45,044 nt of DNA from NCBI RefSeq assembly GCF_001436255.1, contig NZ_AZEI01000048.1:1-45044 (forward strand). Reading direction: 5' to 3'. The notes below the pieces were generated by a model. That model was not told the DNA's origin and made no database searches. It saw nothing but the letters and a program-made list of their open reading frames with translations. The position numbers and the translations under genes were made by a program. This document shows, in pieces, positions 1-45,044 of the stretch; the first letter of the stretch is position 1; the number at the start of each line of letters is the position of its first letter. This stretch comes from Lentilactobacillus rapi DSM 19907 = JCM 15042. GTDB lineage: Bacteria > Bacillota > Bacilli > Lactobacillales > Lactobacillaceae.

Positions 1-10
1 AAACATAATA

Positions 11-112
11 AAACCCCTTGAATTAGATTTCTCCAATTCAAGGGGTTCAGTTCAAACCAGAATGCATTACTTTTTTCACTTAAATGCTGGGATCAAATCG
101 CCTTTCGTCCCA
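11..112 (-). repeat. 3'-end element, copy 1 (terminator hairpin plus TGGGA/TCCCA motif)
   Basis: This lies just downstream of the minus-strand gene that ends at 147. Read on the minus strand it holds a short motif at about 112-78 (TGGGAC, then GATTTGATCCCA, then TTTAA). After it comes a GC-ended hairpin at 47-11 (CCCCTTGAATT paired with AATTCAAGGGG) followed by TTTTATTAT, which looks like an intrinsic terminator. The same motif order occurs downstream of four other minus-strand genes in this window (2496-2599, 3850-3889, 20351-20448, 21613-21716). The spacing between motif and hairpin is longer here than in the other copies. Confidence 0.6.
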
Positions 113-146
113 CTCAAGCTTGTGATAAGCCATCAAAGACAATGGG

Positions 147-671
147 TTATCCCGGATTAACCGTCGCCCAAAGAAACGCGTAGCCACATATCAAGACAAT
201 CAGCGGCAACCAGTGGGCGAATAATACCTTCTTAGTGGTTTTGGACCATTTATGGAAATAATAAACACTGCGGCTGGATTTGACCCGCTCGATAATTTGA
301 AAGGCCGTGATCGTCGCACAATAGACCAATAATGCATACACGATGACGAACGCAAAATCAGCCCCAATGCCAGCCATACTGCTGCCCATCGCGATAAACA
401 CGAGCTGCCAGATATAGGTAACCAGCAAGCCAAAATAGGCCAGGTTGGGAATCAGGACTGCAAAGCGGTATGGAATCAGTGAGAATACCACGTAAACGGC
501 CAACAGAATAATCCCCCGCAGCAACCCTTGTAAGATTCGACTATCGTTTCTCATAAATGTGACGGTGAGTGGCTGGGCTTTATATGTCATGGCACAGAAG
601 ACAATTGCCAAGGCCGCCCAGATAGCTAAAAATATGTAAGTTGATCGGTGTAATTTGAGGTTGGCTAACAC
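147..671 (-). CDS. Small multi-pass membrane protein, unknown function
   Basis: A 174-residue protein that is almost entirely hydrophobic, with about four to five membrane segments and short basic loops (for example IIERVKSSR). It has no recognisable catalytic motif. It resembles the protein at 41556-42092: both carry a VY.V.SLIP.R stretch followed by a hydrophobic segment, and both are 170-180 residues long, so the two are probably paralogues. It stands alone, with a terminator-like element downstream and the ABC gene at 777 next upstream on the same strand. The start is preceded by AAAGGAG. No function can be assigned. Confidence 0.75.
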   Translation of the reverse strand: MLANLKLHRSTYIFLAIWAALAIVFCAMTYKAQPLTVTFMRNDSRILQGLLRGIILLAVYVVFSLIPYRFAVLIPNLAYFGLLVTYIWQLVFIAMGSSMAGIGADFAFVIVYALLVYCATITAFQIIERVKSSRSVYYFHKWSKTTKKVLFAHWLPLIVLICGYAFLWATVNPG

Positions 672-776
672 GATAAAACTCCTTTGAAATAATGTGGGGC
701 AGCTATCTTTGCGGCCGTCCCTATTTATTTTACCAGATTATACCTGCGCCGATGTGATAAATTTTGAAAATCACCC

Positions 777-1457
777 TTACCCGGTCATACCATCCTGCTT
801 GATATATGCATCAACGAGATTGTCGGTCCGTTGGTCTTCCAGAAACTCAGCCGGCGTTCCCGTAAACCGAATTTTGCCATTCTCTAGAAATAACAAATTA
901 TAATCATCGCTCGTAATATTCTGAAATTGGTGGGAGGTCATAATTACCTTCTTGCCTTGTTGATTCAATTCATGAATTTTGCCAATAGCGCGGTTCGCCA
1001 TTTTTGGATCCAAACCACTTTCTGGTTCATCAAAAAGATACAGTTCGCGATTCAAACGGGAAATGATGTCAATAATCACCAACCGTTTCTGGCCACCGGA
1101 AAGTTTACCAAATTTAGTATTTGCAACTTTTGTGAGGCCATCTGGCAAATCGGCAATCGAAAACTGCTGGTTTGTGTTTTCGATTGCCATCACCATTTTG
1201 AATGTTTGAAACACGGTTGCTTCAGCCATGAAAGGAACTCCCTGCAGCTGATAAGCAATTTGTTTGAAGTCCGGAAACCCAACAAAGTTCTCGGCGGGTC
1301 GCGGATTAACCGTTGAAATGAAATCTAATAATGTTGTCTTACCGGCGCCATTTGGGCCCAGCAAAACGTTTACTTTGTCATCCGCAAAGTTCGCGTTCAA
1401 ATCATCGTATAACTGTCTGCCATCAGGTAACTGACAGCTGAAATGTGTAATTTCCAT
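777..1457 (-). CDS. ABC transporter ATP-binding protein
   Basis: A 226-residue nucleotide-binding subunit. Visible motifs are Walker A GPNGAGKTTLL near residue 35, the signature LSGGQKR near 118, Walker B ELYLFDEP near 138, and the switch histidine in MTSHQ. It starts after AAAGGAGAAATAGG, a good ribosome binding site. The permease gene at 1470-2219 lies upstream on the same strand with a 12-nt gap, so permease and ATPase form an operon. The pair has the size of a small exporter of the ABC-2 type; the substrate (drug, peptide or lipid) cannot be read from the sequence. No substrate-binding protein is encoded nearby, which fits export. Confidence 0.92.
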   Translation of the reverse strand: MEITHFSCQLPDGRQLYDDLNANFADDKVNVLLGPNGAGKTTLLDFISTVNPRPAENFVGFPDFKQIAYQLQGVPFMAEATVFQTFKMVMAIENTNQQFSIADLPDGLTKVANTKFGKLSGGQKRLVIIDIISRLNRELYLFDEPESGLDPKMANRAIGKIHELNQQGKKVIMTSHQFQNITSDDYNLLFLENGKIRFTGTPAEFLEDQRTDNLVDAYIKQDGMTG

Positions 1458-1469
1458 CCTATTTCTCCT

Positions 1470-2219
1470 TTAAGCCCGACTGGTAGACGAATTGAGGCTC
1501 ATGTGCGAGATAACCACGTTGCTCACAATCGTGTATACGACCGCCACCACTGCCAACATCACTAAATAGCTGACGTGATGAGGAACGCCGGGAATCATCA
1601 GGATGTATGCTCGGATAATGAAGTTACCGGGATTGATCGCAGCCAAGACAGTGTTTAGAGCAAATGATCCAGTCGAAATATAAGCCAAGGCCAACCCTAA
1701 AAAGACGTAGCCCGTCATCAGGGCGCCCATCGTTTGGACCTTAACCGGGGCAAGAAGAATCAGACTGGTGAAAAATGAAACAATTGGAATAATCAGGAAG
1801 TTGGCCAGCCAAGTCAGTGCCATAAATTCGATAACAGCTGGATCGACTCGATAAACAAGCGCCGCCACCACATCAAAGATTAAAATTTCAGCTTGAATAA
1901 TAAAGATCTGGGGAATTAAGTTGGCATAGTAAATCAGCCGTTTATCACCGGCGATAAAGGTAAACATCTTCAAAAAGTTATTCTCCCGCATTGTGACGAT
2001 CGCCGAAGTAATTTGGTTGATGACGCCCACCAGGACCATGTAGGTCCAAAAGCCCGGAATCACATCGTAGAAATTGCGAACCGAATGAACGCTGTTAGCG
2101 GTAAACGCATTGAACAGGAAATAAACTGTCGGAAATAACAAGGTGAACAGAAAAATTGCTTTGTCACTCAAAACAATATTGGTCTCGAACTTACTAAGCG
2201 CATAGAGCTTTTTGATCAT
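1470..2219 (-). CDS. ABC-2 type transporter permease
   Basis: A 249-residue membrane protein with about six hydrophobic segments. It has a charged N-terminus (KKLYALSKFETNIVLSDK) and the ABC-2 layout, in which the first membrane span is followed by an extracytoplasmic loop (about residues 40-55). It is the first gene of the pair with the ATPase at 777-1457 and starts after AAAGAAAGGAAACGCTC. A promoter-like TTGACC with an adjacent CCCCAAATGGGG palindrome lies about 85 bp upstream. This is very likely the membrane half of an exporter; the substrate is unknown. Confidence 0.88.
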   Translation of the reverse strand: MIKKLYALSKFETNIVLSDKAIFLFTLLFPTVYFLFNAFTANSVHSVRNFYDVIPGFWTYMVLVGVINQITSAIVTMRENNFLKMFTFIAGDKRLIYYANLIPQIFIIQAEILIFDVVAALVYRVDPAVIEFMALTWLANFLIIPIVSFFTSLILLAPVKVQTMGALMTGYVFLGLALAYISTGSFALNTVLAAINPGNFIIRAYILMIPGVPHHVSYLVMLAVVAVVYTIVSNVVISHMSLNSSTSRA

Positions 2220-2284
2220 GAGCGTTTCCTTTCTTTGCCACGGCCAGATTAGAACATGAAAAATTAGTGTGATCCGTATTTAAC

Positions 2285-2311
2285 ATGTTATCACCCCCCA
2301 TTTGGGGTCAA
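2285..2311 (-). promoter_or_regulatory. Putative promoter with palindrome in the spacer, upstream of the ABC pair
   Basis: On the minus strand, TTGACC (2311-2306) is followed 15 bp later by TAACAT (2290-2285). The spacer contains the perfect palindrome CCCCAAATGGGG (2296-2307). The layout suggests a regulated promoter for the permease-ATPase operon that begins at 2219. The 15-bp spacer is shorter than usual, which weakens the promoter call. The rest of the gap (2312-2495) is AT-rich and shows nothing else recognisable. Confidence 0.35.
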
Positions 2312-2495
2312 TCGCTTTTTATTATAATCTTAAAGGTTTATTAGGAAATTTCAATAGCCAATAAGCGGCTGAGCCATCAACCAATTCTTGCTGATGCTGG
2401 CCATTTTGATAAAGAGTGGCTCAGATACTAGTCGGCAAAATTTTAAAAAAAGCAACGTAACTTTCTATCCCTATATTGAAAAAAGTTGCGCCAAA

Positions 2496-2599
2496 CGGCT
2501 GATCCCCGCCATTTAACAAAAAGAACCAACTATTCAATCAGGAATAATTGGTTCTTTTCGTTAAATTCTGGGATCAAATCACTAATTGTTCCGATCCCA
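2496..2599 (-). repeat. 3'-end element, copy 2
   Basis: This lies between the XRE gene stop at 2630 and the empty region beyond. On the minus strand the order is TGGGAtcgg, a short loop, GATCCCAGAATTTAAC, a hairpin (AGAACCAATTATTCC with GAATAGTTGGTTCT) followed by TTTT, then GTTAAATGGCGGGGATCAG. The central GATCCCAGAATTTAA can pair either with the upstream TGGGA or with the downstream TTAAATGGCGGGGATC. It matches the copy at 20351-20448 nearly base for base outside the hairpin and shares its core with those at 11-112 and 21613-21716. It probably acts as the terminator of the secreted protein-XRE operon. Confidence 0.6.
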
Positions 2600-2629
2600 C
2601 CCCATGGATTTTATTGAATTTGTTTAACC

Positions 2630-2908
2630 CTACTTCACCGTGATTTGAAGCGTCTTCCCCAGCGCCGAAGCAATCCGGCTCAGGGTCTCAATTGTGGTAT
2701 TGCTGCCCTTTTCGATTTTCACAACTGTGGCCAATGGTAAAGCCGCTTTCTTCGCCAGGGCTGCTTGCGACAAGCCCTGCGCTTCTCTGGCTTTCATCAC
2801 GGTTGCGGCAATGGCAACCTTGGTGTATTCCAACTGAAATCCCGGGTTCTCAGTTAATTTGTGAGTTCCTGCTGCTAAAAAATCGTCCAAATTAATCGTG
2901 CTCATCAT
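2630..2908 (-). CDS. Small XRE-family helix-turn-helix regulator
   Basis: A 92-residue protein with a Cro/C1-type HTH at about residues 33-88 (REAQGLSQAALAKKAALPLATVVKIEKG, then a helix ending in ALGKTLQITVK). Its ATG overlaps the TGA of the secreted-protein gene at 2905-3768 as ATGA, so the two are translationally coupled. A second ATG three bases downstream could also serve. The fold is that of HigA-like antitoxins and small repressors, but the partner is a secreted protein, not a RelE/HigB toxin, so a classical toxin-antitoxin role is not supported. A 3'-end element with a hairpin follows it. Confidence 0.8.
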   Translation of the reverse strand: MMSTINLDDFLAAGTHKLTENPGFQLEYTKVAIAATVMKAREAQGLSQAALAKKAALPLATVVKIEKGSNTTIETLSRIASALGKTLQITVK

Positions 2909-3768
2909 TCCACCACCATCATGACTTTAGGCTTCCAAGCGTCTCGTGAAGTCGTCGGGACAAGGTACAAGCCATAATCCCGATTACCAGAATCGGCCAC
3001 TAGACTTCTCAGCTGGCTTTCAACCGCTTTGACATAATAAGTCAACGCTTGAGTTCTTTGGTCCGCCTTCCAATATGCCTCGTAGTTTGTGATGACGGCT
3101 GGATTCACATCCTTCACCGCAAATTTGACAGTCGCATAATTCAAAATATTGGCATTTGCGGCAGCATCCCGCGAGCTCATATTTGAAGTGGCCAACAATT
3201 TTGCCATCATATTCAGTTGCTGGCTATTGGTCCCCTTACCCTTTAGATCTTGCTTCACTTGATTGATGATTAAGTCCTGAAACTCCGTCTGCGGCAAGCT
3301 TGCCAACATTTTCAAGTTATCTTTGAAAAATTGGTAGCATTCTGTTTTTGTATAGGCCATTTTGGATAAATCCGAAATCCCTGTTTGCTTTGGATTAATC
3401 CCCTTGGTGAGATAGCCACGCCACACATACCCACTGACGCTATTGTGTTGATTATAGAGCTCGTAATAAACGTGACTAACGCCGTCATGTTGCATGACAA
3501 CGCTGTTTTTGACATACCAAGTTGTCGTGGGATAGTTTCTCAAATTATGTAGTCGTTGCGTATGCAGCTGGTTCCACAAATAAACCGACTTTGTGGTCTT
3601 TGGATGATAGGCGATCGCCGAGTTTCGATGGCTTACCTTTGTCCAGACGTATTGAGTGGTTGAAACCTGTTGTTCGGTTGTGACGGTACTTGCCGAAACA
3701 GAGCGACCAGCTCCACCGATCAAGAGACCGAATGCGATCAGAGCCAACCACGTTAATCGTTTTCTCAT
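2905..3768 (-). CDS. Secreted protein with SH3-like Tyr/Trp-rich domain, unknown function
   Basis: A 287-residue protein with a clear signal peptide (MRKRLTWLALIAFGLLIGGAG...SVSAS, cleavage near residue 27). The region from about 45 to 125 shares a pattern with the protein at 33727-34548: YVW, AIAYH, VYLWN, LHNLRNY, TTWYV, VYY and GYVW..YLT in the same order and spacing. The C-terminal half, about 130-287, is helical and not recognised. There is no LPXTG motif and no membrane anchor other than the signal. The shared block resembles the SH3-like wall-associated repeats common in lactobacilli (inference). It is followed by, and overlaps by four bases, an XRE regulator gene. Confidence 0.75.
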   Translation of the reverse strand: MRKRLTWLALIAFGLLIGGAGRSVSASTVTTEQQVSTTQYVWTKVSHRNSAIAYHPKTTKSVYLWNQLHTQRLHNLRNYPTTTWYVKNSVVMQHDGVSHVYYELYNQHNSVSGYVWRGYLTKGINPKQTGISDLSKMAYTKTECYQFFKDNLKMLASLPQTEFQDLIINQVKQDLKGKGTNSQQLNMMAKLLATSNMSSRDAAANANILNYATVKFAVKDVNPAVITNYEAYWKADQRTQALTYYVKAVESQLRSLVADSGNRDYGLYLVPTTSRDAWKPKVMMVVE

Positions 3769-3849
3769 TTTATGTTTCCTCCTAATATCAGCCTAATTAT
3801 TATACCAGAATCAGGGGAACAAATGTGTGCATTTTTGAAATTATCCGCA

Positions 3850-3889
3850 AAAAAAGGAGGCCAGGATCAAAACGTCTGTCCCAGTCTCC
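3850..3889 (-). terminator. Intrinsic terminator containing the 3'-end motif (copy 3)
   Basis: Downstream of the permease gene that ends at 3909. On the minus strand, GGAGACTGGGA pairs with TCCTGGCCTCC and is followed by a run of seven T, a typical intrinsic terminator. The stem and loop contain TGGGAC...TTTTGATCC, the same core seen in the elements at 11-112, 2496-2599, 20351-20448 and 21613-21716. Here the core itself has become the terminator stem. Confidence 0.75.
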
Positions 3890-3908
3890 TCAGTTCATCA
3901 TTATAAAA

Positions 3909-5132
3909 TCACTTTTGATAGCTCAACCCTCGCCGCAATCGTTTGAAAAAGCCAGTATCATCAGTTTGCAAGATCAGCCCTTCATAGATGCGACTAATGT
4001 ACATCATGAGAAGTCCAATGCTGACAATGAGAATGAGCAATGACATACTGACTTCCAGCCCACTGGCATTGCCGTTGATGATTCTCAGTGGCATAAAGTA
4101 CGACGAGAAGAATGGCACGTAGGACAACACTTTGGCAATCAGCGCCTCTGAGTTGCTTTCAAATGGAATCGTTAGGAAAAACGCAACCATGCTGAGATAA
4201 ATGGCCGGCTGGGCGGCTTTAGGAGCGTCTTCGGCTTTAGCAACCAATGCACCACTGAATGCCGAGACAATTGTGTAAATCACCACACCAAGGAACACAA
4301 ATAATAGGTTAACGTTCAACAAGTTACCAATAATCGACTTAACCAGCGACTGATTTTGATCAATGAAATCCTTAATCTTGTCGAGTTGCATGGCAACTTC
4401 AAAGAACGCGAACCCGCCGACCAGGTAGACGACAATCTGAGTCAGAATGACCATCATCACGCCAATGATCTTGCCAAAAAAGTATTTGGACGCCTTGGTG
4501 CTGGAAAAAATAATTTCCATGATCTTAGTGCCCTTTTCGGAAGCAATTTCTTGCGCAGTGACTGACGAATACGTGATCATAATCATGTAAACCATCACGA
4601 CAATAATCCAAAATGAGGCAATCTTGGCGATGTTGGAGCCGCCGGATTGTTTTTTAATTTTCTGTTGAAACGCCGGCTGCTGGGATAAAGCTGTCAACTG
4701 TTTGGCGCTTAGCTTGGCATTTTGAACATTCAACGTTTGTTGGGCTTTGCCAAGAAAACCGGTAACCTGCGTCTTCAAAGATGAATCGATGGCATCATCA
4801 GAATGATAAACTGCCGAAACGTGATTCTTATCGGTGGCTAAAACGAGATAGCCCGCCAGATTATTTTTCGTCATCTTTTGCTTCGCCGCGGCGACGGTTT
4901 GCACTTTGGCATTCACGTCATCTTTATTTTGGTTAACAAATTGCTGCCGCAGCGCTGGCTGATCCGAAACAACGGCAATCCGCTGTTGATCGCTACCAGT
5001 AGCCGCACTCATGTAGCCAACCCCCAACGAAATTCCCAGCAGTAAAAACGGTGACAGAACTAAAATCACAAAGCTCCACGATTTAACTTGCCGCAAATAG
5101 GTTTCAGCGGCCACAATCCAAGTTTTATTCAT
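3909..5132 (-). CDS. ABC-2 type exporter permease (NatB-like)
   Basis: A 407-residue membrane protein. One membrane span lies near the N-terminus (about residues 19-41), then a roughly 130-residue extracytoplasmic domain, then about five spans from residue 170 onward. This is the layout of NatB/YhaP-type ABC-2 permeases. The segment SVTAQEIASEKGTKIMEIIFSS is the cytoplasmic coupling region typical of the family. Its ATG lies inside the 3' end of the ATPase gene (8-nt overlap, 5125-5132), so the two are translationally coupled. NatAB of Bacillus exports sodium, but the substrate here cannot be inferred from sequence. Confidence 0.9.
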   Translation of the reverse strand: MNKTWIVAAETYLRQVKSWSFVILVLSPFLLLGISLGVGYMSAATGSDQQRIAVVSDQPALRQQFVNQNKDDVNAKVQTVAAAKQKMTKNNLAGYLVLATDKNHVSAVYHSDDAIDSSLKTQVTGFLGKAQQTLNVQNAKLSAKQLTALSQQPAFQQKIKKQSGGSNIAKIASFWIIVVMVYMIMITYSSVTAQEIASEKGTKIMEIIFSSTKASKYFFGKIIGVMMVILTQIVVYLVGGFAFFEVAMQLDKIKDFIDQNQSLVKSIIGNLLNVNLLFVFLGVVIYTIVSAFSGALVAKAEDAPKAAQPAIYLSMVAFFLTIPFESNSEALIAKVLSYVPFFSSYFMPLRIINGNASGLEVSMSLLILIVSIGLLMMYISRIYEGLILQTDDTGFFKRLRRGLSYQK

Positions 5133-6021
5133 GATTAATCCCCGCTTTCATTCTGAAAATCTCGTCAAGTGTCGGCGGCTGTTGGCTGAATTCTTCAATA
5201 TAGTGGCCTTTGGTTAATTGATCAAAGATTTCGGGCCCGGCAGCTGGATCATCCAGCCGCAAGACATAACGTTGGCCCCTGATGTGGGTCACTTGGACAA
5301 CGTGGGGCAACTCGCTTAATTGGGCCTCACTCCAAGCAGTGGTGACGTAGACCTCTGACTTACCAAATTGATCGCGCACTTCACTAATCGTGCCGTTTAG
5401 GACCAGATCCCCAGTTCGCAGCATCACAAGCCGATCACAAACGCTTTCGACGTTCGCCATGTTATGGCTGGAAAAGATAATCGCTGCACCCTGCTGTTTG
5501 GCTTCCAAAATCGCATTTTGCAGCAAATCCGCATTCACCGGATCAAGGCCGCTAAATGGTTCATCTAAAATGATGAGCTTGGGATGATGAATCAGCGTCA
5601 CAATCAATTGGACTTTCTGCTGGTTTCCCTTTGACAAGCTTTTAATTTGATCGTTCTTTTTGCCCTTAACCGCAAACTTCTCAAGCCAGTGATCGATTTG
5701 CGGGCGAATTTCTCTAGCTGGTTTGTTCTTCAACCTGGCCAAGTAAACGATCTGCTGCTCAATGGTCAGCTTTGGCATCAAGCTCCGTTCCTCTGGCAGA
5801 TAGCCGATTTCGTCAAACACTGATTCAGTTACCGGCTTGCCCTGCCAGCGAATGGTGCCGTCATACTTCAAAAAGTTCAAGATACTATGAAAGGTCGTCG
5901 ATTTGCCGGAACCATTTTGGCCGATTAAGCCAGTGATTTGCCCAGCCGGCACGTTAAAACTAACGTCATCCAGTGCCGTCACTGAGCCAAACTGTTTGTG
6001 GAGATGTTGAATTGCCAACAT
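5125..6021 (-). CDS. ABC transporter ATP-binding protein (NatA-like)
   Basis: A 298-residue ATPase with Walker A GQNGSGKSTTF near residue 34, the signature LSKGNQQK near 131, Walker B KLIILDEPFSG near 150, and the switch histidine in IIFSSHN. About 80 extra C-terminal residues (VYVTTAWSEAQLSEL to LDEIFRMKAG) are typical of the NatA/YhaQ subfamily. It is the first gene of the two-gene operon with the permease at 3909-5132. A good ribosome binding site (GGAGGCAATCAAA) precedes the ATG. A structured repeat (6043-6163) begins 22 nt upstream of the start codon, so it may sit in or overlap the promoter or leader. Confidence 0.92.
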   Translation of the reverse strand: MLAIQHLHKQFGSVTALDDVSFNVPAGQITGLIGQNGSGKSTTFHSILNFLKYDGTIRWQGKPVTESVFDEIGYLPEERSLMPKLTIEQQIVYLARLKNKPAREIRPQIDHWLEKFAVKGKKNDQIKSLSKGNQQKVQLIVTLIHHPKLIILDEPFSGLDPVNADLLQNAILEAKQQGAAIIFSSHNMANVESVCDRLVMLRTGDLVLNGTISEVRDQFGKSEVYVTTAWSEAQLSELPHVVQVTHIRGQRYVLRLDDPAAGPEIFDQLTKGHYIEEFSQQPPTLDEIFRMKAGINHE

Positions 6022-6042
6022 TTTGATTGCCTCCTAATATAA

Positions 6043-6163
6043 GTGAGTGGATCCAAGCGCTTAGAAGTCGGAGCGTAAGTCGCCGCTGAGAGAAATTCCC
6101 GCTTTTGGAATTTTTCTCAGTGGTGCTTACGCGTAGACTTCTGCTTGGAGGAGCTGTCCTAAA
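6043..6163 (+). repeat. Structured dispersed element, copy A
   Basis: A 121-nt element that folds into one long interrupted hairpin: CCAAGC/GCTTGG, AGAAGTC/GACTTCT, GCGTAAG/CTTACGC, CCGCTGAGA/TCTCAGTGG and apical AAATTCC/GGAATTT. The same element occurs at 8940-9060 and 18303-18440, with base changes on both sides of the stems. It starts with TAAGTGAGYGG as the second copy does and ends with GGAGGAGCTGTCCTAAA. It lies between the start of the minus-strand ATPase gene (6021) and the LPXTG gene (6420). Together with the copy at 8940 it brackets the surface-protein gene as a direct repeat. The function is unknown; it could be an RNA element or a MITE-like DNA repeat. Confidence 0.85.
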
Positions 6164-6314
6164 ACTTTCTTTAATAATACCATGACTAATCGGTTATTCT
6201 TAGTAATTACCCGCTAAAATCGACGATGTCAACAGAATGATCATTCATTTTTACGCGAAACAAAATTAATTGGAATTCGCAAACCGCGTCTCATTAGGAA
6301 TAAGTTAACCAATT

Positions 6315-6403
6315 TATAATTTAATATTTTATTTCTCATTTCATTCAAATAATATTCATAAGTCATTGCTAATATACGAGATGCATTAAAAAATCTCATA
6401 TAT
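6315..6403 (+). promoter_or_regulatory. Putative promoter and leader inverted repeat upstream of the LPXTG gene
   Basis: The gap from 6164 to 6419 is AT-rich. A TATAAT hexamer lies at 6315-6320, but no convincing -35 is seen (CATTAG at 17 bp). An inverted repeat at 6372-6403 (ATATACGAGAT paired with ATCTCATATAT) ends just before the GGAGG ribosome binding site at 6407. It could form a leader hairpin or act as an operator. Nothing else is recognisable in this stretch. Confidence 0.35.
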
Positions 6404-6419
6404 TTTGGAGGATTCAATT

Positions 6420-8939
6420 ATGAATAAACGACTAAAGACACAACTACTATTGGCAACCGGTGCCCTCGTTGGACTTGCAACGACAACCGGCCTCGACCAA
6501 GCTAACGTAAACGCCGACGAAAAGGTTGCCACTACTCCAACAACAAACGCTGGAGCCGCTACAACTGATCAGCTGACTGCCAGCGATACTAATACCGGAA
6601 CAACCGATCAGACAACGTTCCAATCACCACCGCCAGTTGAGTCGACAACAACTGATACGTCAGCTCCACAGGCGTACGGAAATGCTGGAACAGCTGACAC
6701 TGGGACTGATACAGGAGCAGCAACTACCCCAACAGGAACTACTCAGCCGACTGAAACTAATGAAACAGCTGAAACTAGTCAGCCAACTGGTTCGACGGCC
6801 ACAACGCCAGCTGAGACGACTCAACCAAGTGCAGGTCAAACATCTGGCGCAACGCAACAAGAAACTGGCGCAACAACAGGTGGCCAGGTAGATCAGGGAA
6901 GTCAAGAAGCCCCTGTGCAACAGTCGCCACAAGCACCAGTTCAGGAGAGTACTCCGGCACCAGCTCCACAGGCACCCGCAGATAACGGTGGTCAGAAATC
7001 GGGAAACACGGGTACAGTTAATAACGGTGCCCCAGAAAAATCCGAAACACCCGCTAAGGATCAGGATAAATCATCATCCGCTCCTGACAAACAGAATCAG
7101 CCTAAGAAAGACTCGGAATCTCAAGACAAAACAAGTAAGCAAGCAAAAGAAACAACCACTGAGAAAAAGCTTGTTCTTTGGGAAAAAGCAACTGGTGAAA
7201 ACGATGAACGCTTTATTATTTACCGAGTTCCTACGGTTAACCCTCAAACAAAAGAAACTGTATACGAAGCCCTTTTGTTTGAACCTTATAACGCAAATGA
7301 TCCAGAAGGAGAGGGAGAGTTTGTCAAGATTACTGAGGAAAATAATCCTGGACTACTGGCTCAGATTAAACAAGCTGATGATGCACGGGTGCTGAAGACA
7401 AAGTATCTGTCAGAAACCCATGACAACATTGAAGCTTTAAAGAAAGCTGTTGCAGATGGGGATGATAACGTTCGGTCATATATGATTGTTCTCCATGCGG
7501 ATGACCAACCACCCGTTATCTCTGATGAAGGCACTGCACTCCTTACCAATTATTATCTCAAGTCTGATGATGAGGATGTCCCTGATGATATCGAGTCTAC
7601 TTATGTTATTCAAAGAAACGATGGGCAGTTTTATAGGTTTGACGGTACTAGTTTTGCTGATAAAGTTACTGATGAAGTTGATGCTGCAAGGAGTGAGGGT
7701 GCGGTTCAATTTGGTTATACAAATGCGGAAGACATAAATAACCTGCAAACCTACTTGGCTGAATATCCTGATGCAACCGAATGGAAAAACTTCAAAATTA
7801 TTAAGTCAGGTACACCACCAACCGGTATTCCATCTTTCGAATCGAAAGCAACAGGGAAGCAATATTACAAGCCTACTGGGCTCCCTATTTCCCAGGAGAA
7901 TCAAGTGACTTTATTCGAGGACAATCAAGGAATTATTTATAAACTTGTATCCGATGATAATGGGGAACTAACATTCGAAGCCTTGGATACTGAATCTTTT
8001 GAATACGCCGAATATGAAGAAGCAAAAGATGCTTTGGGCCCGGAAATTACAAGCTACTTCTTAAAAACACAAGGGAATAAGGAAAAGGATCTTTTAGAAA
8101 AAGCATATAAAAATCCTACACAGCCATTTATAGCAAACGGGGTAACTTATATGCTCAAAACAACCGAGAACTTAAAAGGGTTCCCATCTGATCTTGCCAC
8201 TTGTGAGGGCGGCATAAAGGGACTTCACGTTTATGCAGCCAATGTAAATTATGCATACGTTGAAGAAGGAAAAACCTTATACATTTACGGTCAACACGAA
8301 CACTATGCTAAACTTGACAAACCAGTTTATACCTACGCCATGAACGAACGCTACGGTGTAAAAGTAACCGAAACTACGCCTCCTGGACCAGGAGGACCGG
8401 GTAACCCTGGAGGACCAGGTCCATCCATTCCGGATCCAGATCCAATCCCTGATCCAGAGGTAACACCACCAACACAAGAAACTACTCCAACACCAGAAAC
8501 GCAAACTCCTGATACCCCAACCACTCCCGAAGATGACATCGAGCTTCCACAAGCGCTCCCATCTGACGACAAGAAGGGTAACAGCAAGAAGAAAACCAGT
8601 TCAAGCAACAAGACTGGTAAGACTTCAACTGGCAAGAAGGACGGTGTGCTCTACCTCAAGAGCAACCCTGGTTCTGGTGCAAATGGTTCCGGCTCAACTG
8701 GCACTGGCCTTCAAGCATTGAATGCCAAGGGTGGTAGCACATTCAAGTACAGTAGCAATGATGCGGTTAAGCCTGCATCCGCTTCTACTGACGCCACTCA
8801 AAAGGATCAAGAACTCAAAACAGCGTCCATGTTGCCACAAACCGGTGACACGCACACCACAAACTGGTTAGCGGTACTTGGATTGTCTATGTTAGGATTG
8901 CTTGGCTTGGCGAAATTCCGCCGACGTCGCAAAAGCTAA
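6420..8939 (+). CDS. LPXTG cell-wall-anchored surface protein with degenerate repeats
   Basis: An 839-residue surface protein. The start at 6420 follows TTTTGGAGGATTCAATT; an upstream in-frame ATG at 6405 overlaps the ribosome binding site and is unlikely. Signal peptide about residues 1-32 (NKRLKTQLLLATGALVG, then NVNA). About 33-250 is low complexity, rich in T, P, Q, S and A. About 250-660 holds at least three weakly similar modules, each opening with a strand pattern such as LVLWE...FIIYRV, YVIQ...QFYRF or VTLFE...IIYKLV. Then comes a Pro/Gly-rich linker (PPGPGGPGNPGGPGPS), a Lys/Ser/Gly-rich wall-spanning part, and the sorting signal LPQTG with a hydrophobic segment and RRRRKS. Sortase A should anchor it. 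The ligand is unknown. A direct repeat flanks each side. Confidence 0.9.
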   Translation: MNKRLKTQLLLATGALVGLATTTGLDQANVNADEKVATTPTTNAGAATTDQLTASDTNTGTTDQTTFQSPPPVESTTTDTSAPQAYGNAGTADTGTDTGAATTPTGTTQPTETNETAETSQPTGSTATTPAETTQPSAGQTSGATQQETGATTGGQVDQGSQEAPVQQSPQAPVQESTPAPAPQAPADNGGQKSGNTGTVNNGAPEKSETPAKDQDKSSSAPDKQNQPKKDSESQDKTSKQAKETTTEKKLVLWEKATGENDERFIIYRVPTVNPQTKETVYEALLFEPYNANDPEGEGEFVKITEENNPGLLAQIKQADDARVLKTKYLSETHDNIEALKKAVADGDDNVRSYMIVLHADDQPPVISDEGTALLTNYYLKSDDEDVPDDIESTYVIQRNDGQFYRFDGTSFADKVTDEVDAARSEGAVQFGYTNAEDINNLQTYLAEYPDATEWKNFKIIKSGTPPTGIPSFESKATGKQYYKPTGLPISQENQVTLFEDNQGIIYKLVSDDNGELTFEALDTESFEYAEYEEAKDALGPEITSYFLKTQGNKEKDLLEKAYKNPTQPFIANGVTYMLKTTENLKGFPSDLATCEGGIKGLHVYAANVNYAYVEEGKTLYIYGQHEHYAKLDKPVYTYAMNERYGVKVTETTPPGPGGPGNPGGPGPSIPDPDPIPDPEVTPPTQETTPTPETQTPDTPTTPEDDIELPQALPSDDKKGNSKKKTSSSNKTGKTSTGKKDGVLYLKSNPGSGANGSGSTGTGLQALNAKGGSTFKYSSNDAVKPASASTDATQKDQELKTASMLPQTGDTHTTNWLAVLGLSMLGLLGLAKFRRRRKS

Positions 8940-9060
8940 GTGAGCGGATCCAAGCGATTAGCAATCGGAGTGTAAGTCTCCTCTAAGATAAATTCTGGGT
9001 TTGGAATTTGTCTTAGAGGTGCTTACATGCAGATTGCTGCTTGGAGGAGCTGTCCTAAAC
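8940..9060 (+). repeat. Structured dispersed element, copy B
   Basis: This begins on the base after the TAA stop of the LPXTG gene. Stems are CCAAGC/GCTTGG, AGCAATC/GATTGCT, TGTAAG/CTTACA, CCTCTAAGA/TCTTAGAGG and AAATTC/GAATTT. Compared with the copies at 6043 and 18303, the second, third and fourth stems differ in sequence on both arms while pairing is kept. Flanking sequences such as GTGAGCGGATCCAAGC and GCTTGGAGGAGCTGTCC are shared with the 6043 copy. As it follows the coding sequence directly, it would form the 3' end of the mRNA, just ahead of the terminator at 9069-9103. Confidence 0.88.
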
Positions 9061-9068
9061 AACCGTTC

Positions 9069-9103
9069 AAAAAAACTTCGAGGATTCAATCTCGAAGTTT
9101 TTT
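9069..9103. terminator. Bidirectional intrinsic terminator
   Basis: The hairpin ACTTCGAG / CTCGAAGT has a run of A on its left and a run of T on its right, so it can stop transcripts from both the LPXTG gene (plus) and tenA (minus), which converge here. Confidence 0.9.
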
Positions 9104-9111
9104 CTGTGTGT

Positions 9112-9810
9112 TTAATAATACTGCTTCATCGGTTTCACAAACTGCCAACCCGTTTGCTTATAAGCTTGATCCCAGAAGCGCCATTCCATTTCACAGCTCT
9201 TGAGGAATTCTTCCTTAACAATGTCCAAACGGTGCTGGTCGTACTTCACGGCTTCCCGATCAATCAAATCATACATTTGTTGGAGAATGCTGTCCTCGCT
9301 ATCGCCCATATCCGCGTAAAAGTCGATCCACGGCTTAAAGACGTTATCGTCAGTATTCTTGCCTTGCTTCACAAACCGGTTTGCGATTTCCAAGTACGTC
9401 CACGGACACGGTGTCATGGCGGCCACAATATCGATCAAGTCGCCAGTTCGCGCTGCTCGATACATGTGCTCGTTGTACAAATAAGTGCCGGGTGCTTGTG
9501 GTTCGTGCTGCAAAGTTTCATATTTCACCCCAGCAACGTTACAGAAATTGTGATGGGGGTGAATTTCACTATTTAAAATAAAATCAATTTGTTTGGCAAA
9601 AATTGCCATGTCTGCCCGGGTTTCCGACTTTTCAATGGCCGCCGCGTAGACCTTAATAAAGGCATTCAGGTAGTTATAATCCTGGCCAACATAAAATGTC
9701 AGGGCTTCTTTCGGCAAATCACCATTGCCGATGCCTTCGACAAATGGATGCTTGTAGATTTCTTGTAAAATTGGTTGACCGGCTTCCAGTAACTGTTGTG
9801 AAAATTTCAT
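9112..9810 (-). CDS. tenA: TenA family aminopyrimidine aminohydrolase / thiaminase II
   Basis: A 232-residue cytosolic enzyme of the TenA family, which hydrolyses 4-amino-5-aminomethyl-2-methylpyrimidine to the hydroxymethyl form (thiamine salvage) and can also cleave thiamine. Family hallmarks are visible: YVGQDYNYL with the aspartate at residue 44, and TPCPWTYL with the nucleophilic cysteine at 135, the same numbers as in Bacillus subtilis TenA. A C-terminal acidic cluster (EMEWRFWD, near 207-213) fits the catalytic glutamate region. The start chosen is ATG 9810, eight bases after AAGAGGAG; an in-frame ATG at 9831 lies upstream of that site and is less likely. The gene stands alone behind a TPP riboswitch at 9884-9980. 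No other thiamine genes are in the window. Confidence 0.95.
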   Translation of the reverse strand: MKFSQQLLEAGQPILQEIYKHPFVEGIGNGDLPKEALTFYVGQDYNYLNAFIKVYAAAIEKSETRADMAIFAKQIDFILNSEIHPHHNFCNVAGVKYETLQHEPQAPGTYLYNEHMYRAARTGDLIDIVAAMTPCPWTYLEIANRFVKQGKNTDDNVFKPWIDFYADMGDSEDSILQQMYDLIDREAVKYDQHRLDIVKEEFLKSCEMEWRFWDQAYKQTGWQFVKPMKQYY

Positions 9811-9883
9811 TGGGTAAAACTCCTCTTGCAAAAATTTTCAAATAAACCGTTACCGGACTTGGCACATGTTATTCTCAATTCTG

Positions 9884-9980
9884 TCACTTCCCTACGTTGG
9901 TATTAACCAAATCAGGTTCAAAGGGATTGGCGTTGCGCCATCTCAGCATTTAGCACCCCTAGTGGTCTCATTTGAATACT
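9884..9980 (-). promoter_or_regulatory. TPP riboswitch (THI element) upstream of tenA
   Basis: On the minus strand the conserved blocks appear in order: CTAGGGGTGCT, GCTGAGATGG, CCCTTTGAACCTGATTTGG and TTAATACCAACGTAGGGAAG. These are the pyrimidine- and pyrophosphate-sensor parts of the thiamine pyrophosphate aptamer. The aptamer ends about 74 nt before the tenA start codon. No stem with a run of U is obvious between aptamer and gene, so control may act on translation initiation, not on termination (inference). Confidence 0.95.
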
Positions 9981-10092
9981 CAAAGTTTACCACGTTTGGG
10001 TTGTTTGCAACAATCCGGTTATTCATGATACGCTATTAACAACTATTTTGAGGGGCTTGGGGAAATTTTATTTGATAAAGAGGTTTGTTGCC

Positions 10093-10473
10093 GTGAAATT
10101 TGATTTAAAATATGTCCTCATTACGAACTACTTAATGTACTCCATCTTAATTTTGTACCCGATTATCCAATTATTTGGGACAAATGATCTGATCAACCTG
10201 ATCATTTTGATTGCCGGTACGATCATTGTCCAATTGATCATCAGCAACACCTTTGGCCAGCGATACTTCAAACAACATCCTGAATACGCTCGAGCCAATC
10301 GAACGTTCACGTTAGCCGCCAACTTCAGCATAATCGTTGGAGCAGTTATTTTGTGGGCCCTCGTTTCATTTTCACTGCTTCAAAATGGTGAGCTTTTCTT
10401 TCTGGTTGTCACGATCATCGCAATCGTCGTAGAAGGGGTTAAGACGCCAATTAGAAAGGAGCGAAACGCATGA
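10093..10473 (+). CDS. Small membrane protein, paralogue 1 of 3
   Basis: A 126-residue protein with about four membrane segments. A GTG start at 10093 is chosen because AAGAGG lies eight bases upstream and because it lines the N-terminus (KFDLKYVLITNYL) up with the two paralogues that follow (AFKYSLLNNIP, AWKYSLLRNIP). All three share a loop after the second span: QHPEYARANR here, then QHPEYNPANRQLTKLG and KHPSYDPKHHQITKLG. The next gene overlaps the stop by four bases (ATGA). This is the first gene of a tightly packed operon that continues to 11958. No function is known to me. Confidence 0.7.
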   Translation: MKFDLKYVLITNYLMYSILILYPIIQLFGTNDLINLIILIAGTIIVQLIISNTFGQRYFKQHPEYARANRTFTLAANFSIIVGAVILWALVSFSLLQNGELFFLVVTIIAIVVEGVKTPIRKERNA

Positions 10474-10853
10474 TAGTTGCTTTTAAATACAGTCTTCTCA
10501 ACAATATTCCCGAATTTTTGATTTTTGCCTTAATTATGATTCAACAACTGACTCCCGTTCCCCTTCATATCATGTTGATTCTCTTACTCATCACTGGCTT
10601 ACTTTGGGGCGTTTATAGTATTATCTTCAAGCGGTGGTTCAACCAACATCCCGAATATAATCCAGCCAATCGTCAACTGACGAAGCTCGGCTACGTAATT
10701 CTTGGCTTTGGCCTAATTGGGGCTGCACTGTTATTTTTTGGCACACAATTGGCTGCCTACTTACCAACTATAATCGTGCTGATTATGACATTTCTTCTTA
10801 AGGATGTCTTTACGACCACTAATTGGGTTCGAGTCCGTCAAGGAGGCCACTAA
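10470..10853 (+). CDS. Small membrane protein, paralogue 2 of 3
   Basis: A 127-residue protein with about four membrane segments. The ATG overlaps the previous stop codon as ATGA and follows AGAAAGGAG. It shares the layout FKYSLLNNIP, two spans, F..W(F)NQHPEYNPANRQLTKLG, then two more spans separated by FFG, with its neighbours on both sides. The high similarity and gapless arrangement point to tandem duplication. The function is unknown; it carries no catalytic motif. Confidence 0.75.
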   Translation: MIVAFKYSLLNNIPEFLIFALIMIQQLTPVPLHIMLILLLITGLLWGVYSIIFKRWFNQHPEYNPANRQLTKLGYVILGFGLIGAALLFFGTQLAAYLPTIIVLIMTFLLKDVFTTTNWVRVRQGGH

Positions 10854-11240
10854 ATGGCTTGGAAATACAGCCTTCTCCGCAACATCCCTGTCCTCATCAT
10901 TTTTGGCTTACTGAATATTCAGGAATGGGCCAACCAGACCTTTCAAGGCATTCAGGGCCTCCAAGCCCTAAACAATATCACTAGCGTTCTGGCCTTAATT
11001 GCGATTATCATCTGGCCGACCCATTACTTCAGCTTCAAATATTGGTACCAGAAACATCCCAGCTACGATCCCAAACATCACCAAATCACTAAGCTAGGTG
11101 CCGGCCTAACCGCAATCGGTATTTTGGTTTCCTTTTACTTATTTTTCGGCATTGTTCCCCAAACCTACTGGCCGGGAACCATTGCGATTGTTATCACGTT
11201 TCTGGTGAAGGATGCCTTCACCACATCTCATTCGGTATAA
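10854..11240 (+). CDS. Small membrane protein, paralogue 3 of 3
   Basis: A 128-residue protein with about four membrane segments. The ATG directly follows the TAA of the preceding gene and has GGAGG ten bases upstream. The same conserved items are present: KYSLLRNIP near the N-terminus, FKYWYQKHPSYDPKHHQITKLG in the middle loop, YLFFG, and a KDAFTTS C-terminal tail (compare KDVFTTTNW in paralogue 2). The gene for a duplicated-domain soluble protein starts 22 bases after its stop. Confidence 0.75.
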   Translation: MAWKYSLLRNIPVLIIFGLLNIQEWANQTFQGIQGLQALNNITSVLALIAIIIWPTHYFSFKYWYQKHPSYDPKHHQITKLGAGLTAIGILVSFYLFFGIVPQTYWPGTIAIVITFLVKDAFTTSHSV

Positions 11241-11262
11241 AAATAGAAAGTGAGTTTTTCGA

Positions 11263-11958
11263 ATGCCCGCCAGCTATCTTGACATCAAGTTACCTAATCC
11301 CCAATCCGAAGAAAAGCTTCAAGCTGCGCTATACCAAATAACTGTTGGACTGGACAGTTTAGTTGATAAAATCCAAGGTGAAAGTTTTCAATTTGCTCGA
11401 CCAGGGTTCTTCATCGAAAATCTTGATCTGACTGAAGCAGAACACCAAATACTAACGACCTATTTTCGCAATCACCATAACGGCAGTCTTACCGCTAATC
11501 AAGCTTGGCTTAACAGCTGGCTTAAAGACAACATTTATGAAATGCCAGCTGACTTCGTTTTGCGAATGACCCAAGCTTATCGAAAATGGTTCATGTTTAA
11601 CTATGAGGAGGTCAAATTCATGCCTAACCACTGGCAAGAGATTCAATTGCCTGATCCGAACAGTCAGGCGGCATTGCGTGCAGTTTTGTTTCAAATCAAC
11701 AGTATTATGGTCGATATCGTTGATCAGCTCAAATCAACTGACCCGGACTTTGAATTACCTTTCCAGTTAACAATTGGCCTGAGTCAGGACGAAAGTGCCA
11801 CTATCCTGCAACATTTTCTCTTCCATAGAAATGCAAGTCTTGATGAAAACACCCAATGGCTGGCGAAGTGGCTCAATCAAAAAGGTTACTCGGTGCCTGC
11901 CAACGAAATTACCAAAGCAGCCAGTAATATTCAACGGTCAATTCAGTTGATGAATTAA
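11263..11958 (+). CDS. Soluble protein made of two tandem homologous domains, unknown function
   Basis: A 231-residue protein with two similar halves. The first (about 1-115) has MPASYLDIKLPNPQS, LQAALYQI, LVDKI, LTEAEHQILTTYF, NGSLTANQAWLNSWL and MPADF. The second (about 120-231) has MPNHWQEIQLPDPNS, LRAVLFQI, IVDQL, LSQDESATILQHFL, NASLDENTQWLAKWL and VPANE. There are no signal peptide or membrane spans; both halves look helical. The second half starts at an ATG (11620) with GAGGAGGT six bases upstream, so a separate 112-residue product could be made from inside the gene. It is the last gene of the operon starting at 10093. The terminal protein of the operon at 38574-40390 has a comparable size and helical pattern. 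Confidence 0.75.
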   Translation: MPASYLDIKLPNPQSEEKLQAALYQITVGLDSLVDKIQGESFQFARPGFFIENLDLTEAEHQILTTYFRNHHNGSLTANQAWLNSWLKDNIYEMPADFVLRMTQAYRKWFMFNYEEVKFMPNHWQEIQLPDPNSQAALRAVLFQINSIMVDIVDQLKSTDPDFELPFQLTIGLSQDESATILQHFLFHRNASLDENTQWLAKWLNQKGYSVPANEITKAASNIQRSIQLMN

Positions 11959-11983
11959 CGCGGTTGAGGTCTCAGCCACGCAA

Positions 11984-12030
11984 GTAAGTCCGTTATGAAA
12001 CATTTTTGTTGACTGAATTTCATTACTTAC
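11984..12030. repeat. Inverted repeat, possible degenerate relative of the structured element
   Basis: GTAAGT and ATGAAA (11984-12000) pair with TTTCAT and ACTTAC (12018-12030) to form a long imperfect hairpin upstream of the antitoxin gene. The preceding bases GGTCTCAGCCACGCAAG (11968-11984) resemble GGTCCTCGGCCACGCAAG at the end of the structured element at 18303-18440, and GTAAGTC...CTTAC matches its third stem. It could be a decayed copy, or simply an operator for the antitoxin gene. Confidence 0.35.
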
Positions 12031-12070
12031 ATAGCAACTTCTGTTAAAATCAGCTAGAGAGGTGATGAAG

Positions 12071-12340
12071 ATGGCAGCCACGAAAAAAGAGACCCTTAAA
12101 GTCAGAATAAATTCCCATCTAAAATCAGAAACCGAAAAACTGCTGAGCAGTATGGGATTAACTTACTCAGATGCAGTCACTTTATTTTCAAGCGCGATTG
12201 TTAATGAAGAAAAAATTCCTTTCGAAATACAATCGGATCCATTTTACGCTAAAGAAAACCAAGCAGTCTTGCGCAAGTCGATCAATCAGCTGGAGAGTGG
12301 AGCGGGCAAATACCACGATTTGATTGATAAAGATAAATAA
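12071..12340 (+). CDS. Orphan RelB/DinJ-family antitoxin
   Basis: An 89-residue protein with the ribbon-helix-helix N-terminus of DinJ/RelB antitoxins: a short strand (ETLKVRIN), then helices (LKSETEKLLSSMGLTYSDAVTLFSSAIV). A C-terminal tail with PFEIQSDPFY would normally wrap around a YafQ/RelE toxin. Start ATG 12071 follows AGAGGTG by six bases; in-frame GTG 12062 and ATG 12065 lie inside or too close to that site. No toxin gene follows: the next 26 bases lead to a terminator and then a convergent gene. It may be a free-standing antitoxin or a repressor, or the toxin may have been lost. Confidence 0.8.
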   Translation: MAATKKETLKVRINSHLKSETEKLLSSMGLTYSDAVTLFSSAIVNEEKIPFEIQSDPFYAKENQAVLRKSINQLESGAGKYHDLIDKDK

Positions 12341-12365
12341 GCAAACATCTCTCCATGAAAATAAT

Positions 12366-12409
12366 AAGGATCGAAATCTCATACAATAAGATTTCGATCC
12401 TTTTATTTT
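12366..12409. terminator. Intrinsic terminator (bidirectional)
   Basis: AAGGATCGAAATCT pairs with AGATTTCGATCCTT around an 8-9 nt loop, followed by TTTATTTT. It lies between the antitoxin gene and the convergent Rrf2-type regulator gene and could serve both. Confidence 0.9.
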
Positions 12410-12434
12410 CAGCATTTTAGCCATCCACCAGTTC

Positions 12435-12866
12435 TCAGCCCTTATCCAAATCAGCAAGCGTTGTCTGTTTCAAAGTCTTCAGCATTGCCGTTTCTGCCTG
12501 ATTAAGCACCTTGGAACTATTTTCCAGCCAATTTTCAACTTTTCCTTGATTGACAAATGCCGTCTTATCTACAGCTGAAGGCAACTTAAATAACGGAGTT
12601 GTCCCCTCAATTGCAACTAGAATATCATAAATCGTAATTTCTTTAGGCGCCTTAGCGAGCCGTAACCCACCGTTGACCCCGGTCTTCGACGTCAGAATAC
12701 CAGTCTTTTTAAGTGTCGCCGAGATTTTTTTAACGCTGGGAACCGGAATGTTGAGCATTTCGGAAATTTTTTGAATGGCTAAATAATCAAAATGCTCATC
12801 CTGCGATTTGGCATTCACATAGCCGGCAATTTCTAACGCTTGTGAGAAAGCAACCGAAAAGGACAT
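12435..12866 (-). CDS. Rrf2-family transcriptional regulator (no iron-sulfur cysteines)
   Basis: A 143-residue protein with a winged HTH in the first 80 residues. The segment LAIQKISEMLNIPVPSVKKISATLKKTGILTSKTGVNGGLRLAK shows the Rrf2 recognition helix and the G.NGG..L wing, followed by EITIYDILVAIEG. It has no cysteine at all, so it cannot hold the Fe-S cluster of IscR or NsrR and groups with YwnA/Rv1287-like members. A TTGGTATA-type palindrome lies 24 bp upstream of its start and again twice upstream of the MFS gene at 12927-14315 on the same strand, which suggests it regulates both. It may sense an electrophile, drug or redox signal through an unknown ligand (inference). Confidence 0.85.
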   Translation of the reverse strand: MSFSVAFSQALEIAGYVNAKSQDEHFDYLAIQKISEMLNIPVPSVKKISATLKKTGILTSKTGVNGGLRLAKAPKEITIYDILVAIEGTTPLFKLPSAVDKTAFVNQGKVENWLENSSKVLNQAETAMLKTLKQTTLADLDKG

Positions 12867-12889
12867 TGAATATACCTCCGATTAATTCA

Positions 12890-12912
12890 TTGTATATATT
12901 CTATTATACCAA
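12890..12912. promoter_or_regulatory. Putative Rrf2-regulator operator (autoregulatory site)
   Basis: On the minus strand TTGGTATA is followed after about eight bases by TATACAA, upstream of the regulator gene that starts at 12866. The same half-sites and spacing occur at 14345-14369, and a longer perfect version at 14374-14398, ahead of the MFS transporter gene. Confidence 0.55.
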
Positions 12913-12926
12913 TTATCCAGTTATAA

Positions 12927-14315
12927 TCAGTGCTTTTCTGCTGGCACGATCAAGGCAACCACTAACACGAGCCCGATAAAAGTCAGTCCAGCCCCAATCA
13001 GCATTGCCTGCCCGAAAACATCAGCAATTTTAGTCAAATGTGCTGTTGCAGCCGCAAAAATTGCCAGCCCCAAGGCCCCACCAAATTGACGGGCCGTATT
13101 ATACACACCAGATGCCGCCCCAGAAACTGCCGGGCGAATCCGTGCTAACCCGGAAGTCGCCAAGGTGGCAAACGCCAGTGCAAACCCAATCGCAAATCCC
13201 AACGGGCCAATCAATAACAGCCAGTAATTGGTTGTGTGAGCTACCATTGCCAGTTCCACCAAAGATAGCAGTACCACAACAAAGCCTAAAATCATCACAA
13301 TGGAATTGTTCCAGTGCTCAACCAGCTTACCTGCTTTAACGGCAACAATGAACAACAGCACCGCCATTGGCAACATCCCTAAGGCAGTTAAAAACGGACT
13401 GAATCCAAATGCCCCTTGCATAAACTGCGGCGTGTAAAACCAAAAACCGATTCCGGCAGCGCTAAATAATAACGAGCTAATATAAGAAGCCATTCGTTCT
13501 CGATCAGCAAAAATCTCCAGCGGCATCGTCGGCAGGGAAACCTTGGCCTGGCTGATAATAAACGCCACCCACAGAAACAATGAAATTAGAATTGTGGGAA
13601 TTGGCCACGGACTGCCATCCAAACCATACGAAATCGAAGTCATCGCTAAAATTGACAGGATGGTTCCCAACCAATCAATTTTCCCAGCTTGTTGACGAGC
13701 CGTCGGTAAGTCCCTACCAGCAACAATCACCATGATGAGTGCAATTGGCCCATTAACATAGAAACCAACCCGCCAGGAGGTGAAGGTCGCAAAGAACCCG
13801 CCAATCACCAGTCCAACCGCCGCACCGGCCCCAATTACCGAGGCGTAGTACCCAATTGCCTGCTGGCGAGCTTTACCTGTGAAAGTATCCGTCAGCAATG
13901 CCAGACAGTTTGGAGCCAAAATTGCCGCACCAATTCCCTGAAACGCTCGAAAGCTAATCATCGTCAGCGCATTCGTGGCAGCACCAACGGCTAAGCTGCC
14001 AACCCCAAAAATAATCAGACTGGTGATAAACAGTCGTTTGCGACCATAGATGTCACCCAGCTTACCACCAACCAGCATGAAGCCGGCATAGGTTAAAGCG
14101 TATGAAACCTGCACCCAGGATAATGCATTTGAATTTAGCTGTAACTGGGCCGCCATTTTAACGGTCCCAGTATAAACAATTGAGGTGTCGAGAACCCCAA
14201 GAAACGCGCCAATCAAGGCAAGGCCAAGAATGATTCTCTGAATTTTCGTTGTCTTCGCTGCTTCGGCAATCCCAGTCGGAGTGGCTTGGACTGCTTTTTC
14301 TTCTTCTCTTTCCAT
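12927..14315 (-). CDS. MFS multidrug exporter of the DHA2 (EmrB/QacA) family
   Basis: A 462-residue transporter with about 14 membrane spans. Family marks are visible: LDTSIVYTG in the first span (DHA2 motif D1), GGKLGDIYGRKRLF after the second (motif A), a QGIGAAILAPNCLALL stretch (motif B region) and GAGAAVGLVIGGFF (motif C of drug:proton antiporters). It ends PAEKH, near the usual length for the family. The Rrf2-type regulator gene lies 60 bp downstream on the same strand. Two TATAC-containing palindromes upstream suggest that this regulator controls it. Likely substrates are toxic organic compounds; the exact ones are unknown. Confidence 0.92.
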   Translation of the reverse strand: MEREEEKAVQATPTGIAEAAKTTKIQRIILGLALIGAFLGVLDTSIVYTGTVKMAAQLQLNSNALSWVQVSYALTYAGFMLVGGKLGDIYGRKRLFITSLIIFGVGSLAVGAATNALTMISFRAFQGIGAAILAPNCLALLTDTFTGKARQQAIGYYASVIGAGAAVGLVIGGFFATFTSWRVGFYVNGPIALIMVIVAGRDLPTARQQAGKIDWLGTILSILAMTSISYGLDGSPWPIPTILISLFLWVAFIISQAKVSLPTMPLEIFADRERMASYISSLLFSAAGIGFWFYTPQFMQGAFGFSPFLTALGMLPMAVLLFIVAVKAGKLVEHWNNSIVMILGFVVVLLSLVELAMVAHTTNYWLLLIGPLGFAIGFALAFATLATSGLARIRPAVSGAASGVYNTARQFGGALGLAIFAAATAHLTKIADVFGQAMLIGAGLTFIGLVLVVALIVPAEKH

Positions 14316-14344
14316 ATTTGTTAAACCTTCTTATATCAATTTCA

Positions 14345-14398
14345 TTGGTATATGGTTCTTATACTAATGTGAAATTAGTATATATTTTATATACTAAT
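14345..14398. promoter_or_regulatory. Two tandem palindromic operators upstream of the MFS gene
   Basis: Site 1 (14345-14367) has TTGGTATA and TATACTAA with seven bases between. Site 2 (14374-14398) has ATTAGTATAT and ATATACTAAT around ATTTT, a perfect inverted repeat. The two sites start about 30 bp apart. The arrangement matches the site upstream of the adjacent Rrf2 regulator gene and suggests repression of the exporter. Confidence 0.65.
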
Positions 14399-14458
14399 AA
14401 ATCAATAGAAAATCGCTGATTCATTGAAAATCCAGCGATCATTCGAATTTCCTTTATC

Positions 14459-14971
14459 CTATCCGTTCATTCCTTGAGTATATCCTCTCACAAAATCAAT
14501 AATTTCTGGAATCAAGATCAAGCCCAACCAAATGGCACCCCAAATAATCGTTGGCTTGGTTAACGCTTTGTTAAATTCGCGCCACTTAACTGATTTGAGC
14601 ACGAAGAAGAAACTACCAAGAACTGGTATAACCAACCAGCTTTCCAGTGTGTTCGTACTGATCCCAACTAGTGGATAACATACATACCCCACTATGGCAA
14701 TCGCAATTCCAAATAATAGTATCTTTGAAACCTTATTTACTCTGTTGGCCTTCTCTAATCTTTCCATTAACTGAGCATCTCCTTTAATTAGGTCGTCAAG
14801 CGAAATTCCAAATAAGTCACTAATTGCCACCACGTTTGAAAAGCTTGGTAAAGTCGTCCCGTTCTCCCATTTAGAAATCGACTGACGGGAGATGTGTAGT
14901 TCATCGGCAAGATCCGCTTGGGATAACCCATGAACTTGCCGTTGCATTTGAAGTTGTTCCGCGATTTTCAA
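14459..14971 (-). CDS. XRE-family regulator fused to a membrane domain
   Basis: A 170-residue protein. Residues 1-65 are a Cro/C1 HTH (LQMQRQVHGLSQADLADELHISRQSISKWENGTTLPSF, then DLFGISLDDLIKGD). Residues 75-165 hold three hydrophobic segments. The product is therefore a membrane-tethered DNA-binding protein, a layout common in lactic acid bacteria and bacilli. It is divergent from a second such gene at 15166 across a 194-bp gap that contains CGCAAAC/GTTTGCG inverted half-sites near 15078-15100. The target genes and signal are unknown. Confidence 0.85.
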   Translation of the reverse strand: MKIAEQLQMQRQVHGLSQADLADELHISRQSISKWENGTTLPSFSNVVAISDLFGISLDDLIKGDAQLMERLEKANRVNKVSKILLFGIAIAIVGYVCYPLVGISTNTLESWLVIPVLGSFFFVLKSVKWREFNKALTKPTIIWGAIWLGLILIPEIIDFVRGYTQGMNG

Positions 14972-15165
14972 AATGATGCCTCCTTTGTGATGATTTCAGT
15001 ATAAACATATTATATGATAGATGAGTAGCACTTAATGGTTGCAGAAGCATTTAGCAAATTAATTTCTGACAAAGCGCAAACTTTCCGATTAGGTTTGCGA
15101 TGGCTACAGTTCTTAGCTTGTTCTCTAGCATGGTCCGCCCTATATTGAAAGCGAGGTGATGGTAA

Positions 15166-15771
15166 ATGGATTTTGGCAGTAAAATTAAATCAGCTAGGCA
15201 AGATAAAGGGCTCACGCAAAAGGACATCGCGGAAAAGCTTCACGTTTCCCGGAAAACAATCTCCAGTTGGGAAACCGGCCGTAGTTATCCGGATATTGGG
15301 ACCTTAGTCGAACTTAGCGACATTTACCAGATATCTCTCGATAAACTACTACGGGAGGATTCAATGATGATCAAACACTATGATAAACAAGATGCAGCAA
15401 CGCGCCACGATCGATTACTGGGAACCGGCAGTTATTATTTGAACATTGCCCTATTATTTGTAACGTTTCTGGCTGAAACGAAATCTTTTCACCCTGAGTT
15501 CAAATATATGCCCTTTGTTCTTTTTATCAATTTAATTGTGTTGGTGAGTTATTTTGATTTTGACAACTTCTTTAGCACTAAATGGCACAAAATTACATTC
15601 ACGGCCGTGGGAGTGCCGTTTCTAATCCTATTGTTTGTCCTATCCGCATTCAGATTTGCGCCATTCACATCTTACTCAGCCGGGGAAGCCGCCGGTTCAA
15701 TCACACTTATTTTGGCGTTAACGGTGAGTTTTCTAATGGCGGTATTTGGCAAACCATATATGACGAATTAG
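15166..15771 (+). CDS. XRE-family regulator fused to a membrane domain
   Basis: A 201-residue protein. It has an N-terminal HTH (IKSARQDKGLTQKDIAEKLHVSRKTISSWETGRSYPDIG, then DIYQISLDKLLRED) and about four membrane spans from residue 85 on. The HTH is closest in wording to the one at 32615-33238 (HVSRKTISSWETGR). The start follows GCGAGGTGATGGTAA. It is followed by an intrinsic terminator at 15800-15836 and forms a single-gene unit divergent from 14459-14971. Confidence 0.85.
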   Translation: MDFGSKIKSARQDKGLTQKDIAEKLHVSRKTISSWETGRSYPDIGTLVELSDIYQISLDKLLREDSMMIKHYDKQDAATRHDRLLGTGSYYLNIALLFVTFLAETKSFHPEFKYMPFVLFINLIVLVSYFDFDNFFSTKWHKITFTAVGVPFLILLFVLSAFRFAPFTSYSAGEAAGSITLILALTVSFLMAVFGKPYMTN

Positions 15772-15799
15772 CAAAACAGATTGTTATCTTCCTAAAAAT

Positions 15800-15836
15800 G
15801 CGTTATAACCAGATATTGTGGTTATAGCGTTTTTTA
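15800..15836 (+). terminator. Intrinsic terminator
   Basis: GCGTTATAACCA pairs with TGGTTATAGCGT, followed by TTTTT. It ends the XRE-membrane gene at 15166-15771 and separates it from the rtpR promoter region. Confidence 0.9.
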
Positions 15837-15959
15837 GTATCTCAGCAGGTAACGCAAAGTGGCATTTTGGGGTGCCTAAATCAAAAAAATAAAAAATTTT
15901 TAGCCCGCCAAAACCGTGTCGGCTCGCCATTATGCTGGCTACAAGCAATTCGCGATCAA

Positions 15960-16007
15960 ACACCATATATTGCTTATTGGGAGTGTAGGAGATACTATAT
16001 ATAGTGT
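15960..16007 (+). promoter_or_regulatory. Two NrdR boxes and the rtpR promoter
   Basis: Box 1 (15960-15975) is ACACCATATATTGCTT and box 2 (15992-16007) is ATACTATATATAGTGT. The second is close to the NrdR consensus ACACTATATATAGTGT. The boxes begin 32 bp apart, three helical turns, as usual for paired NrdR sites. TTGCTT (15970-15975) with TACTAT (15993-15998) at a 17-bp spacing could be the -35 and -10, so both boxes would cover the promoter. A second possible -10 is TATAAT at 16027-16032. From 15841 to 15959 I see no B12 riboswitch and no other recognisable element. Confidence 0.85.
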
Positions 16008-16052
16008 TAATTCAAACGAAACGATTTATAATAGGTACTGGAGGAACGCAAT

Positions 16053-18302
16053 ATGCAAGCTATGAAACTTTCGTCAGTTTCACTATCTGACGAATTTATA
16101 AACAAAATTAAAAATGAAGTTACACCTCACTGGGGAGAGCTTGGTTGGGTTACCTATAAACGGACATACGCACGCTGGATTCCAGAAAAGCAACGAACAG
16201 AAAACTGGGACGAAACCGTTAAGCGGGTCGTTGAAGGTAACATTAACCTTGATCCTCGTTTACATGAAGACAATGTTGATCCTAAGGTGGTCGATGACTT
16301 AACCGAAGAAGCTAAAAAGCTCTATAAGTTAATTTATGGTTTGGGTGCTACCCCATCCGGCCGAAACCTTTGGATCTCTGGCTCAAGTTATCAGGATCGT
16401 AACGGTGACGCCTTGAACAACTGCTGGTTTATCGCCGTTCGCCCACAACCATACGGTGACAGCCACATTGTGCCAGAATACTTGAATGGTCGCCAAAAGG
16501 CCGTTTCCATGCCTTACTCTTTCATGTTTGACCAATTAATGAAGGGCGGCGGTGTCGGTTTTTCTGTCACAAAAGACAACGTTGAACAGATCCCGCAAGT
16601 TGATTTCAAAATCAATTTGACCATCTTAATTGATAAGACTAGCAAATCATATGACGAATCCATCAAAATGGGCGCTACTGACCGGGAAGACTGGTTAAAG
16701 AATCATTCAATCAAAGACGTTCGCTACTATCGTTTATCAGATACCCGTGAAGGCTGGGTCATTTCAAACGCGCATTTGATTGACCAACACTTTAATGAAA
16801 CTAATCCAACTCAACAATTGGATCTTGTCCTCGATATGAGTGACATCCGACCAAAGGGTGCCAAGATTAAGGGCTTCGGTGGAACAGCTTCAGGCCCAAT
16901 GCCACTGATCGAAATGCTATTTGATATTAATAACCTATTAAATGACCACGTTGGCCAAAAGTTGTCATCAGTGGACTGTACTGATATTGGTAACTTAATT
17001 GGTAAGACAGTTGTTGCCGGTAACGTTCGTCGTTCTGCTGAATTAGCATTAGGTTCAGCCGACGATGAAGCCTTCATTACAATGAAGCAAGACAAAGAGA
17101 AGCTCTACCATCACCGTTGGGCATCAAACAACAGTGTTGCCGTTGACTCCTCCTTTACCGATTATGGTCCCGTTGCCGACTCCATTCGTCACAATGGTGA
17201 ACCCGGCATCGTTAACTTGGAGCTTTCCAGAAACTACGGCCGTAAGATTGACGGTCGACAAGAAAATATCGATGGCAGTGTTGAAGGAACCAACCCATGT
17301 GGCGAGATTTCCCTTGCCAATGGTGAACCTTGCAACTTGTTCGAAGTCTTTCCAACGGTTGCTGAACAAGAAGGCTGGGACTTACATGAAGCCTTTTCAC
17401 TTGGAACCCGTTATTCTAAGCGAGTTACCTTCAGTAATTACGACTGGGAAGTTTCCCGTAACGCCATTGAAAAGAACCGTCGTATTGGTATCTCAATGTC
17501 AGGCATCCAGGACTGGATTTTGTCCCGCTTTGGTAACCGAGTGGTTGTTGGTTATGAAGACGCCACTGATCCTGAAACTGGTGCTGCAATCAAGAAGCCA
17601 ATCTATGACAAGCGTGCCGTTAAAGAATTTGATGGTTTATACAAAGCAGTTGTAAAGGCTGATAAAGATTACTCAGAAACTTTGGGCTGCAACCCATCAA
17701 TCAAGCACACCACTGTTAAGCCTTCAGGAACTGTTGCCAAATTGGCTGGTGTTTCAGAAGGGATGCATTTCCACTATGCAGGCTACTTGATTCAACGAAT
17801 TCGATTCCAAGATACTGATCCATTGTTGCCAGCTCTTAAAGCGGTTGGCTATAACGTTGAACCAGATGTTTATACCAAGAACACGATGGTTGTTGAATTC
17901 CCAGTAAGAGCGGCTCACGCTGACAGCAAGGACTTTGCTTCAGCTGGAAACGTCTCAATTGCTGAACAGTTTGCAACTCAAGCATTTTTGCAGACGTACT
18001 GGTCAGATAACGCGGTTAGTTGTACCGTTACTTTCCAACCAAATGAAGGCGACCAAATTGCCCCATTGATGACCCAGTACCGTCACACAACAAAATCGAC
18101 CTCATTGCTTCCATATACGGGTGCCGGCTTCAAGCAAGCACCTAAGGAACCAATCGATCAAAAAGAATATGAAAAGCGTGTTCTCCAGATCTCAGGAGAT
18201 GTCGCAAAAGTCTTCGCCCAACAAAATGACAACCATGATAAGAAGGACATTGAATTGGTTGACCAAACGGATTGTGCGGGAGGCGCATGCCCAATTCGAT
18301 AG
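16053..18302 (+). CDS. rtpR: Adenosylcobalamin-dependent ribonucleoside-triphosphate reductase (class II)
   Basis: A 749-residue monomeric enzyme that reduces ribonucleoside triphosphates to dNTPs with adenosylcobalamin as radical source. It is close in length to the 739-residue Lactobacillus leichmannii enzyme. The five functional cysteines are all present with correct spacing: C124 in NNCWFIAV and C427 in EPCNLFE (the redox pair), C416 in TNPCGEI (the thiyl radical site), and C741 and C746 in the C-terminal DCAGGACPIR that reloads the active site. The start is ATG 16053 after CTGGAGGAACGCAAT. NrdR boxes lie upstream, a structured element starts directly after the stop, and a cobalamin adenosyltransferase gene follows 371 bp later. 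No class I or III reductase gene is in the window. Confidence 0.98.
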   Translation: MQAMKLSSVSLSDEFINKIKNEVTPHWGELGWVTYKRTYARWIPEKQRTENWDETVKRVVEGNINLDPRLHEDNVDPKVVDDLTEEAKKLYKLIYGLGATPSGRNLWISGSSYQDRNGDALNNCWFIAVRPQPYGDSHIVPEYLNGRQKAVSMPYSFMFDQLMKGGGVGFSVTKDNVEQIPQVDFKINLTILIDKTSKSYDESIKMGATDREDWLKNHSIKDVRYYRLSDTREGWVISNAHLIDQHFNETNPTQQLDLVLDMSDIRPKGAKIKGFGGTASGPMPLIEMLFDINNLLNDHVGQKLSSVDCTDIGNLIGKTVVAGNVRRSAELALGSADDEAFITMKQDKEKLYHHRWASNNSVAVDSSFTDYGPVADSIRHNGEPGIVNLELSRNYGRKIDGRQENIDGSVEGTNPCGEISLANGEPCNLFEVFPTVAEQEGWDLHEAFSLGTRYSKRVTFSNYDWEVSRNAIEKNRRIGISMSGIQDWILSRFGNRVVVGYEDATDPETGAAIKKPIYDKRAVKEFDGLYKAVVKADKDYSETLGCNPSIKHTTVKPSGTVAKLAGVSEGMHFHYAGYLIQRIRFQDTDPLLPALKAVGYNVEPDVYTKNTMVVEFPVRAAHADSKDFASAGNVSIAEQFATQAFLQTYWSDNAVSCTVTFQPNEGDQIAPLMTQYRHTTKSTSLLPYTGAGFKQAPKEPIDQKEYEKRVLQISGDVAKVFAQQNDNHDKKDIELVDQTDCAGGACPIR

Positions 18303-18440
18303 TGAGCGAAGATAAGTGCGCGGAGCAAAGCGGTTAATAACCGAAACATAAGTCGCCACCAGCAGAAATCCTGGTTTTGGATTTTTGTTGGTGGTGCTTA
18401 TGTGCAGGTTATTGCTTTGTGGAGCGGTCCTCGGCCACGC
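18303..18440 (+). repeat. Structured dispersed element, copy C
   Basis: This starts on the base after the TAG stop of rtpR. Stems are CAAAGC/GCTTTG, AATAACC/GGTTATT, CATAAG/CTTATG, CCACCAGCAG/TTGTTGGTGG and AAATCC/GGATTT. It is clearly diverged from the copies at 6043 and 8940, yet nearly every stem change is matched on the other arm. The unpaired parts GTGAGCG, AAGTCGCC, TTTTGGA, GGTGCTTA and GGTCCT are kept. It would form the 3' end of the rtpR message. The 150 bp after it hold nothing recognisable until the terminator at 18598. Confidence 0.85.
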
Positions 18441-18597
18441 AAGCCTAGAACCCACCCCAAAGTTCACTACCCAACCGATCGAGCGCTGATCCCCACATCT
18501 CATCTCGATCAACTAATCACACATTTTAATTCAGCTGTTCATTTAACCAGCTCCCCTGCTGACTAAATGATGGCAGCCATTGTTTCAACGAAAAGAG

Positions 18598-18640
18598 AGC
18601 GGCCAAAAGCAAAATACCTTTGTTTTTGGCCGCTTTTATT
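18598..18640 (+). terminator. Intrinsic terminator between rtpR and the adenosyltransferase gene
   Basis: GCGGCCAAAAGCAAA pairs with TTTGTTTTTGGCCGC, followed by TTTTATTTG. It ends about 34 bases before the start codon of the adenosyltransferase gene, so either that gene has a promoter overlapping it or the hairpin acts as an attenuator. Confidence 0.88.
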
Positions 18641-18673
18641 TGTAAAATAGAGTCGAAACTGGAGGAGATAAAA

Positions 18674-19213
18674 ATGGTTAAAATTTATACAAAAGTTGGC
18701 GATCATGGCAAGACCAAGCAAGTTACCGGCAAGATGGTGCCAAAGTATGACCTACAAATTAGTGCCCTAGGTTCACTTGATGAACTGGAATCATGGATTG
18801 GCTACGTGATTTCTGTTCTGTCCCCCAAGACGCAGGAACTAGCGCCCAAATTAAAGCAAATGCAGCGTAATCTGTATGAACTTCAAGCAGACATCACCGT
18901 TAAACGGCATCACAATATTACGGCTGAGACAACCAAAGCGCTTGAAGATGAGATTGACAACATCTCAACTAAATTTCCACGAATCAAGGCCTTCATCCTT
19001 CCTGGTGGTAAGCAGACCGGTGCGGCCCTTCAATACGCCCGTTCACTGGCTCGAAAGGCTGAACGCCAAGTCATTGAACTAAATGACAAGGAACAGAAAA
19101 TTTCCGACGACAGCCTAAGTTATCTCAACCGGCTGTCCGATTACCTATTTATGCTGGCAAGGTATGCCAACTTTTTGGATGGGTATGACGAAGAATTGAG
19201 TAAGTTAAAATAA
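18674..19213 (+). CDS. PduO-type ATP:cob(I)alamin adenosyltransferase
   Basis: A 179-residue enzyme that transfers the adenosyl group of ATP to cob(I)alamin to make adenosylcobalamin, the coenzyme of the RtpR encoded just upstream. The ATP site motif YTKVGDHGKT is at the N-terminus, GSLDELESWIG follows near 35, LPGG.QTGA..QYARSLARKAER near 110-135 contains the conserved arginines, and LNRLSDYLFMLARYAN near 150-165 is the family signature. The start is ATG 18674 after GGAGGAGATAAAA; in-frame upstream codons lack a ribosome binding site. Trimeric PduO enzymes act in the cytosol. The gene stands alone, with a terminator on each side, so coupling to rtpR would be functional, not by one transcript. 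Confidence 0.95.
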   Translation: MVKIYTKVGDHGKTKQVTGKMVPKYDLQISALGSLDELESWIGYVISVLSPKTQELAPKLKQMQRNLYELQADITVKRHHNITAETTKALEDEIDNISTKFPRIKAFILPGGKQTGAALQYARSLARKAERQVIELNDKEQKISDDSLSYLNRLSDYLFMLARYANFLDGYDEELSKLK

Positions 19214-19253
19214 CAGCGTGGCCAAAAGACGCTCTGATTTCAGAATTTAAGTA

Positions 19254-19293
19254 GAGAACGCAATCATTCCGGGTTTGGAGTGGTTGCGTTTTC
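19254..19293 (+). terminator. Intrinsic terminator
   Basis: AGAACGCAATCATTCC pairs with GGAGTGGTTGCGTTTTCT. It lies 41 bases after the adenosyltransferase stop codon. Confidence 0.85.
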
Positions 19294-19478
19294 TGTTTAA
19301 ATAGCAGGAGTCAACTTTTTGACCACGTTTCCACGAGGTAATCTTACTCAACACTGGCACCTGTCAATTTCCACCCAGCAATCGCTAATGATATTAAAGC
19401 TGTGCCAATGCTTATTTACCCACTTGATTCTCAAATGTAGTACGATTCAACTAAACAGCTCTTTAAGGAGGCCATTCT

Positions 19479-20228
19479 ATGACAAAATCAATTATTGGAA
19501 TTCCCGCTGAGGACCGAATCGTCAATGGGCTTCACCGCAATAGTGTCAATCAAGCTGATGTGGCTGCAGTCACCACTGCTGGCGGGGTTGCGCTACCAAT
19601 TCCAACTCGTAACCCGGAATTAATGGCTAACTACATCGCTCTGTGTGACGGTCTAATGTTCCCCGGTGGCCCAGATATCGCTCCCAGATTTTACGGTGAG
19701 GAACCCATCCCGGAACTTGGCGATACCGATTCACTATTGGATGAAAGTGAAATTCAACTGGTCAAGCTTGCCGTTATTCAGGGCATCCCCATTCTCGGAT
19801 TATGTCGCGGCATGCAAATTATCAACGTCGCGCTTGGCGGCACTGTCTACCAAGATTTAAATCAGCAGCGAAATCGCCAGACCTTCCAGCATTACCAAAA
19901 GGCGCCGATGGACCAGGGCACCCACAGCGTTTCTGTGACTCCAGAAACCCGATTGGAATCGATCATCGGTAGTGGCGATCATTTGGTCAACAGCCACCAC
20001 CACGAAGCCGTCAAAGCCCTTGCGTCAGGGCTCAAATTGTCAGCGTTGGCCAAAGATGGCGTCATCGAATGCATGGAAAGTGAAGATAATGACCTCATTC
20101 TAGCCGTTCAGTGGCACCCAGAATTTATGTTCGAAAGCAATGAACAAATGGCTTCCCTGTTCCGCGACTTCCTGCAGCGAGTTGATCATCACCTGAAGGA
20201 AGCCGCCGATCAAAATAGTGGCGATTAA
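19479..20228 (+). CDS. Class I glutamine amidotransferase-like hydrolase of the PuuD / peptidase C26 family
   Basis: A 249-residue cytosolic enzyme. The family hydrolyses gamma-glutamyl amides, as PuuD does for gamma-glutamyl-GABA. The catalytic triad is visible: nucleophile C109 in ILGLCRGMQIINVALGG, and histidine and glutamate in AVQWHPEF near residue 214. FPGGPDI..R.Y near 61-72 and SHHHEAVK near 170 are typical of the family. The start follows AAGGAGGCCATTCT. It is a single-gene unit with no putrescine-pathway genes nearby, so the physiological substrate is uncertain. Confidence 0.9.
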   Translation: MTKSIIGIPAEDRIVNGLHRNSVNQADVAAVTTAGGVALPIPTRNPELMANYIALCDGLMFPGGPDIAPRFYGEEPIPELGDTDSLLDESEIQLVKLAVIQGIPILGLCRGMQIINVALGGTVYQDLNQQRNRQTFQHYQKAPMDQGTHSVSVTPETRLESIIGSGDHLVNSHHHEAVKALASGLKLSALAKDGVIECMESEDNDLILAVQWHPEFMFESNEQMASLFRDFLQRVDHHLKEAADQNSGD

Positions 20229-20350
20229 TCACTAACCAACCATTATCTGCCGTCACAATTTGATAAGATGAACGTCTTAAAAGCGTTTGAGACATTAATC
20301 GGCAAATTGTCTATGAAGGCGCATTTTTACATTAACAAAGCTGCGATAAA

Positions 20351-20448
20351 CGGCTGATCTCGACCATTTAACAAAAGGACCAATTATTCCAATCAGGAAT
20401 AATTGGTTCTTTTCATTAAACTCTGGGATTAAATCGCTTTTCGTCCCA
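20351..20448 (-). repeat. 3'-end element, copy 4
   Basis: This follows the minus-strand dehydrogenase gene that ends at 20463. On the minus strand: TTGGGACGAAAAGCGATTT, AATCCCAGAGTTTAATG, a hairpin (AACCAATTATTCC with GGAATAATTGGTCC) and TTTT, then GTTAAATGGTCGAGATCAGC. It closely matches the copy at 2496-2599, including the sequence CGGCTGAT beyond the hairpin, so the repeat is about 100 bp long. The remainder of the gap from 20229 to 20350 shows nothing recognisable. Confidence 0.6.
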
Positions 20449-20462
20449 ATTTTTTCAATCCA

Positions 20463-21470
20463 CTAAACGGCTTTAATCACATGATCACTCGACTTACCAG
20501 AAATCAGCTTCAATGTGTCATCCAGTGACTGTTTAACCATATTCTCCACGGCAATGTCTGTGTAAAAGGCCACGTGAGGCGTTAAGAAAACATTGTCAAG
20601 GGACTTTAAAGTTTCGTAGGCCTTCAACGGAATGCCATCTTTGCCCTCAAACGTTTGATTGAAGATCTTGGTTTCGTCTTCAATGACATCAATGCCGGCA
20701 CCGGCGATTTGCTTGTTTTTCAACGCCGCAATCAACGCGTCTGTGTCAACCACCGGTCCTCTTGAACAGTTGATTAGAAATGCGGAAGGCTTCATCAGCG
20801 CGAACTGATCCGTGCTGACCATATGGTAATTGTCTTCGCTCATATACACATGCATCGTCACAATGTCTGCGTGCTGATAAATATCTTCCTTAGTGGTGTA
20901 TTTAACGATCCCTTTCAAATCGGGATTCTGCTTAAAATCATTACCAAGCACGGTTGCCCCAAATCGCTTAAAGATTCTGGCAACCGTGCTGCCAATGCGG
21001 CCAACCCCGATAATCCCAATCGTCATTTCGGACAATTCACGGGATCTCAAGCCTTCAACAATATAATCATTTTTATGTATTCTCGCTTGGAACTGTGGAA
21101 TGTGGCGAACTAAATTCATTGCGTGGGTCAGCGTCATTTCGGCGACAGCTTCCGGTGAATAGGAGGGCACGTTGGTAATGGTCAATCCATATTTTTTAGC
21201 CCATTTCAAATTGCAGGAATCCACTCCAGCTGATCGCAATGACAACTGCTTAATGCCATAATCGTGCAACTTTTGGTATAGATCCGGGGTCTCACTGAGC
21301 TTGCTGCGTTGACGGTAGTCAATCCCATCATAACCTTCCGCGAGGTGAACCGTGTCATCGTGCAGTTCAATTTGGTTAAAGTCGACCTGAACGTCGGGAT
21401 GTTCGGCTGCCCACTGACCGACGAACTCTTTTTCGTAATCCAAAATATTAAAAGCTAATATTTTCTTCAT
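20463..21470 (-). CDS. D-lactate dehydrogenase family NAD-dependent D-2-hydroxyacid dehydrogenase
   Basis: A 335-residue dehydrogenase. The NAD-binding motif VGRIGSTVARIFKRFG is near residue 150. The catalytic arginine is in NCSRGPVVDTDALI, the glutamate in IDVIEDETKIFN, and the histidine in LTPHVAFYTDIAVENMV. The wording DNYHM, ETKIFN and PH.AFYT..AV.NMV is that of the D-lactate dehydrogenases of lactobacilli, so pyruvate to D-lactate is the likely reaction. D-2-hydroxyisocaproate dehydrogenase or a VanH-like role is possible. The start is ATG 21470 (MKKILAFNIL); an in-frame ATG lies 12 bases upstream. Confidence 0.88.
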   Translation of the reverse strand: MKKILAFNILDYEKEFVGQWAAEHPDVQVDFNQIELHDDTVHLAEGYDGIDYRQRSKLSETPDLYQKLHDYGIKQLSLRSAGVDSCNLKWAKKYGLTITNVPSYSPEAVAEMTLTHAMNLVRHIPQFQARIHKNDYIVEGLRSRELSEMTIGIIGVGRIGSTVARIFKRFGATVLGNDFKQNPDLKGIVKYTTKEDIYQHADIVTMHVYMSEDNYHMVSTDQFALMKPSAFLINCSRGPVVDTDALIAALKNKQIAGAGIDVIEDETKIFNQTFEGKDGIPLKAYETLKSLDNVFLTPHVAFYTDIAVENMVKQSLDDTLKLISGKSSDHVIKAV

Positions 21471-21612
21471 CATTTCACCCACTCAATGTATTTTTTCGTC
21501 ATTTCATTCGATCATTTTCGAATAAATTATAAAATGATGAAAATTTGCCAATAATATACCTCATTTACCGTTAAATGTCAAAAGGGCTTGGCGGCCATCT
21601 TCAATTGACAAG

Positions 21613-21716
21613 CAGCTGATCCCAGACATTCAATCAAAAATACCCTGCATTCCAAATACTAGAATGCAGGGCGATTGTTACTTAAATTCTGGGATCAAAA
21701 CGCTTATTGACCCAAT
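21613..21716 (-). repeat. 3'-end element, copy 5
   Basis: This lies between the dehydrogenase promoter region and the stop codon of the large surface-protein gene at 21718. On the minus strand: TTGGGTCAATAAGCGTTTTG, ATCCCAGAATTTAAG, a hairpin (CCCTGCATTC with GAATGCAGGG), then TCTGGGATCAGCTG. Here TGATCCCAGA and TCTGGGATCA form a perfect 10-bp pair around the inner hairpin. The inner hairpin sequence differs completely from the other copies, while the flanking motif is kept. Confidence 0.6.
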
Positions 21717-21717
21717 T

Positions 21718-24700
21718 TTAATACTTTCCAATCACAAATTTCTTGTTACTGGTAATCCAATGACCACTAGGGGTATAGAACCTGGTGATCTTTCCATACT
21801 GCTTGATCGCTTTAATCTTAATTTGGGTGCCTTTTTTGACATACATGGTCTTTTGGCGATTGGCGAACTGCTTGTTAACGTGATAATAAATGCCTTTATT
21901 GTTAATCACTTTAACGGTCTTAGGCTTAGTCAGGTAATACAGTGACCGAACATACTTAGGATTGGCCGTAATGTACCCGCCTTTGACCTTGTACCGTTTA
22001 ACCCCATGCATGGTTCGAACGTCCCCACGTGAGTAATCCCACTTGTTGACCTTGAAAACAGCTCGCTGGGTCCGTGGTTTATTCGCATAGTGGCCAAGCT
22101 TGCCATTCAAGTTAACCGTCTTGTACCGATTGATCGCTTTAATATTATAAACTTTGTAAGGCGTATATGGTGCTTTCGTGGAAACAAACAGCTTATTGCC
22201 AGTGATATAGGATCCGTTTGCCAGATAGAACCGGGTGGCAAACTGACCATGACGAACCACTCTGACAATGTTTTTCACCGTTGTGCCCTGTTTCAAGAAG
22301 GTTGCTTTCTTTCGATCACTTTGCTTAAAGCCTGGGCCCTTGTGCAGGTAGATTCCCTTTGGACTGATAACGGTCACTTTCCGCTGCTTGCCACTGTAAT
22401 ACACTGGGGCAACAAAATCCGGATTAGCGGTAATGTAGCCGCCTTTTACCTTGTACCGCAGCAGGCCATTCTTCGAGTATGCCACGCCGGTAACTTTGAA
22501 GACTGGCGCGTAAATTCTTGGCTTCTTTTGGTAGAAGGTACCCTCACCTTTCTTGAAAGTGGCATTCTTGTGAACCCTGATCGCCTGCTTAGCATAAACT
22601 AATTTCACAATCTTCTTTTTAATGGTTATTGCCGGTTCGACCACCACGGTCTGGTTATCCGGAACGGTTGGGCTGACTGGCGTGCCTGGCGTCACCGGCG
22701 TATCAGGAGTCACTGGAGTCGGCGGTGTCGGTGGGGTTGGTGGCGTTGGCGGTGTCACGGTCTTCTTATAAACGTAGATAACCGTCCCACCAGCTTGGGT
22801 CAAGGTGCCATTGGCTGCCAAGCCAGCAGTCGAAATTTGATCAAATGTGTAACCGGCCACTGTAATTGGGCTGGTTTCATATTGATGACCCGTATATTGA
22901 CCATCTGGATAAGTCGCATTGCCAGCTGGGGCAATCGGATTATTTTGTTCGTCAACATAATTGACTTTCACTCCGGCTGAATTTTGATAGTAAACAAAGG
23001 TGATCGTGCCAGTTACATCATTTTTCAGGGTACCAACCACTTTATCACCACTCATGGTGAAGCTAATCCCGTCACTGCCATTCACCACTTTGAATGTATA
23101 TCCAGAGATTGTCAGTTGATCAGCCTCAAAGGGGTTGCCATCGTATTGACCATCCGGATAAGTTGCCTCATTTGAGGTGCCACTTGGGGCAATATTGTTT
23201 CCCTGTTCATCAACGTAAGCAACTTTAATTTGGCCGGCTTTCACGGCGTCAGCGACCGTAATTTTTGCCTGGCCCTTTTGGAGAACGAACTGCAAACCAG
23301 TTAATCCCTTTTCAGATCGTTTGTCGTATTCGATAACGCTCACCGTATAGGTATGGCCGGCAACCTTATTCGCATTAAAATCCGCCTCAGTGGTAAATAC
23401 CTTGGTTGGATCGGCGTCGTCAGTAATTGTGACTTGAATTTGATCCTTATTGGTCAACGGATCCGTGTCACTAACCACCGTCACGCCATCCGCGTCTTTA
23501 GCATTTAACTGAGAACTACTGTCACCTGAACCGGCAATTGTCCACGTGCCATTGGCCGTTACTGTCGCATCTTTAATCGTCATTGAGGAGTTGTCGTCGA
23601 CGTAAATAAATGCCAAGTTGGAATTAGCATCGCCATAGTGATAGGTAGCCGCGAAATAACGGGGAATCTTGTTACCATTCGTATCCCGGGCAAATTCTGT
23701 GTTGGTGGCATCCGTGTAAGTCCAAGTGGTGGCATTGTTATTGAAATCATCGGCATCTTTAAACGTCCTAATTGGGCGGTAGCCGATCCTATTGCCCGTA
23801 CTGTCATACACGGGAACAACCTCTTGGACAGTTACCCCGAGACCTGGAACCGGCTGGCCATCCTGACCGTAGTAATTGGTAATCTTCGTCTGGTCGGCAT
23901 TATTGATGACTGCCCCGTTAAAGCCCGAGCCAGGATCCCAAACATGCCCTTGGAAGACTTCGGAATTCTTGGCCGAGATTGAAATGACGCCATCGTTAAC
24001 AAAAGTCACATCGGTCGAAGCCACCATCGAATAACCGGTCTGATCAGGGCTAATGACGCCGCCCATTAAGCCGGTTCCGTTACTTGCACCACCATCTGGG
24101 GCATTTTCTTTATAACGGCCGCCAACACTAAAGTTCAAGCTGTAAGTCTTACCAAGATTACTACCATCAGGAGACCATTCTCTTGGTAGTAAAATAACAT
24201 AATAGTAATTTCCCCTACCATCGTTCATTCTGGCAAAAGTCATTTGATCAATATATTTGCCATTTTGAATAACCGCGTATGGATCACGGTAAGGATAGGC
24301 GTCCATTGGCTTGCCATCTGGTCCATAAGTGGTGATATAGCCAACAGTAGAAACATCGTTGGTCGCACCATACATCCCACCCCAATAACCATTTCCATAG
24401 TTCCAGGAATTTTTACTTGGTGCCGTATACTTGCCGGTATGATCGGTTCCGTTTGCCCAGTTGGTTGGATAATGCAGGAATTGTTGCACAATAATGCCAT
24501 CTGGATCATCCTCACCATTTGAAAGGTGGCCGGGTCCGGTGTAATAGTAATCATTTAAGGTAATGAACTGGGAATCGTTAATCTTCTGGCCATCGAGTGG
24601 ATTCACTAGTTGGCCGCCAGTGATATTAAACTTGTTTGAATTGTACGTGACCACGTAATGATCTGGGAACTTAATCACCTGACTAAGCACCTGATCCTTG

Positions 24701-26604
24701 GCTGGATTCCAACCTGGTAGGACGTAGGTTTTATTAACCGAATCCCAAATTTCGTTCTGTGGAATTGAATTTTGGTTTCGGTAAGTCCCATAGGAAGGAT
24801 AGTTGGACAGATAGTTATTAAAGTTAACCGAGAAGTTCGGCTGTTGAACCAATTGGCCGATGGCTGCTGGAATAATCTTAAATTTGTTATTTCCAAGCCG
24901 AAGATCAGTTAATTTGGTTAAGGCAGCATAGCTTGCGGGCAAATCGACCAAGTCATTGCCAATCAAATTCAAATGGGTCAAATTAACCAGCTGGCTCCAT
25001 GAATCCGGTACCGCCGTCAAATGATTATAATGTTCAATATCTTTCCAATTGAAGACATCCGCGTAAGCATAAAAGCCTTTGCCGTTGTTATCAATCAAGG
25101 TAAAGTTATTGACTTTGGCGGTTGGGTCATAATTCAAATGCACATTATTCTCTCTTTGTGGGACGAGATCATAAGGATCATATTGGGCTGGGTTATTGCC
25201 AGTATTTAAATCTGCCCCAAACCCATTAATCCATTCTGCGTAATTAAGACCGTCGTAACTTCCGACATTCAGCGTTGTCAGATTGACCAATTTTTCAATT
25301 CCTGCCTGGCTGACATCGGTTAAGCGGTTATTGTTCAAATCAAGGGTCGTAATCCCTTGAAGGGCCGACATGTCAGGTAACGTGGTAAAGCTGTTACCAT
25401 TCAACGCCAAGGTTCCAGTCAAATGAGTTAACTTGTTGATTGAACTAGGCAAGGCCGCTAAGAAAGGATTGTTCACAATCTTGAGCGAGGTCAATTTGGT
25501 CAACCCACTTAGGTCGCCAATCGTGGTTAATTTGGTATTCCGAGTAATTTCCAGCGATTCCAAATTAGTGAGTTGACTAATTTCATCCGGAATCGTTGTA
25601 AATGAATTGTCGGTTAAATCCAAATTCTTAAGGCCGGTAAAATAGCCAATCCCTGTCAAATCAGCAACTGACTGGGTCTCATCGGCCGTATAAACATCAG
25701 GTGATTCGGCACTTTGACCCGTATAAGGATTATGATAGGTCGCTGTTTTATGAGCTCCTAGCTGTAATCCAACAATTTGAGCCACATTTTCCTGGGTGAT
25801 GTCATTAACCGTGGCATTGTTCGCCAAGATTTTTTGAGAAATTAACAATTCCAAGATCTGTGATTGCATATTTTTGTCAGGCATCCAGCTATTGATGTCA
25901 ACTGCAACCGTCAAAGCGTTAGTATTTTTCAGTGCCGCTGCTGTTTTAACGACCGGCGTTTGGTCAACCGACTTATCTACAGCTGATTTGTCTACAGCTG
26001 ATTTATTTATTACTGATTTGTCCTCCGACTGGGATTTGACAGGCACCGGATCAGTCGGCTGGTCGTTAGATTGACTTACCTGATCAGACTTGGTGGCAGT
26101 TGTTTCTTCCACGTCATTTGCTTGAGGTTGCTGGGCTGTTACCTGCTCTGGTTGAGTCGGTGCCTGTTGGGCAGCCTGTGAAGCTGGCTGTTGTGACTGC
26201 CCAGTAGGCACTTGCAGGCTTGCTGATTCATCTGAAGCCGCTTGTTGCCCAGCACTCGGCTGAGTTTGGGCCGGTTGCTGATCAGGTGTTTGATTTTGCT
26301 TCGTTGATTGCTCTGGCGCAGCTGGTGATTGATCATTCGTCACAGCAGCCGCAGTTTGGGCCGTTGCCTCAGTCTGCTCAACCGGTTGTTCATTCACCGT
26401 TCCAGCACCTTGATCAGCTGGAGAAAGCTCCCCCTGAGAATCCCCCGCCCGGTTATCTTTGACTGTTACGGTTGAAATCTGGCCTTGTTGGTCTTGGGCA
26501 TGAACGTTCAGCGTTCCAAGCCCAAGGGTTAACGCCGTCATCGTTGCTGCAGCGAAAACCCACTTTTTGCCGTCTTTATACATCCGCCAATGTGTTTTCA
26601 TCAT
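21718..26604 (-). CDS. Giant secreted surface protein with LRR, MucBP and DUF5776-type domains
   Basis: A 1,628-residue protein. Start ATG 26604 (or the next ATG at 26601) follows GAGGGGGGAG; in-frame codons further upstream lack a ribosome binding site. Domains: long signal peptide with the K.YK.GKKW motif (1-36); Q/P/T/A-rich low-complexity region with short SAVDK repeats (about 37-240); leucine-rich repeats (about 315-455 and 525-585); a long uncharacterised region (about 600-1100); two MucBP-like modules (YVDEQGNNIAP near 1121 and YVDEQNNPIAPAG near 1212); a TPP/TPV proline-rich linker (about 1280-1320); and a Lys/Tyr-rich tail with repeated YKVKGGYITANP units (about 1335-1628), as in DUF5776 domains. 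It has no LPXTG, so wall attachment is presumably through the basic tail. A role in adhesion to mucin or surfaces is likely (inference). Confidence 0.92.
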   Translation of the reverse strand: MMKTHWRMYKDGKKWVFAAATMTALTLGLGTLNVHAQDQQGQISTVTVKDNRAGDSQGELSPADQGAGTVNEQPVEQTEATAQTAAAVTNDQSPAAPEQSTKQNQTPDQQPAQTQPSAGQQAASDESASLQVPTGQSQQPASQAAQQAPTQPEQVTAQQPQANDVEETTATKSDQVSQSNDQPTDPVPVKSQSEDKSVINKSAVDKSAVDKSVDQTPVVKTAAALKNTNALTVAVDINSWMPDKNMQSQILELLISQKILANNATVNDITQENVAQIVGLQLGAHKTATYHNPYTGQSAESPDVYTADETQSVADLTGIGYFTGLKNLDLTDNSFTTIPDEISQLTNLESLEITRNTKLTTIGDLSGLTKLTSLKIVNNPFLAALPSSINKLTHLTGTLALNGNSFTTLPDMSALQGITTLDLNNNRLTDVSQAGIEKLVNLTTLNVGSYDGLNYAEWINGFGADLNTGNNPAQYDPYDLVPQRENNVHLNYDPTAKVNNFTLIDNNGKGFYAYADVFNWKDIEHYNHLTAVPDSWSQLVNLTHLNLIGNDLVDLPASYAALTKLTDLRLGNNKFKIIPAAIGQLVQQPNFSVNFNNYLSNYPSYGTYRNQNSIPQNEIWDSVNKTYVLPGWNPAKDQVLSQVIKFPDHYVVTYNSNKFNITGGQLVNPLDGQKINDSQFITLNDYYYTGPGHLSNGEDDPDGIIVQQFLHYPTNWANGTDHTGKYTAPSKNSWNYGNGYWGGMYGATNDVSTVGYITTYGPDGKPMDAYPYRDPYAVIQNGKYIDQMTFARMNDGRGNYYYVILLPREWSPDGSNLGKTYSLNFSVGGRYKENAPDGGASNGTGLMGGVISPDQTGYSMVASTDVTFVNDGVISISAKNSEVFQGHVWDPGSGFNGAVINNADQTKITNYYGQDGQPVPGLGVTVQEVVPVYDSTGNRIGYRPIRTFKDADDFNNNATTWTYTDATNTEFARDTNGNKIPRYFAATYHYGDANSNLAFIYVDDNSSMTIKDATVTANGTWTIAGSGDSSSQLNAKDADGVTVVSDTDPLTNKDQIQVTITDDADPTKVFTTEADFNANKVAGHTYTVSVIEYDKRSEKGLTGLQFVLQKGQAKITVADAVKAGQIKVAYVDEQGNNIAPSGTSNEATYPDGQYDGNPFEADQLTISGYTFKVVNGSDGISFTMSGDKVVGTLKNDVTGTITFVYYQNSAGVKVNYVDEQNNPIAPAGNATYPDGQYTGHQYETSPITVAGYTFDQISTAGLAANGTLTQAGGTVIYVYKKTVTPPTPPTPPTPPTPVTPDTPVTPGTPVSPTVPDNQTVVVEPAITIKKKIVKLVYAKQAIRVHKNATFKKGEGTFYQKKPRIYAPVFKVTGVAYSKNGLLRYKVKGGYITANPDFVAPVYYSGKQRKVTVISPKGIYLHKGPGFKQSDRKKATFLKQGTTVKNIVRVVRHGQFATRFYLANGSYITGNKLFVSTKAPYTPYKVYNIKAINRYKTVNLNGKLGHYANKPRTQRAVFKVNKWDYSRGDVRTMHGVKRYKVKGGYITANPKYVRSLYYLTKPKTVKVINNKGIYYHVNKQFANRQKTMYVKKGTQIKIKAIKQYGKITRFYTPSGHWITSNKKFVIGKY

Positions 26605-26755
26605 TGTCTCCCCCCTCGAATCCAATGGTTGCATTGCTACATAGTAATAATAACGGTTACATAAATGAAATGCCAGCAACTTGACTTACTAAAAACGCCG
26701 TGATATCAATCATTACAGCCGATTTACCGGCACATGGAGTTTTATTACAAGCCTG

Positions 26756-27649
26756 TTAACTTTTTGATGAATGAAACGTCACTTGGCGAATTTTCTCAAT
26801 AATTTTTGCCTGTGAAGGACTAAAAACGGTGTCTTTTCGAGTTGCTAATCCGAGCTTAAATTTTGGCTGAGGGGTGTCCGTTAGTTTAAGCAAAACGACG
26901 TTGGGATTCGTCACTTTTACGGCGTTGCTAAGCAGACCAATGCCGACGTCTTGGGCAACAAGGTTAATGATGCTTTGGGTCTCAATCGATCGAAAGATCA
27001 CCGCAGGCCGCATGTGGTTTGCTTGGGCCAGTGTGCGGAACACTTGATCATGAACAAAGCTATTTTTAAATAAAATAAATGGTTGTCCCTTTAGTTCTCG
27101 AAAGGCAATCGTGGTGCGCTTGGCCAATGGATTTTGCTTAGTCACCAAGATTGAAAATGGTTGGCGGTCAAACTCATCAATCTGGATTTCCGAGTCATCA
27201 ATTTCGTCAACATATCCCAAAAAGGAAATATCCAGTTTGCCATACTTGAGATCCTTCAATGCCGACAATGATCCTTCTTCCACCGTATCCAAGTTCTCCA
27301 GATAATGATCCGGGAGCTGTTTGGCAATCCTTGGAAAATAGTTGGTCTCGATGATGGGGGGCATCCCCATGACCAAATGCTGCCGGTGACTATTTTGGAT
27401 CTCAACGGTCGCCAACCGAAAGTGATAAAGCATCTCATTAGCGTGGGCTAAGAGTTGTTCACCAGCTGGCGTCAAGGTAATTGCCTGGTGGGGATTCCCC
27501 CGAACCAGTAATTGACTGGCAAATTGCGTTTCAAGGCGCTTAATCGCGGCCGAAACCGTTGGCTGGCTGACATGGTATTGTTGAGCAACCTTTGAAAAGT
27601 TTTTTTCTTGTGATAGTGAGACATAATATTGAAGATCATTAATATTCAT
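26756..27649 (-). CDS. LysR-family regulator, divergent from the malolactic enzyme gene (MleR-like)
   Basis: A 297-residue regulator. The N-terminal winged HTH is clear (MNINDLQYYVSLSQEKNFSK, then VAQQYHVSQPTVSAAIKRLE), and a substrate-binding-like effector domain runs from about residue 90 to the end. The start is ATG 27649, preceded by ACGGGG at eight bases; the ATG at 27700 would add 17 residues not seen in the family. It is divergent from the malolactic enzyme-fumarase operon at 27774, the arrangement of mleR in Oenococcus and lactobacilli, so malate or fumarate may be the inducer (inference). Confidence 0.88.
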   Translation of the reverse strand: MNINDLQYYVSLSQEKNFSKVAQQYHVSQPTVSAAIKRLETQFASQLLVRGNPHQAITLTPAGEQLLAHANEMLYHFRLATVEIQNSHRQHLVMGMPPIIETNYFPRIAKQLPDHYLENLDTVEEGSLSALKDLKYGKLDISFLGYVDEIDDSEIQIDEFDRQPFSILVTKQNPLAKRTTIAFRELKGQPFILFKNSFVHDQVFRTLAQANHMRPAVIFRSIETQSIINLVAQDVGIGLLSNAVKVTNPNVVLLKLTDTPQPKFKLGLATRKDTVFSPSQAKIIEKIRQVTFHSSKS

Positions 27650-27717
27650 GTGAATTACCCCGTTATTATCAGATACTTGTTGGTTACCATTATTAATCAT
27701 AATAGATGATGGCTATT

Positions 27718-27746
27718 TTGACTATACAAAGTTCGCAAGATTATCC
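27718..27746 (+). promoter_or_regulatory. Putative promoter of the malolactic enzyme-fumarase operon
   Basis: TTGACT (27718-27723) and TTATCC (27741-27746) are 17 bp apart, with the ribosome binding site AAAGGGTG downstream. The -10 is weak, as expected for a promoter that needs a LysR activator. AT-rich T-N11-A-like sequences lie between it and the regulator gene at 27649, but no site can be fixed by eye. Confidence 0.45.
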
Positions 27747-27773
27747 TTAAGAAAAACCAAAGGGTGCGATGCT

Positions 27774-29393
27774 ATGACAAATCAAAAATTAACCGATCCA
27801 TTTACCAACAAAGGAACTGCCTTTACAGCAGCCGAACGCAAACAATTTGGCCTGGTGGGCATGCTGCCGCCGAGGATTCAGAGCTTGGCAGAACAAGCAG
27901 ATGAGGTCTATCGCCAGTACCAGCAACGCTCAACTCCCTTAGAAAAGCGCTTGTTTTTAATGACAATCTTTAATGAAAACCGAGTTCTCTTTTTCAAGGT
28001 CTTCAGCCAGCACGTTGCCGAATTAATGCCAATTGTTTACGATCCAACCATCGCAACGACGGTCGAAAATTACAGCCGGTTGTTCGTCCAGCCACAGGGA
28101 GCCGCCTTTTTATCAATCGACGATCCTGATTCAATTGAAGCATCCCTCAAAAATGCCGCAAATGGCCGCAAGATTAGTCTCCTCTGTGTGACTGACGGCG
28201 AGGGCATCTTGGGGATCGGCGATTGGGGCACTCAAGGCGTTGATATCACCGTCGGCAAGTTAATGGTTTATACCGCTGCGGCCGGAATCGACCCCAGTTC
28301 TGTACTACCAGTGGTGATCGATGCCGGCACCAATAACGAAAAGCTCCTGAACGATCCCCTTTATTTGGGTAACAAATTTAAACGAGTTCGTGGGAAACGC
28401 TATGATGATTTTATTGATCAATTTGTATCTGCCGTTGAAAAAATATTTCCTGACGTCTATCTCCATTTTGAGGACTTCGGTCGTTCAAACGCAGCTACTA
28501 TTTTGAATCAATACAAAGATCGCAACCTGGTCTTTAATGATGACATCCAAGGAACTGGGATCATTGTCTTAGCCGGAATCATTGGGGCGCTCAACATCTC
28601 CAAGCAAAAATTCACCGATCAGCGCTACCTTTGCTTTGGCGCGGGCACGGCCGGGGCTGGTATCACCCGCAAAGTGTACGATGAAATGGTCAGTGCCGGG
28701 TTAAGCCCAGCGGAAGCCAAGAAGCACTTCTATTTGGTTGATAAACAGGGATTGTTATTTGACGATATGACTGATCTCACCCCCGAGCAGAAGCCCTTTG
28801 CCCGTTCACGCGCAGAATTTGCCAACGCTGATAAATTAACCAACTTGCTGGCCGTCGTCAAAGCCGTTCACCCAACCATCATGGTGGGAACTTCGACTCA
28901 ACATGGGGCCTTCACCAAAGCTGTTGTGACCGAAATGGCAGCTCACACCAAGCGGCCAATCATCTTCCCAATTTCGAACCCCACCAAGCTTATTGAAGCC
29001 AATGCGGACGATCTGATTAAGTGGACGAACGGCCAAGCTTTAGTGGCCACTGGCATTCCGTCCGCTAACGTTGACTATAACGGTGTGACTTACCAAATCG
29101 GTCAAGCCAACAATGCCCTTATCTATCCAGGACTCGGGCTTGGTGCAATCGCCGCTCATGCGTCAGTTCTCAACGACCAAATGATTTCGGCGGCTGCCCA
29201 CTCCCTCGGTGATATTGTCGACGTAAGCCAGCCCGGAGCTGCTGTTTTGCCGCCAGTCACCAAGCTCAACCAATTTTCGGATACAGTTGCCGCTGCCGTG
29301 GGGCAAAGTGCGGTTGATCAAAAATTGAATCAAAAAACAATTGAGTCAGTCACAGCAGCAATCAATGATGTAAAATGGGAACCAACCTACTAA
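27774..29393 (+). CDS. mleA: Malolactic enzyme
   Basis: A 539-residue cytosolic enzyme of the malic enzyme family, which decarboxylates L-malate to L-lactate and CO2 with bound NAD and Mn. Its length and sequence match malolactic enzymes (about 540 residues): [103 protein letters not shown] and FPISNPT. An NAD-malic enzyme making pyruvate has a similar fold, but the wording here favours the malolactic type. It starts after AAAGGGTGCGATGCT. The fumarase gene begins 15 bases after its stop. No malate permease (mleP) gene is present, which is unusual for a malolactic locus. Confidence 0.92.
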
Positions 29394-29408
29394 TAAGGAG
29401 CATTCGTC

Positions 29409-30794
29409 ATGACTGAATATCGAATTGAAGCAGATACCTTGGGACAAGTGAAAGTCCCCAAAAACGCATTATGGGGGCCGCAAACCGAACGGAGCCGAAA
29501 TAATTTCCCAACTGGGCCGGTCATGCCAGTCCAGTTAATTCGTTCGCTGATTCATATCAAGCTGGCCGCCGCAACCGTTAATGAGAAGCAGAACGGCTTG
29601 CCAACCCAAAAGGCTGCCTTGATCGAACAGGCTTGCCGTCAATTGCTATCGTTGGCTGATCATGACCTCATGGCTGACTTTCCATTGCATGTTTTTCAAA
29701 CGGGATCTGGAACGCAAACCAACATGAACGTTAACGAAGTCATCGCGAACCTTTGTCAGCAAATCGATTCAACGGTTACGATTCTGCCCAATGATGATGT
29801 AAACCACTCTCAGAGTTCTAATGATACCTTTCCAACCGCAATGAACATTTCAGCCAGCCAAGCGCTCACCAAATTAGAACCGGAAATCGAACACTTGGTT
29901 ACCGTTTTGAAACAAAAGCAGCAGCAATACTGGCAAGTCGTCAAAATTGGGCGGACGCACCTTCAAGATGCCACCCCGTTGACGTTTGGCCAAGAAATCA
30001 GCGGCTGGGTTAATACCTTGGAACACGATCTTCATTACATTAAAGAAACCAGTGACACCTTGTTGGAATTGCCAATCGGCGGTACTGCAGTGGGAACCGG
30101 TTTGAATACCTTACCTGGTTTTGACACCGAAATGGTCAAAACTTTAACAACTGAATATTCACTGCCCTTTAGAACGCAAAATAAGTTCTTTGGGCTAAGC
30201 AGTCACTCTGGCTTATCGGTTACCCACGGCGCCATTCGAACTTTAGCAGCTGACTTGCTGAAAATCGCCAATGATATTCGGTTTCTCGCTAGTGGTCCGC
30301 GGGCCGGCTATGGTGAATTAACCATCCCGGCTAACGAACCCGGTTCCTCGATTATGCCCGGCAAGGTCAACCCGACCCAGGCCGAAGCCATTACGATGGC
30401 CGCCACCCGGGTAATGGGTAACGACACGACAATCGAAGTTGCCGCCAGCCAGGGGAATTTTGAAATGAACGTCTACAAACCAGTCATTATCTTTAGCTTC
30501 CTGGAATCAACCACATTACTGACCGGCATTATTCACAACTTCACGGATAAGTTGGTAGCTGGTATCACCGTTAACGCCGATCGAATGCAGGAATTGGTTG
30601 ATCATTCACTGATGACCGTCACCGCATTATCCCCACACATCGGCTATCATAAGGCCGCTGAAATTGCTCAGTTAGCTCATCAAGATGGCACCAAATTAAA
30701 AGAGGCCGCCATTAAATTAGGCTATGTGAGTGCGGCTGATTTTGATAAGTGGATGAAACCTCTTGATATGACGAATATTGACCGCAAAGATTAA
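29409..30794 (+). CDS. fumC: Class II fumarate hydratase
   Basis: A 461-residue enzyme that interconverts fumarate and L-malate as a homotetramer in the cytosol. Superfamily blocks are present: GSGTQTNMNVNEVIA near 98, NDDVNHSQSSNDTFPTAM near 130, GRTHLQDATPLTFGQE near 180 with the catalytic histidine, and the mobile loop GSSIMPGKVNPTQ.EA near 312-325 with the catalytic serine. It follows the malolactic enzyme gene after 15 bases with its own AAGGAG site, so the two are cotranscribed. Together they would turn fumarate into lactate and CO2 through malate. A terminator follows at 30814. Confidence 0.97.
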   Translation: MTEYRIEADTLGQVKVPKNALWGPQTERSRNNFPTGPVMPVQLIRSLIHIKLAAATVNEKQNGLPTQKAALIEQACRQLLSLADHDLMADFPLHVFQTGSGTQTNMNVNEVIANLCQQIDSTVTILPNDDVNHSQSSNDTFPTAMNISASQALTKLEPEIEHLVTVLKQKQQQYWQVVKIGRTHLQDATPLTFGQEISGWVNTLEHDLHYIKETSDTLLELPIGGTAVGTGLNTLPGFDTEMVKTLTTEYSLPFRTQNKFFGLSSHSGLSVTHGAIRTLAADLLKIANDIRFLASGPRAGYGELTIPANEPGSSIMPGKVNPTQAEAITMAATRVMGNDTTIEVAASQGNFEMNVYKPVIIFSFLESTTLLTGIIHNFTDKLVAGITVNADRMQELVDHSLMTVTALSPHIGYHKAAEIAQLAHQDGTKLKEAAIKLGYVSAADFDKWMKPLDMTNIDRKD

Positions 30795-30813
30795 CAATAA
30801 TTTGCTTTTACAC

Positions 30814-30857
30814 AAAAACCGCAATCATTCCTAATTCAGGAAACGATTGCGGTTTTC
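30814..30857. terminator. Intrinsic terminator
   Basis: AAAACCGCAATCATTCC pairs with GGAAACGATTGCGGTTTT around CTAATTCA, with T-rich sequence after it. It separates the fumarase gene (plus) from the convergent CPBP protease gene (minus) and could serve both. Confidence 0.9.
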
Positions 30858-30896
30858 AATTACATAAATATATTGAAATCGGTTCTCTTAGTGCGT

Positions 30897-32072
30897 CTAT
30901 TTGCGAATGCGTTTCAGGATTTGCGCAAAGGCCGCCTGATTCTTTTGATTCTTCAAAATAAGAAAGACAACGATCAGCTCGATGATTCGGGTGATGATAA
31001 TAAATTCGATCATATACGGCGACATGCCACCAGCAAACACCCCCGCGCTCGTCATCGGATAACCAATTAAATCAATCGTGGCGTGCAGCGTGATTCCAAT
31101 CCAAATCGTACCGGTATATAACGTAATAACGCTAAACAGCATCCCAACCCCAAAGGCGGCAAAGATTTGTAACAAGGTCGGTAGCAACCCCTGACCACTC
31201 AATAGGTTTGAGGCATGAAACAAACCAAATGCGCCGGAACTTATTAAAGTGGCCCACACAATCCTTCTTTGATTTGATTGACCTTTAACAGTTAACAGGG
31301 GCCAAAGAAATAGGTACCTAAAGATAAGTTCTTCTTTAATGCCGACCCAAATAATGGTTGCGGCAATAAAGCTGAGTGAATGGGAGCTCAAAACGAGTTG
31401 AAACTTCGTAAACAATCGTACCCAACTGCCAGCCGTCATCCCTAGATTTAAAAGGGCAGTCGCCACTGCCAATCCCAGCCACCAATAATTGACGGTTGAA
31501 TTAATTCGGAATCGAGGGAACCGGTAGCCCCATCGATTCATCCCATCAATCGCAATGCCAAAGGAGCCAAAATATGATAACCATAAAACGGGATTACCTT
31601 GATTAACCGGAAAGTTTAAAAATTGCGAATTAAGCGCGGCCAAATAAAACGTGACCATCAAGATAACCATCCCAGCGATTTGCCAGCCAATTCCCCGAAG
31701 TGAATACAGAACGACCTTCAAGAAGGGAGATAACATGATGCCAAATACGATCAGTCCAATTACCATGACCAACCATTTAGAAACGGCCAGCTTAATAACT
31801 AACGGCGCTCCTAGCAGGCAAATGGCGAGGCCTAGTGAAAAGGGAAACAAGCAAACTAATAATAGTTTTAAGGCGTTATTGATGAGCGTCAACCATTGAT
31901 TATGATCGGTCCCCATCAACAAGCCACCTGCCAGCAAGCTGATGCCGACAGGAATTAGCGTACTAGCGTGAAATGTTAGATAGTCTAGTTTCAGTAAATA
32001 TAATGTCGTCACAATGACTGTGATCAATAGGCACTCCGCCTTAAAGATCAATAAAAGCGATTTCTGTTTCAT
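30897..32072 (-). CDS. CPBP-family intramembrane metalloprotease
   Basis: A 391-residue protein with about ten membrane segments. The three CPBP (Abi/CAAX-protease-like) motifs are present in the C-terminal half: EELIFRYLF near residue 247 (EExxxR), FGLFHAS near 295 (FxxxH) and TLHATIDLIG near 338 (HxxxD). These residues bind zinc and form the active site. In lactobacilli such proteins are linked to bacteriocin self-immunity or to processing of membrane peptides, but no bacteriocin gene is seen here. A hydrophobic coding remnant (32069-32189) overlaps its start codon by TGA/ATG. Confidence 0.9.
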   Translation of the reverse strand: MKQKSLLLIFKAECLLITVIVTTLYLLKLDYLTFHASTLIPVGISLLAGGLLMGTDHNQWLTLINNALKLLLVCLFPFSLGLAICLLGAPLVIKLAVSKWLVMVIGLIVFGIMLSPFLKVVLYSLRGIGWQIAGMVILMVTFYLAALNSQFLNFPVNQGNPVLWLSYFGSFGIAIDGMNRWGYRFPRFRINSTVNYWWLGLAVATALLNLGMTAGSWVRLFTKFQLVLSSHSLSFIAATIIWVGIKEELIFRYLFLWPLLTVKGQSNQRRIVWATLISSGAFGLFHASNLLSGQGLLPTLLQIFAAFGVGMLFSVITLYTGTIWIGITLHATIDLIGYPMTSAGVFAGGMSPYMIEFIIITRIIELIVVFLILKNQKNQAAFAQILKRIRK

Positions 32073-32189
32073 AATGGGTTCCTCAATTCCTTCGGATGAT
32101 ATTTGCCGAACCCCAACTGAAGAATAACCCCGACCAAACTAAAAGCGGCCCAAATGACCAGACCGCCTGAGACAACAAATTAATCTCAT
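32069..32189 (-). pseudogene. Possible frameshifted remnant of a small membrane protein gene
   Basis: Just upstream of the CPBP gene, one minus-strand frame reads GGLVIWAAFSLVGVILQ followed by GFGKYHPKELRNPL and a stop that overlaps the CPBP start (TTATGA). It looks like a genuine membrane span with a basic cytosolic tail. It has no start codon in frame and begins after a TAA. An ATG at 32189, with AGGTG seven bases upstream, is in another frame, so a one-base insertion (or two-base deletion) would join the two. A chance open frame is the alternative. Confidence 0.35.
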
Positions 32190-32204
32190 TTTAGCTACAC
32201 CTGG

Positions 32205-32519
32205 CTAATTGGCTTTCGTAACCGCACCCTGCCAAGCGTTCATCCCACCTTTGACGTTAATAACGTGATAGCCGGATTTACTCAAAATTTTAGCCGCCAT
32301 TTTACTTCTGCGGCCTGAATGGCAGATTAGGTACCAAGGTTGGGGATAGTCTGGTTCATCGATACCGCGGGTGATTTGGGATAACGGCCAGTTCTTGGCG
32401 CCCGGAATGTGGCCTGTTTGAAATTCATTTTCTTCACGAACGTCGACAATTGTTGGTGCCATTGGTAATTCTTTTTGCAATTCTGCAGTTGAAATCTGTT
32501 TGAATTTTAAAAATAGCAT
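32205..32519 (-). CDS. Single-domain rhodanese-like protein
   Basis: A 104-residue protein with one rhodanese fold. It has VDVREENEFQTGHIPGAKNWPLSQI in the N-terminal half and the active loop CHSGRRS with the persulfide-forming cysteine at about residue 66, then AAKILSKSGYHVINVKGGMNAWQG. This is the GlpE/PspE/YqhL-like type. It probably carries sulfane sulfur or acts as a small sulfurtransferase. The start is ATG 32519 after GAAGGAACAATC. It is not obviously in an operon. Confidence 0.92.
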   Translation of the reverse strand: MLFLKFKQISTAELQKELPMAPTIVDVREENEFQTGHIPGAKNWPLSQITRGIDEPDYPQPWYLICHSGRRSKMAAKILSKSGYHVINVKGGMNAWQGAVTKAN

Positions 32520-32614
32520 GATTGTTCCTTCTTCCAAATTAATAGATCAACCACACTTTAACATCTGTGGAAGCTTTTTAAAGGTTTTGATAGAAATATC
32601 TATCGTTGGCAAAA

Positions 32615-33238
32615 TCATTTTTCCCTGGAAACAGTCTCATTATCATTCGACCAGGACCGATTACGAACCCGGCGTTTCAGTTGAATAGCAACGTCAATCA
32701 ACATCACCCACCCAACCACACAGCAGGTCGTGTAAAAACCAAAGCCCATGTGAAAGGCATGCAGCCAGCCACTAATCAATGCGACGGCGCCAATTACCAT
32801 CTCCGCAATCATGAAAACCATTTGTGGCTTGACAAGTCGTTGACCATACTTAGAAATCAGCACGCGCAATCCAATCGTTGCCAGCAACAAAAGATTCATC
32901 CACATTAATCCCTGAGTTGTCGAAAGTTGGGTAATTCGTTCCACAACGATGACGGCGATCAGAGCATTCATAACAGTTGCCGATGCGTGGTGATATTTTG
33001 TCGCCTTAGAGCCGGCTTTTACAGTAACGGCACTAGCATTGCCCAATAGATCGTCAAGAGAAATTTGAAAAATGGTCGCCAATTGTTTTAAGGTATCAAT
33101 ATCTGGTCGATTCCGGCCAGTTTCCCAGCTGGAGATTGTTTTCCGTGAAACATGTAATTTGTCTGCCAGTTCTTGCTGTGTAAGAGCGGCCTCACCTCTT
33201 CTTACTTTTAATTGTTGTGCAAAATACGTTTCGATCAT
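32615..33238 (-). CDS. XRE-family regulator fused to a membrane domain
   Basis: A 207-residue protein. The N-terminal HTH reads LTQQELADKLHVSRKTISSWETGRNRPDIDTL, then IFQISLDDLLG. Three to four membrane spans follow from about residue 95. The start is ATG 33238 after AAGGAGGATCACG; upstream in-frame codons have no ribosome binding site. The HTH is closest to that at 15166-15771. It is divergent from the secreted-protein gene at 33727, across a region with three 40-bp-spaced palindromes, but nothing shows that it binds them. Confidence 0.85.
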   Translation of the reverse strand: MIETYFAQQLKVRRGEAALTQQELADKLHVSRKTISSWETGRNRPDIDTLKQLATIFQISLDDLLGNASAVTVKAGSKATKYHHASATVMNALIAVIVVERITQLSTTQGLMWMNLLLLATIGLRVLISKYGQRLVKPQMVFMIAEMVIGAVALISGWLHAFHMGFGFYTTCCVVGWVMLIDVAIQLKRRVRNRSWSNDNETVSREK

Positions 33239-33356
33239 CGTGATCCTCCTTAAGGTAATGCCAACCTGTCCTGACGGCAAGCTATTCATGCTAGCATCAA
33301 CGTTGTAGCTCATAATTTTGCCATTTTTAAACTGAATAATATGTATGATTTACAGT

Positions 33357-33390
33357 AATCGAAAACCGAAAACTGGTAGTTTCCGATTTG
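33357..33390. repeat. Inverted repeat without an associated gene
   Basis: AATCGAAAACC and GGTAGTTTCCGATT form an imperfect hairpin in the gap between the divergent genes at 33238 and 33727. A closely similar but functional-looking terminator, built on AATCGGAAACC and GGTTTCCGATT, occurs at 38441-38475. Here no T run follows, so it may be a decayed terminator. Confidence 0.4.
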
Positions 33391-33490
33391 GCCCCTTTAA
33401 ATATTTTATACGCTTAATTGGTTATTACTGCAAGCTGATAAATGCTCTTAAGGGATGTTTGCCAAACTTTTACAGTGAGTTAATCACCAA

Positions 33491-33588
33491 ATGGAAGTAT
33501 AACTTCCATATTCTTATTTTCTTCTTGCAAATGGAAGTATACTTCCATATTTTGATGTTTTGTTGGTAAAATGGAAGTATATTTCCAT
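33491..33588. repeat. Three phased palindromes with an exact 40-bp period
   Basis: ATGGAAGTAT starts at 33491, 33531 and 33571, each followed by a mirror arm: AACTTCCAT, ACTTCCAT and ATTTCCAT. Copies 2 and 3 are the 18-bp palindrome ATGGAAGTATACTTCCAT (one mismatch in copy 3), and copy 1 has one extra A. Each is followed by ATATT; the rest of each 40-bp unit is not conserved. The third palindrome touches a TTGACA at 33590. They look like binding sites for a dimeric regulator ahead of the secreted-protein gene at 33727. Confidence 0.85.
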
Positions 33589-33589
33589 A

Positions 33590-33619
33590 TTGACAAAAAA
33601 TTGCCGTCCATTCTGATAT
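33590..33619 (+). promoter_or_regulatory. Putative promoter downstream of the phased palindromes
   Basis: TTGACA (33590-33595) is followed 18 bp later by TGATAT (33614-33619), within TCTGATATAAAA. It points to the secreted-protein gene at 33727 and abuts the third palindrome. A second weaker possibility is a TAATAT-like -10 near 33696, closer to the gene. Confidence 0.5.
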
Positions 33620-33726
33620 AAAAATTGAGTGCTCGCCCGCTTCCATCATGTCCGTTTCAATGATTAATAACTTTGCAAACCGTTCCCGGCTGTTGGATAA
33701 TATAGGCACTGAAGGGAGACTTAATC

Positions 33727-34548
33727 ATGCATAATAGAAAAATTAAAATTTTATCGATTATTTTACTGGCCTTTGGCATTGGCCTAGGATCGCAACAAGT
33801 CACATCACACGCTTGGTCATCAACTAACAAATACACTTGGAGTTCTGGGAAGTCCGATGCAGCAATCTACTATACAAACACCAAGAAGAATGCTTATATT
33901 TGGAATTATCATTTCACTAAAAAGTTGCATAATTTAAAGAATTATCAATACACAACTTGGTATGTAACCCGGTCTTTCGTTCATAAAAGCCGGGTCTATT
34001 ATAAAATTAGTAACTTCGGCGGTAAGGCTAAAGGTTATGTCTGGAATCGTTATCTTACCCCGGCAGTTGTCAAAGATATCAACGGGTTTAGTTCCAATAA
34101 AGCCTACACAAATTATTTAAATACCGATAAATCACAAAAGTTAACTAGAGCATTACTTAAGCTAATTCCCGACGCACAAGTTAGTTTGCGATTATCTCAA
34201 CAAGCTGCCAACAATCAAATCATCGATTATAAAAACGTCATTGACTTAGGGAAAATTCAGGGAACTGCAACCGAAGGCTTAATTACTCATAAAACGACAG
34301 TTCATGATTATTTAATGTCACCAGCAGCAAGTAACGCCAGTAAAGCAGCTACCATCAAAAGAATGCTTGCAGCTAAAGGATATACAAGCAAAAAATTAGG
34401 TAGCTTAATAAGTCAGGGCTACCATGTTGGTATTTACATCAATGACGGCGCTGCAACTTCAGTTGGTAAGTCTGGTTACCCAAGTACGATCAGCTATACA
34501 TCGACTATCCAGAATAATTACGCGCTAGTGCTTGCTCAGCCAAAATAA
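33727..34548 (+). CDS. Secreted protein with SH3-like Tyr/Trp-rich domain, unknown function
   Basis: A 273-residue protein with a signal peptide (MHNRKIKILSIILLAFGIGLG, cleavage near residue 29, THA). Residues about 33-115 match the protein at 2905-3768 in order: YTW, AAIYYT, AYIWN, LHNLKNYQYTTWYV, VYYKI and GYVWNRYLT. The C-terminal part, about 130-273, is different from the paralogue and not recognised. It is basic and rich in N, K, Y and S, with no wall-sorting signal. It starts after GAAGGGAGACTTAATC. Three phased palindromes and a promoter lie upstream. Confidence 0.78.
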   Translation: MHNRKIKILSIILLAFGIGLGSQQVTSHAWSSTNKYTWSSGKSDAAIYYTNTKKNAYIWNYHFTKKLHNLKNYQYTTWYVTRSFVHKSRVYYKISNFGGKAKGYVWNRYLTPAVVKDINGFSSNKAYTNYLNTDKSQKLTRALLKLIPDAQVSLRLSQQAANNQIIDYKNVIDLGKIQGTATEGLITHKTTVHDYLMSPAASNASKAATIKRMLAAKGYTSKKLGSLISQGYHVGIYINDGAATSVGKSGYPSTISYTSTIQNNYALVLAQPK

Positions 34549-34875
34549 GTCATTTTGAGTTCTTCTTTTAGTATCTTGAATTTACACTTTATTGATAACC
34601 AAATTTAGTCTCACAGCCCATCTTTAACAGTTGTCTCAAAATCTTAGCCCACAAACTCATTGTATTCGGGGAACTTTCGGTGTACATTCTGCTTAGCAAG
34701 AAGGACTTTCCTACCAGAATGGATTCGACAAACCACACAATCGTCTGATGGTATTATTACTGATTTCTAAACCACCCAGAGATCCACCAGCAAAATTCTG
34801 AGGAGCTAATGATCATTATTCGGGGAATAGTATCCTGTTTTAGAAACCACTCGTTGTTGAAAAGGAGACTCACCC
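34549..34875. other. Intergenic stretch with no recognisable feature
   Basis: This 327-bp AT-rich gap between the secreted-protein gene and an ABC operon contains no convincing terminator, RNA or open frame. Two short similar strings, TATTCGGGGAA at about 34667 and 34819, are the only repetition noticed. The ribosome binding site AAAGGAG for the next gene is at its right end. Confidence 0.5.
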
Positions 34876-35643
34876 ATGATCGAATTTAACCACCTGCAAA
34901 AAGTTTACGAATCAACCGTAGCCCTAAGAGATTTATCCTTAACAATTCCCGATGGCAAAATTTTCGGCTTTCTTGGCCATAACGGCGCTGGTAAATCGAC
35001 GACCCTCAAGAGTTTAGTTAGCGTCATCGAACCAACTTCCGGCACAATCAGCGTTGACGGCATCAGTTTGGCCGACCACCGCTTGGCCATCAAAAAAAGA
35101 ATCGGTTACGTACCCGACTCCCCTGATATTTTTCTGGAACTCACTGCTAACGATTATTGGGACCTGATCGCATCAGCTTACCAAATCCCAAAAGAGTTGC
35201 GAGCTAAACGACAATCCGAGCTGACTGATCTATTTGACATGACCGCCCACGCTGATTCGCCAATCGGTGATTTCTCCCACGGCATGCGCCAAAAGGCTAT
35301 CGTCATTGGTGCCTTACTTCCCGACCCGGACATTTGGGTCTTGGACGAACCCATGACCGGTTTGGATCCTCAAGCCATTTACGATCTCAAGCAACTCATG
35401 CGAAAACACGCTGCTAAAGGCAAGACCGTGATCTTTTCAACCCACGTTTTGGCAACCGCTCAGGAACTTTGCGATGACCTAGCAATTCTCCGCCACGGTG
35501 ACCTCATCTATAATGGCTCGGTTAAGCACTTGCTCAGTACAATGCCAAAAGCCACCCTTGAAACCATTTATCTCAAGATGGCCGGCAGAGCCGCTGACCA
35601 GGAGACGGTTAACGATCTTGAGGGGAGCGATCACAATGATTAA
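34876..35643 (+). CDS. ABC transporter ATP-binding protein
   Basis: A 255-residue ATPase. Walker A GHNGAGKSTTL is near residue 35, the signature is the variant FSHGMRQK near 138, Walker B DIWVLDEPMTG near 156, and the switch histidine lies in IFSTH. The G.MRQK signature and the size are typical of EcsA-like ATPases. The permease gene overlaps its last eight bases. The start ATG 34876 follows AAAAGGAGACTCACCC. The substrate is unknown; no binding protein is encoded, so export or an Ecs-like membrane role is likely. Confidence 0.92.
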   Translation: MIEFNHLQKVYESTVALRDLSLTIPDGKIFGFLGHNGAGKSTTLKSLVSVIEPTSGTISVDGISLADHRLAIKKRIGYVPDSPDIFLELTANDYWDLIASAYQIPKELRAKRQSELTDLFDMTAHADSPIGDFSHGMRQKAIVIGALLPDPDIWVLDEPMTGLDPQAIYDLKQLMRKHAAKGKTVIFSTHVLATAQELCDDLAILRHGDLIYNGSVKHLLSTMPKATLETIYLKMAGRAADQETVNDLEGSDHND

Positions 35644-37210
35644 TCACCAGTTATGGCAGCTCATGAAGGTTAACCTGCTATACGCAAATCCCCAGCTCAC
35701 TCGGCGCCAACGGGAAAAGGGCAAGACCGGCGGCGCTCTGTACCGGTCGCTGATGTTGCAATATGGCTTAATTGGCGTTCTTTTCATCTTTATTTTTGGC
35801 AGCACCATGCTCGTTGCCAATTTGTATCAAAATGTGGGTATTTTCACTAATCTACTTGCCTTGTTTACGGTTCTTGGATTGGGACAAACCATCACAGCGC
35901 TTGATAACGTGTTCTTTGAAAGTAAGGATCTCAAAGATTACCTACCATTACCGTTAAATCAGTGGGCAGTTTTCATTGCGAAGTTTTCAATTGTTGTTTT
36001 GATCATTTTGCCAATGGAACTGCCAACATGGATCCTCTTTGTGATGGGCGGTGTTCATTCAGGCCGCTTTATCGGCATCAGTATCCTAGTCGGCACCTTC
36101 ATGTTTATCCTGTTTTATCTTTGCTTGTTCCTAATTTGTTCCGTTGGTATTTTCAGCTTTGCGCAAACTAAAGTCTATCGAAGTCACCAAAAATTAATGA
36201 CTTTTTTGATGACCGGCTTATCAATGATCGCGATGTTTGCGGCCATCTTCGTCATGAACACCGGTGATGACAGCCGATCAACCAATTCATTCATCATCCT
36301 CGGATTTGCGCAACTTCACCAAACAGTTGCCGACCCATTGAGTATTGAAAGCCTCATCACCATTGCAATTATGCTCGTAATCGTTGTGATACTGGGTTTG
36401 TTTATGCAAAAGGTGCTGTTACCAAAAGTGCTCAGTGGGGCAAATGTTCAACAGGTTCGCAAACCAAAACGAAAATCTCATCAGGGAACTGGTATGAATC
36501 GCCAATTCATTCGCTATAATTTAGGCCTCTTGGGAAATCCAACTTTGCTGATGCAGTCGTTTTCGATGACCATTTTTCCGGTTTGTATTTTCACCCTGAT
36601 TTTTGTCTTTCAAGATGGATTCAACCTGTCAGAATTAACGGCTCAGGATGCGGGTGTCACCTTCTTAGCTGGGATCGTTGTCGCCGTTATGACGATCAAT
36701 CAAGGCTCGTTGGCTGGCATCTTCATTTCCCTAGATCGCCAAAATTTGTCATTCATTAAATCATTGCCAATCGAATTTAAAAGTTATCTTTGGTTAAAAT
36801 TTAAACTGATTACCAGCCTCCAAGGAGCCGTCTTAGTTGTTCTATCAGTGGGACTTGGTCTTTTAACCAAATTGGCCTGGCTTGATATTTTAACACTTGC
36901 CCTCGGCGTCATTCTCGGTAATATTCTGGCAAGTTTGTATAACTTTACCCGCGACTGGCGCTTGCTGGACTTAACATGGACCAATGCGACCCAATTATTT
37001 AACCGAGGCGGTGGCAATATGCTAATCGGCTTGGTGACCTTTGGCTCGATCGTTGTCGGCGCTAGTTTAATTGCCGCCTATATTTTGCTGGTTCACGCTT
37101 ACGCACCACTGCTTATCAATGCCGTGGCGTTGATCCTGATTGCTGTCCCATCAGTTGCTATGTTGTGGCATTACTATCGCTATTGGCAGAAGGTGAATTT
37201 GGCTTTGTAG
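35636..37210 (+). CDS. ABC transporter permease, EcsB-like size
   Basis: A 524-residue protein with about twelve hydrophobic segments. Its ATG at 35636 follows GAGGGGAGCGATCACA and lies inside the 3' end of the ATPase gene (8-bp overlap), so the pair is translationally coupled. In-frame codons further upstream lie within the ATPase gene and lack a ribosome binding site. It begins with a cytosolic segment rich in R and K (RRQREKGKTGG). Permeases of this length partner single ATPases in lactobacilli and are often annotated only as ABC permease; the transported compound is unknown. Confidence 0.85.
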   Translation: MINHQLWQLMKVNLLYANPQLTRRQREKGKTGGALYRSLMLQYGLIGVLFIFIFGSTMLVANLYQNVGIFTNLLALFTVLGLGQTITALDNVFFESKDLKDYLPLPLNQWAVFIAKFSIVVLIILPMELPTWILFVMGGVHSGRFIGISILVGTFMFILFYLCLFLICSVGIFSFAQTKVYRSHQKLMTFLMTGLSMIAMFAAIFVMNTGDDSRSTNSFIILGFAQLHQTVADPLSIESLITIAIMLVIVVILGLFMQKVLLPKVLSGANVQQVRKPKRKSHQGTGMNRQFIRYNLGLLGNPTLLMQSFSMTIFPVCIFTLIFVFQDGFNLSELTAQDAGVTFLAGIVVAVMTINQGSLAGIFISLDRQNLSFIKSLPIEFKSYLWLKFKLITSLQGAVLVVLSVGLGLLTKLAWLDILTLALGVILGNILASLYNFTRDWRLLDLTWTNATQLFNRGGGNMLIGLVTFGSIVVGASLIAAYILLVHAYAPLLINAVALILIAVPSVAMLWHYYRYWQKVNLAL

Positions 37211-37289
37211 GTCTGACCCATGCTAAAGTTATAATGTTTCTGATATAGACTCTACATCTTCTAAGTTCATTATTTTCATACATCCGATT

Positions 37290-37307
37290 TTGTAAACCTG
37301 GTATACT
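37290..37307 (+). promoter_or_regulatory. Extended -10 promoter of the first toxin RNA (RNA I, copy 1)
   Basis: TGGTATACT is an extended -10 (TATACT at 37302-37307) inside the block TTTTGTAAACCTGGTATACT, which is repeated unchanged at 37676-37696 in the second locus. No strong -35 is seen. Transcription would start near 37314. The leader CGCCTACCT can pair with AGGAGGTG, so the ribosome binding site may be hidden in a stem. Confidence 0.7.
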
Positions 37308-37348
37308 ATTAAGGCCGCCTACCTAGCGTCAGTTAGGAGGTGTTCTTA

Positions 37349-37435
37349 TTGATTCATGATTTCCTTGCCCCACTTGCGGTAGCATTGATCACCGCGTGGT
37401 TTGTTGACTGGCTGAGCCACAAACACCGCAAGTAA
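37349..37435 (+). CDS. Fst-family type I toxin, copy 1 (28 residues)
   Basis: TTG start (37349) eight bases after AGGAGG. The 28-residue product begins MIHDFLAPLAVALITAW and ends FVDWLSHKHRK. This is the Fst/Lpt/TxpA-like pattern: a single membrane span with AP near its start, then WL and a short charged tail. Such toxins insert in the membrane when their antisense RNA is lost. The locus has the full par layout: toxin RNA from the plus strand, a convergent antitoxin RNA, a shared bidirectional terminator (37461-37505), and a direct repeat (GTGTTCTTATTGA...CATGATTTC) at the toxin start (37340) and again beyond the terminator (37507). Confidence 0.88.
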   Translation: MIHDFLAPLAVALITAWFVDWLSHKHRK

Positions 37436-37459
37436 AGCAAATAGGCGATAATCAGCCCA

Positions 37460-37533
37460 CAAAAAAGCCCTTAACAGTTACTGGCGAGTCACTGTTAAGG
37501 GCTTTGGTGTTCTTATTGACATGATTTCTTTGC
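37460..37533 (-). ncRNA. Antitoxin RNA II of the par/Fst type, copy 1
   Basis: On the minus strand TTTACA (37568-37563) and TATATT (37545-37540) are 17 bp apart, giving a start near 37533. The transcript would run through the direct repeat (37529-37507) and stop at the hairpin AAGCCCTTAACAGT / ACTGTTAAGGGCTT, about 73 nt in all. The 65-nt RNA II of the enterococcal par locus has the same design. The repeat would pair with the toxin start region of RNA I. Confidence 0.82.
37461..37505. terminator. Bidirectional terminator shared by toxin and antitoxin RNAs, copy 1
   Basis: AAGCCCTTAACAGTTACT and the mirror AGTCACTGTTAAGGGCTT form a strong stem with AAAAAA on the left and TTT on the right. The same sequence recurs at 37853-37894. 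Confidence 0.9.
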
Positions 37534-37675
37534 ATCATTAATATATCATGGAAATTTTGAAATGTAAACTTGGACGTACGAGCTAATTTGGCATTACATA
37601 ACGATGTTGCTTTTAACAATATAATCTTTCTGACATTGAATTGCTGGCTTACTAACGCTCTTTTCTATACATCCA

Positions 37676-37696
37676 CTTTTGTAAACCTGGTATACT
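37676..37696 (+). promoter_or_regulatory. Extended -10 promoter of the second toxin RNA (RNA I, copy 2)
   Basis: The block TTTTGTAAACCTGGTATACT recurs here with TATACT at 37691-37696, followed by the same TATTAAGG.CGCCTACC leader as in the first locus. Transcription would start near 37703. Confidence 0.7.
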
Positions 37697-37737
37697 ATTA
37701 AGGTCGCCTACCTAGCGTCAGTTAGGAGGTGTATATA

Positions 37738-37833
37738 GTGTTTCAATATTTTCTTGCCCCACTTGCGGTAGCATTGATCATCGCGTGGTTTGTTGACTGG
37801 CGAGTCACAAACACCGCAAGTAAAGCGAAATAG
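37738..37833 (+). CDS. Fst-family type I toxin, copy 2 (31 residues, frameshifted tail)
   Basis: GTG start (37738) eight bases after AGGAGG. The product begins MFQYFLAPLAVALIIAW and ends FVDWRVTNTASKAK. The hydrophobic core is the same as in copy 1, but CTGAGC of copy 1 is CGAGT here. This one-base loss replaces the conserved WLSHKHRK tail with a different 12-residue tail. Toxicity may be altered or lost. The par layout is intact: RNA II promoter, shared terminator, and a direct repeat of its own sequence (GTGTATATAGT...TTTCAATATTT) at the toxin start and again beyond the terminator. Confidence 0.8.
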   Translation: MFQYFLAPLAVALIIAWFVDWRVTNTASKAK

Positions 37834-37849
37834 GCGATAATCAGCCCAC

Positions 37850-37921
37850 AATAAAGCCCTTAACAGTTACTGGCGAGTCACTGTTAAGGGCTTTGGTGTA
37901 TATAGTTTCAATATTTCTTGC
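37850..37921 (-). ncRNA. Antitoxin RNA II of the par/Fst type, copy 2
   Basis: On the minus strand TTTACA (37956-37951) and TATATT (37933-37928), 17 bp apart, repeat the first RNA II promoter exactly. The RNA would start near 37921, cover the direct repeat at 37921-37896 and end in the terminator at 37894-37853. Its repeat matches the start of toxin 2 and not that of toxin 1. Confidence 0.8.
37853..37894. terminator. Bidirectional terminator shared by toxin and antitoxin RNAs, copy 2
   Basis: The same AAGCCCTTAACAGT / ACTGTTAAGGGCTT stem as in copy 1, with flanking A and T tracts. Confidence 0.9.
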
Positions 37922-37986
37922 AACATCAATATATCATGGAAATTTTGAAATGTAAACTTGAACACTCAGCTAATATTAAGCCCTAC

Positions 37987-38289
37987 TTATGACCTATTAT
38001 CACTTACATACTCACTGAGCAGCTGATGGCGATATTCTTTCGGCCCCATTGACCGCTTAACCCGACCCCAGAGAATCGCAGCAACTTTCATTTTATTTGG
38101 GAACTGCTGACTGGCGGGATCCGCGCAAAAATCCTTCACAAAGTTGTTCCACTGATAGGTCTTTTCTTCCGCTGTCTCATCAACCAGGTCATCATTTTGC
38201 TGATATTCCCGAATAAAATCGCCAACCGTCATCGTCAAATCAGTTTTATAATAATAGTTCGCTTTAAATTTTGCTAAAGTGAGTTTCAT
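37987..38289 (-). CDS. Hypothetical protein of 100 residues
   Basis: A 100-residue soluble protein with conserved-looking elements LAKFKANYYYKTDLTMTVGDF, KTYQWNNFVKDFCADP, MKVAAILWGRVKR and YRHQLL. It may be related to the small SAP/DUF6434-type proteins of Gram-positive bacteria, but I cannot confirm this. It has no signal peptide and no membrane span. It starts after TGGAGGACCC and stands alone, between the par loci and the operon at 38574. Confidence 0.65.
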   Translation of the reverse strand: MKLTLAKFKANYYYKTDLTMTVGDFIREYQQNDDLVDETAEEKTYQWNNFVKDFCADPASQQFPNKMKVAAILWGRVKRSMGPKEYRHQLLSEYVSDNRS

Positions 38290-38345
38290 GGGTCCTCCAC
38301 CAGCATTCGTTTTGTCCTCATTATACCCTTTTCGTAATCAGATAT

Positions 38346-38475
38346 TGCCAATTACTCAAAATGGGATATGCCGTTATTAATCAACTTTAACCGAAGAAGG
38401 GGTTGCAGAATGACTATCAACTTCCGAATCAATAACGGCTAATCGGAAACCGCACCAACTGGTTTCCGATTTTTT
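38346..38475 (+). ncRNA. Candidate small RNA ending in an orphan terminator
   Basis: A clear intrinsic terminator (AATCGGAAACC with GGTTTCCGATTTTTT, 38441-38475) has no plus-strand gene in front of it. Upstream, GCCGTTATT (38370-38378) and AATAACGGC (38431-38439) are perfect inverted arms. TTGCCA (38346) and TATGCC (38368) are 16 bp apart and could be a promoter. A 10-codon frame (38411-38443) with GAAGGGG upstream lies inside and ends just before the terminator. It could be a small RNA of about 100 nt or a leader of the operon at 38574. Confidence 0.4.
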
Positions 38476-38573
38476 CTATGTAAACTACTGGCTTCTTGTT
38501 CAGTAATCATTGATATGCTATCGTCAAACCATACTTATGATTATTTCTTAACCTCAAAGGAGCATTTCACATC

Positions 38574-38756
38574 TTGAAGAAGCACCTATTTTGGATCATA
38601 TTTGCCATTTCGTTTGTTTTTGCAATTATGAGTTGGGGGCTCAGCCAAGTTTGGATTCACTTATTTCCAGCAGAAGCACCACTTTTAACCGCCACCACCA
38701 TTATCATATTTTCACTGATTGCGATTCACATTACTGATTCATTCGAAAACAGTTAG
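38574..38756 (+). CDS. Tiny membrane protein, first gene of a seven-gene operon
   Basis: A 60-residue protein with two membrane spans (LFWIIFAISFVFAIMSWGL and LLTATTIIIFSLIAIHI). It starts with TTG, preceded by AAAGGAG at 11 bases. The next gene begins 18 bases after its stop with its own GGAG site. Function unknown. The run of seven small genes from here to 40390 shares strand, spacing and codon style, and ends in a terminator. Confidence 0.6.
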   Translation: MKKHLFWIIFAISFVFAIMSWGLSQVWIHLFPAEAPLLTATTIIIFSLIAIHITDSFENS

Positions 38757-38774
38757 CATTATTGGAGATGTCGT

Positions 38775-39020
38775 ATGAAACCCCGGGAAGATCCCATCAC
38801 CAAACATCCAACCAAATACACCAAAATTAGCGGAATCTTCGGCTGGATTTGGTTAAGCTGCATTCCAATTGTCTTAGTCAGCGCCTATCTTCATATCACC
38901 ACGCTGGCAGTTGTCATGAGCTTCGTTGGCGGATTGGCTGCCATTGGGGATAGTGTTTGCGTATTCCTAGATCTATGGCAGCGCCGAAACGAAATCGCTA
39001 GAGAGGATCATCATGATTAA
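38775..39020 (+). CDS. Small membrane protein of the seven-gene operon
   Basis: An 81-residue protein with a basic N-terminus (MKPREDPITKHPTKYTK), two spans and a charged C-terminal tail (WQRRNEIAREDHHD). It starts after TTGGAGATGTCGT. Its last eight bases overlap the next gene. Function unknown. Confidence 0.65.
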   Translation: MKPREDPITKHPTKYTKISGIFGWIWLSCIPIVLVSAYLHITTLAVVMSFVGGLAAIGDSVCVFLDLWQRRNEIAREDHHD

Positions 39021-39300
39021 ACAAGTAGCCAAAAAAGCCACCAGAGCCGCTAATACGTGGTTTGCTGTCGTGATCGCCGTTAACCTGATCTTTATGCCAA
39101 TTGATTGGTTATTCCATAAATCCAACAACTTAATTGGCTTTATTCAGATGATCATTCAGGCGATTGGCAATCACAATTTCATGGTTTTCGGCGTTATTTT
39201 GCTCACACTTTTAGCCTGTTGGCTGGTTATTTTCCTAGTCGCCTTGTTTTTCTACTGGCTGAACTACGAAATCAGTAAAAAGGATTACTATCAGAAGTAA
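39013..39300 (+). CDS. Small membrane protein of the seven-gene operon
   Basis: A 95-residue protein with two to three membrane spans and a short basic amphipathic N-terminus (MIKQVAKKATRAANTW). Its start lies inside the preceding gene (8-bp overlap) after AGAGAGGATCATC. It ends with the charged NYEISKKDYYQK. No recognisable family. Confidence 0.68.
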   Translation: MIKQVAKKATRAANTWFAVVIAVNLIFMPIDWLFHKSNNLIGFIQMIIQAIGNHNFMVFGVILLTLLACWLVIFLVALFFYWLNYEISKKDYYQK

Positions 39301-39310
39301 GGTGGTTCCT

Positions 39311-39514
39311 ATGAATAAACTGCGGCGATTTTTAACTGAATTTAAAACGCATCCTGTTGGCACTTTGGCCTTAATTGGTTGGATTGTCGCCTTTAACTGG
39401 GCAATTTCTGCCAATAAAGTGATCAGTTGGATTTTTATTTCTCTACCAGTCCTTTACTGGCTGTTTATCATTTACGAATTCTGGAGGTCCCAGCAAGATG
39501 AAAAGAATCAATAG
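39311..39514 (+). CDS. Tiny membrane protein of the seven-gene operon
   Basis: A 67-residue protein with two spans (GTLALIGWIVAFNWAI and WIFISLPVLYWLFIIY) and charged ends. The start ATG 39311 follows AAGGTGGTTCCT; an in-frame GTG at 39302 lies inside that site. Its 3' end overlaps the next gene by 17 bases. Function unknown. Confidence 0.62.
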   Translation: MNKLRRFLTEFKTHPVGTLALIGWIVAFNWAISANKVISWIFISLPVLYWLFIIYEFWRSQQDEKNQ

Positions 39515-39725
39515 TCGACGTCATCAAGCAGCCGAGAAGCCCCATCACTTTCTCGTGGCTTTTCTCATCATCTTGCTGCTAATCGTTGCCTTCTTTTGTG
39601 ATTACTACAAAGGAGCCGTTCGGCAAACACCGTTATTTTATTTATTAACGTTCGTTGAGGTCGGTTGCGAAGCGTTAGCTGGCGGCTACATTGGTTGGCG
39701 GATTGTTAACCGGTTTCTTAAATAA
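39498..39725 (+). CDS. Small membrane protein of the seven-gene operon
   Basis: A 75-residue protein with a very basic N-terminus (MKRINSRRHQAAEKPHH) and two spans. The ribosome binding site TGGAGG lies inside the preceding coding sequence, whose last 17 bases it overlaps. Function unknown. Confidence 0.65.
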   Translation: MKRINSRRHQAAEKPHHFLVAFLIILLLIVAFFCDYYKGAVRQTPLFYLLTFVEVGCEALAGGYIGWRIVNRFLK

Positions 39726-39738
39726 GGAGGCCACACTG

Positions 39739-40074
39739 ATGAAAGTGAATCGTTCTCTAAAGCAGCACGCCGATAATTATCGTCAAGCCGTGCTTAACCA
39801 ACAAAGCATCAAAATTGGCCTCCTTTCACTTCGTCTGTCGACACTTTGCTGGTCGCTAACCATTATCGCGTTAATTTTGATCATATTCTCTCAAACGCGG
39901 AATCTTGGCTTCTTAGTTGCCGGAATCGCATTTCTAGGCTTTATCGATGTTTTAAATGCCTGGCTGGTCAACCATCAGCTAGGGATCATCATCAGTATCT
40001 TGCTTAGCACCTTTACGATCTTTGTTTTATGCGTTATTGCCTTGTTTGTCGTCGGCGCACTTCTTCACCTTTAA
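39739..40074 (+). CDS. Small membrane protein of the seven-gene operon
   Basis: A 111-residue protein. About 35 polar residues come first (MKVNRSLKQHADNYRQAVLNQ), then three spans to the C-terminus (ALFVVGALLHL). The start ATG 39739 follows AAGGAGGCCACACTG; a longer in-frame start would lie inside the preceding gene with no ribosome binding site. Function unknown. Confidence 0.68.
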   Translation: MKVNRSLKQHADNYRQAVLNQQSIKIGLLSLRLSTLCWSLTIIALILIIFSQTRNLGFLVAGIAFLGFIDVLNAWLVNHQLGIIISILLSTFTIFVLCVIALFVVGALLHL

Positions 40075-40087
40075 TGGAGGATTCTTT

Positions 40088-40390
40088 ATGGAAAGCTATA
40101 CGAAAAAATCTTTACTGCTAGATGTTCTTAACGAAGTTTGTGGTCAACTCAACATTAAAGTGAGCTCCCTCATCTTTTTGAACTACGAATTTACAAATGA
40201 ACAAATCCGGGACCTTTATCAATACCTAACTTTGAAGGACTCATTGACACTCACCGTCGAAGCCTTCGAACTTTCCCAAGAATTAATCAGTATCAAACCC
40301 GATTTGGGTGAGGATCAGGCAGAGGACATGGCAAGCCAATTAATTGATGCCTTACGAAAAGAAGGCCGCTTCGAAAATGTCTGGGTCTAA
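40088..40390 (+). CDS. Soluble helical protein closing the seven-gene operon
   Basis: A 100-residue acidic protein with no membrane span. It is predicted helical by its heptad-like pattern (LLLDVLNEVCGQLN, TNEQIRDLYQYL, SLTLTVEAFELSQELI, LGEDQAEDMASQLIDAL). It starts after TGGAGGATTCTTT. Like the last gene of the operon at 10093-11958, it is a soluble helical protein placed after several tiny membrane proteins, with a similar order of polar and leucine blocks, but homology is not proven. Bacteriocin immunity proteins have this size and character, which is only a hint. Confidence 0.65.
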   Translation: MESYTKKSLLLDVLNEVCGQLNIKVSSLIFLNYEFTNEQIRDLYQYLTLKDSLTLTVEAFELSQELISIKPDLGEDQAEDMASQLIDALRKEGRFENVWV

Positions 40391-40394
40391 AAAT

Positions 40395-40460
40395 AATCTA
40401 AGGGTAACTTCAGCTGACAACGCAGAAACGTCCAGCCGGAGCTACCCTTAGATTGTTTTT
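40395..40460. terminator. Bidirectional intrinsic terminator
   Basis: AATCTAAGGGTA pairs with TACCCTTAGATT at the ends of a larger hairpin that also has CAGCTG/CAGCCG arms. TTTTT follows on the plus strand and the last gene of the minus strand also ends here. Confidence 0.85.
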
Positions 40461-40815
40461 ATTGTCGTTGCCGCTTTAAGGATTGCAAGTGGATTAAAAT
40501 CAGCGTCTTCGAATAACCACCTTGTCGCAGTTGGTCATCACTTAGTTGATTAAGCTGGGTGAAAAACCACAAACTAAGGTTAAAATAGCTTTCGTGAGGA
40601 ATCGCAAATTCTAATCGGGATAAGCGTTCTGCAGCTTCTCCATACTGGTGTTCAGCAATCAGCTTTTTTAAATCAGCCTGATGAGGTAATTGTTCAGCCT
40701 GCTTTTTTGGAAACACAATCTGGGTTGGCCCACCATTCTTACCGCTAATCGCCACGCCCAGTCCCTGTCCAATTGCCCGAATTTGTCGAGTTAAAAAGTC
40801 TTCATCTTCCTGCAT
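40459..40815 (-). CDS. Hypothetical protein, possibly DUF6483-like
   Basis: A 118-residue soluble protein. The N-terminus (MQEDEDFLTRQIRAIGQGLGVAISGK) recalls the small DUF6483 proteins of Firmicutes, which open with an acidic dipeptide and an amphipathic helix. The rest is helical (LKKLIAEHQYGEAAERLSRLEF) and ends basic. The start is ATG 40815 after AAGGAGTGATCTT; an in-frame ATG 21 bases upstream lacks a site. The family link is from memory and uncertain. Confidence 0.68.
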   Translation of the reverse strand: MQEDEDFLTRQIRAIGQGLGVAISGKNGGPTQIVFPKKQAEQLPHQADLKKLIAEHQYGEAAERLSRLEFAIPHESYFNLSLWFFTQLNQLSDDQLRQGGYSKTLILIHLQSLKRQRQ

Positions 40816-40980
40816 AAGATCACTCCTTCTCATCATCCCTATCCATGCTCGTCACTAAGATATCATGATAAAATAAGGATTAGAAGTGGTCCGACAAACG
40901 ATATCAAGAATGTAAACGCCTTTTACCACCCGAATAATTCGAATCGAGAACCAACTAGAAACTAAGGAGCTGAGGTTTGC

Positions 40981-41553
40981 ATGTATGTCACGACCCAATT
41001 AATTCATTTGCGGAAACAATTTGGTCTCACCCAAACTGATGTTGCCAACAAAATCCACGTTTCAAGGCAAACCGTCTCCCACTGGGAAAATGGGCGTACC
41101 TATCCCGACATTCAAAGTCTCCAATTACTCTGCGATTTATATGGTGTATCGTTAGATGATCTAGTGAATGGGGACATTCAATCCATGAGGGGCAAGCTCT
41201 TAAAGCGGGGCATCCAGTGGCAGATTTTCGGTATCCTGATTTGTGTCCTGTTTACCTATCTTTCGTTAATAAGTATGCGATGGTTGCCAGCTGGGATTGC
41301 AATGATGTTGGTCGCAACTTTTGCGACACTTGGGGTTGTCCTGTCGATTACCCTCATCACCAAAACCAGAAGCTTTGAACTCAACACTTACCGGCAAATC
41401 CTGCAGTATTTAAAGACCGGTGAGGTTGCCCCGAATCAAACGAGCACCAAGCAACGCACCGTTGTCATCATTTTCTCGGCGTTGCTTGGTGCTGTCATTG
41501 GACTTATCCTAACCCTATTAATCGGGATCTATCTGCTCGGTTGGTCCTTTTAA
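40981..41553 (+). CDS. XRE-family regulator fused to a membrane domain
   Basis: A 190-residue protein. Residues 6-65 are the HTH (RKQFGLTQTDVANKIHVSRQTVSHWENGRTYPDI, then DLYGVSLDDLVNGD). Four membrane spans follow in two pairs (about 80-120 and 155-188). It starts after AAGGAGCTGAGGTTTGC. The neighbouring convergent gene (41556) encodes a small membrane protein. Target unknown. Confidence 0.85.
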   Translation: MYVTTQLIHLRKQFGLTQTDVANKIHVSRQTVSHWENGRTYPDIQSLQLLCDLYGVSLDDLVNGDIQSMRGKLLKRGIQWQIFGILICVLFTYLSLISMRWLPAGIAMMLVATFATLGVVLSITLITKTRSFELNTYRQILQYLKTGEVAPNQTSTKQRTVVIIFSALLGAVIGLILTLLIGIYLLGWSF

Positions 41554-41555
41554 GG

Positions 41556-42092
41556 CTATTTAGTTTGAACAAATGCTAAAGCCAGCCAGTGGACAACCAT
41601 CCAGAACAGCAATGGCTGCCAATATTCAGGAATCGATATTTTTAATGATTTGACCCATCTGATCACGTAATGGGTACTTTTGATGTACTGATTATTGTGA
41701 ATGGTTCGCAGGGTTATCATCGATAGGAAGTACAGAATCATGGCAAATGTTATCATTTGCAGCAGCCCTGCCAGCAAGCCGCCAATATTGCCATTTATTA
41801 AAAAGATGATTGACCCCAGTAAGTCCATCAAAACAACTGGATAGAATAAGAATGTCGGCACTACCAGGATCCATCTTATGGGGATAAGCGAGACCACTAG
41901 ATAAACGAGGATCAACTTGCCCAAAACTACAACCGGGTCGATCAATGATCTCAATGAGACGCTAAATGTTAAATGAATGGGCAGTTGAAAGAACTGTTTC
42001 CCAACCGCACTCATCAATAGCAAGATCACAAACATCCCATAGACAATCAGGCTAATCATGATCCCTTTTGTCATCTTAATTTTTGGAAACAT
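41556..42092 (-). CDS. Small multi-pass membrane protein, paralogue of 147-671
   Basis: A 178-residue protein with about five membrane spans. It shares the segment VYLVVSLIP.R....VP with the protein at 147-671 (VYVVFSLIPYRFAVLIP), at about the same distance from the N-terminus, and both end with a span beginning near a PLL/PLI pair. The start ATG 42092 follows AAGAGGTGG. A 58-residue membrane protein gene ends 13 bases upstream, so the two form an operon. Function unknown. Confidence 0.75.
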   Translation of the reverse strand: MFPKIKMTKGIMISLIVYGMFVILLLMSAVGKQFFQLPIHLTFSVSLRSLIDPVVVLGKLILVYLVVSLIPIRWILVVPTFLFYPVVLMDLLGSIIFLINGNIGGLLAGLLQMITFAMILYFLSMITLRTIHNNQYIKSTHYVIRWVKSLKISIPEYWQPLLFWMVVHWLALAFVQTK

Positions 42093-42105
42093 CCAAACCA
42101 CCTCT

Positions 42106-42282
42106 TCAATATGTATTTTGCTGAAGAATCGAGATTATATATATTGTCAAACAAATCGACGAAGACAGAATCAAAAACGGGAAGTATCCCTTAACTGACA
42201 ACTGATTAAGCTTAAAATGGACCTTTATCAATAAACCAACCAATGCGGCAACAAGGGTCACAATCACCAACAGCCAAAGCAC
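42106..42282 (-). CDS. Tiny membrane protein (58 residues), GTG start
   Basis: A short gene read directly from the minus strand. The GTG at 42282 has AGAAGGGAGG eight bases upstream. The product starts MLWLLVIVTLVAALVGLLIK, continues VHFKLNQLSVKGYFPF, and has a second span ending SILQQNTY. It ends 13 bases before the start of the membrane protein gene at 42092, with which it is probably cotranscribed. It has no recognisable family, but the ribosome binding site, spacing and two clean spans make it a likely real gene. Confidence 0.6.
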   Translation of the reverse strand: MLWLLVIVTLVAALVGLLIKVHFKLNQLSVKGYFPFLILSSSICLTIYIISILQQNTY

Positions 42283-42457
42283 CAAATTAACCTCCCTTCT
42301 TTATTCAATTAATGTTTTGACCTTATCATAATCGGAAACCCAACAAAAGAACTTCTGGGTTTACATCCGGTTTACGTTTGCGATCTAATTTTTTCTTCGA
42401 AAACTTATTAATAAATGCTATATTGTATATAGAAGAATTTAGAAAGGTGGGATTTAC

Positions 42458-42979
42458 ATGGAGGATTTAGCAAGACAACTCAAAAAAGCCCGCATCAATC
42501 GCGGGCTATCACAAAACGAAGTCGCAACCATCCTACATATCTCCCGTCAGTCAATCTCTAAATGGGAAAATGGCCGTGGCTACCCAGACATTGACAACCT
42601 CGTTTCATTAAGTCGGATCTATCAAACCTCAACGGATCAGCTGCTCCAACAAAATAACCAACTTAAACAGGAAATTCAGGAACAGCAAACCATTCCCATG
42701 GGAGACGACAAACCTAAACCGGTATCAATGGAGCTTTATCAAAATAACGATGAAGGCATTATCCTCCTCATCCTCTCGTTGGTGTCCGCACTGGTACCAA
42801 TAGTAGGTGTTTTTCTGCCAATGTACGTGCTTTGGCGGAATAACAAATACAACAGCCTCCACAAAACAATTATTGTGGTCTCGGCTGTTGTCATCTTAAT
42901 TAGTTTAATTAGTGTTTACGTGATTATCAGTGATAATTGGCTTCATCCATCAGGAACGAAAATATACAAAATTAATTAG
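42458..42979 (+). CDS. XRE-family regulator fused to a membrane domain
   Basis: A 173-residue protein. The HTH reads LKKARINRGLSQNEVATILHISRQSISKWENGRGYPDIDNL, then IYQTSTDQLLQQ. A polar linker (residues 65-95) leads to two spans (about 100-125 and 135-160). It starts after AAAGGTGGGATTTAC. It overlaps the end of the convergent secreted-protein gene by eight bases. The upstream region (42330-42378) carries GGAAACCCA/TGGGTTTACATCC inverted arms that could be an operator. Confidence 0.83.
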   Translation: MEDLARQLKKARINRGLSQNEVATILHISRQSISKWENGRGYPDIDNLVSLSRIYQTSTDQLLQQNNQLKQEIQEQQTIPMGDDKPKPVSMELYQNNDEGIILLILSLVSALVPIVGVFLPMYVLWRNNKYNSLHKTIIVVSAVVILISLISVYVIISDNWLHPSGTKIYKIN

Positions 42980-43307
42980 CGGTCACGTGAATTTTATGGT
43001 CGGCAACCTTCGTCTTCAAGTATGTGCGATAGACAACGTTGCCGACTTTTCTTGTCATATGTAACGTCACTTTATTGCTGGCGGGTTGGGAAACATACTT
43101 TTTGACGATTGATCCCACTAACCCTTTCGCCTTCACATGAGAAACATCCGTAATCCGATTGCCGTGAGTGGTAACGTCATACTTAGCTTCCCAAGACAGG
43201 GCGGATACGTGTGAAACCCGATAGGTCGCCGCGTTGACGTGAAGCTCTGCACACATAACTAAAATAAAGCATCCTGCGGCAATAATCAGCTTTTTGATGT
43301 GATCCAT
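42972..43307 (-). CDS. Small secreted protein, unknown function
   Basis: A 111-residue protein with a signal peptide (MDHIKKLIIAAGCFILVM, cleavage near residue 26, VNA). The mature part of about 85 residues is rich in V, T, K and H and looks beta-stranded (THGNRITDVSHVKAKGLVG, VTLHMTRKVGNVVYRTYLKTKV). GAGGAG directly abuts the ATG, an unusually short spacing. No motif is recognised. It is convergent with the XRE gene at 42458. Confidence 0.6.
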   Translation of the reverse strand: MDHIKKLIIAAGCFILVMCAELHVNAATYRVSHVSALSWEAKYDVTTHGNRITDVSHVKAKGLVGSIVKKYVSQPASNKVTLHMTRKVGNVVYRTYLKTKVADHKIHVTAN

Positions 43308-43367
43308 CTCCTCAATCTAATTGTTGCCTTTAAAGATACCGCATTTAACCAGTTTGCGCAAACTGAC

Positions 43368-43559
43368 TCAGTTTTGAATCTGTTGAAAGGTTCCGACATC
43401 AAGAACCAACGTGATGGTCACCACCAGAATAATCTGATACAAATCGCTCTCTTGGAACTGACGATTAACGATTGCCATGATTGGGCTCATTAAAAATGCA
43501 AGCGCCGTAATGTTCAAAATTCCGAATATAATTGAAAAGAAAATTCGTTTCAAATTCAT
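43368..43559 (-). CDS. Tiny membrane protein
   Basis: A 63-residue protein with two spans (IFFSIIFGILNITALAFLMSP and a second near LYQIILVVTITLVL). The start is ATG 43559 after AAAGAAGGGTGATTGCC. It lies upstream of the small secreted protein on the same strand with a 60-bp gap, so the two may be cotranscribed. Function unknown. Confidence 0.58.
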   Translation of the reverse strand: MNLKRIFFSIIFGILNITALAFLMSPIMAIVNRQFQESDLYQIILVVTITLVLDVGTFQQIQN

Positions 43560-43843
43560 GGCAATCACCCTTCTTTAAGCATGTAACGTCAATAAGCAAC
43601 GGTGTTAACTGATTGTGAAACATTATCGATTAACAAACTTTACTTCTATCGTATCACCTGTCGGTTCCAAGCCAAGAAACCATTAGTTTACGTTATCCAA
43701 TTCATGGTTTACATGAGGAAAACCCCAGTTTCCGATAAGTATAATTTGATGTCAGTTTATAAATTATCTTATACTAAGTCAAGCAATTAGGTTTTTGATT
43801 ATTTTTTGGCTATCAACTAGCTATTGCTTAAACATATTTCGAC

Positions 43844-43891
43844 AAAAACTGGGTTAGACAAATGACCGCTCATTTGTCTAACCCAGTTTTC
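43844..43891. terminator. Intrinsic terminator of the rpmG-rpsN operon
   Basis: AAAACTGGGTTAGACAAATG pairs with CATTTGTCTAACCCAGTTTT, a perfect 20-bp stem, and T-rich sequence follows on the minus strand (TTTTTGTCG). Confidence 0.92.
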
Positions 43892-43916
43892 ATCACTATT
43901 TAGTTCCAAAACCTCA

Positions 43917-44042
43917 TTAATCAAGGTTGGTCCGGCGCTTTTGGGTTTTAACTTCCTTGATAATCTTCAAAGCCCGTTTACGGGTCTTGATATTTGGACT
44001 TTTCAGGAGCCGATAGGCACTTGATAAATCTTGCTTTTCCAT
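43917..44042 (-). CDS. Small basic protein of 41 residues (putative metal homeostasis protein)
   Basis: A 41-residue, strongly basic protein (MEKQDLSSAYRLLKSPNIK, then TRKRALKIIKEVKTQKR and RTNLD). Start ATG 44042 follows AAGGAGAAAGCC. It is the third gene after rpmG and rpsN in the zinc-responsive operon. Proteins of this size and pattern next to alternative ribosomal proteins in lactobacilli are, as far as I recall, annotated as putative metal homeostasis protein; no mechanism is known. Confidence 0.75.
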   Translation of the reverse strand: MEKQDLSSAYRLLKSPNIKTRKRALKIIKEVKTQKRRTNLD

Positions 44043-44075
44043 TGGCTTTCTCCTTATTCATTGAATCGTGATCGA

Positions 44076-44345
44076 TTACCAGCTGGCTTTGTGAACACCA
44101 GGAATTTGACCAAGATGGGCATACTTTCTAAAGTTCAATCTCGACATATCAAACTTGCTCATGTAGCCTCGGGGACGGCCATCTAGATGATCTCGGTTGC
44201 GAAGCCGGTTCGGGTTAGAATCCTTAGGTAACTTGCGCAATGCTTCATAGTCACCCTTTGCCTTTAATTCACGTCTCAATACCGTATACTTGGCAATCAA
44301 CTTCTTTTGTTTTTCTGCTTTTGCAATTTTAGATTTTTTTGCCAC
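44076..44345 (-). CDS. rpsN: Ribosomal protein S14, zinc-independent type
   Basis: An 89-residue protein ([17 protein letters not shown], then [30 protein letters not shown] and a C-terminal VHKASW). It lacks the CxxC pairs of the zinc-binding S14 and is the longer C-minus form that replaces it under zinc shortage. It follows rpmG by 16 bases in an operon behind a Zur-like box. It starts after AGGAGGAATGAGTAGTGGC. Confidence 0.97.
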
Positions 44346-44361
44346 TACTCATTCCTCCTAT

Positions 44362-44511
44362 TTATTTAACTTCTCGAAAAAGTGCTTTTCGTTGCAATTT
44401 TGGTGAATACTTTTTGAGCTCAAGTCGATCTGGATTGTTAGTTAGGTTCTTGCTGGTCAAGTAAAGTCGCTCTTTGGTCTCAACGCATTCCAGAACAATA
44501 TTTTTTCTCAT
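44362..44511 (-). CDS. rpmG: Ribosomal protein L33, zinc-independent type
   Basis: A 49-residue protein ([19 protein letters not shown], then [20 protein letters not shown]). Only one cysteine (C9) is left of the four that bind zinc in the usual form, so this is the C-minus paralogue. It is the first gene of the operon rpmG-rpsN-41-residue protein. It starts after AGGAGAGGTGGTTGGC. Confidence 0.96.
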
Positions 44512-44546
44512 GCCAACCACCTCTCCTGCCATTTTTTACATTTTTG

Positions 44547-44573
44547 TTTAAACAGTAATCATTACGTTTTACA
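44547..44573 (-). promoter_or_regulatory. Putative Zur box upstream of rpmG
   Basis: The core GTAATCATTAC (44555-44565) is a perfect palindrome around C and matches the centre of the Firmicutes Zur consensus TCGTAATNATTACGA; the outer bases are partly conserved. It lies 44 bp upstream of rpmG. Repression when zinc is available would switch the zinc-free L33 and S14 on only during zinc starvation. Confidence 0.8.
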
Positions 44574-44614
44574 ATTATGCCACGATCAGAATTTATGTCA
44601 AGGAAATTTTGACA

Positions 44615-44653
44615 TAAAAATGGAACAAAACATTTCTGCTTTGTTCCATTTTC
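44615..44653. terminator. Intrinsic terminator
   Basis: AAAATGGAACAAA pairs with TTTGTTCCATTTT. On the minus strand it follows the small membrane protein gene that ends at 44672. Confidence 0.85.
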
Positions 44654-44671
44654 GTTAAAGATAAATAGTCA

Positions 44672-44956
44672 TCATAGTGTTCCATGCTTTTTTCGCTGAT
44701 AGTAAATTATTTCGTCAGCTAAAGCAACAATCCAAAAGCCGATTGCTAACCAGCTGGCGTCACTAGTATCTCCAACATTCAAATACCAACTGATTACGGT
44801 CATGCTTGTGAACCCAATTACTAATGGCCAGATAACTTTCCTCTTGGTAGGCCATTGAGAAAGAGTTGATTTCCCCATCAATTGTTCTTTGAAATTTCTA
44901 ATCCGCATCATGACTAAAACATTAAATAATGCGATCAATAATAACAGTGCGCCCAT
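44672..44956 (-). CDS. Small membrane protein, unknown function
   Basis: A 94-residue protein with three spans (LLLLIALFNVLVMM, VIWPLVIGFTSMTVISWYL and WLAIGFWIVALADEIIYY) and a basic loop between the first and second (RIRNFKEQLMGKSTLSQWPTKRK). It ends QRKKHGTL. It is complete within the window. No family is recognised. Confidence 0.65.
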   Translation of the reverse strand: MGALLLLIALFNVLVMMRIRNFKEQLMGKSTLSQWPTKRKVIWPLVIGFTSMTVISWYLNVGDTSDASWLAIGFWIVALADEIIYYQRKKHGTL

Positions 44957-45044
44957 GATTCCTTGATGCTTTATAAAGATGAAACTTCCTAAGAAACTGT
45001 TTGAGATCTCTAAAAGCGGCGTAGGAAAACTGAGACAAACGCTA

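Follow-up and report, generated by a model that had tools for sequence, protein, structure and literature searches.

Hairpin Copies in the Window and Their Surroundings

The window, a 45,044-nt stretch of DNA from Lentilactobacillus rapi DSM 19907 = JCM 15042, contains three plus-strand copies of a hairpin-forming element. Copy 1 (6043..6161), an A-type copy (GTGAG...GTCCTA), lies upstream of a minus-strand ABC ATPase gene (5125-6021), with its left end 21 nt from the start codon, and is presumed to be located, in antisense orientation, within the 5' UTR of this gene. The complement of the Shine-Dalgarno sequence of the same gene (cctcct; 6030..6035, minus strand), as read by eye, was located 7 nt to the left of copy 1, an arrangement that was also seen in many other arrays of the element. 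Copy 2 (8940..9057, A-type) immediately follows the TAA stop codon (8937-8939) of a gene for an LPXTG surface protein, and sits between this codon and a terminator-like hairpin with a T run (9070..9103, plus strand). The latter is a consensus match only, and the region contained three such hairpins versus 3.8 expected in shuffled sequences. Copy 3 (18316..18432) starts 13 nt past the TAG stop codon of a gene for a B12-dependent ribonucleotide reductase (16053-18302).

A preliminary description, made from the sequence alone, had proposed that the three copies share an interrupted hairpin. This was borne out by strong compensatory change and by predicted folding energies of -66.4, -59.4, and -61.3 kcal/mol for copies 1, 2, and 3 (z-scores of -9.8, -9.7, and -8.8, respectively), with none of 200 shuffled sequences folding as low as the copy in any of the three cases. 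The stems quoted in that description were those of the predicted structure, but its start of copy 3 at 18303 had to be corrected to 18316, as the stretch tgagcgaagataa (18303..18315, plus strand) lies outside the fold. Because the corresponding site in the nearest relative, genome G011, holds three tandem units, the last of which starts with GTGAGCGAAGC, this stretch is probably a left-end remnant from an upstream unit that has since been deleted. At the place orthologous to that of copy 3, an element was also present in G004, G005, G006, G008, G009, G014, and G022, in addition to G011.

Four further matches in the window may be diverged relatives. A possible, strongly diverged one at 19216..19331 (plus strand) scored 50.7 bits with model R2, below the best match of that model outside the order (54.9 bits). 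Minus-strand matches at 2481..2596 (45.0 bits) and 20336..20451 (36.4 bits), as well as a perhaps partial one at 21614..21704 (37.8 bits), are uncertain.

Conservation of the Fold

Each unit consists of one long hairpin of approximately 119-120 nt. Conserved internal loops divide it into four helices and comprise a purine loop of the GGA/GGA type, a 4-nt bulge of the GGTT type, and a second purine loop. The end stem is hypervariable, with 162 outer-arm variants among 284 copies. At the left end a short motif, G.G.GCGGA, is conserved (GTGAGC/GAGTGC in the alignments), and at the right end GGAGCAC..TTT (B-type) or GGAGCTGTCCT (A-type), with some B-type tails containing ATGTAG further to the right. 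Only 3 bp of pairing was found at the termini outside the main stems.

From 107 aligned full A-type copies, 45 were chosen for diversity, the three window copies among them, to analyze covariation within the genome. In this set, 27 of 41 pairs had changed on both sides, and the covariation score of 0.474 exceeded those obtained with shuffled (0.190) or slid (0.057-0.117) partners; none of 500 shuffles reached any of five covariation measures. In an alignment across genera, 39 of 42 pairs had changed on both sides, confirming that pairing is kept while stem letters change. Non-complementary internal loops were unchanged across genera, with loop bases in A3 columns 1, 3, 7, 17, 19, 20, 31, 98, 118, and 120 kept in 30-37 of 37 sequences. 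The earlier view that a structure is under selection, and that these are not decaying repeats, was supported by the 91.5% of cells that remained paired across genera despite unrelated stem sequences, and selection was shown to act on structure, not on stem sequence.

The two strands were not equivalent. Across genera, plus-strand G.T pairs outnumbered A.C pairs (121 versus 22), and the complement folded less stably than the plus strand, by 13-19 kcal/mol. Within the genome, stem variants recurred as whole blocks that partly reassorted (mutual information of stem 1 with stem 2 of 1.34, null 0.83). Such blocks would be expected if palindrome correction copied one arm onto the other in the absence of selection. 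However, this process should also erase internal loops, whose non-complementary bases were kept across genera, and the tolerance of G.T was strand-asymmetric, which makes a mutational artefact very unlikely.

Copy Number and Distribution

BLAST searches located the element at 97 places in its own genome, a few of them partial, and a covariance model found at least 150 copies. The array-forming, dispersed nature of this repeat family had been overlooked in the preliminary description; as copies are this numerous and dispersed, "structure" and "repeat" are both true of the element. A scan of lactobacilli, as recommended there, identified the family in 143 of 251 Lactobacillaceae genomes, the own genome included, and in 24 of 40 genera, with a model built across genera. 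In a draw from the order, 60 of 295 genomes were positive, 41 of them outside the Lactobacillaceae (best E-values 5.7e-22 to 6.7e-7). In a draw from the phylum, two of 299 were positive, one being the own genome (thus one of 298 others). Among congeners, 8 of 23 had no match to model R1, and four of these eight had just one to three R2 matches. Copies were present on seven plasmid records; a search for phage copies found none.

The companion scan of Rfam 15 gave no gathering-score match over the elements of the window, where the one hit was a TPP riboswitch elsewhere, or over those of 20 loci from other genera, where RNase P and T-box hits lay off the elements. With E-values up to 1, a single match in 5900-9200 touched an element (MIR2109, 21.8 bits, E 0.4). 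Within these tools, the earlier statement that the element belongs to no named family is therefore supported. A literature search of titles and the first parts of abstracts, with few subscription journals covered, returned no description of the hairpin family, and matches to motif strings of the element occurred only in works on, by their titles, unrelated subjects. The family is apparently undescribed so far. The window copies belong to a family of dispersed hairpin repeats, approximately 120 nt in length, in the Lactobacillales; with many dispersed intergenic copies and a common fold, this family is a small interspersed structured repeat in the general sense.

Placement at Gene Edges

The left end of the element was found at gene edges far more often than by chance. 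In 45 of 66 arrays it was no more than 26 nt away from a gene, versus 12.2 expected and a maximum of 23 in 5000 random placements, while the right end was near a gene in 7 of 66; 21 of 66 arrays were away from a called gene edge, and 2 of 70 lay inside a called ORF. Left ends at gene edges were positioned either behind a stop codon (sense) or upstream of a Shine-Dalgarno sequence (antisense), and many copies are therefore located in presumed UTRs. In 6 of 70 arrays, the ORF called upstream of the element terminated in the element's own TGA.

Among 51 array-leading copies of other species (48 from other genera), a same-strand stop codon adjoined 25 (22 in other genera), an opposite-strand start four, both two, and neither 20. 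This count used 73 of 104 matches, leaving out mainly opposite-strand palindrome matches and a few partial or repeated matches on the correct strand (among them both copies of L061, and L270, a repeat of L254). It includes the near-identical L257 and L261 from different genomes, L234 (two copies) and L244, both from Lentilactobacillus, and L280, which was counted as stop-type and looks rather Shine-Dalgarno-side. No strong replication-strand bias was observed in G006 (plus/minus 42/35 at 1.2-2.0 Mb and 2/6 at 0-0.4 Mb; 85 of 94 matches used, nine being overlapped by a better opposite-strand match).

Integron attC sites, which have a GTT core, R and L boxes, and an integrase, likewise keep structure over sequence, carry a variable end stem, and occur behind genes and in arrays. 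By analogy, the elements might be strand-specific folded recombination sites of this type. Alignments read by eye gave no GTT core at the element ends, arrays consisted of bare units with linkers of about 7 nt and no gene cassettes, and 38 of 66 arrays had an opposite-strand left neighbour, so that an attC-like nature is highly improbable.

Even less credible is an independently transcribed, trans-acting family of small RNAs. The conserved loops would fit such a role, as would the outer end stem, where G.T exceeded A.C beside same-strand and opposite-strand genes alike. Against it, left flanks of arrays, by reading, shared no promoter-like sequence and were mostly a gene end or leader, and the copies, at least 150 in number, have very different stems.

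Array Turnover and Positional Conservation

Copies form tandem arrays in which 129 linkers had a modal length of 7 nt (71 linkers). Linkers repeated the left flank (mean suffix match 2.67, versus 1.65 by chance), and the right ends of 111 arrays repeated the flank only slightly above shuffles. A simple target-site duplication of fixed length, as a MITE would have, is suggested by the linkers but only weakly by the right ends of arrays. Tandem duplication as the sole source of arrays was disfavoured, as the nearest relative within the genome was an array neighbour for only 4 of 100 copies.

For 35 sites, the orthologous places in G011 were compared (median flank identity 95%); copy number was equal in 13 and differed in 22, and the best G011 match lay inside the orthologous array for 19 of 68 own copies. 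One clean presence/absence site was identified (G011 array L081:2902 versus the own site in L033 near 4704). Because clean empty sites between the two genomes were few, turnover could reflect recombination and not transposition; one G011 site entered that comparison twice (L121 and L202 overlap). In the comparison with G006, for which own elements comprised 156 profile hits and 18 weaker R2 matches, an element occupied 7 of 20 gene gaps that hold one in the own genome and 3 of 50 that are empty there (p 0.004). When the gaps were matched for length on both sides, the p value was only 0.06. Of six Shine-Dalgarno-side arrays with a readable distant relative, three shared the element, one had a cut-off copy, and two had none, in a sample biased by the choice of relatives' loci that hold an element somewhere. 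Overall, the positions of arrays tend to be retained from one species to another, whereas copy number and stem sequences turn over as units come, go, and are replaced.

Such positional conservation is expected equally of a domesticated element. According to this explanation, the hairpins act in cis on mRNA, protecting or processing transcripts by exonuclease block or RNase III cleavage, with unit turnover by recombination being incidental. Consistent with it are the tight placement just outside the translated region, the position of copy 2 between stop codon and terminator-like hairpin, retention at orthologous gaps in G006, and the plus-strand bias of G.T over A.C. However, copies at 5' and 3' positions are oriented oppositely with respect to the gene, which leaves the weaker complement in the mRNA at 5' positions; moreover, the element is missing or scarce in the congeners mentioned above, and copy number was unequal at most orthologous sites. 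Domestication is therefore considered rather unlikely.

A Probable Mobile Hairpin and the Enzyme That Would Move It

The element is probably a small, non-autonomous interspersed repeat that conserves its structure, with selection acting on the folded plus strand, and that is spread by an enzyme, with the result that long hairpins are left in UTRs. The dispersing enzyme would recognize the folded plus strand as RNA or single-stranded DNA, and new units would favour the left boundary of existing ones. Hairpins would thereby end up in the UTRs of mRNAs, where stability or RNase III processing is probably affected, either as a by-product or as a benefit.

Y1 (RAYT) transposases, which would mobilize REP-like elements, were considered for this role. 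Such an origin would agree with the dispersal of palindromes whose foot bases are conserved and whose stems vary, and with the plus-strand, single-strand bias. However, Y1_Tnp (PF01797) was found in 7 of 24 genomes of the genus and was absent from the element-rich genomes G003, G004, G006, G009, G014, G018, G021, and G022. The sole Y1_Tnp of the own genome lies beside a divergent gene read as tnpB-like, an ordinary IS200/IS605 arrangement, and the unit measures 119 nt instead of 20-40 nt. As Y1 transposases do not track the element, little credence is given to a RAYT/REP origin.

Of the three counter-indications named in the preliminary description, an Rfam hit and a lack of covariation beyond chance did not occur. 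The third, a characterised MITE with transposase ends, was not encountered, although a MITE origin may still apply. A MITE of an IS family would share terminal inverted repeats with an autonomous IS, and the element has just the 3-bp terminal pairing outside its main stems. Split copies that could represent an autonomous version were sought in sampled DNA of the own genome and G011, and one was found (L221); its gap of 261 nt is too short for a transposase gene, which speaks against an autonomous parent.

More tentatively, the family may represent a new kind of mobile hairpin, which is order-wide, has no sequence-bound identity, and is recognized by its fold and a few loop bases on one strand. 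Its left end would be inserted where translated or otherwise functional DNA borders on other sequence, as at a stop codon, a Shine-Dalgarno sequence, and perhaps a tRNA end or a terminator, its arrays would grow at their own left boundary, and it would be moved by an enzyme yet to be found.

The family adds to lactic acid bacteria a structured repeat with many copies in many genomes and, in the scans performed here, no Rfam 15 match. As many genes have its long hairpins beside their stop codons or ribosome-binding sites, it may influence mRNA ends across the genome, and it bears on annotation, as called ORFs can end in the element's own TGA. Sequence-free conservation, gene-edge placement, and unit turnover at fixed sites allow a direct test, in laboratory species that are harmless, of how a fold alone can be copied and targeted.

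Comparison With Known Systems

In the available part of one source (PMC2864571), the Lacto-int, Lacto-usp, Lacto-rpoB, and lactis-plasmid RNA motifs are given as candidate structured RNAs of Lactobacillales, the last three with Rfam accessions and Lacto-int listed without one. These three differ from the present element, since none was hit in the Rfam scans of the window and the 20 loci. Efa-1 of Enterococcus faecalis is, in the portion available, a 163-nt double hairpin (PMC2267715). It is likewise an intergenic structured repeat in Lactobacillales, whereas the element is one interrupted hairpin.

The ERIC/IRU sequences of enterobacteria are approximately 120 nt long and, like the element, form one long imperfect palindrome in intergenic DNA. 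They are named as a single long stem-loop in the available text (PMC2267715). Unlike them, the element has stems that vary freely with compensatory change, common arrays, and a left end that marks gene edges. REP sequences, in the description at hand, are 20-40 nt palindromes with a GTAG or CGTC tag. High copy number, variable stems, and a conserved foot are common to both, but the element has a 119-nt unit, a GTGAGC/GAGTGC left end, and no Y1 transposase in the eight element-rich genomes.

BOX elements are composed of boxA, boxB, and boxC modules, in contrast to the single 119-nt hairpin unit found here. Together with RUP and SPRITE, they are presented, in the available part of the source, as small interspersed repeats of Streptococcus pneumoniae that are likely parasitic and hardly occur outside pneumococcus and S. 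mitis, apart from BOX relatives in S. suis (PMC3049150). The element resembles these repeats, as there described, in being small, dispersed, and hairpin-forming and in likely affecting co-transcribed genes, and differs from that description in an order-wide fold kept with unrelated sequences, in whole-unit tandem arrays, and in its placement at gene edges.

Conservation of the Fold

Three copies of an interrupted hairpin of approximately 120 nt were located at 6043-6161, 8940-9057 and 18316-18432 of the window, all on the plus strand. These were the sites reported in a preliminary description, except that the start of the third copy was moved from 18303 to 18316. The common fold proposed there was recovered when each copy was folded against 200 shuffles (z -9.8, -9.7, and -8.8, respectively). 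Selection on this fold, which had been claimed from compensatory changes in the stems, was borne out by two alignments. Among 45 copies from the L. rapi genome, both sides had changed in 27 of 41 pairs and covariation was 0.474, versus at most 0.117 for slid partners. The second, cross-genus alignment (A3), in which 37 sequences represented diverse subtypes and genera, including L061 (66% G+C) and a Pediococcus ethanolidurans sequence (L155), showed both-side changes in 39 of 42 pairs and a covariation of 0.764 versus at most 0.178. Although stem sequences were unrelated between genera, ten unpaired A3 columns were kept in at least 30 of the 37 sequences (G at 1, 3, 7, 17, 31, 98, and 118, T at 19 and 20, and A at 120), in agreement with the conserved unpaired bases noted earlier. 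The outer end stem was hypervariable, with 162 different arms in 284 copies from L. rapi and the nearest relative identified (G011). Partial reassortment of stems 1 and 2 between copies was also observed (mutual information 1.34, null 0.83, ceiling 3.19).

The preliminary description had recognized no named family and, consistently, an Rfam scan of the window gave no match over the three copies. Its sole match was a TPP riboswitch (RF00059, 9872-9970, minus strand, 80.8 bits), which precedes a gene of the TenA/THI-4 family (9112-9831). The window also encodes a surface protein of 839 aa (6420-8939) with, by reading, a Thr/Pro-rich N-terminal region, of which Pfam recognized only the LPXTG anchor motif. 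Four weak matches to the cross-genus covariance model R2 (2481-2596, 19216-19331, 20336-20451, and 21614-21704; 36-51 bits) scored lower than the best match outside the order and may belong to another palindrome family. These four and, by eye, positions ~2255-2370 of L042, a stretch fetched from the same genome (G000:C22), are palindromes of low G+C, partly of the form CAGAATTTAA...TTAAATGGCGGGGATCA, which possibly constitute a second, related repeat family sharing the plan of the element.

Family Size and Distribution

BLAST with copy 2 identified 97 places in the L. rapi genome, a few of them partial, and a covariance model (R1) at least 150 matches. The genome was sampled around matches: the window and 33 stretches fetched around copies (488 kb) contained 156 non-overlapping profile hits. 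The 135 hits of at least 50 bits formed 70 arrays, of which 32 were single, 22 double, and 9 triple, while three had four and four had five units.

R1 was positive in 15 of 23 congeners, in 4 of the 13 family members sampled from other genera (one genome per genus), and in none of 23 genomes of other families. R2, for which E-values are rough, as they are for R1, detected the element at 1e-5 in 143 of 251 Lactobacillaceae genomes (24 of 40 genera). An order-wide draw yielded, at 1e-6, 60 positives among 295 genomes, 41 of them outside the family and several with weak scores; a phylum-wide draw, used as a control for such scores, yielded 2 of 299, L. rapi itself and a class member at 54.9 bits. 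In these R2 runs, no more than 12 to 14 matches were scored per genome. Copies occurred on seven plasmid records (six from L. plantarum, one from L. parabuchneri), all typed mobilizable, and on none of the phage records searched. Element and flank were near-identical in L257, L259, L260, and L261, stretches from genomes of different genera (G101, G146, G282, and G364), the last in another family, which suggests carriage on common mobile DNA, such as a plasmid.

Turnover and Persistence of Sites

At 35 orthologous sites of L. rapi and G011 (median flank identity 95%), copy number was equal in only 13. The best G011 match lay in the orthologous array for 19 of 68 L. rapi copies (medians 0.825 inside, 0.916 elsewhere), and the nearest relative within L. 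rapi was an array neighbor for 4 of 100 copies. Linkers between units measured 7 nt after CCT in 71 of 129 cases and in part repeated the left flank, which array right ends hardly did. Three of 35 L. rapi arrays had no scored element in G011, one such site retaining a short remnant by eye. Conversely, among G011 arrays mapped to L. rapi DNA, two distinct ones had no counterpart; the L. rapi side showed a decayed remnant (by eye) in one case and was clean in the other (G011 L081:2902 versus L. rapi L033 near 4704).

Despite this turnover, array positions are often old. In gaps of the congener G006 (81% median protein identity), an element was present in 7 of 20 cases where L. rapi has one and in 3 of 50 otherwise (p 0.004). 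With L. rapi gaps of at least 120 nt these numbers were 7 of 20 versus 2 of 26 (p 0.029), and with both gaps of at least 120 nt, 7 of 17 versus 2 of 18 (p 0.06). The site of copy 3 was also occupied, with different stems, in G011, G004, G014, G022, G006, G009, G008, and G005; by reading, it held no element in G010, G012, G015, G016, G003, G018, and G019. Elements were unevenly spread over the G006 chromosome, with 8 in 0-0.4 Mb and 77 in 1.2-2.0 Mb (85 matches used).

Placement at Gene Edges

With genes called by a simple ORF picker, 45 of the 66 arrays that had two called neighbors had their left end no more than 26 nt from a gene, versus a mean of 12.2 and a maximum of 23 in 5000 trials of same-gap random placement; for the right end, the count was 7 of 66. 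Because of this gene caller, some of the 21 exceptions may be due to misplaced starts or to small genes that escaped calling. One array, at L021:7882, had another element as its left neighbor. Of the 28 arrays downstream of a same-strand gene, 20 began at -4 to +13 nt relative to the stop codon, and in six arrays this codon was the TGA within the element's own GTGA. Of the 38 arrays upstream of an opposite-strand gene, 25 began no more than 26 nt from its called start codon, 14 of these at a distance of 20-26 nt; a Shine-Dalgarno complement was visible in many of the left flanks. An A directly preceded the element in 99% of the 70 arrays.

In other species, 51 array-leading copies, including 48 from different genera or families, were at a stop codon (25), an opposite-strand start (4), both (2), or neither (20). 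By eye, several of the 20 edge-free copies followed a terminator-like T run and one, in L266, a tRNA-like 3' end.

Strand of the Selected Fold

A G.T pair is legal on the plus strand only and an A.C pair on the other strand only. Across genera, G.T exceeded A.C (121 versus 22; columns 25 versus 7, p 0.002), a bias to be read with the structure having been derived from the plus strand under RNA rules, a procedure that favors G.T, and with subfamilies that are not independent of each other. The folded plus strand was more stable than its complement by 13 to 19 kcal/mol. In L. rapi and G011 copies, counted with five fixed-G.T columns set aside, the excess was located in the outer end stem (40:3 by opposite-strand genes, 11:4 by same-strand genes, 63:8 in G011); it was small in stem 3 (21:8 in all) and near absent in stems 1 and 2 (33:26 and 39:36). 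Since the excess also occurred beside opposite-strand genes, these results suggest that selection does not simply act on the strand found in the local mRNA.

Mechanism and Comparison With Known Repeats

Taken together, we consider it rather probable that the repeat is a structure-conserved, non-autonomous element, spread by a putative enzyme whose substrate is the folded plus strand. Unit gains would then be insertions, and the element may also affect mRNA. A domesticated UTR element is the strongest rival explanation. Y1 transposase was not found in eight element-rich genomes, including the two-contig G006 assembly, rated 100% complete. The sole Y1 transposase match of the L. rapi genome, in L042, adjoins by reading a divergent tnpB-like gene and looks like an ordinary IS200/IS605 element.

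No description of this family was found in the paper library searched, and membership of REP/RAYT or of Rfam families failed on the features tested. MITEs and integron attC sites are further candidate classes; outside the main stems the ends pair over only 3 bp, linkers partly repeat the left flank, and by reading the ends show no GTT core. Small interspersed structured repeats are nevertheless a known kind, represented by BOX and RUP (PMC3049150) and ERIC (PMC2267715), as well as by REP.
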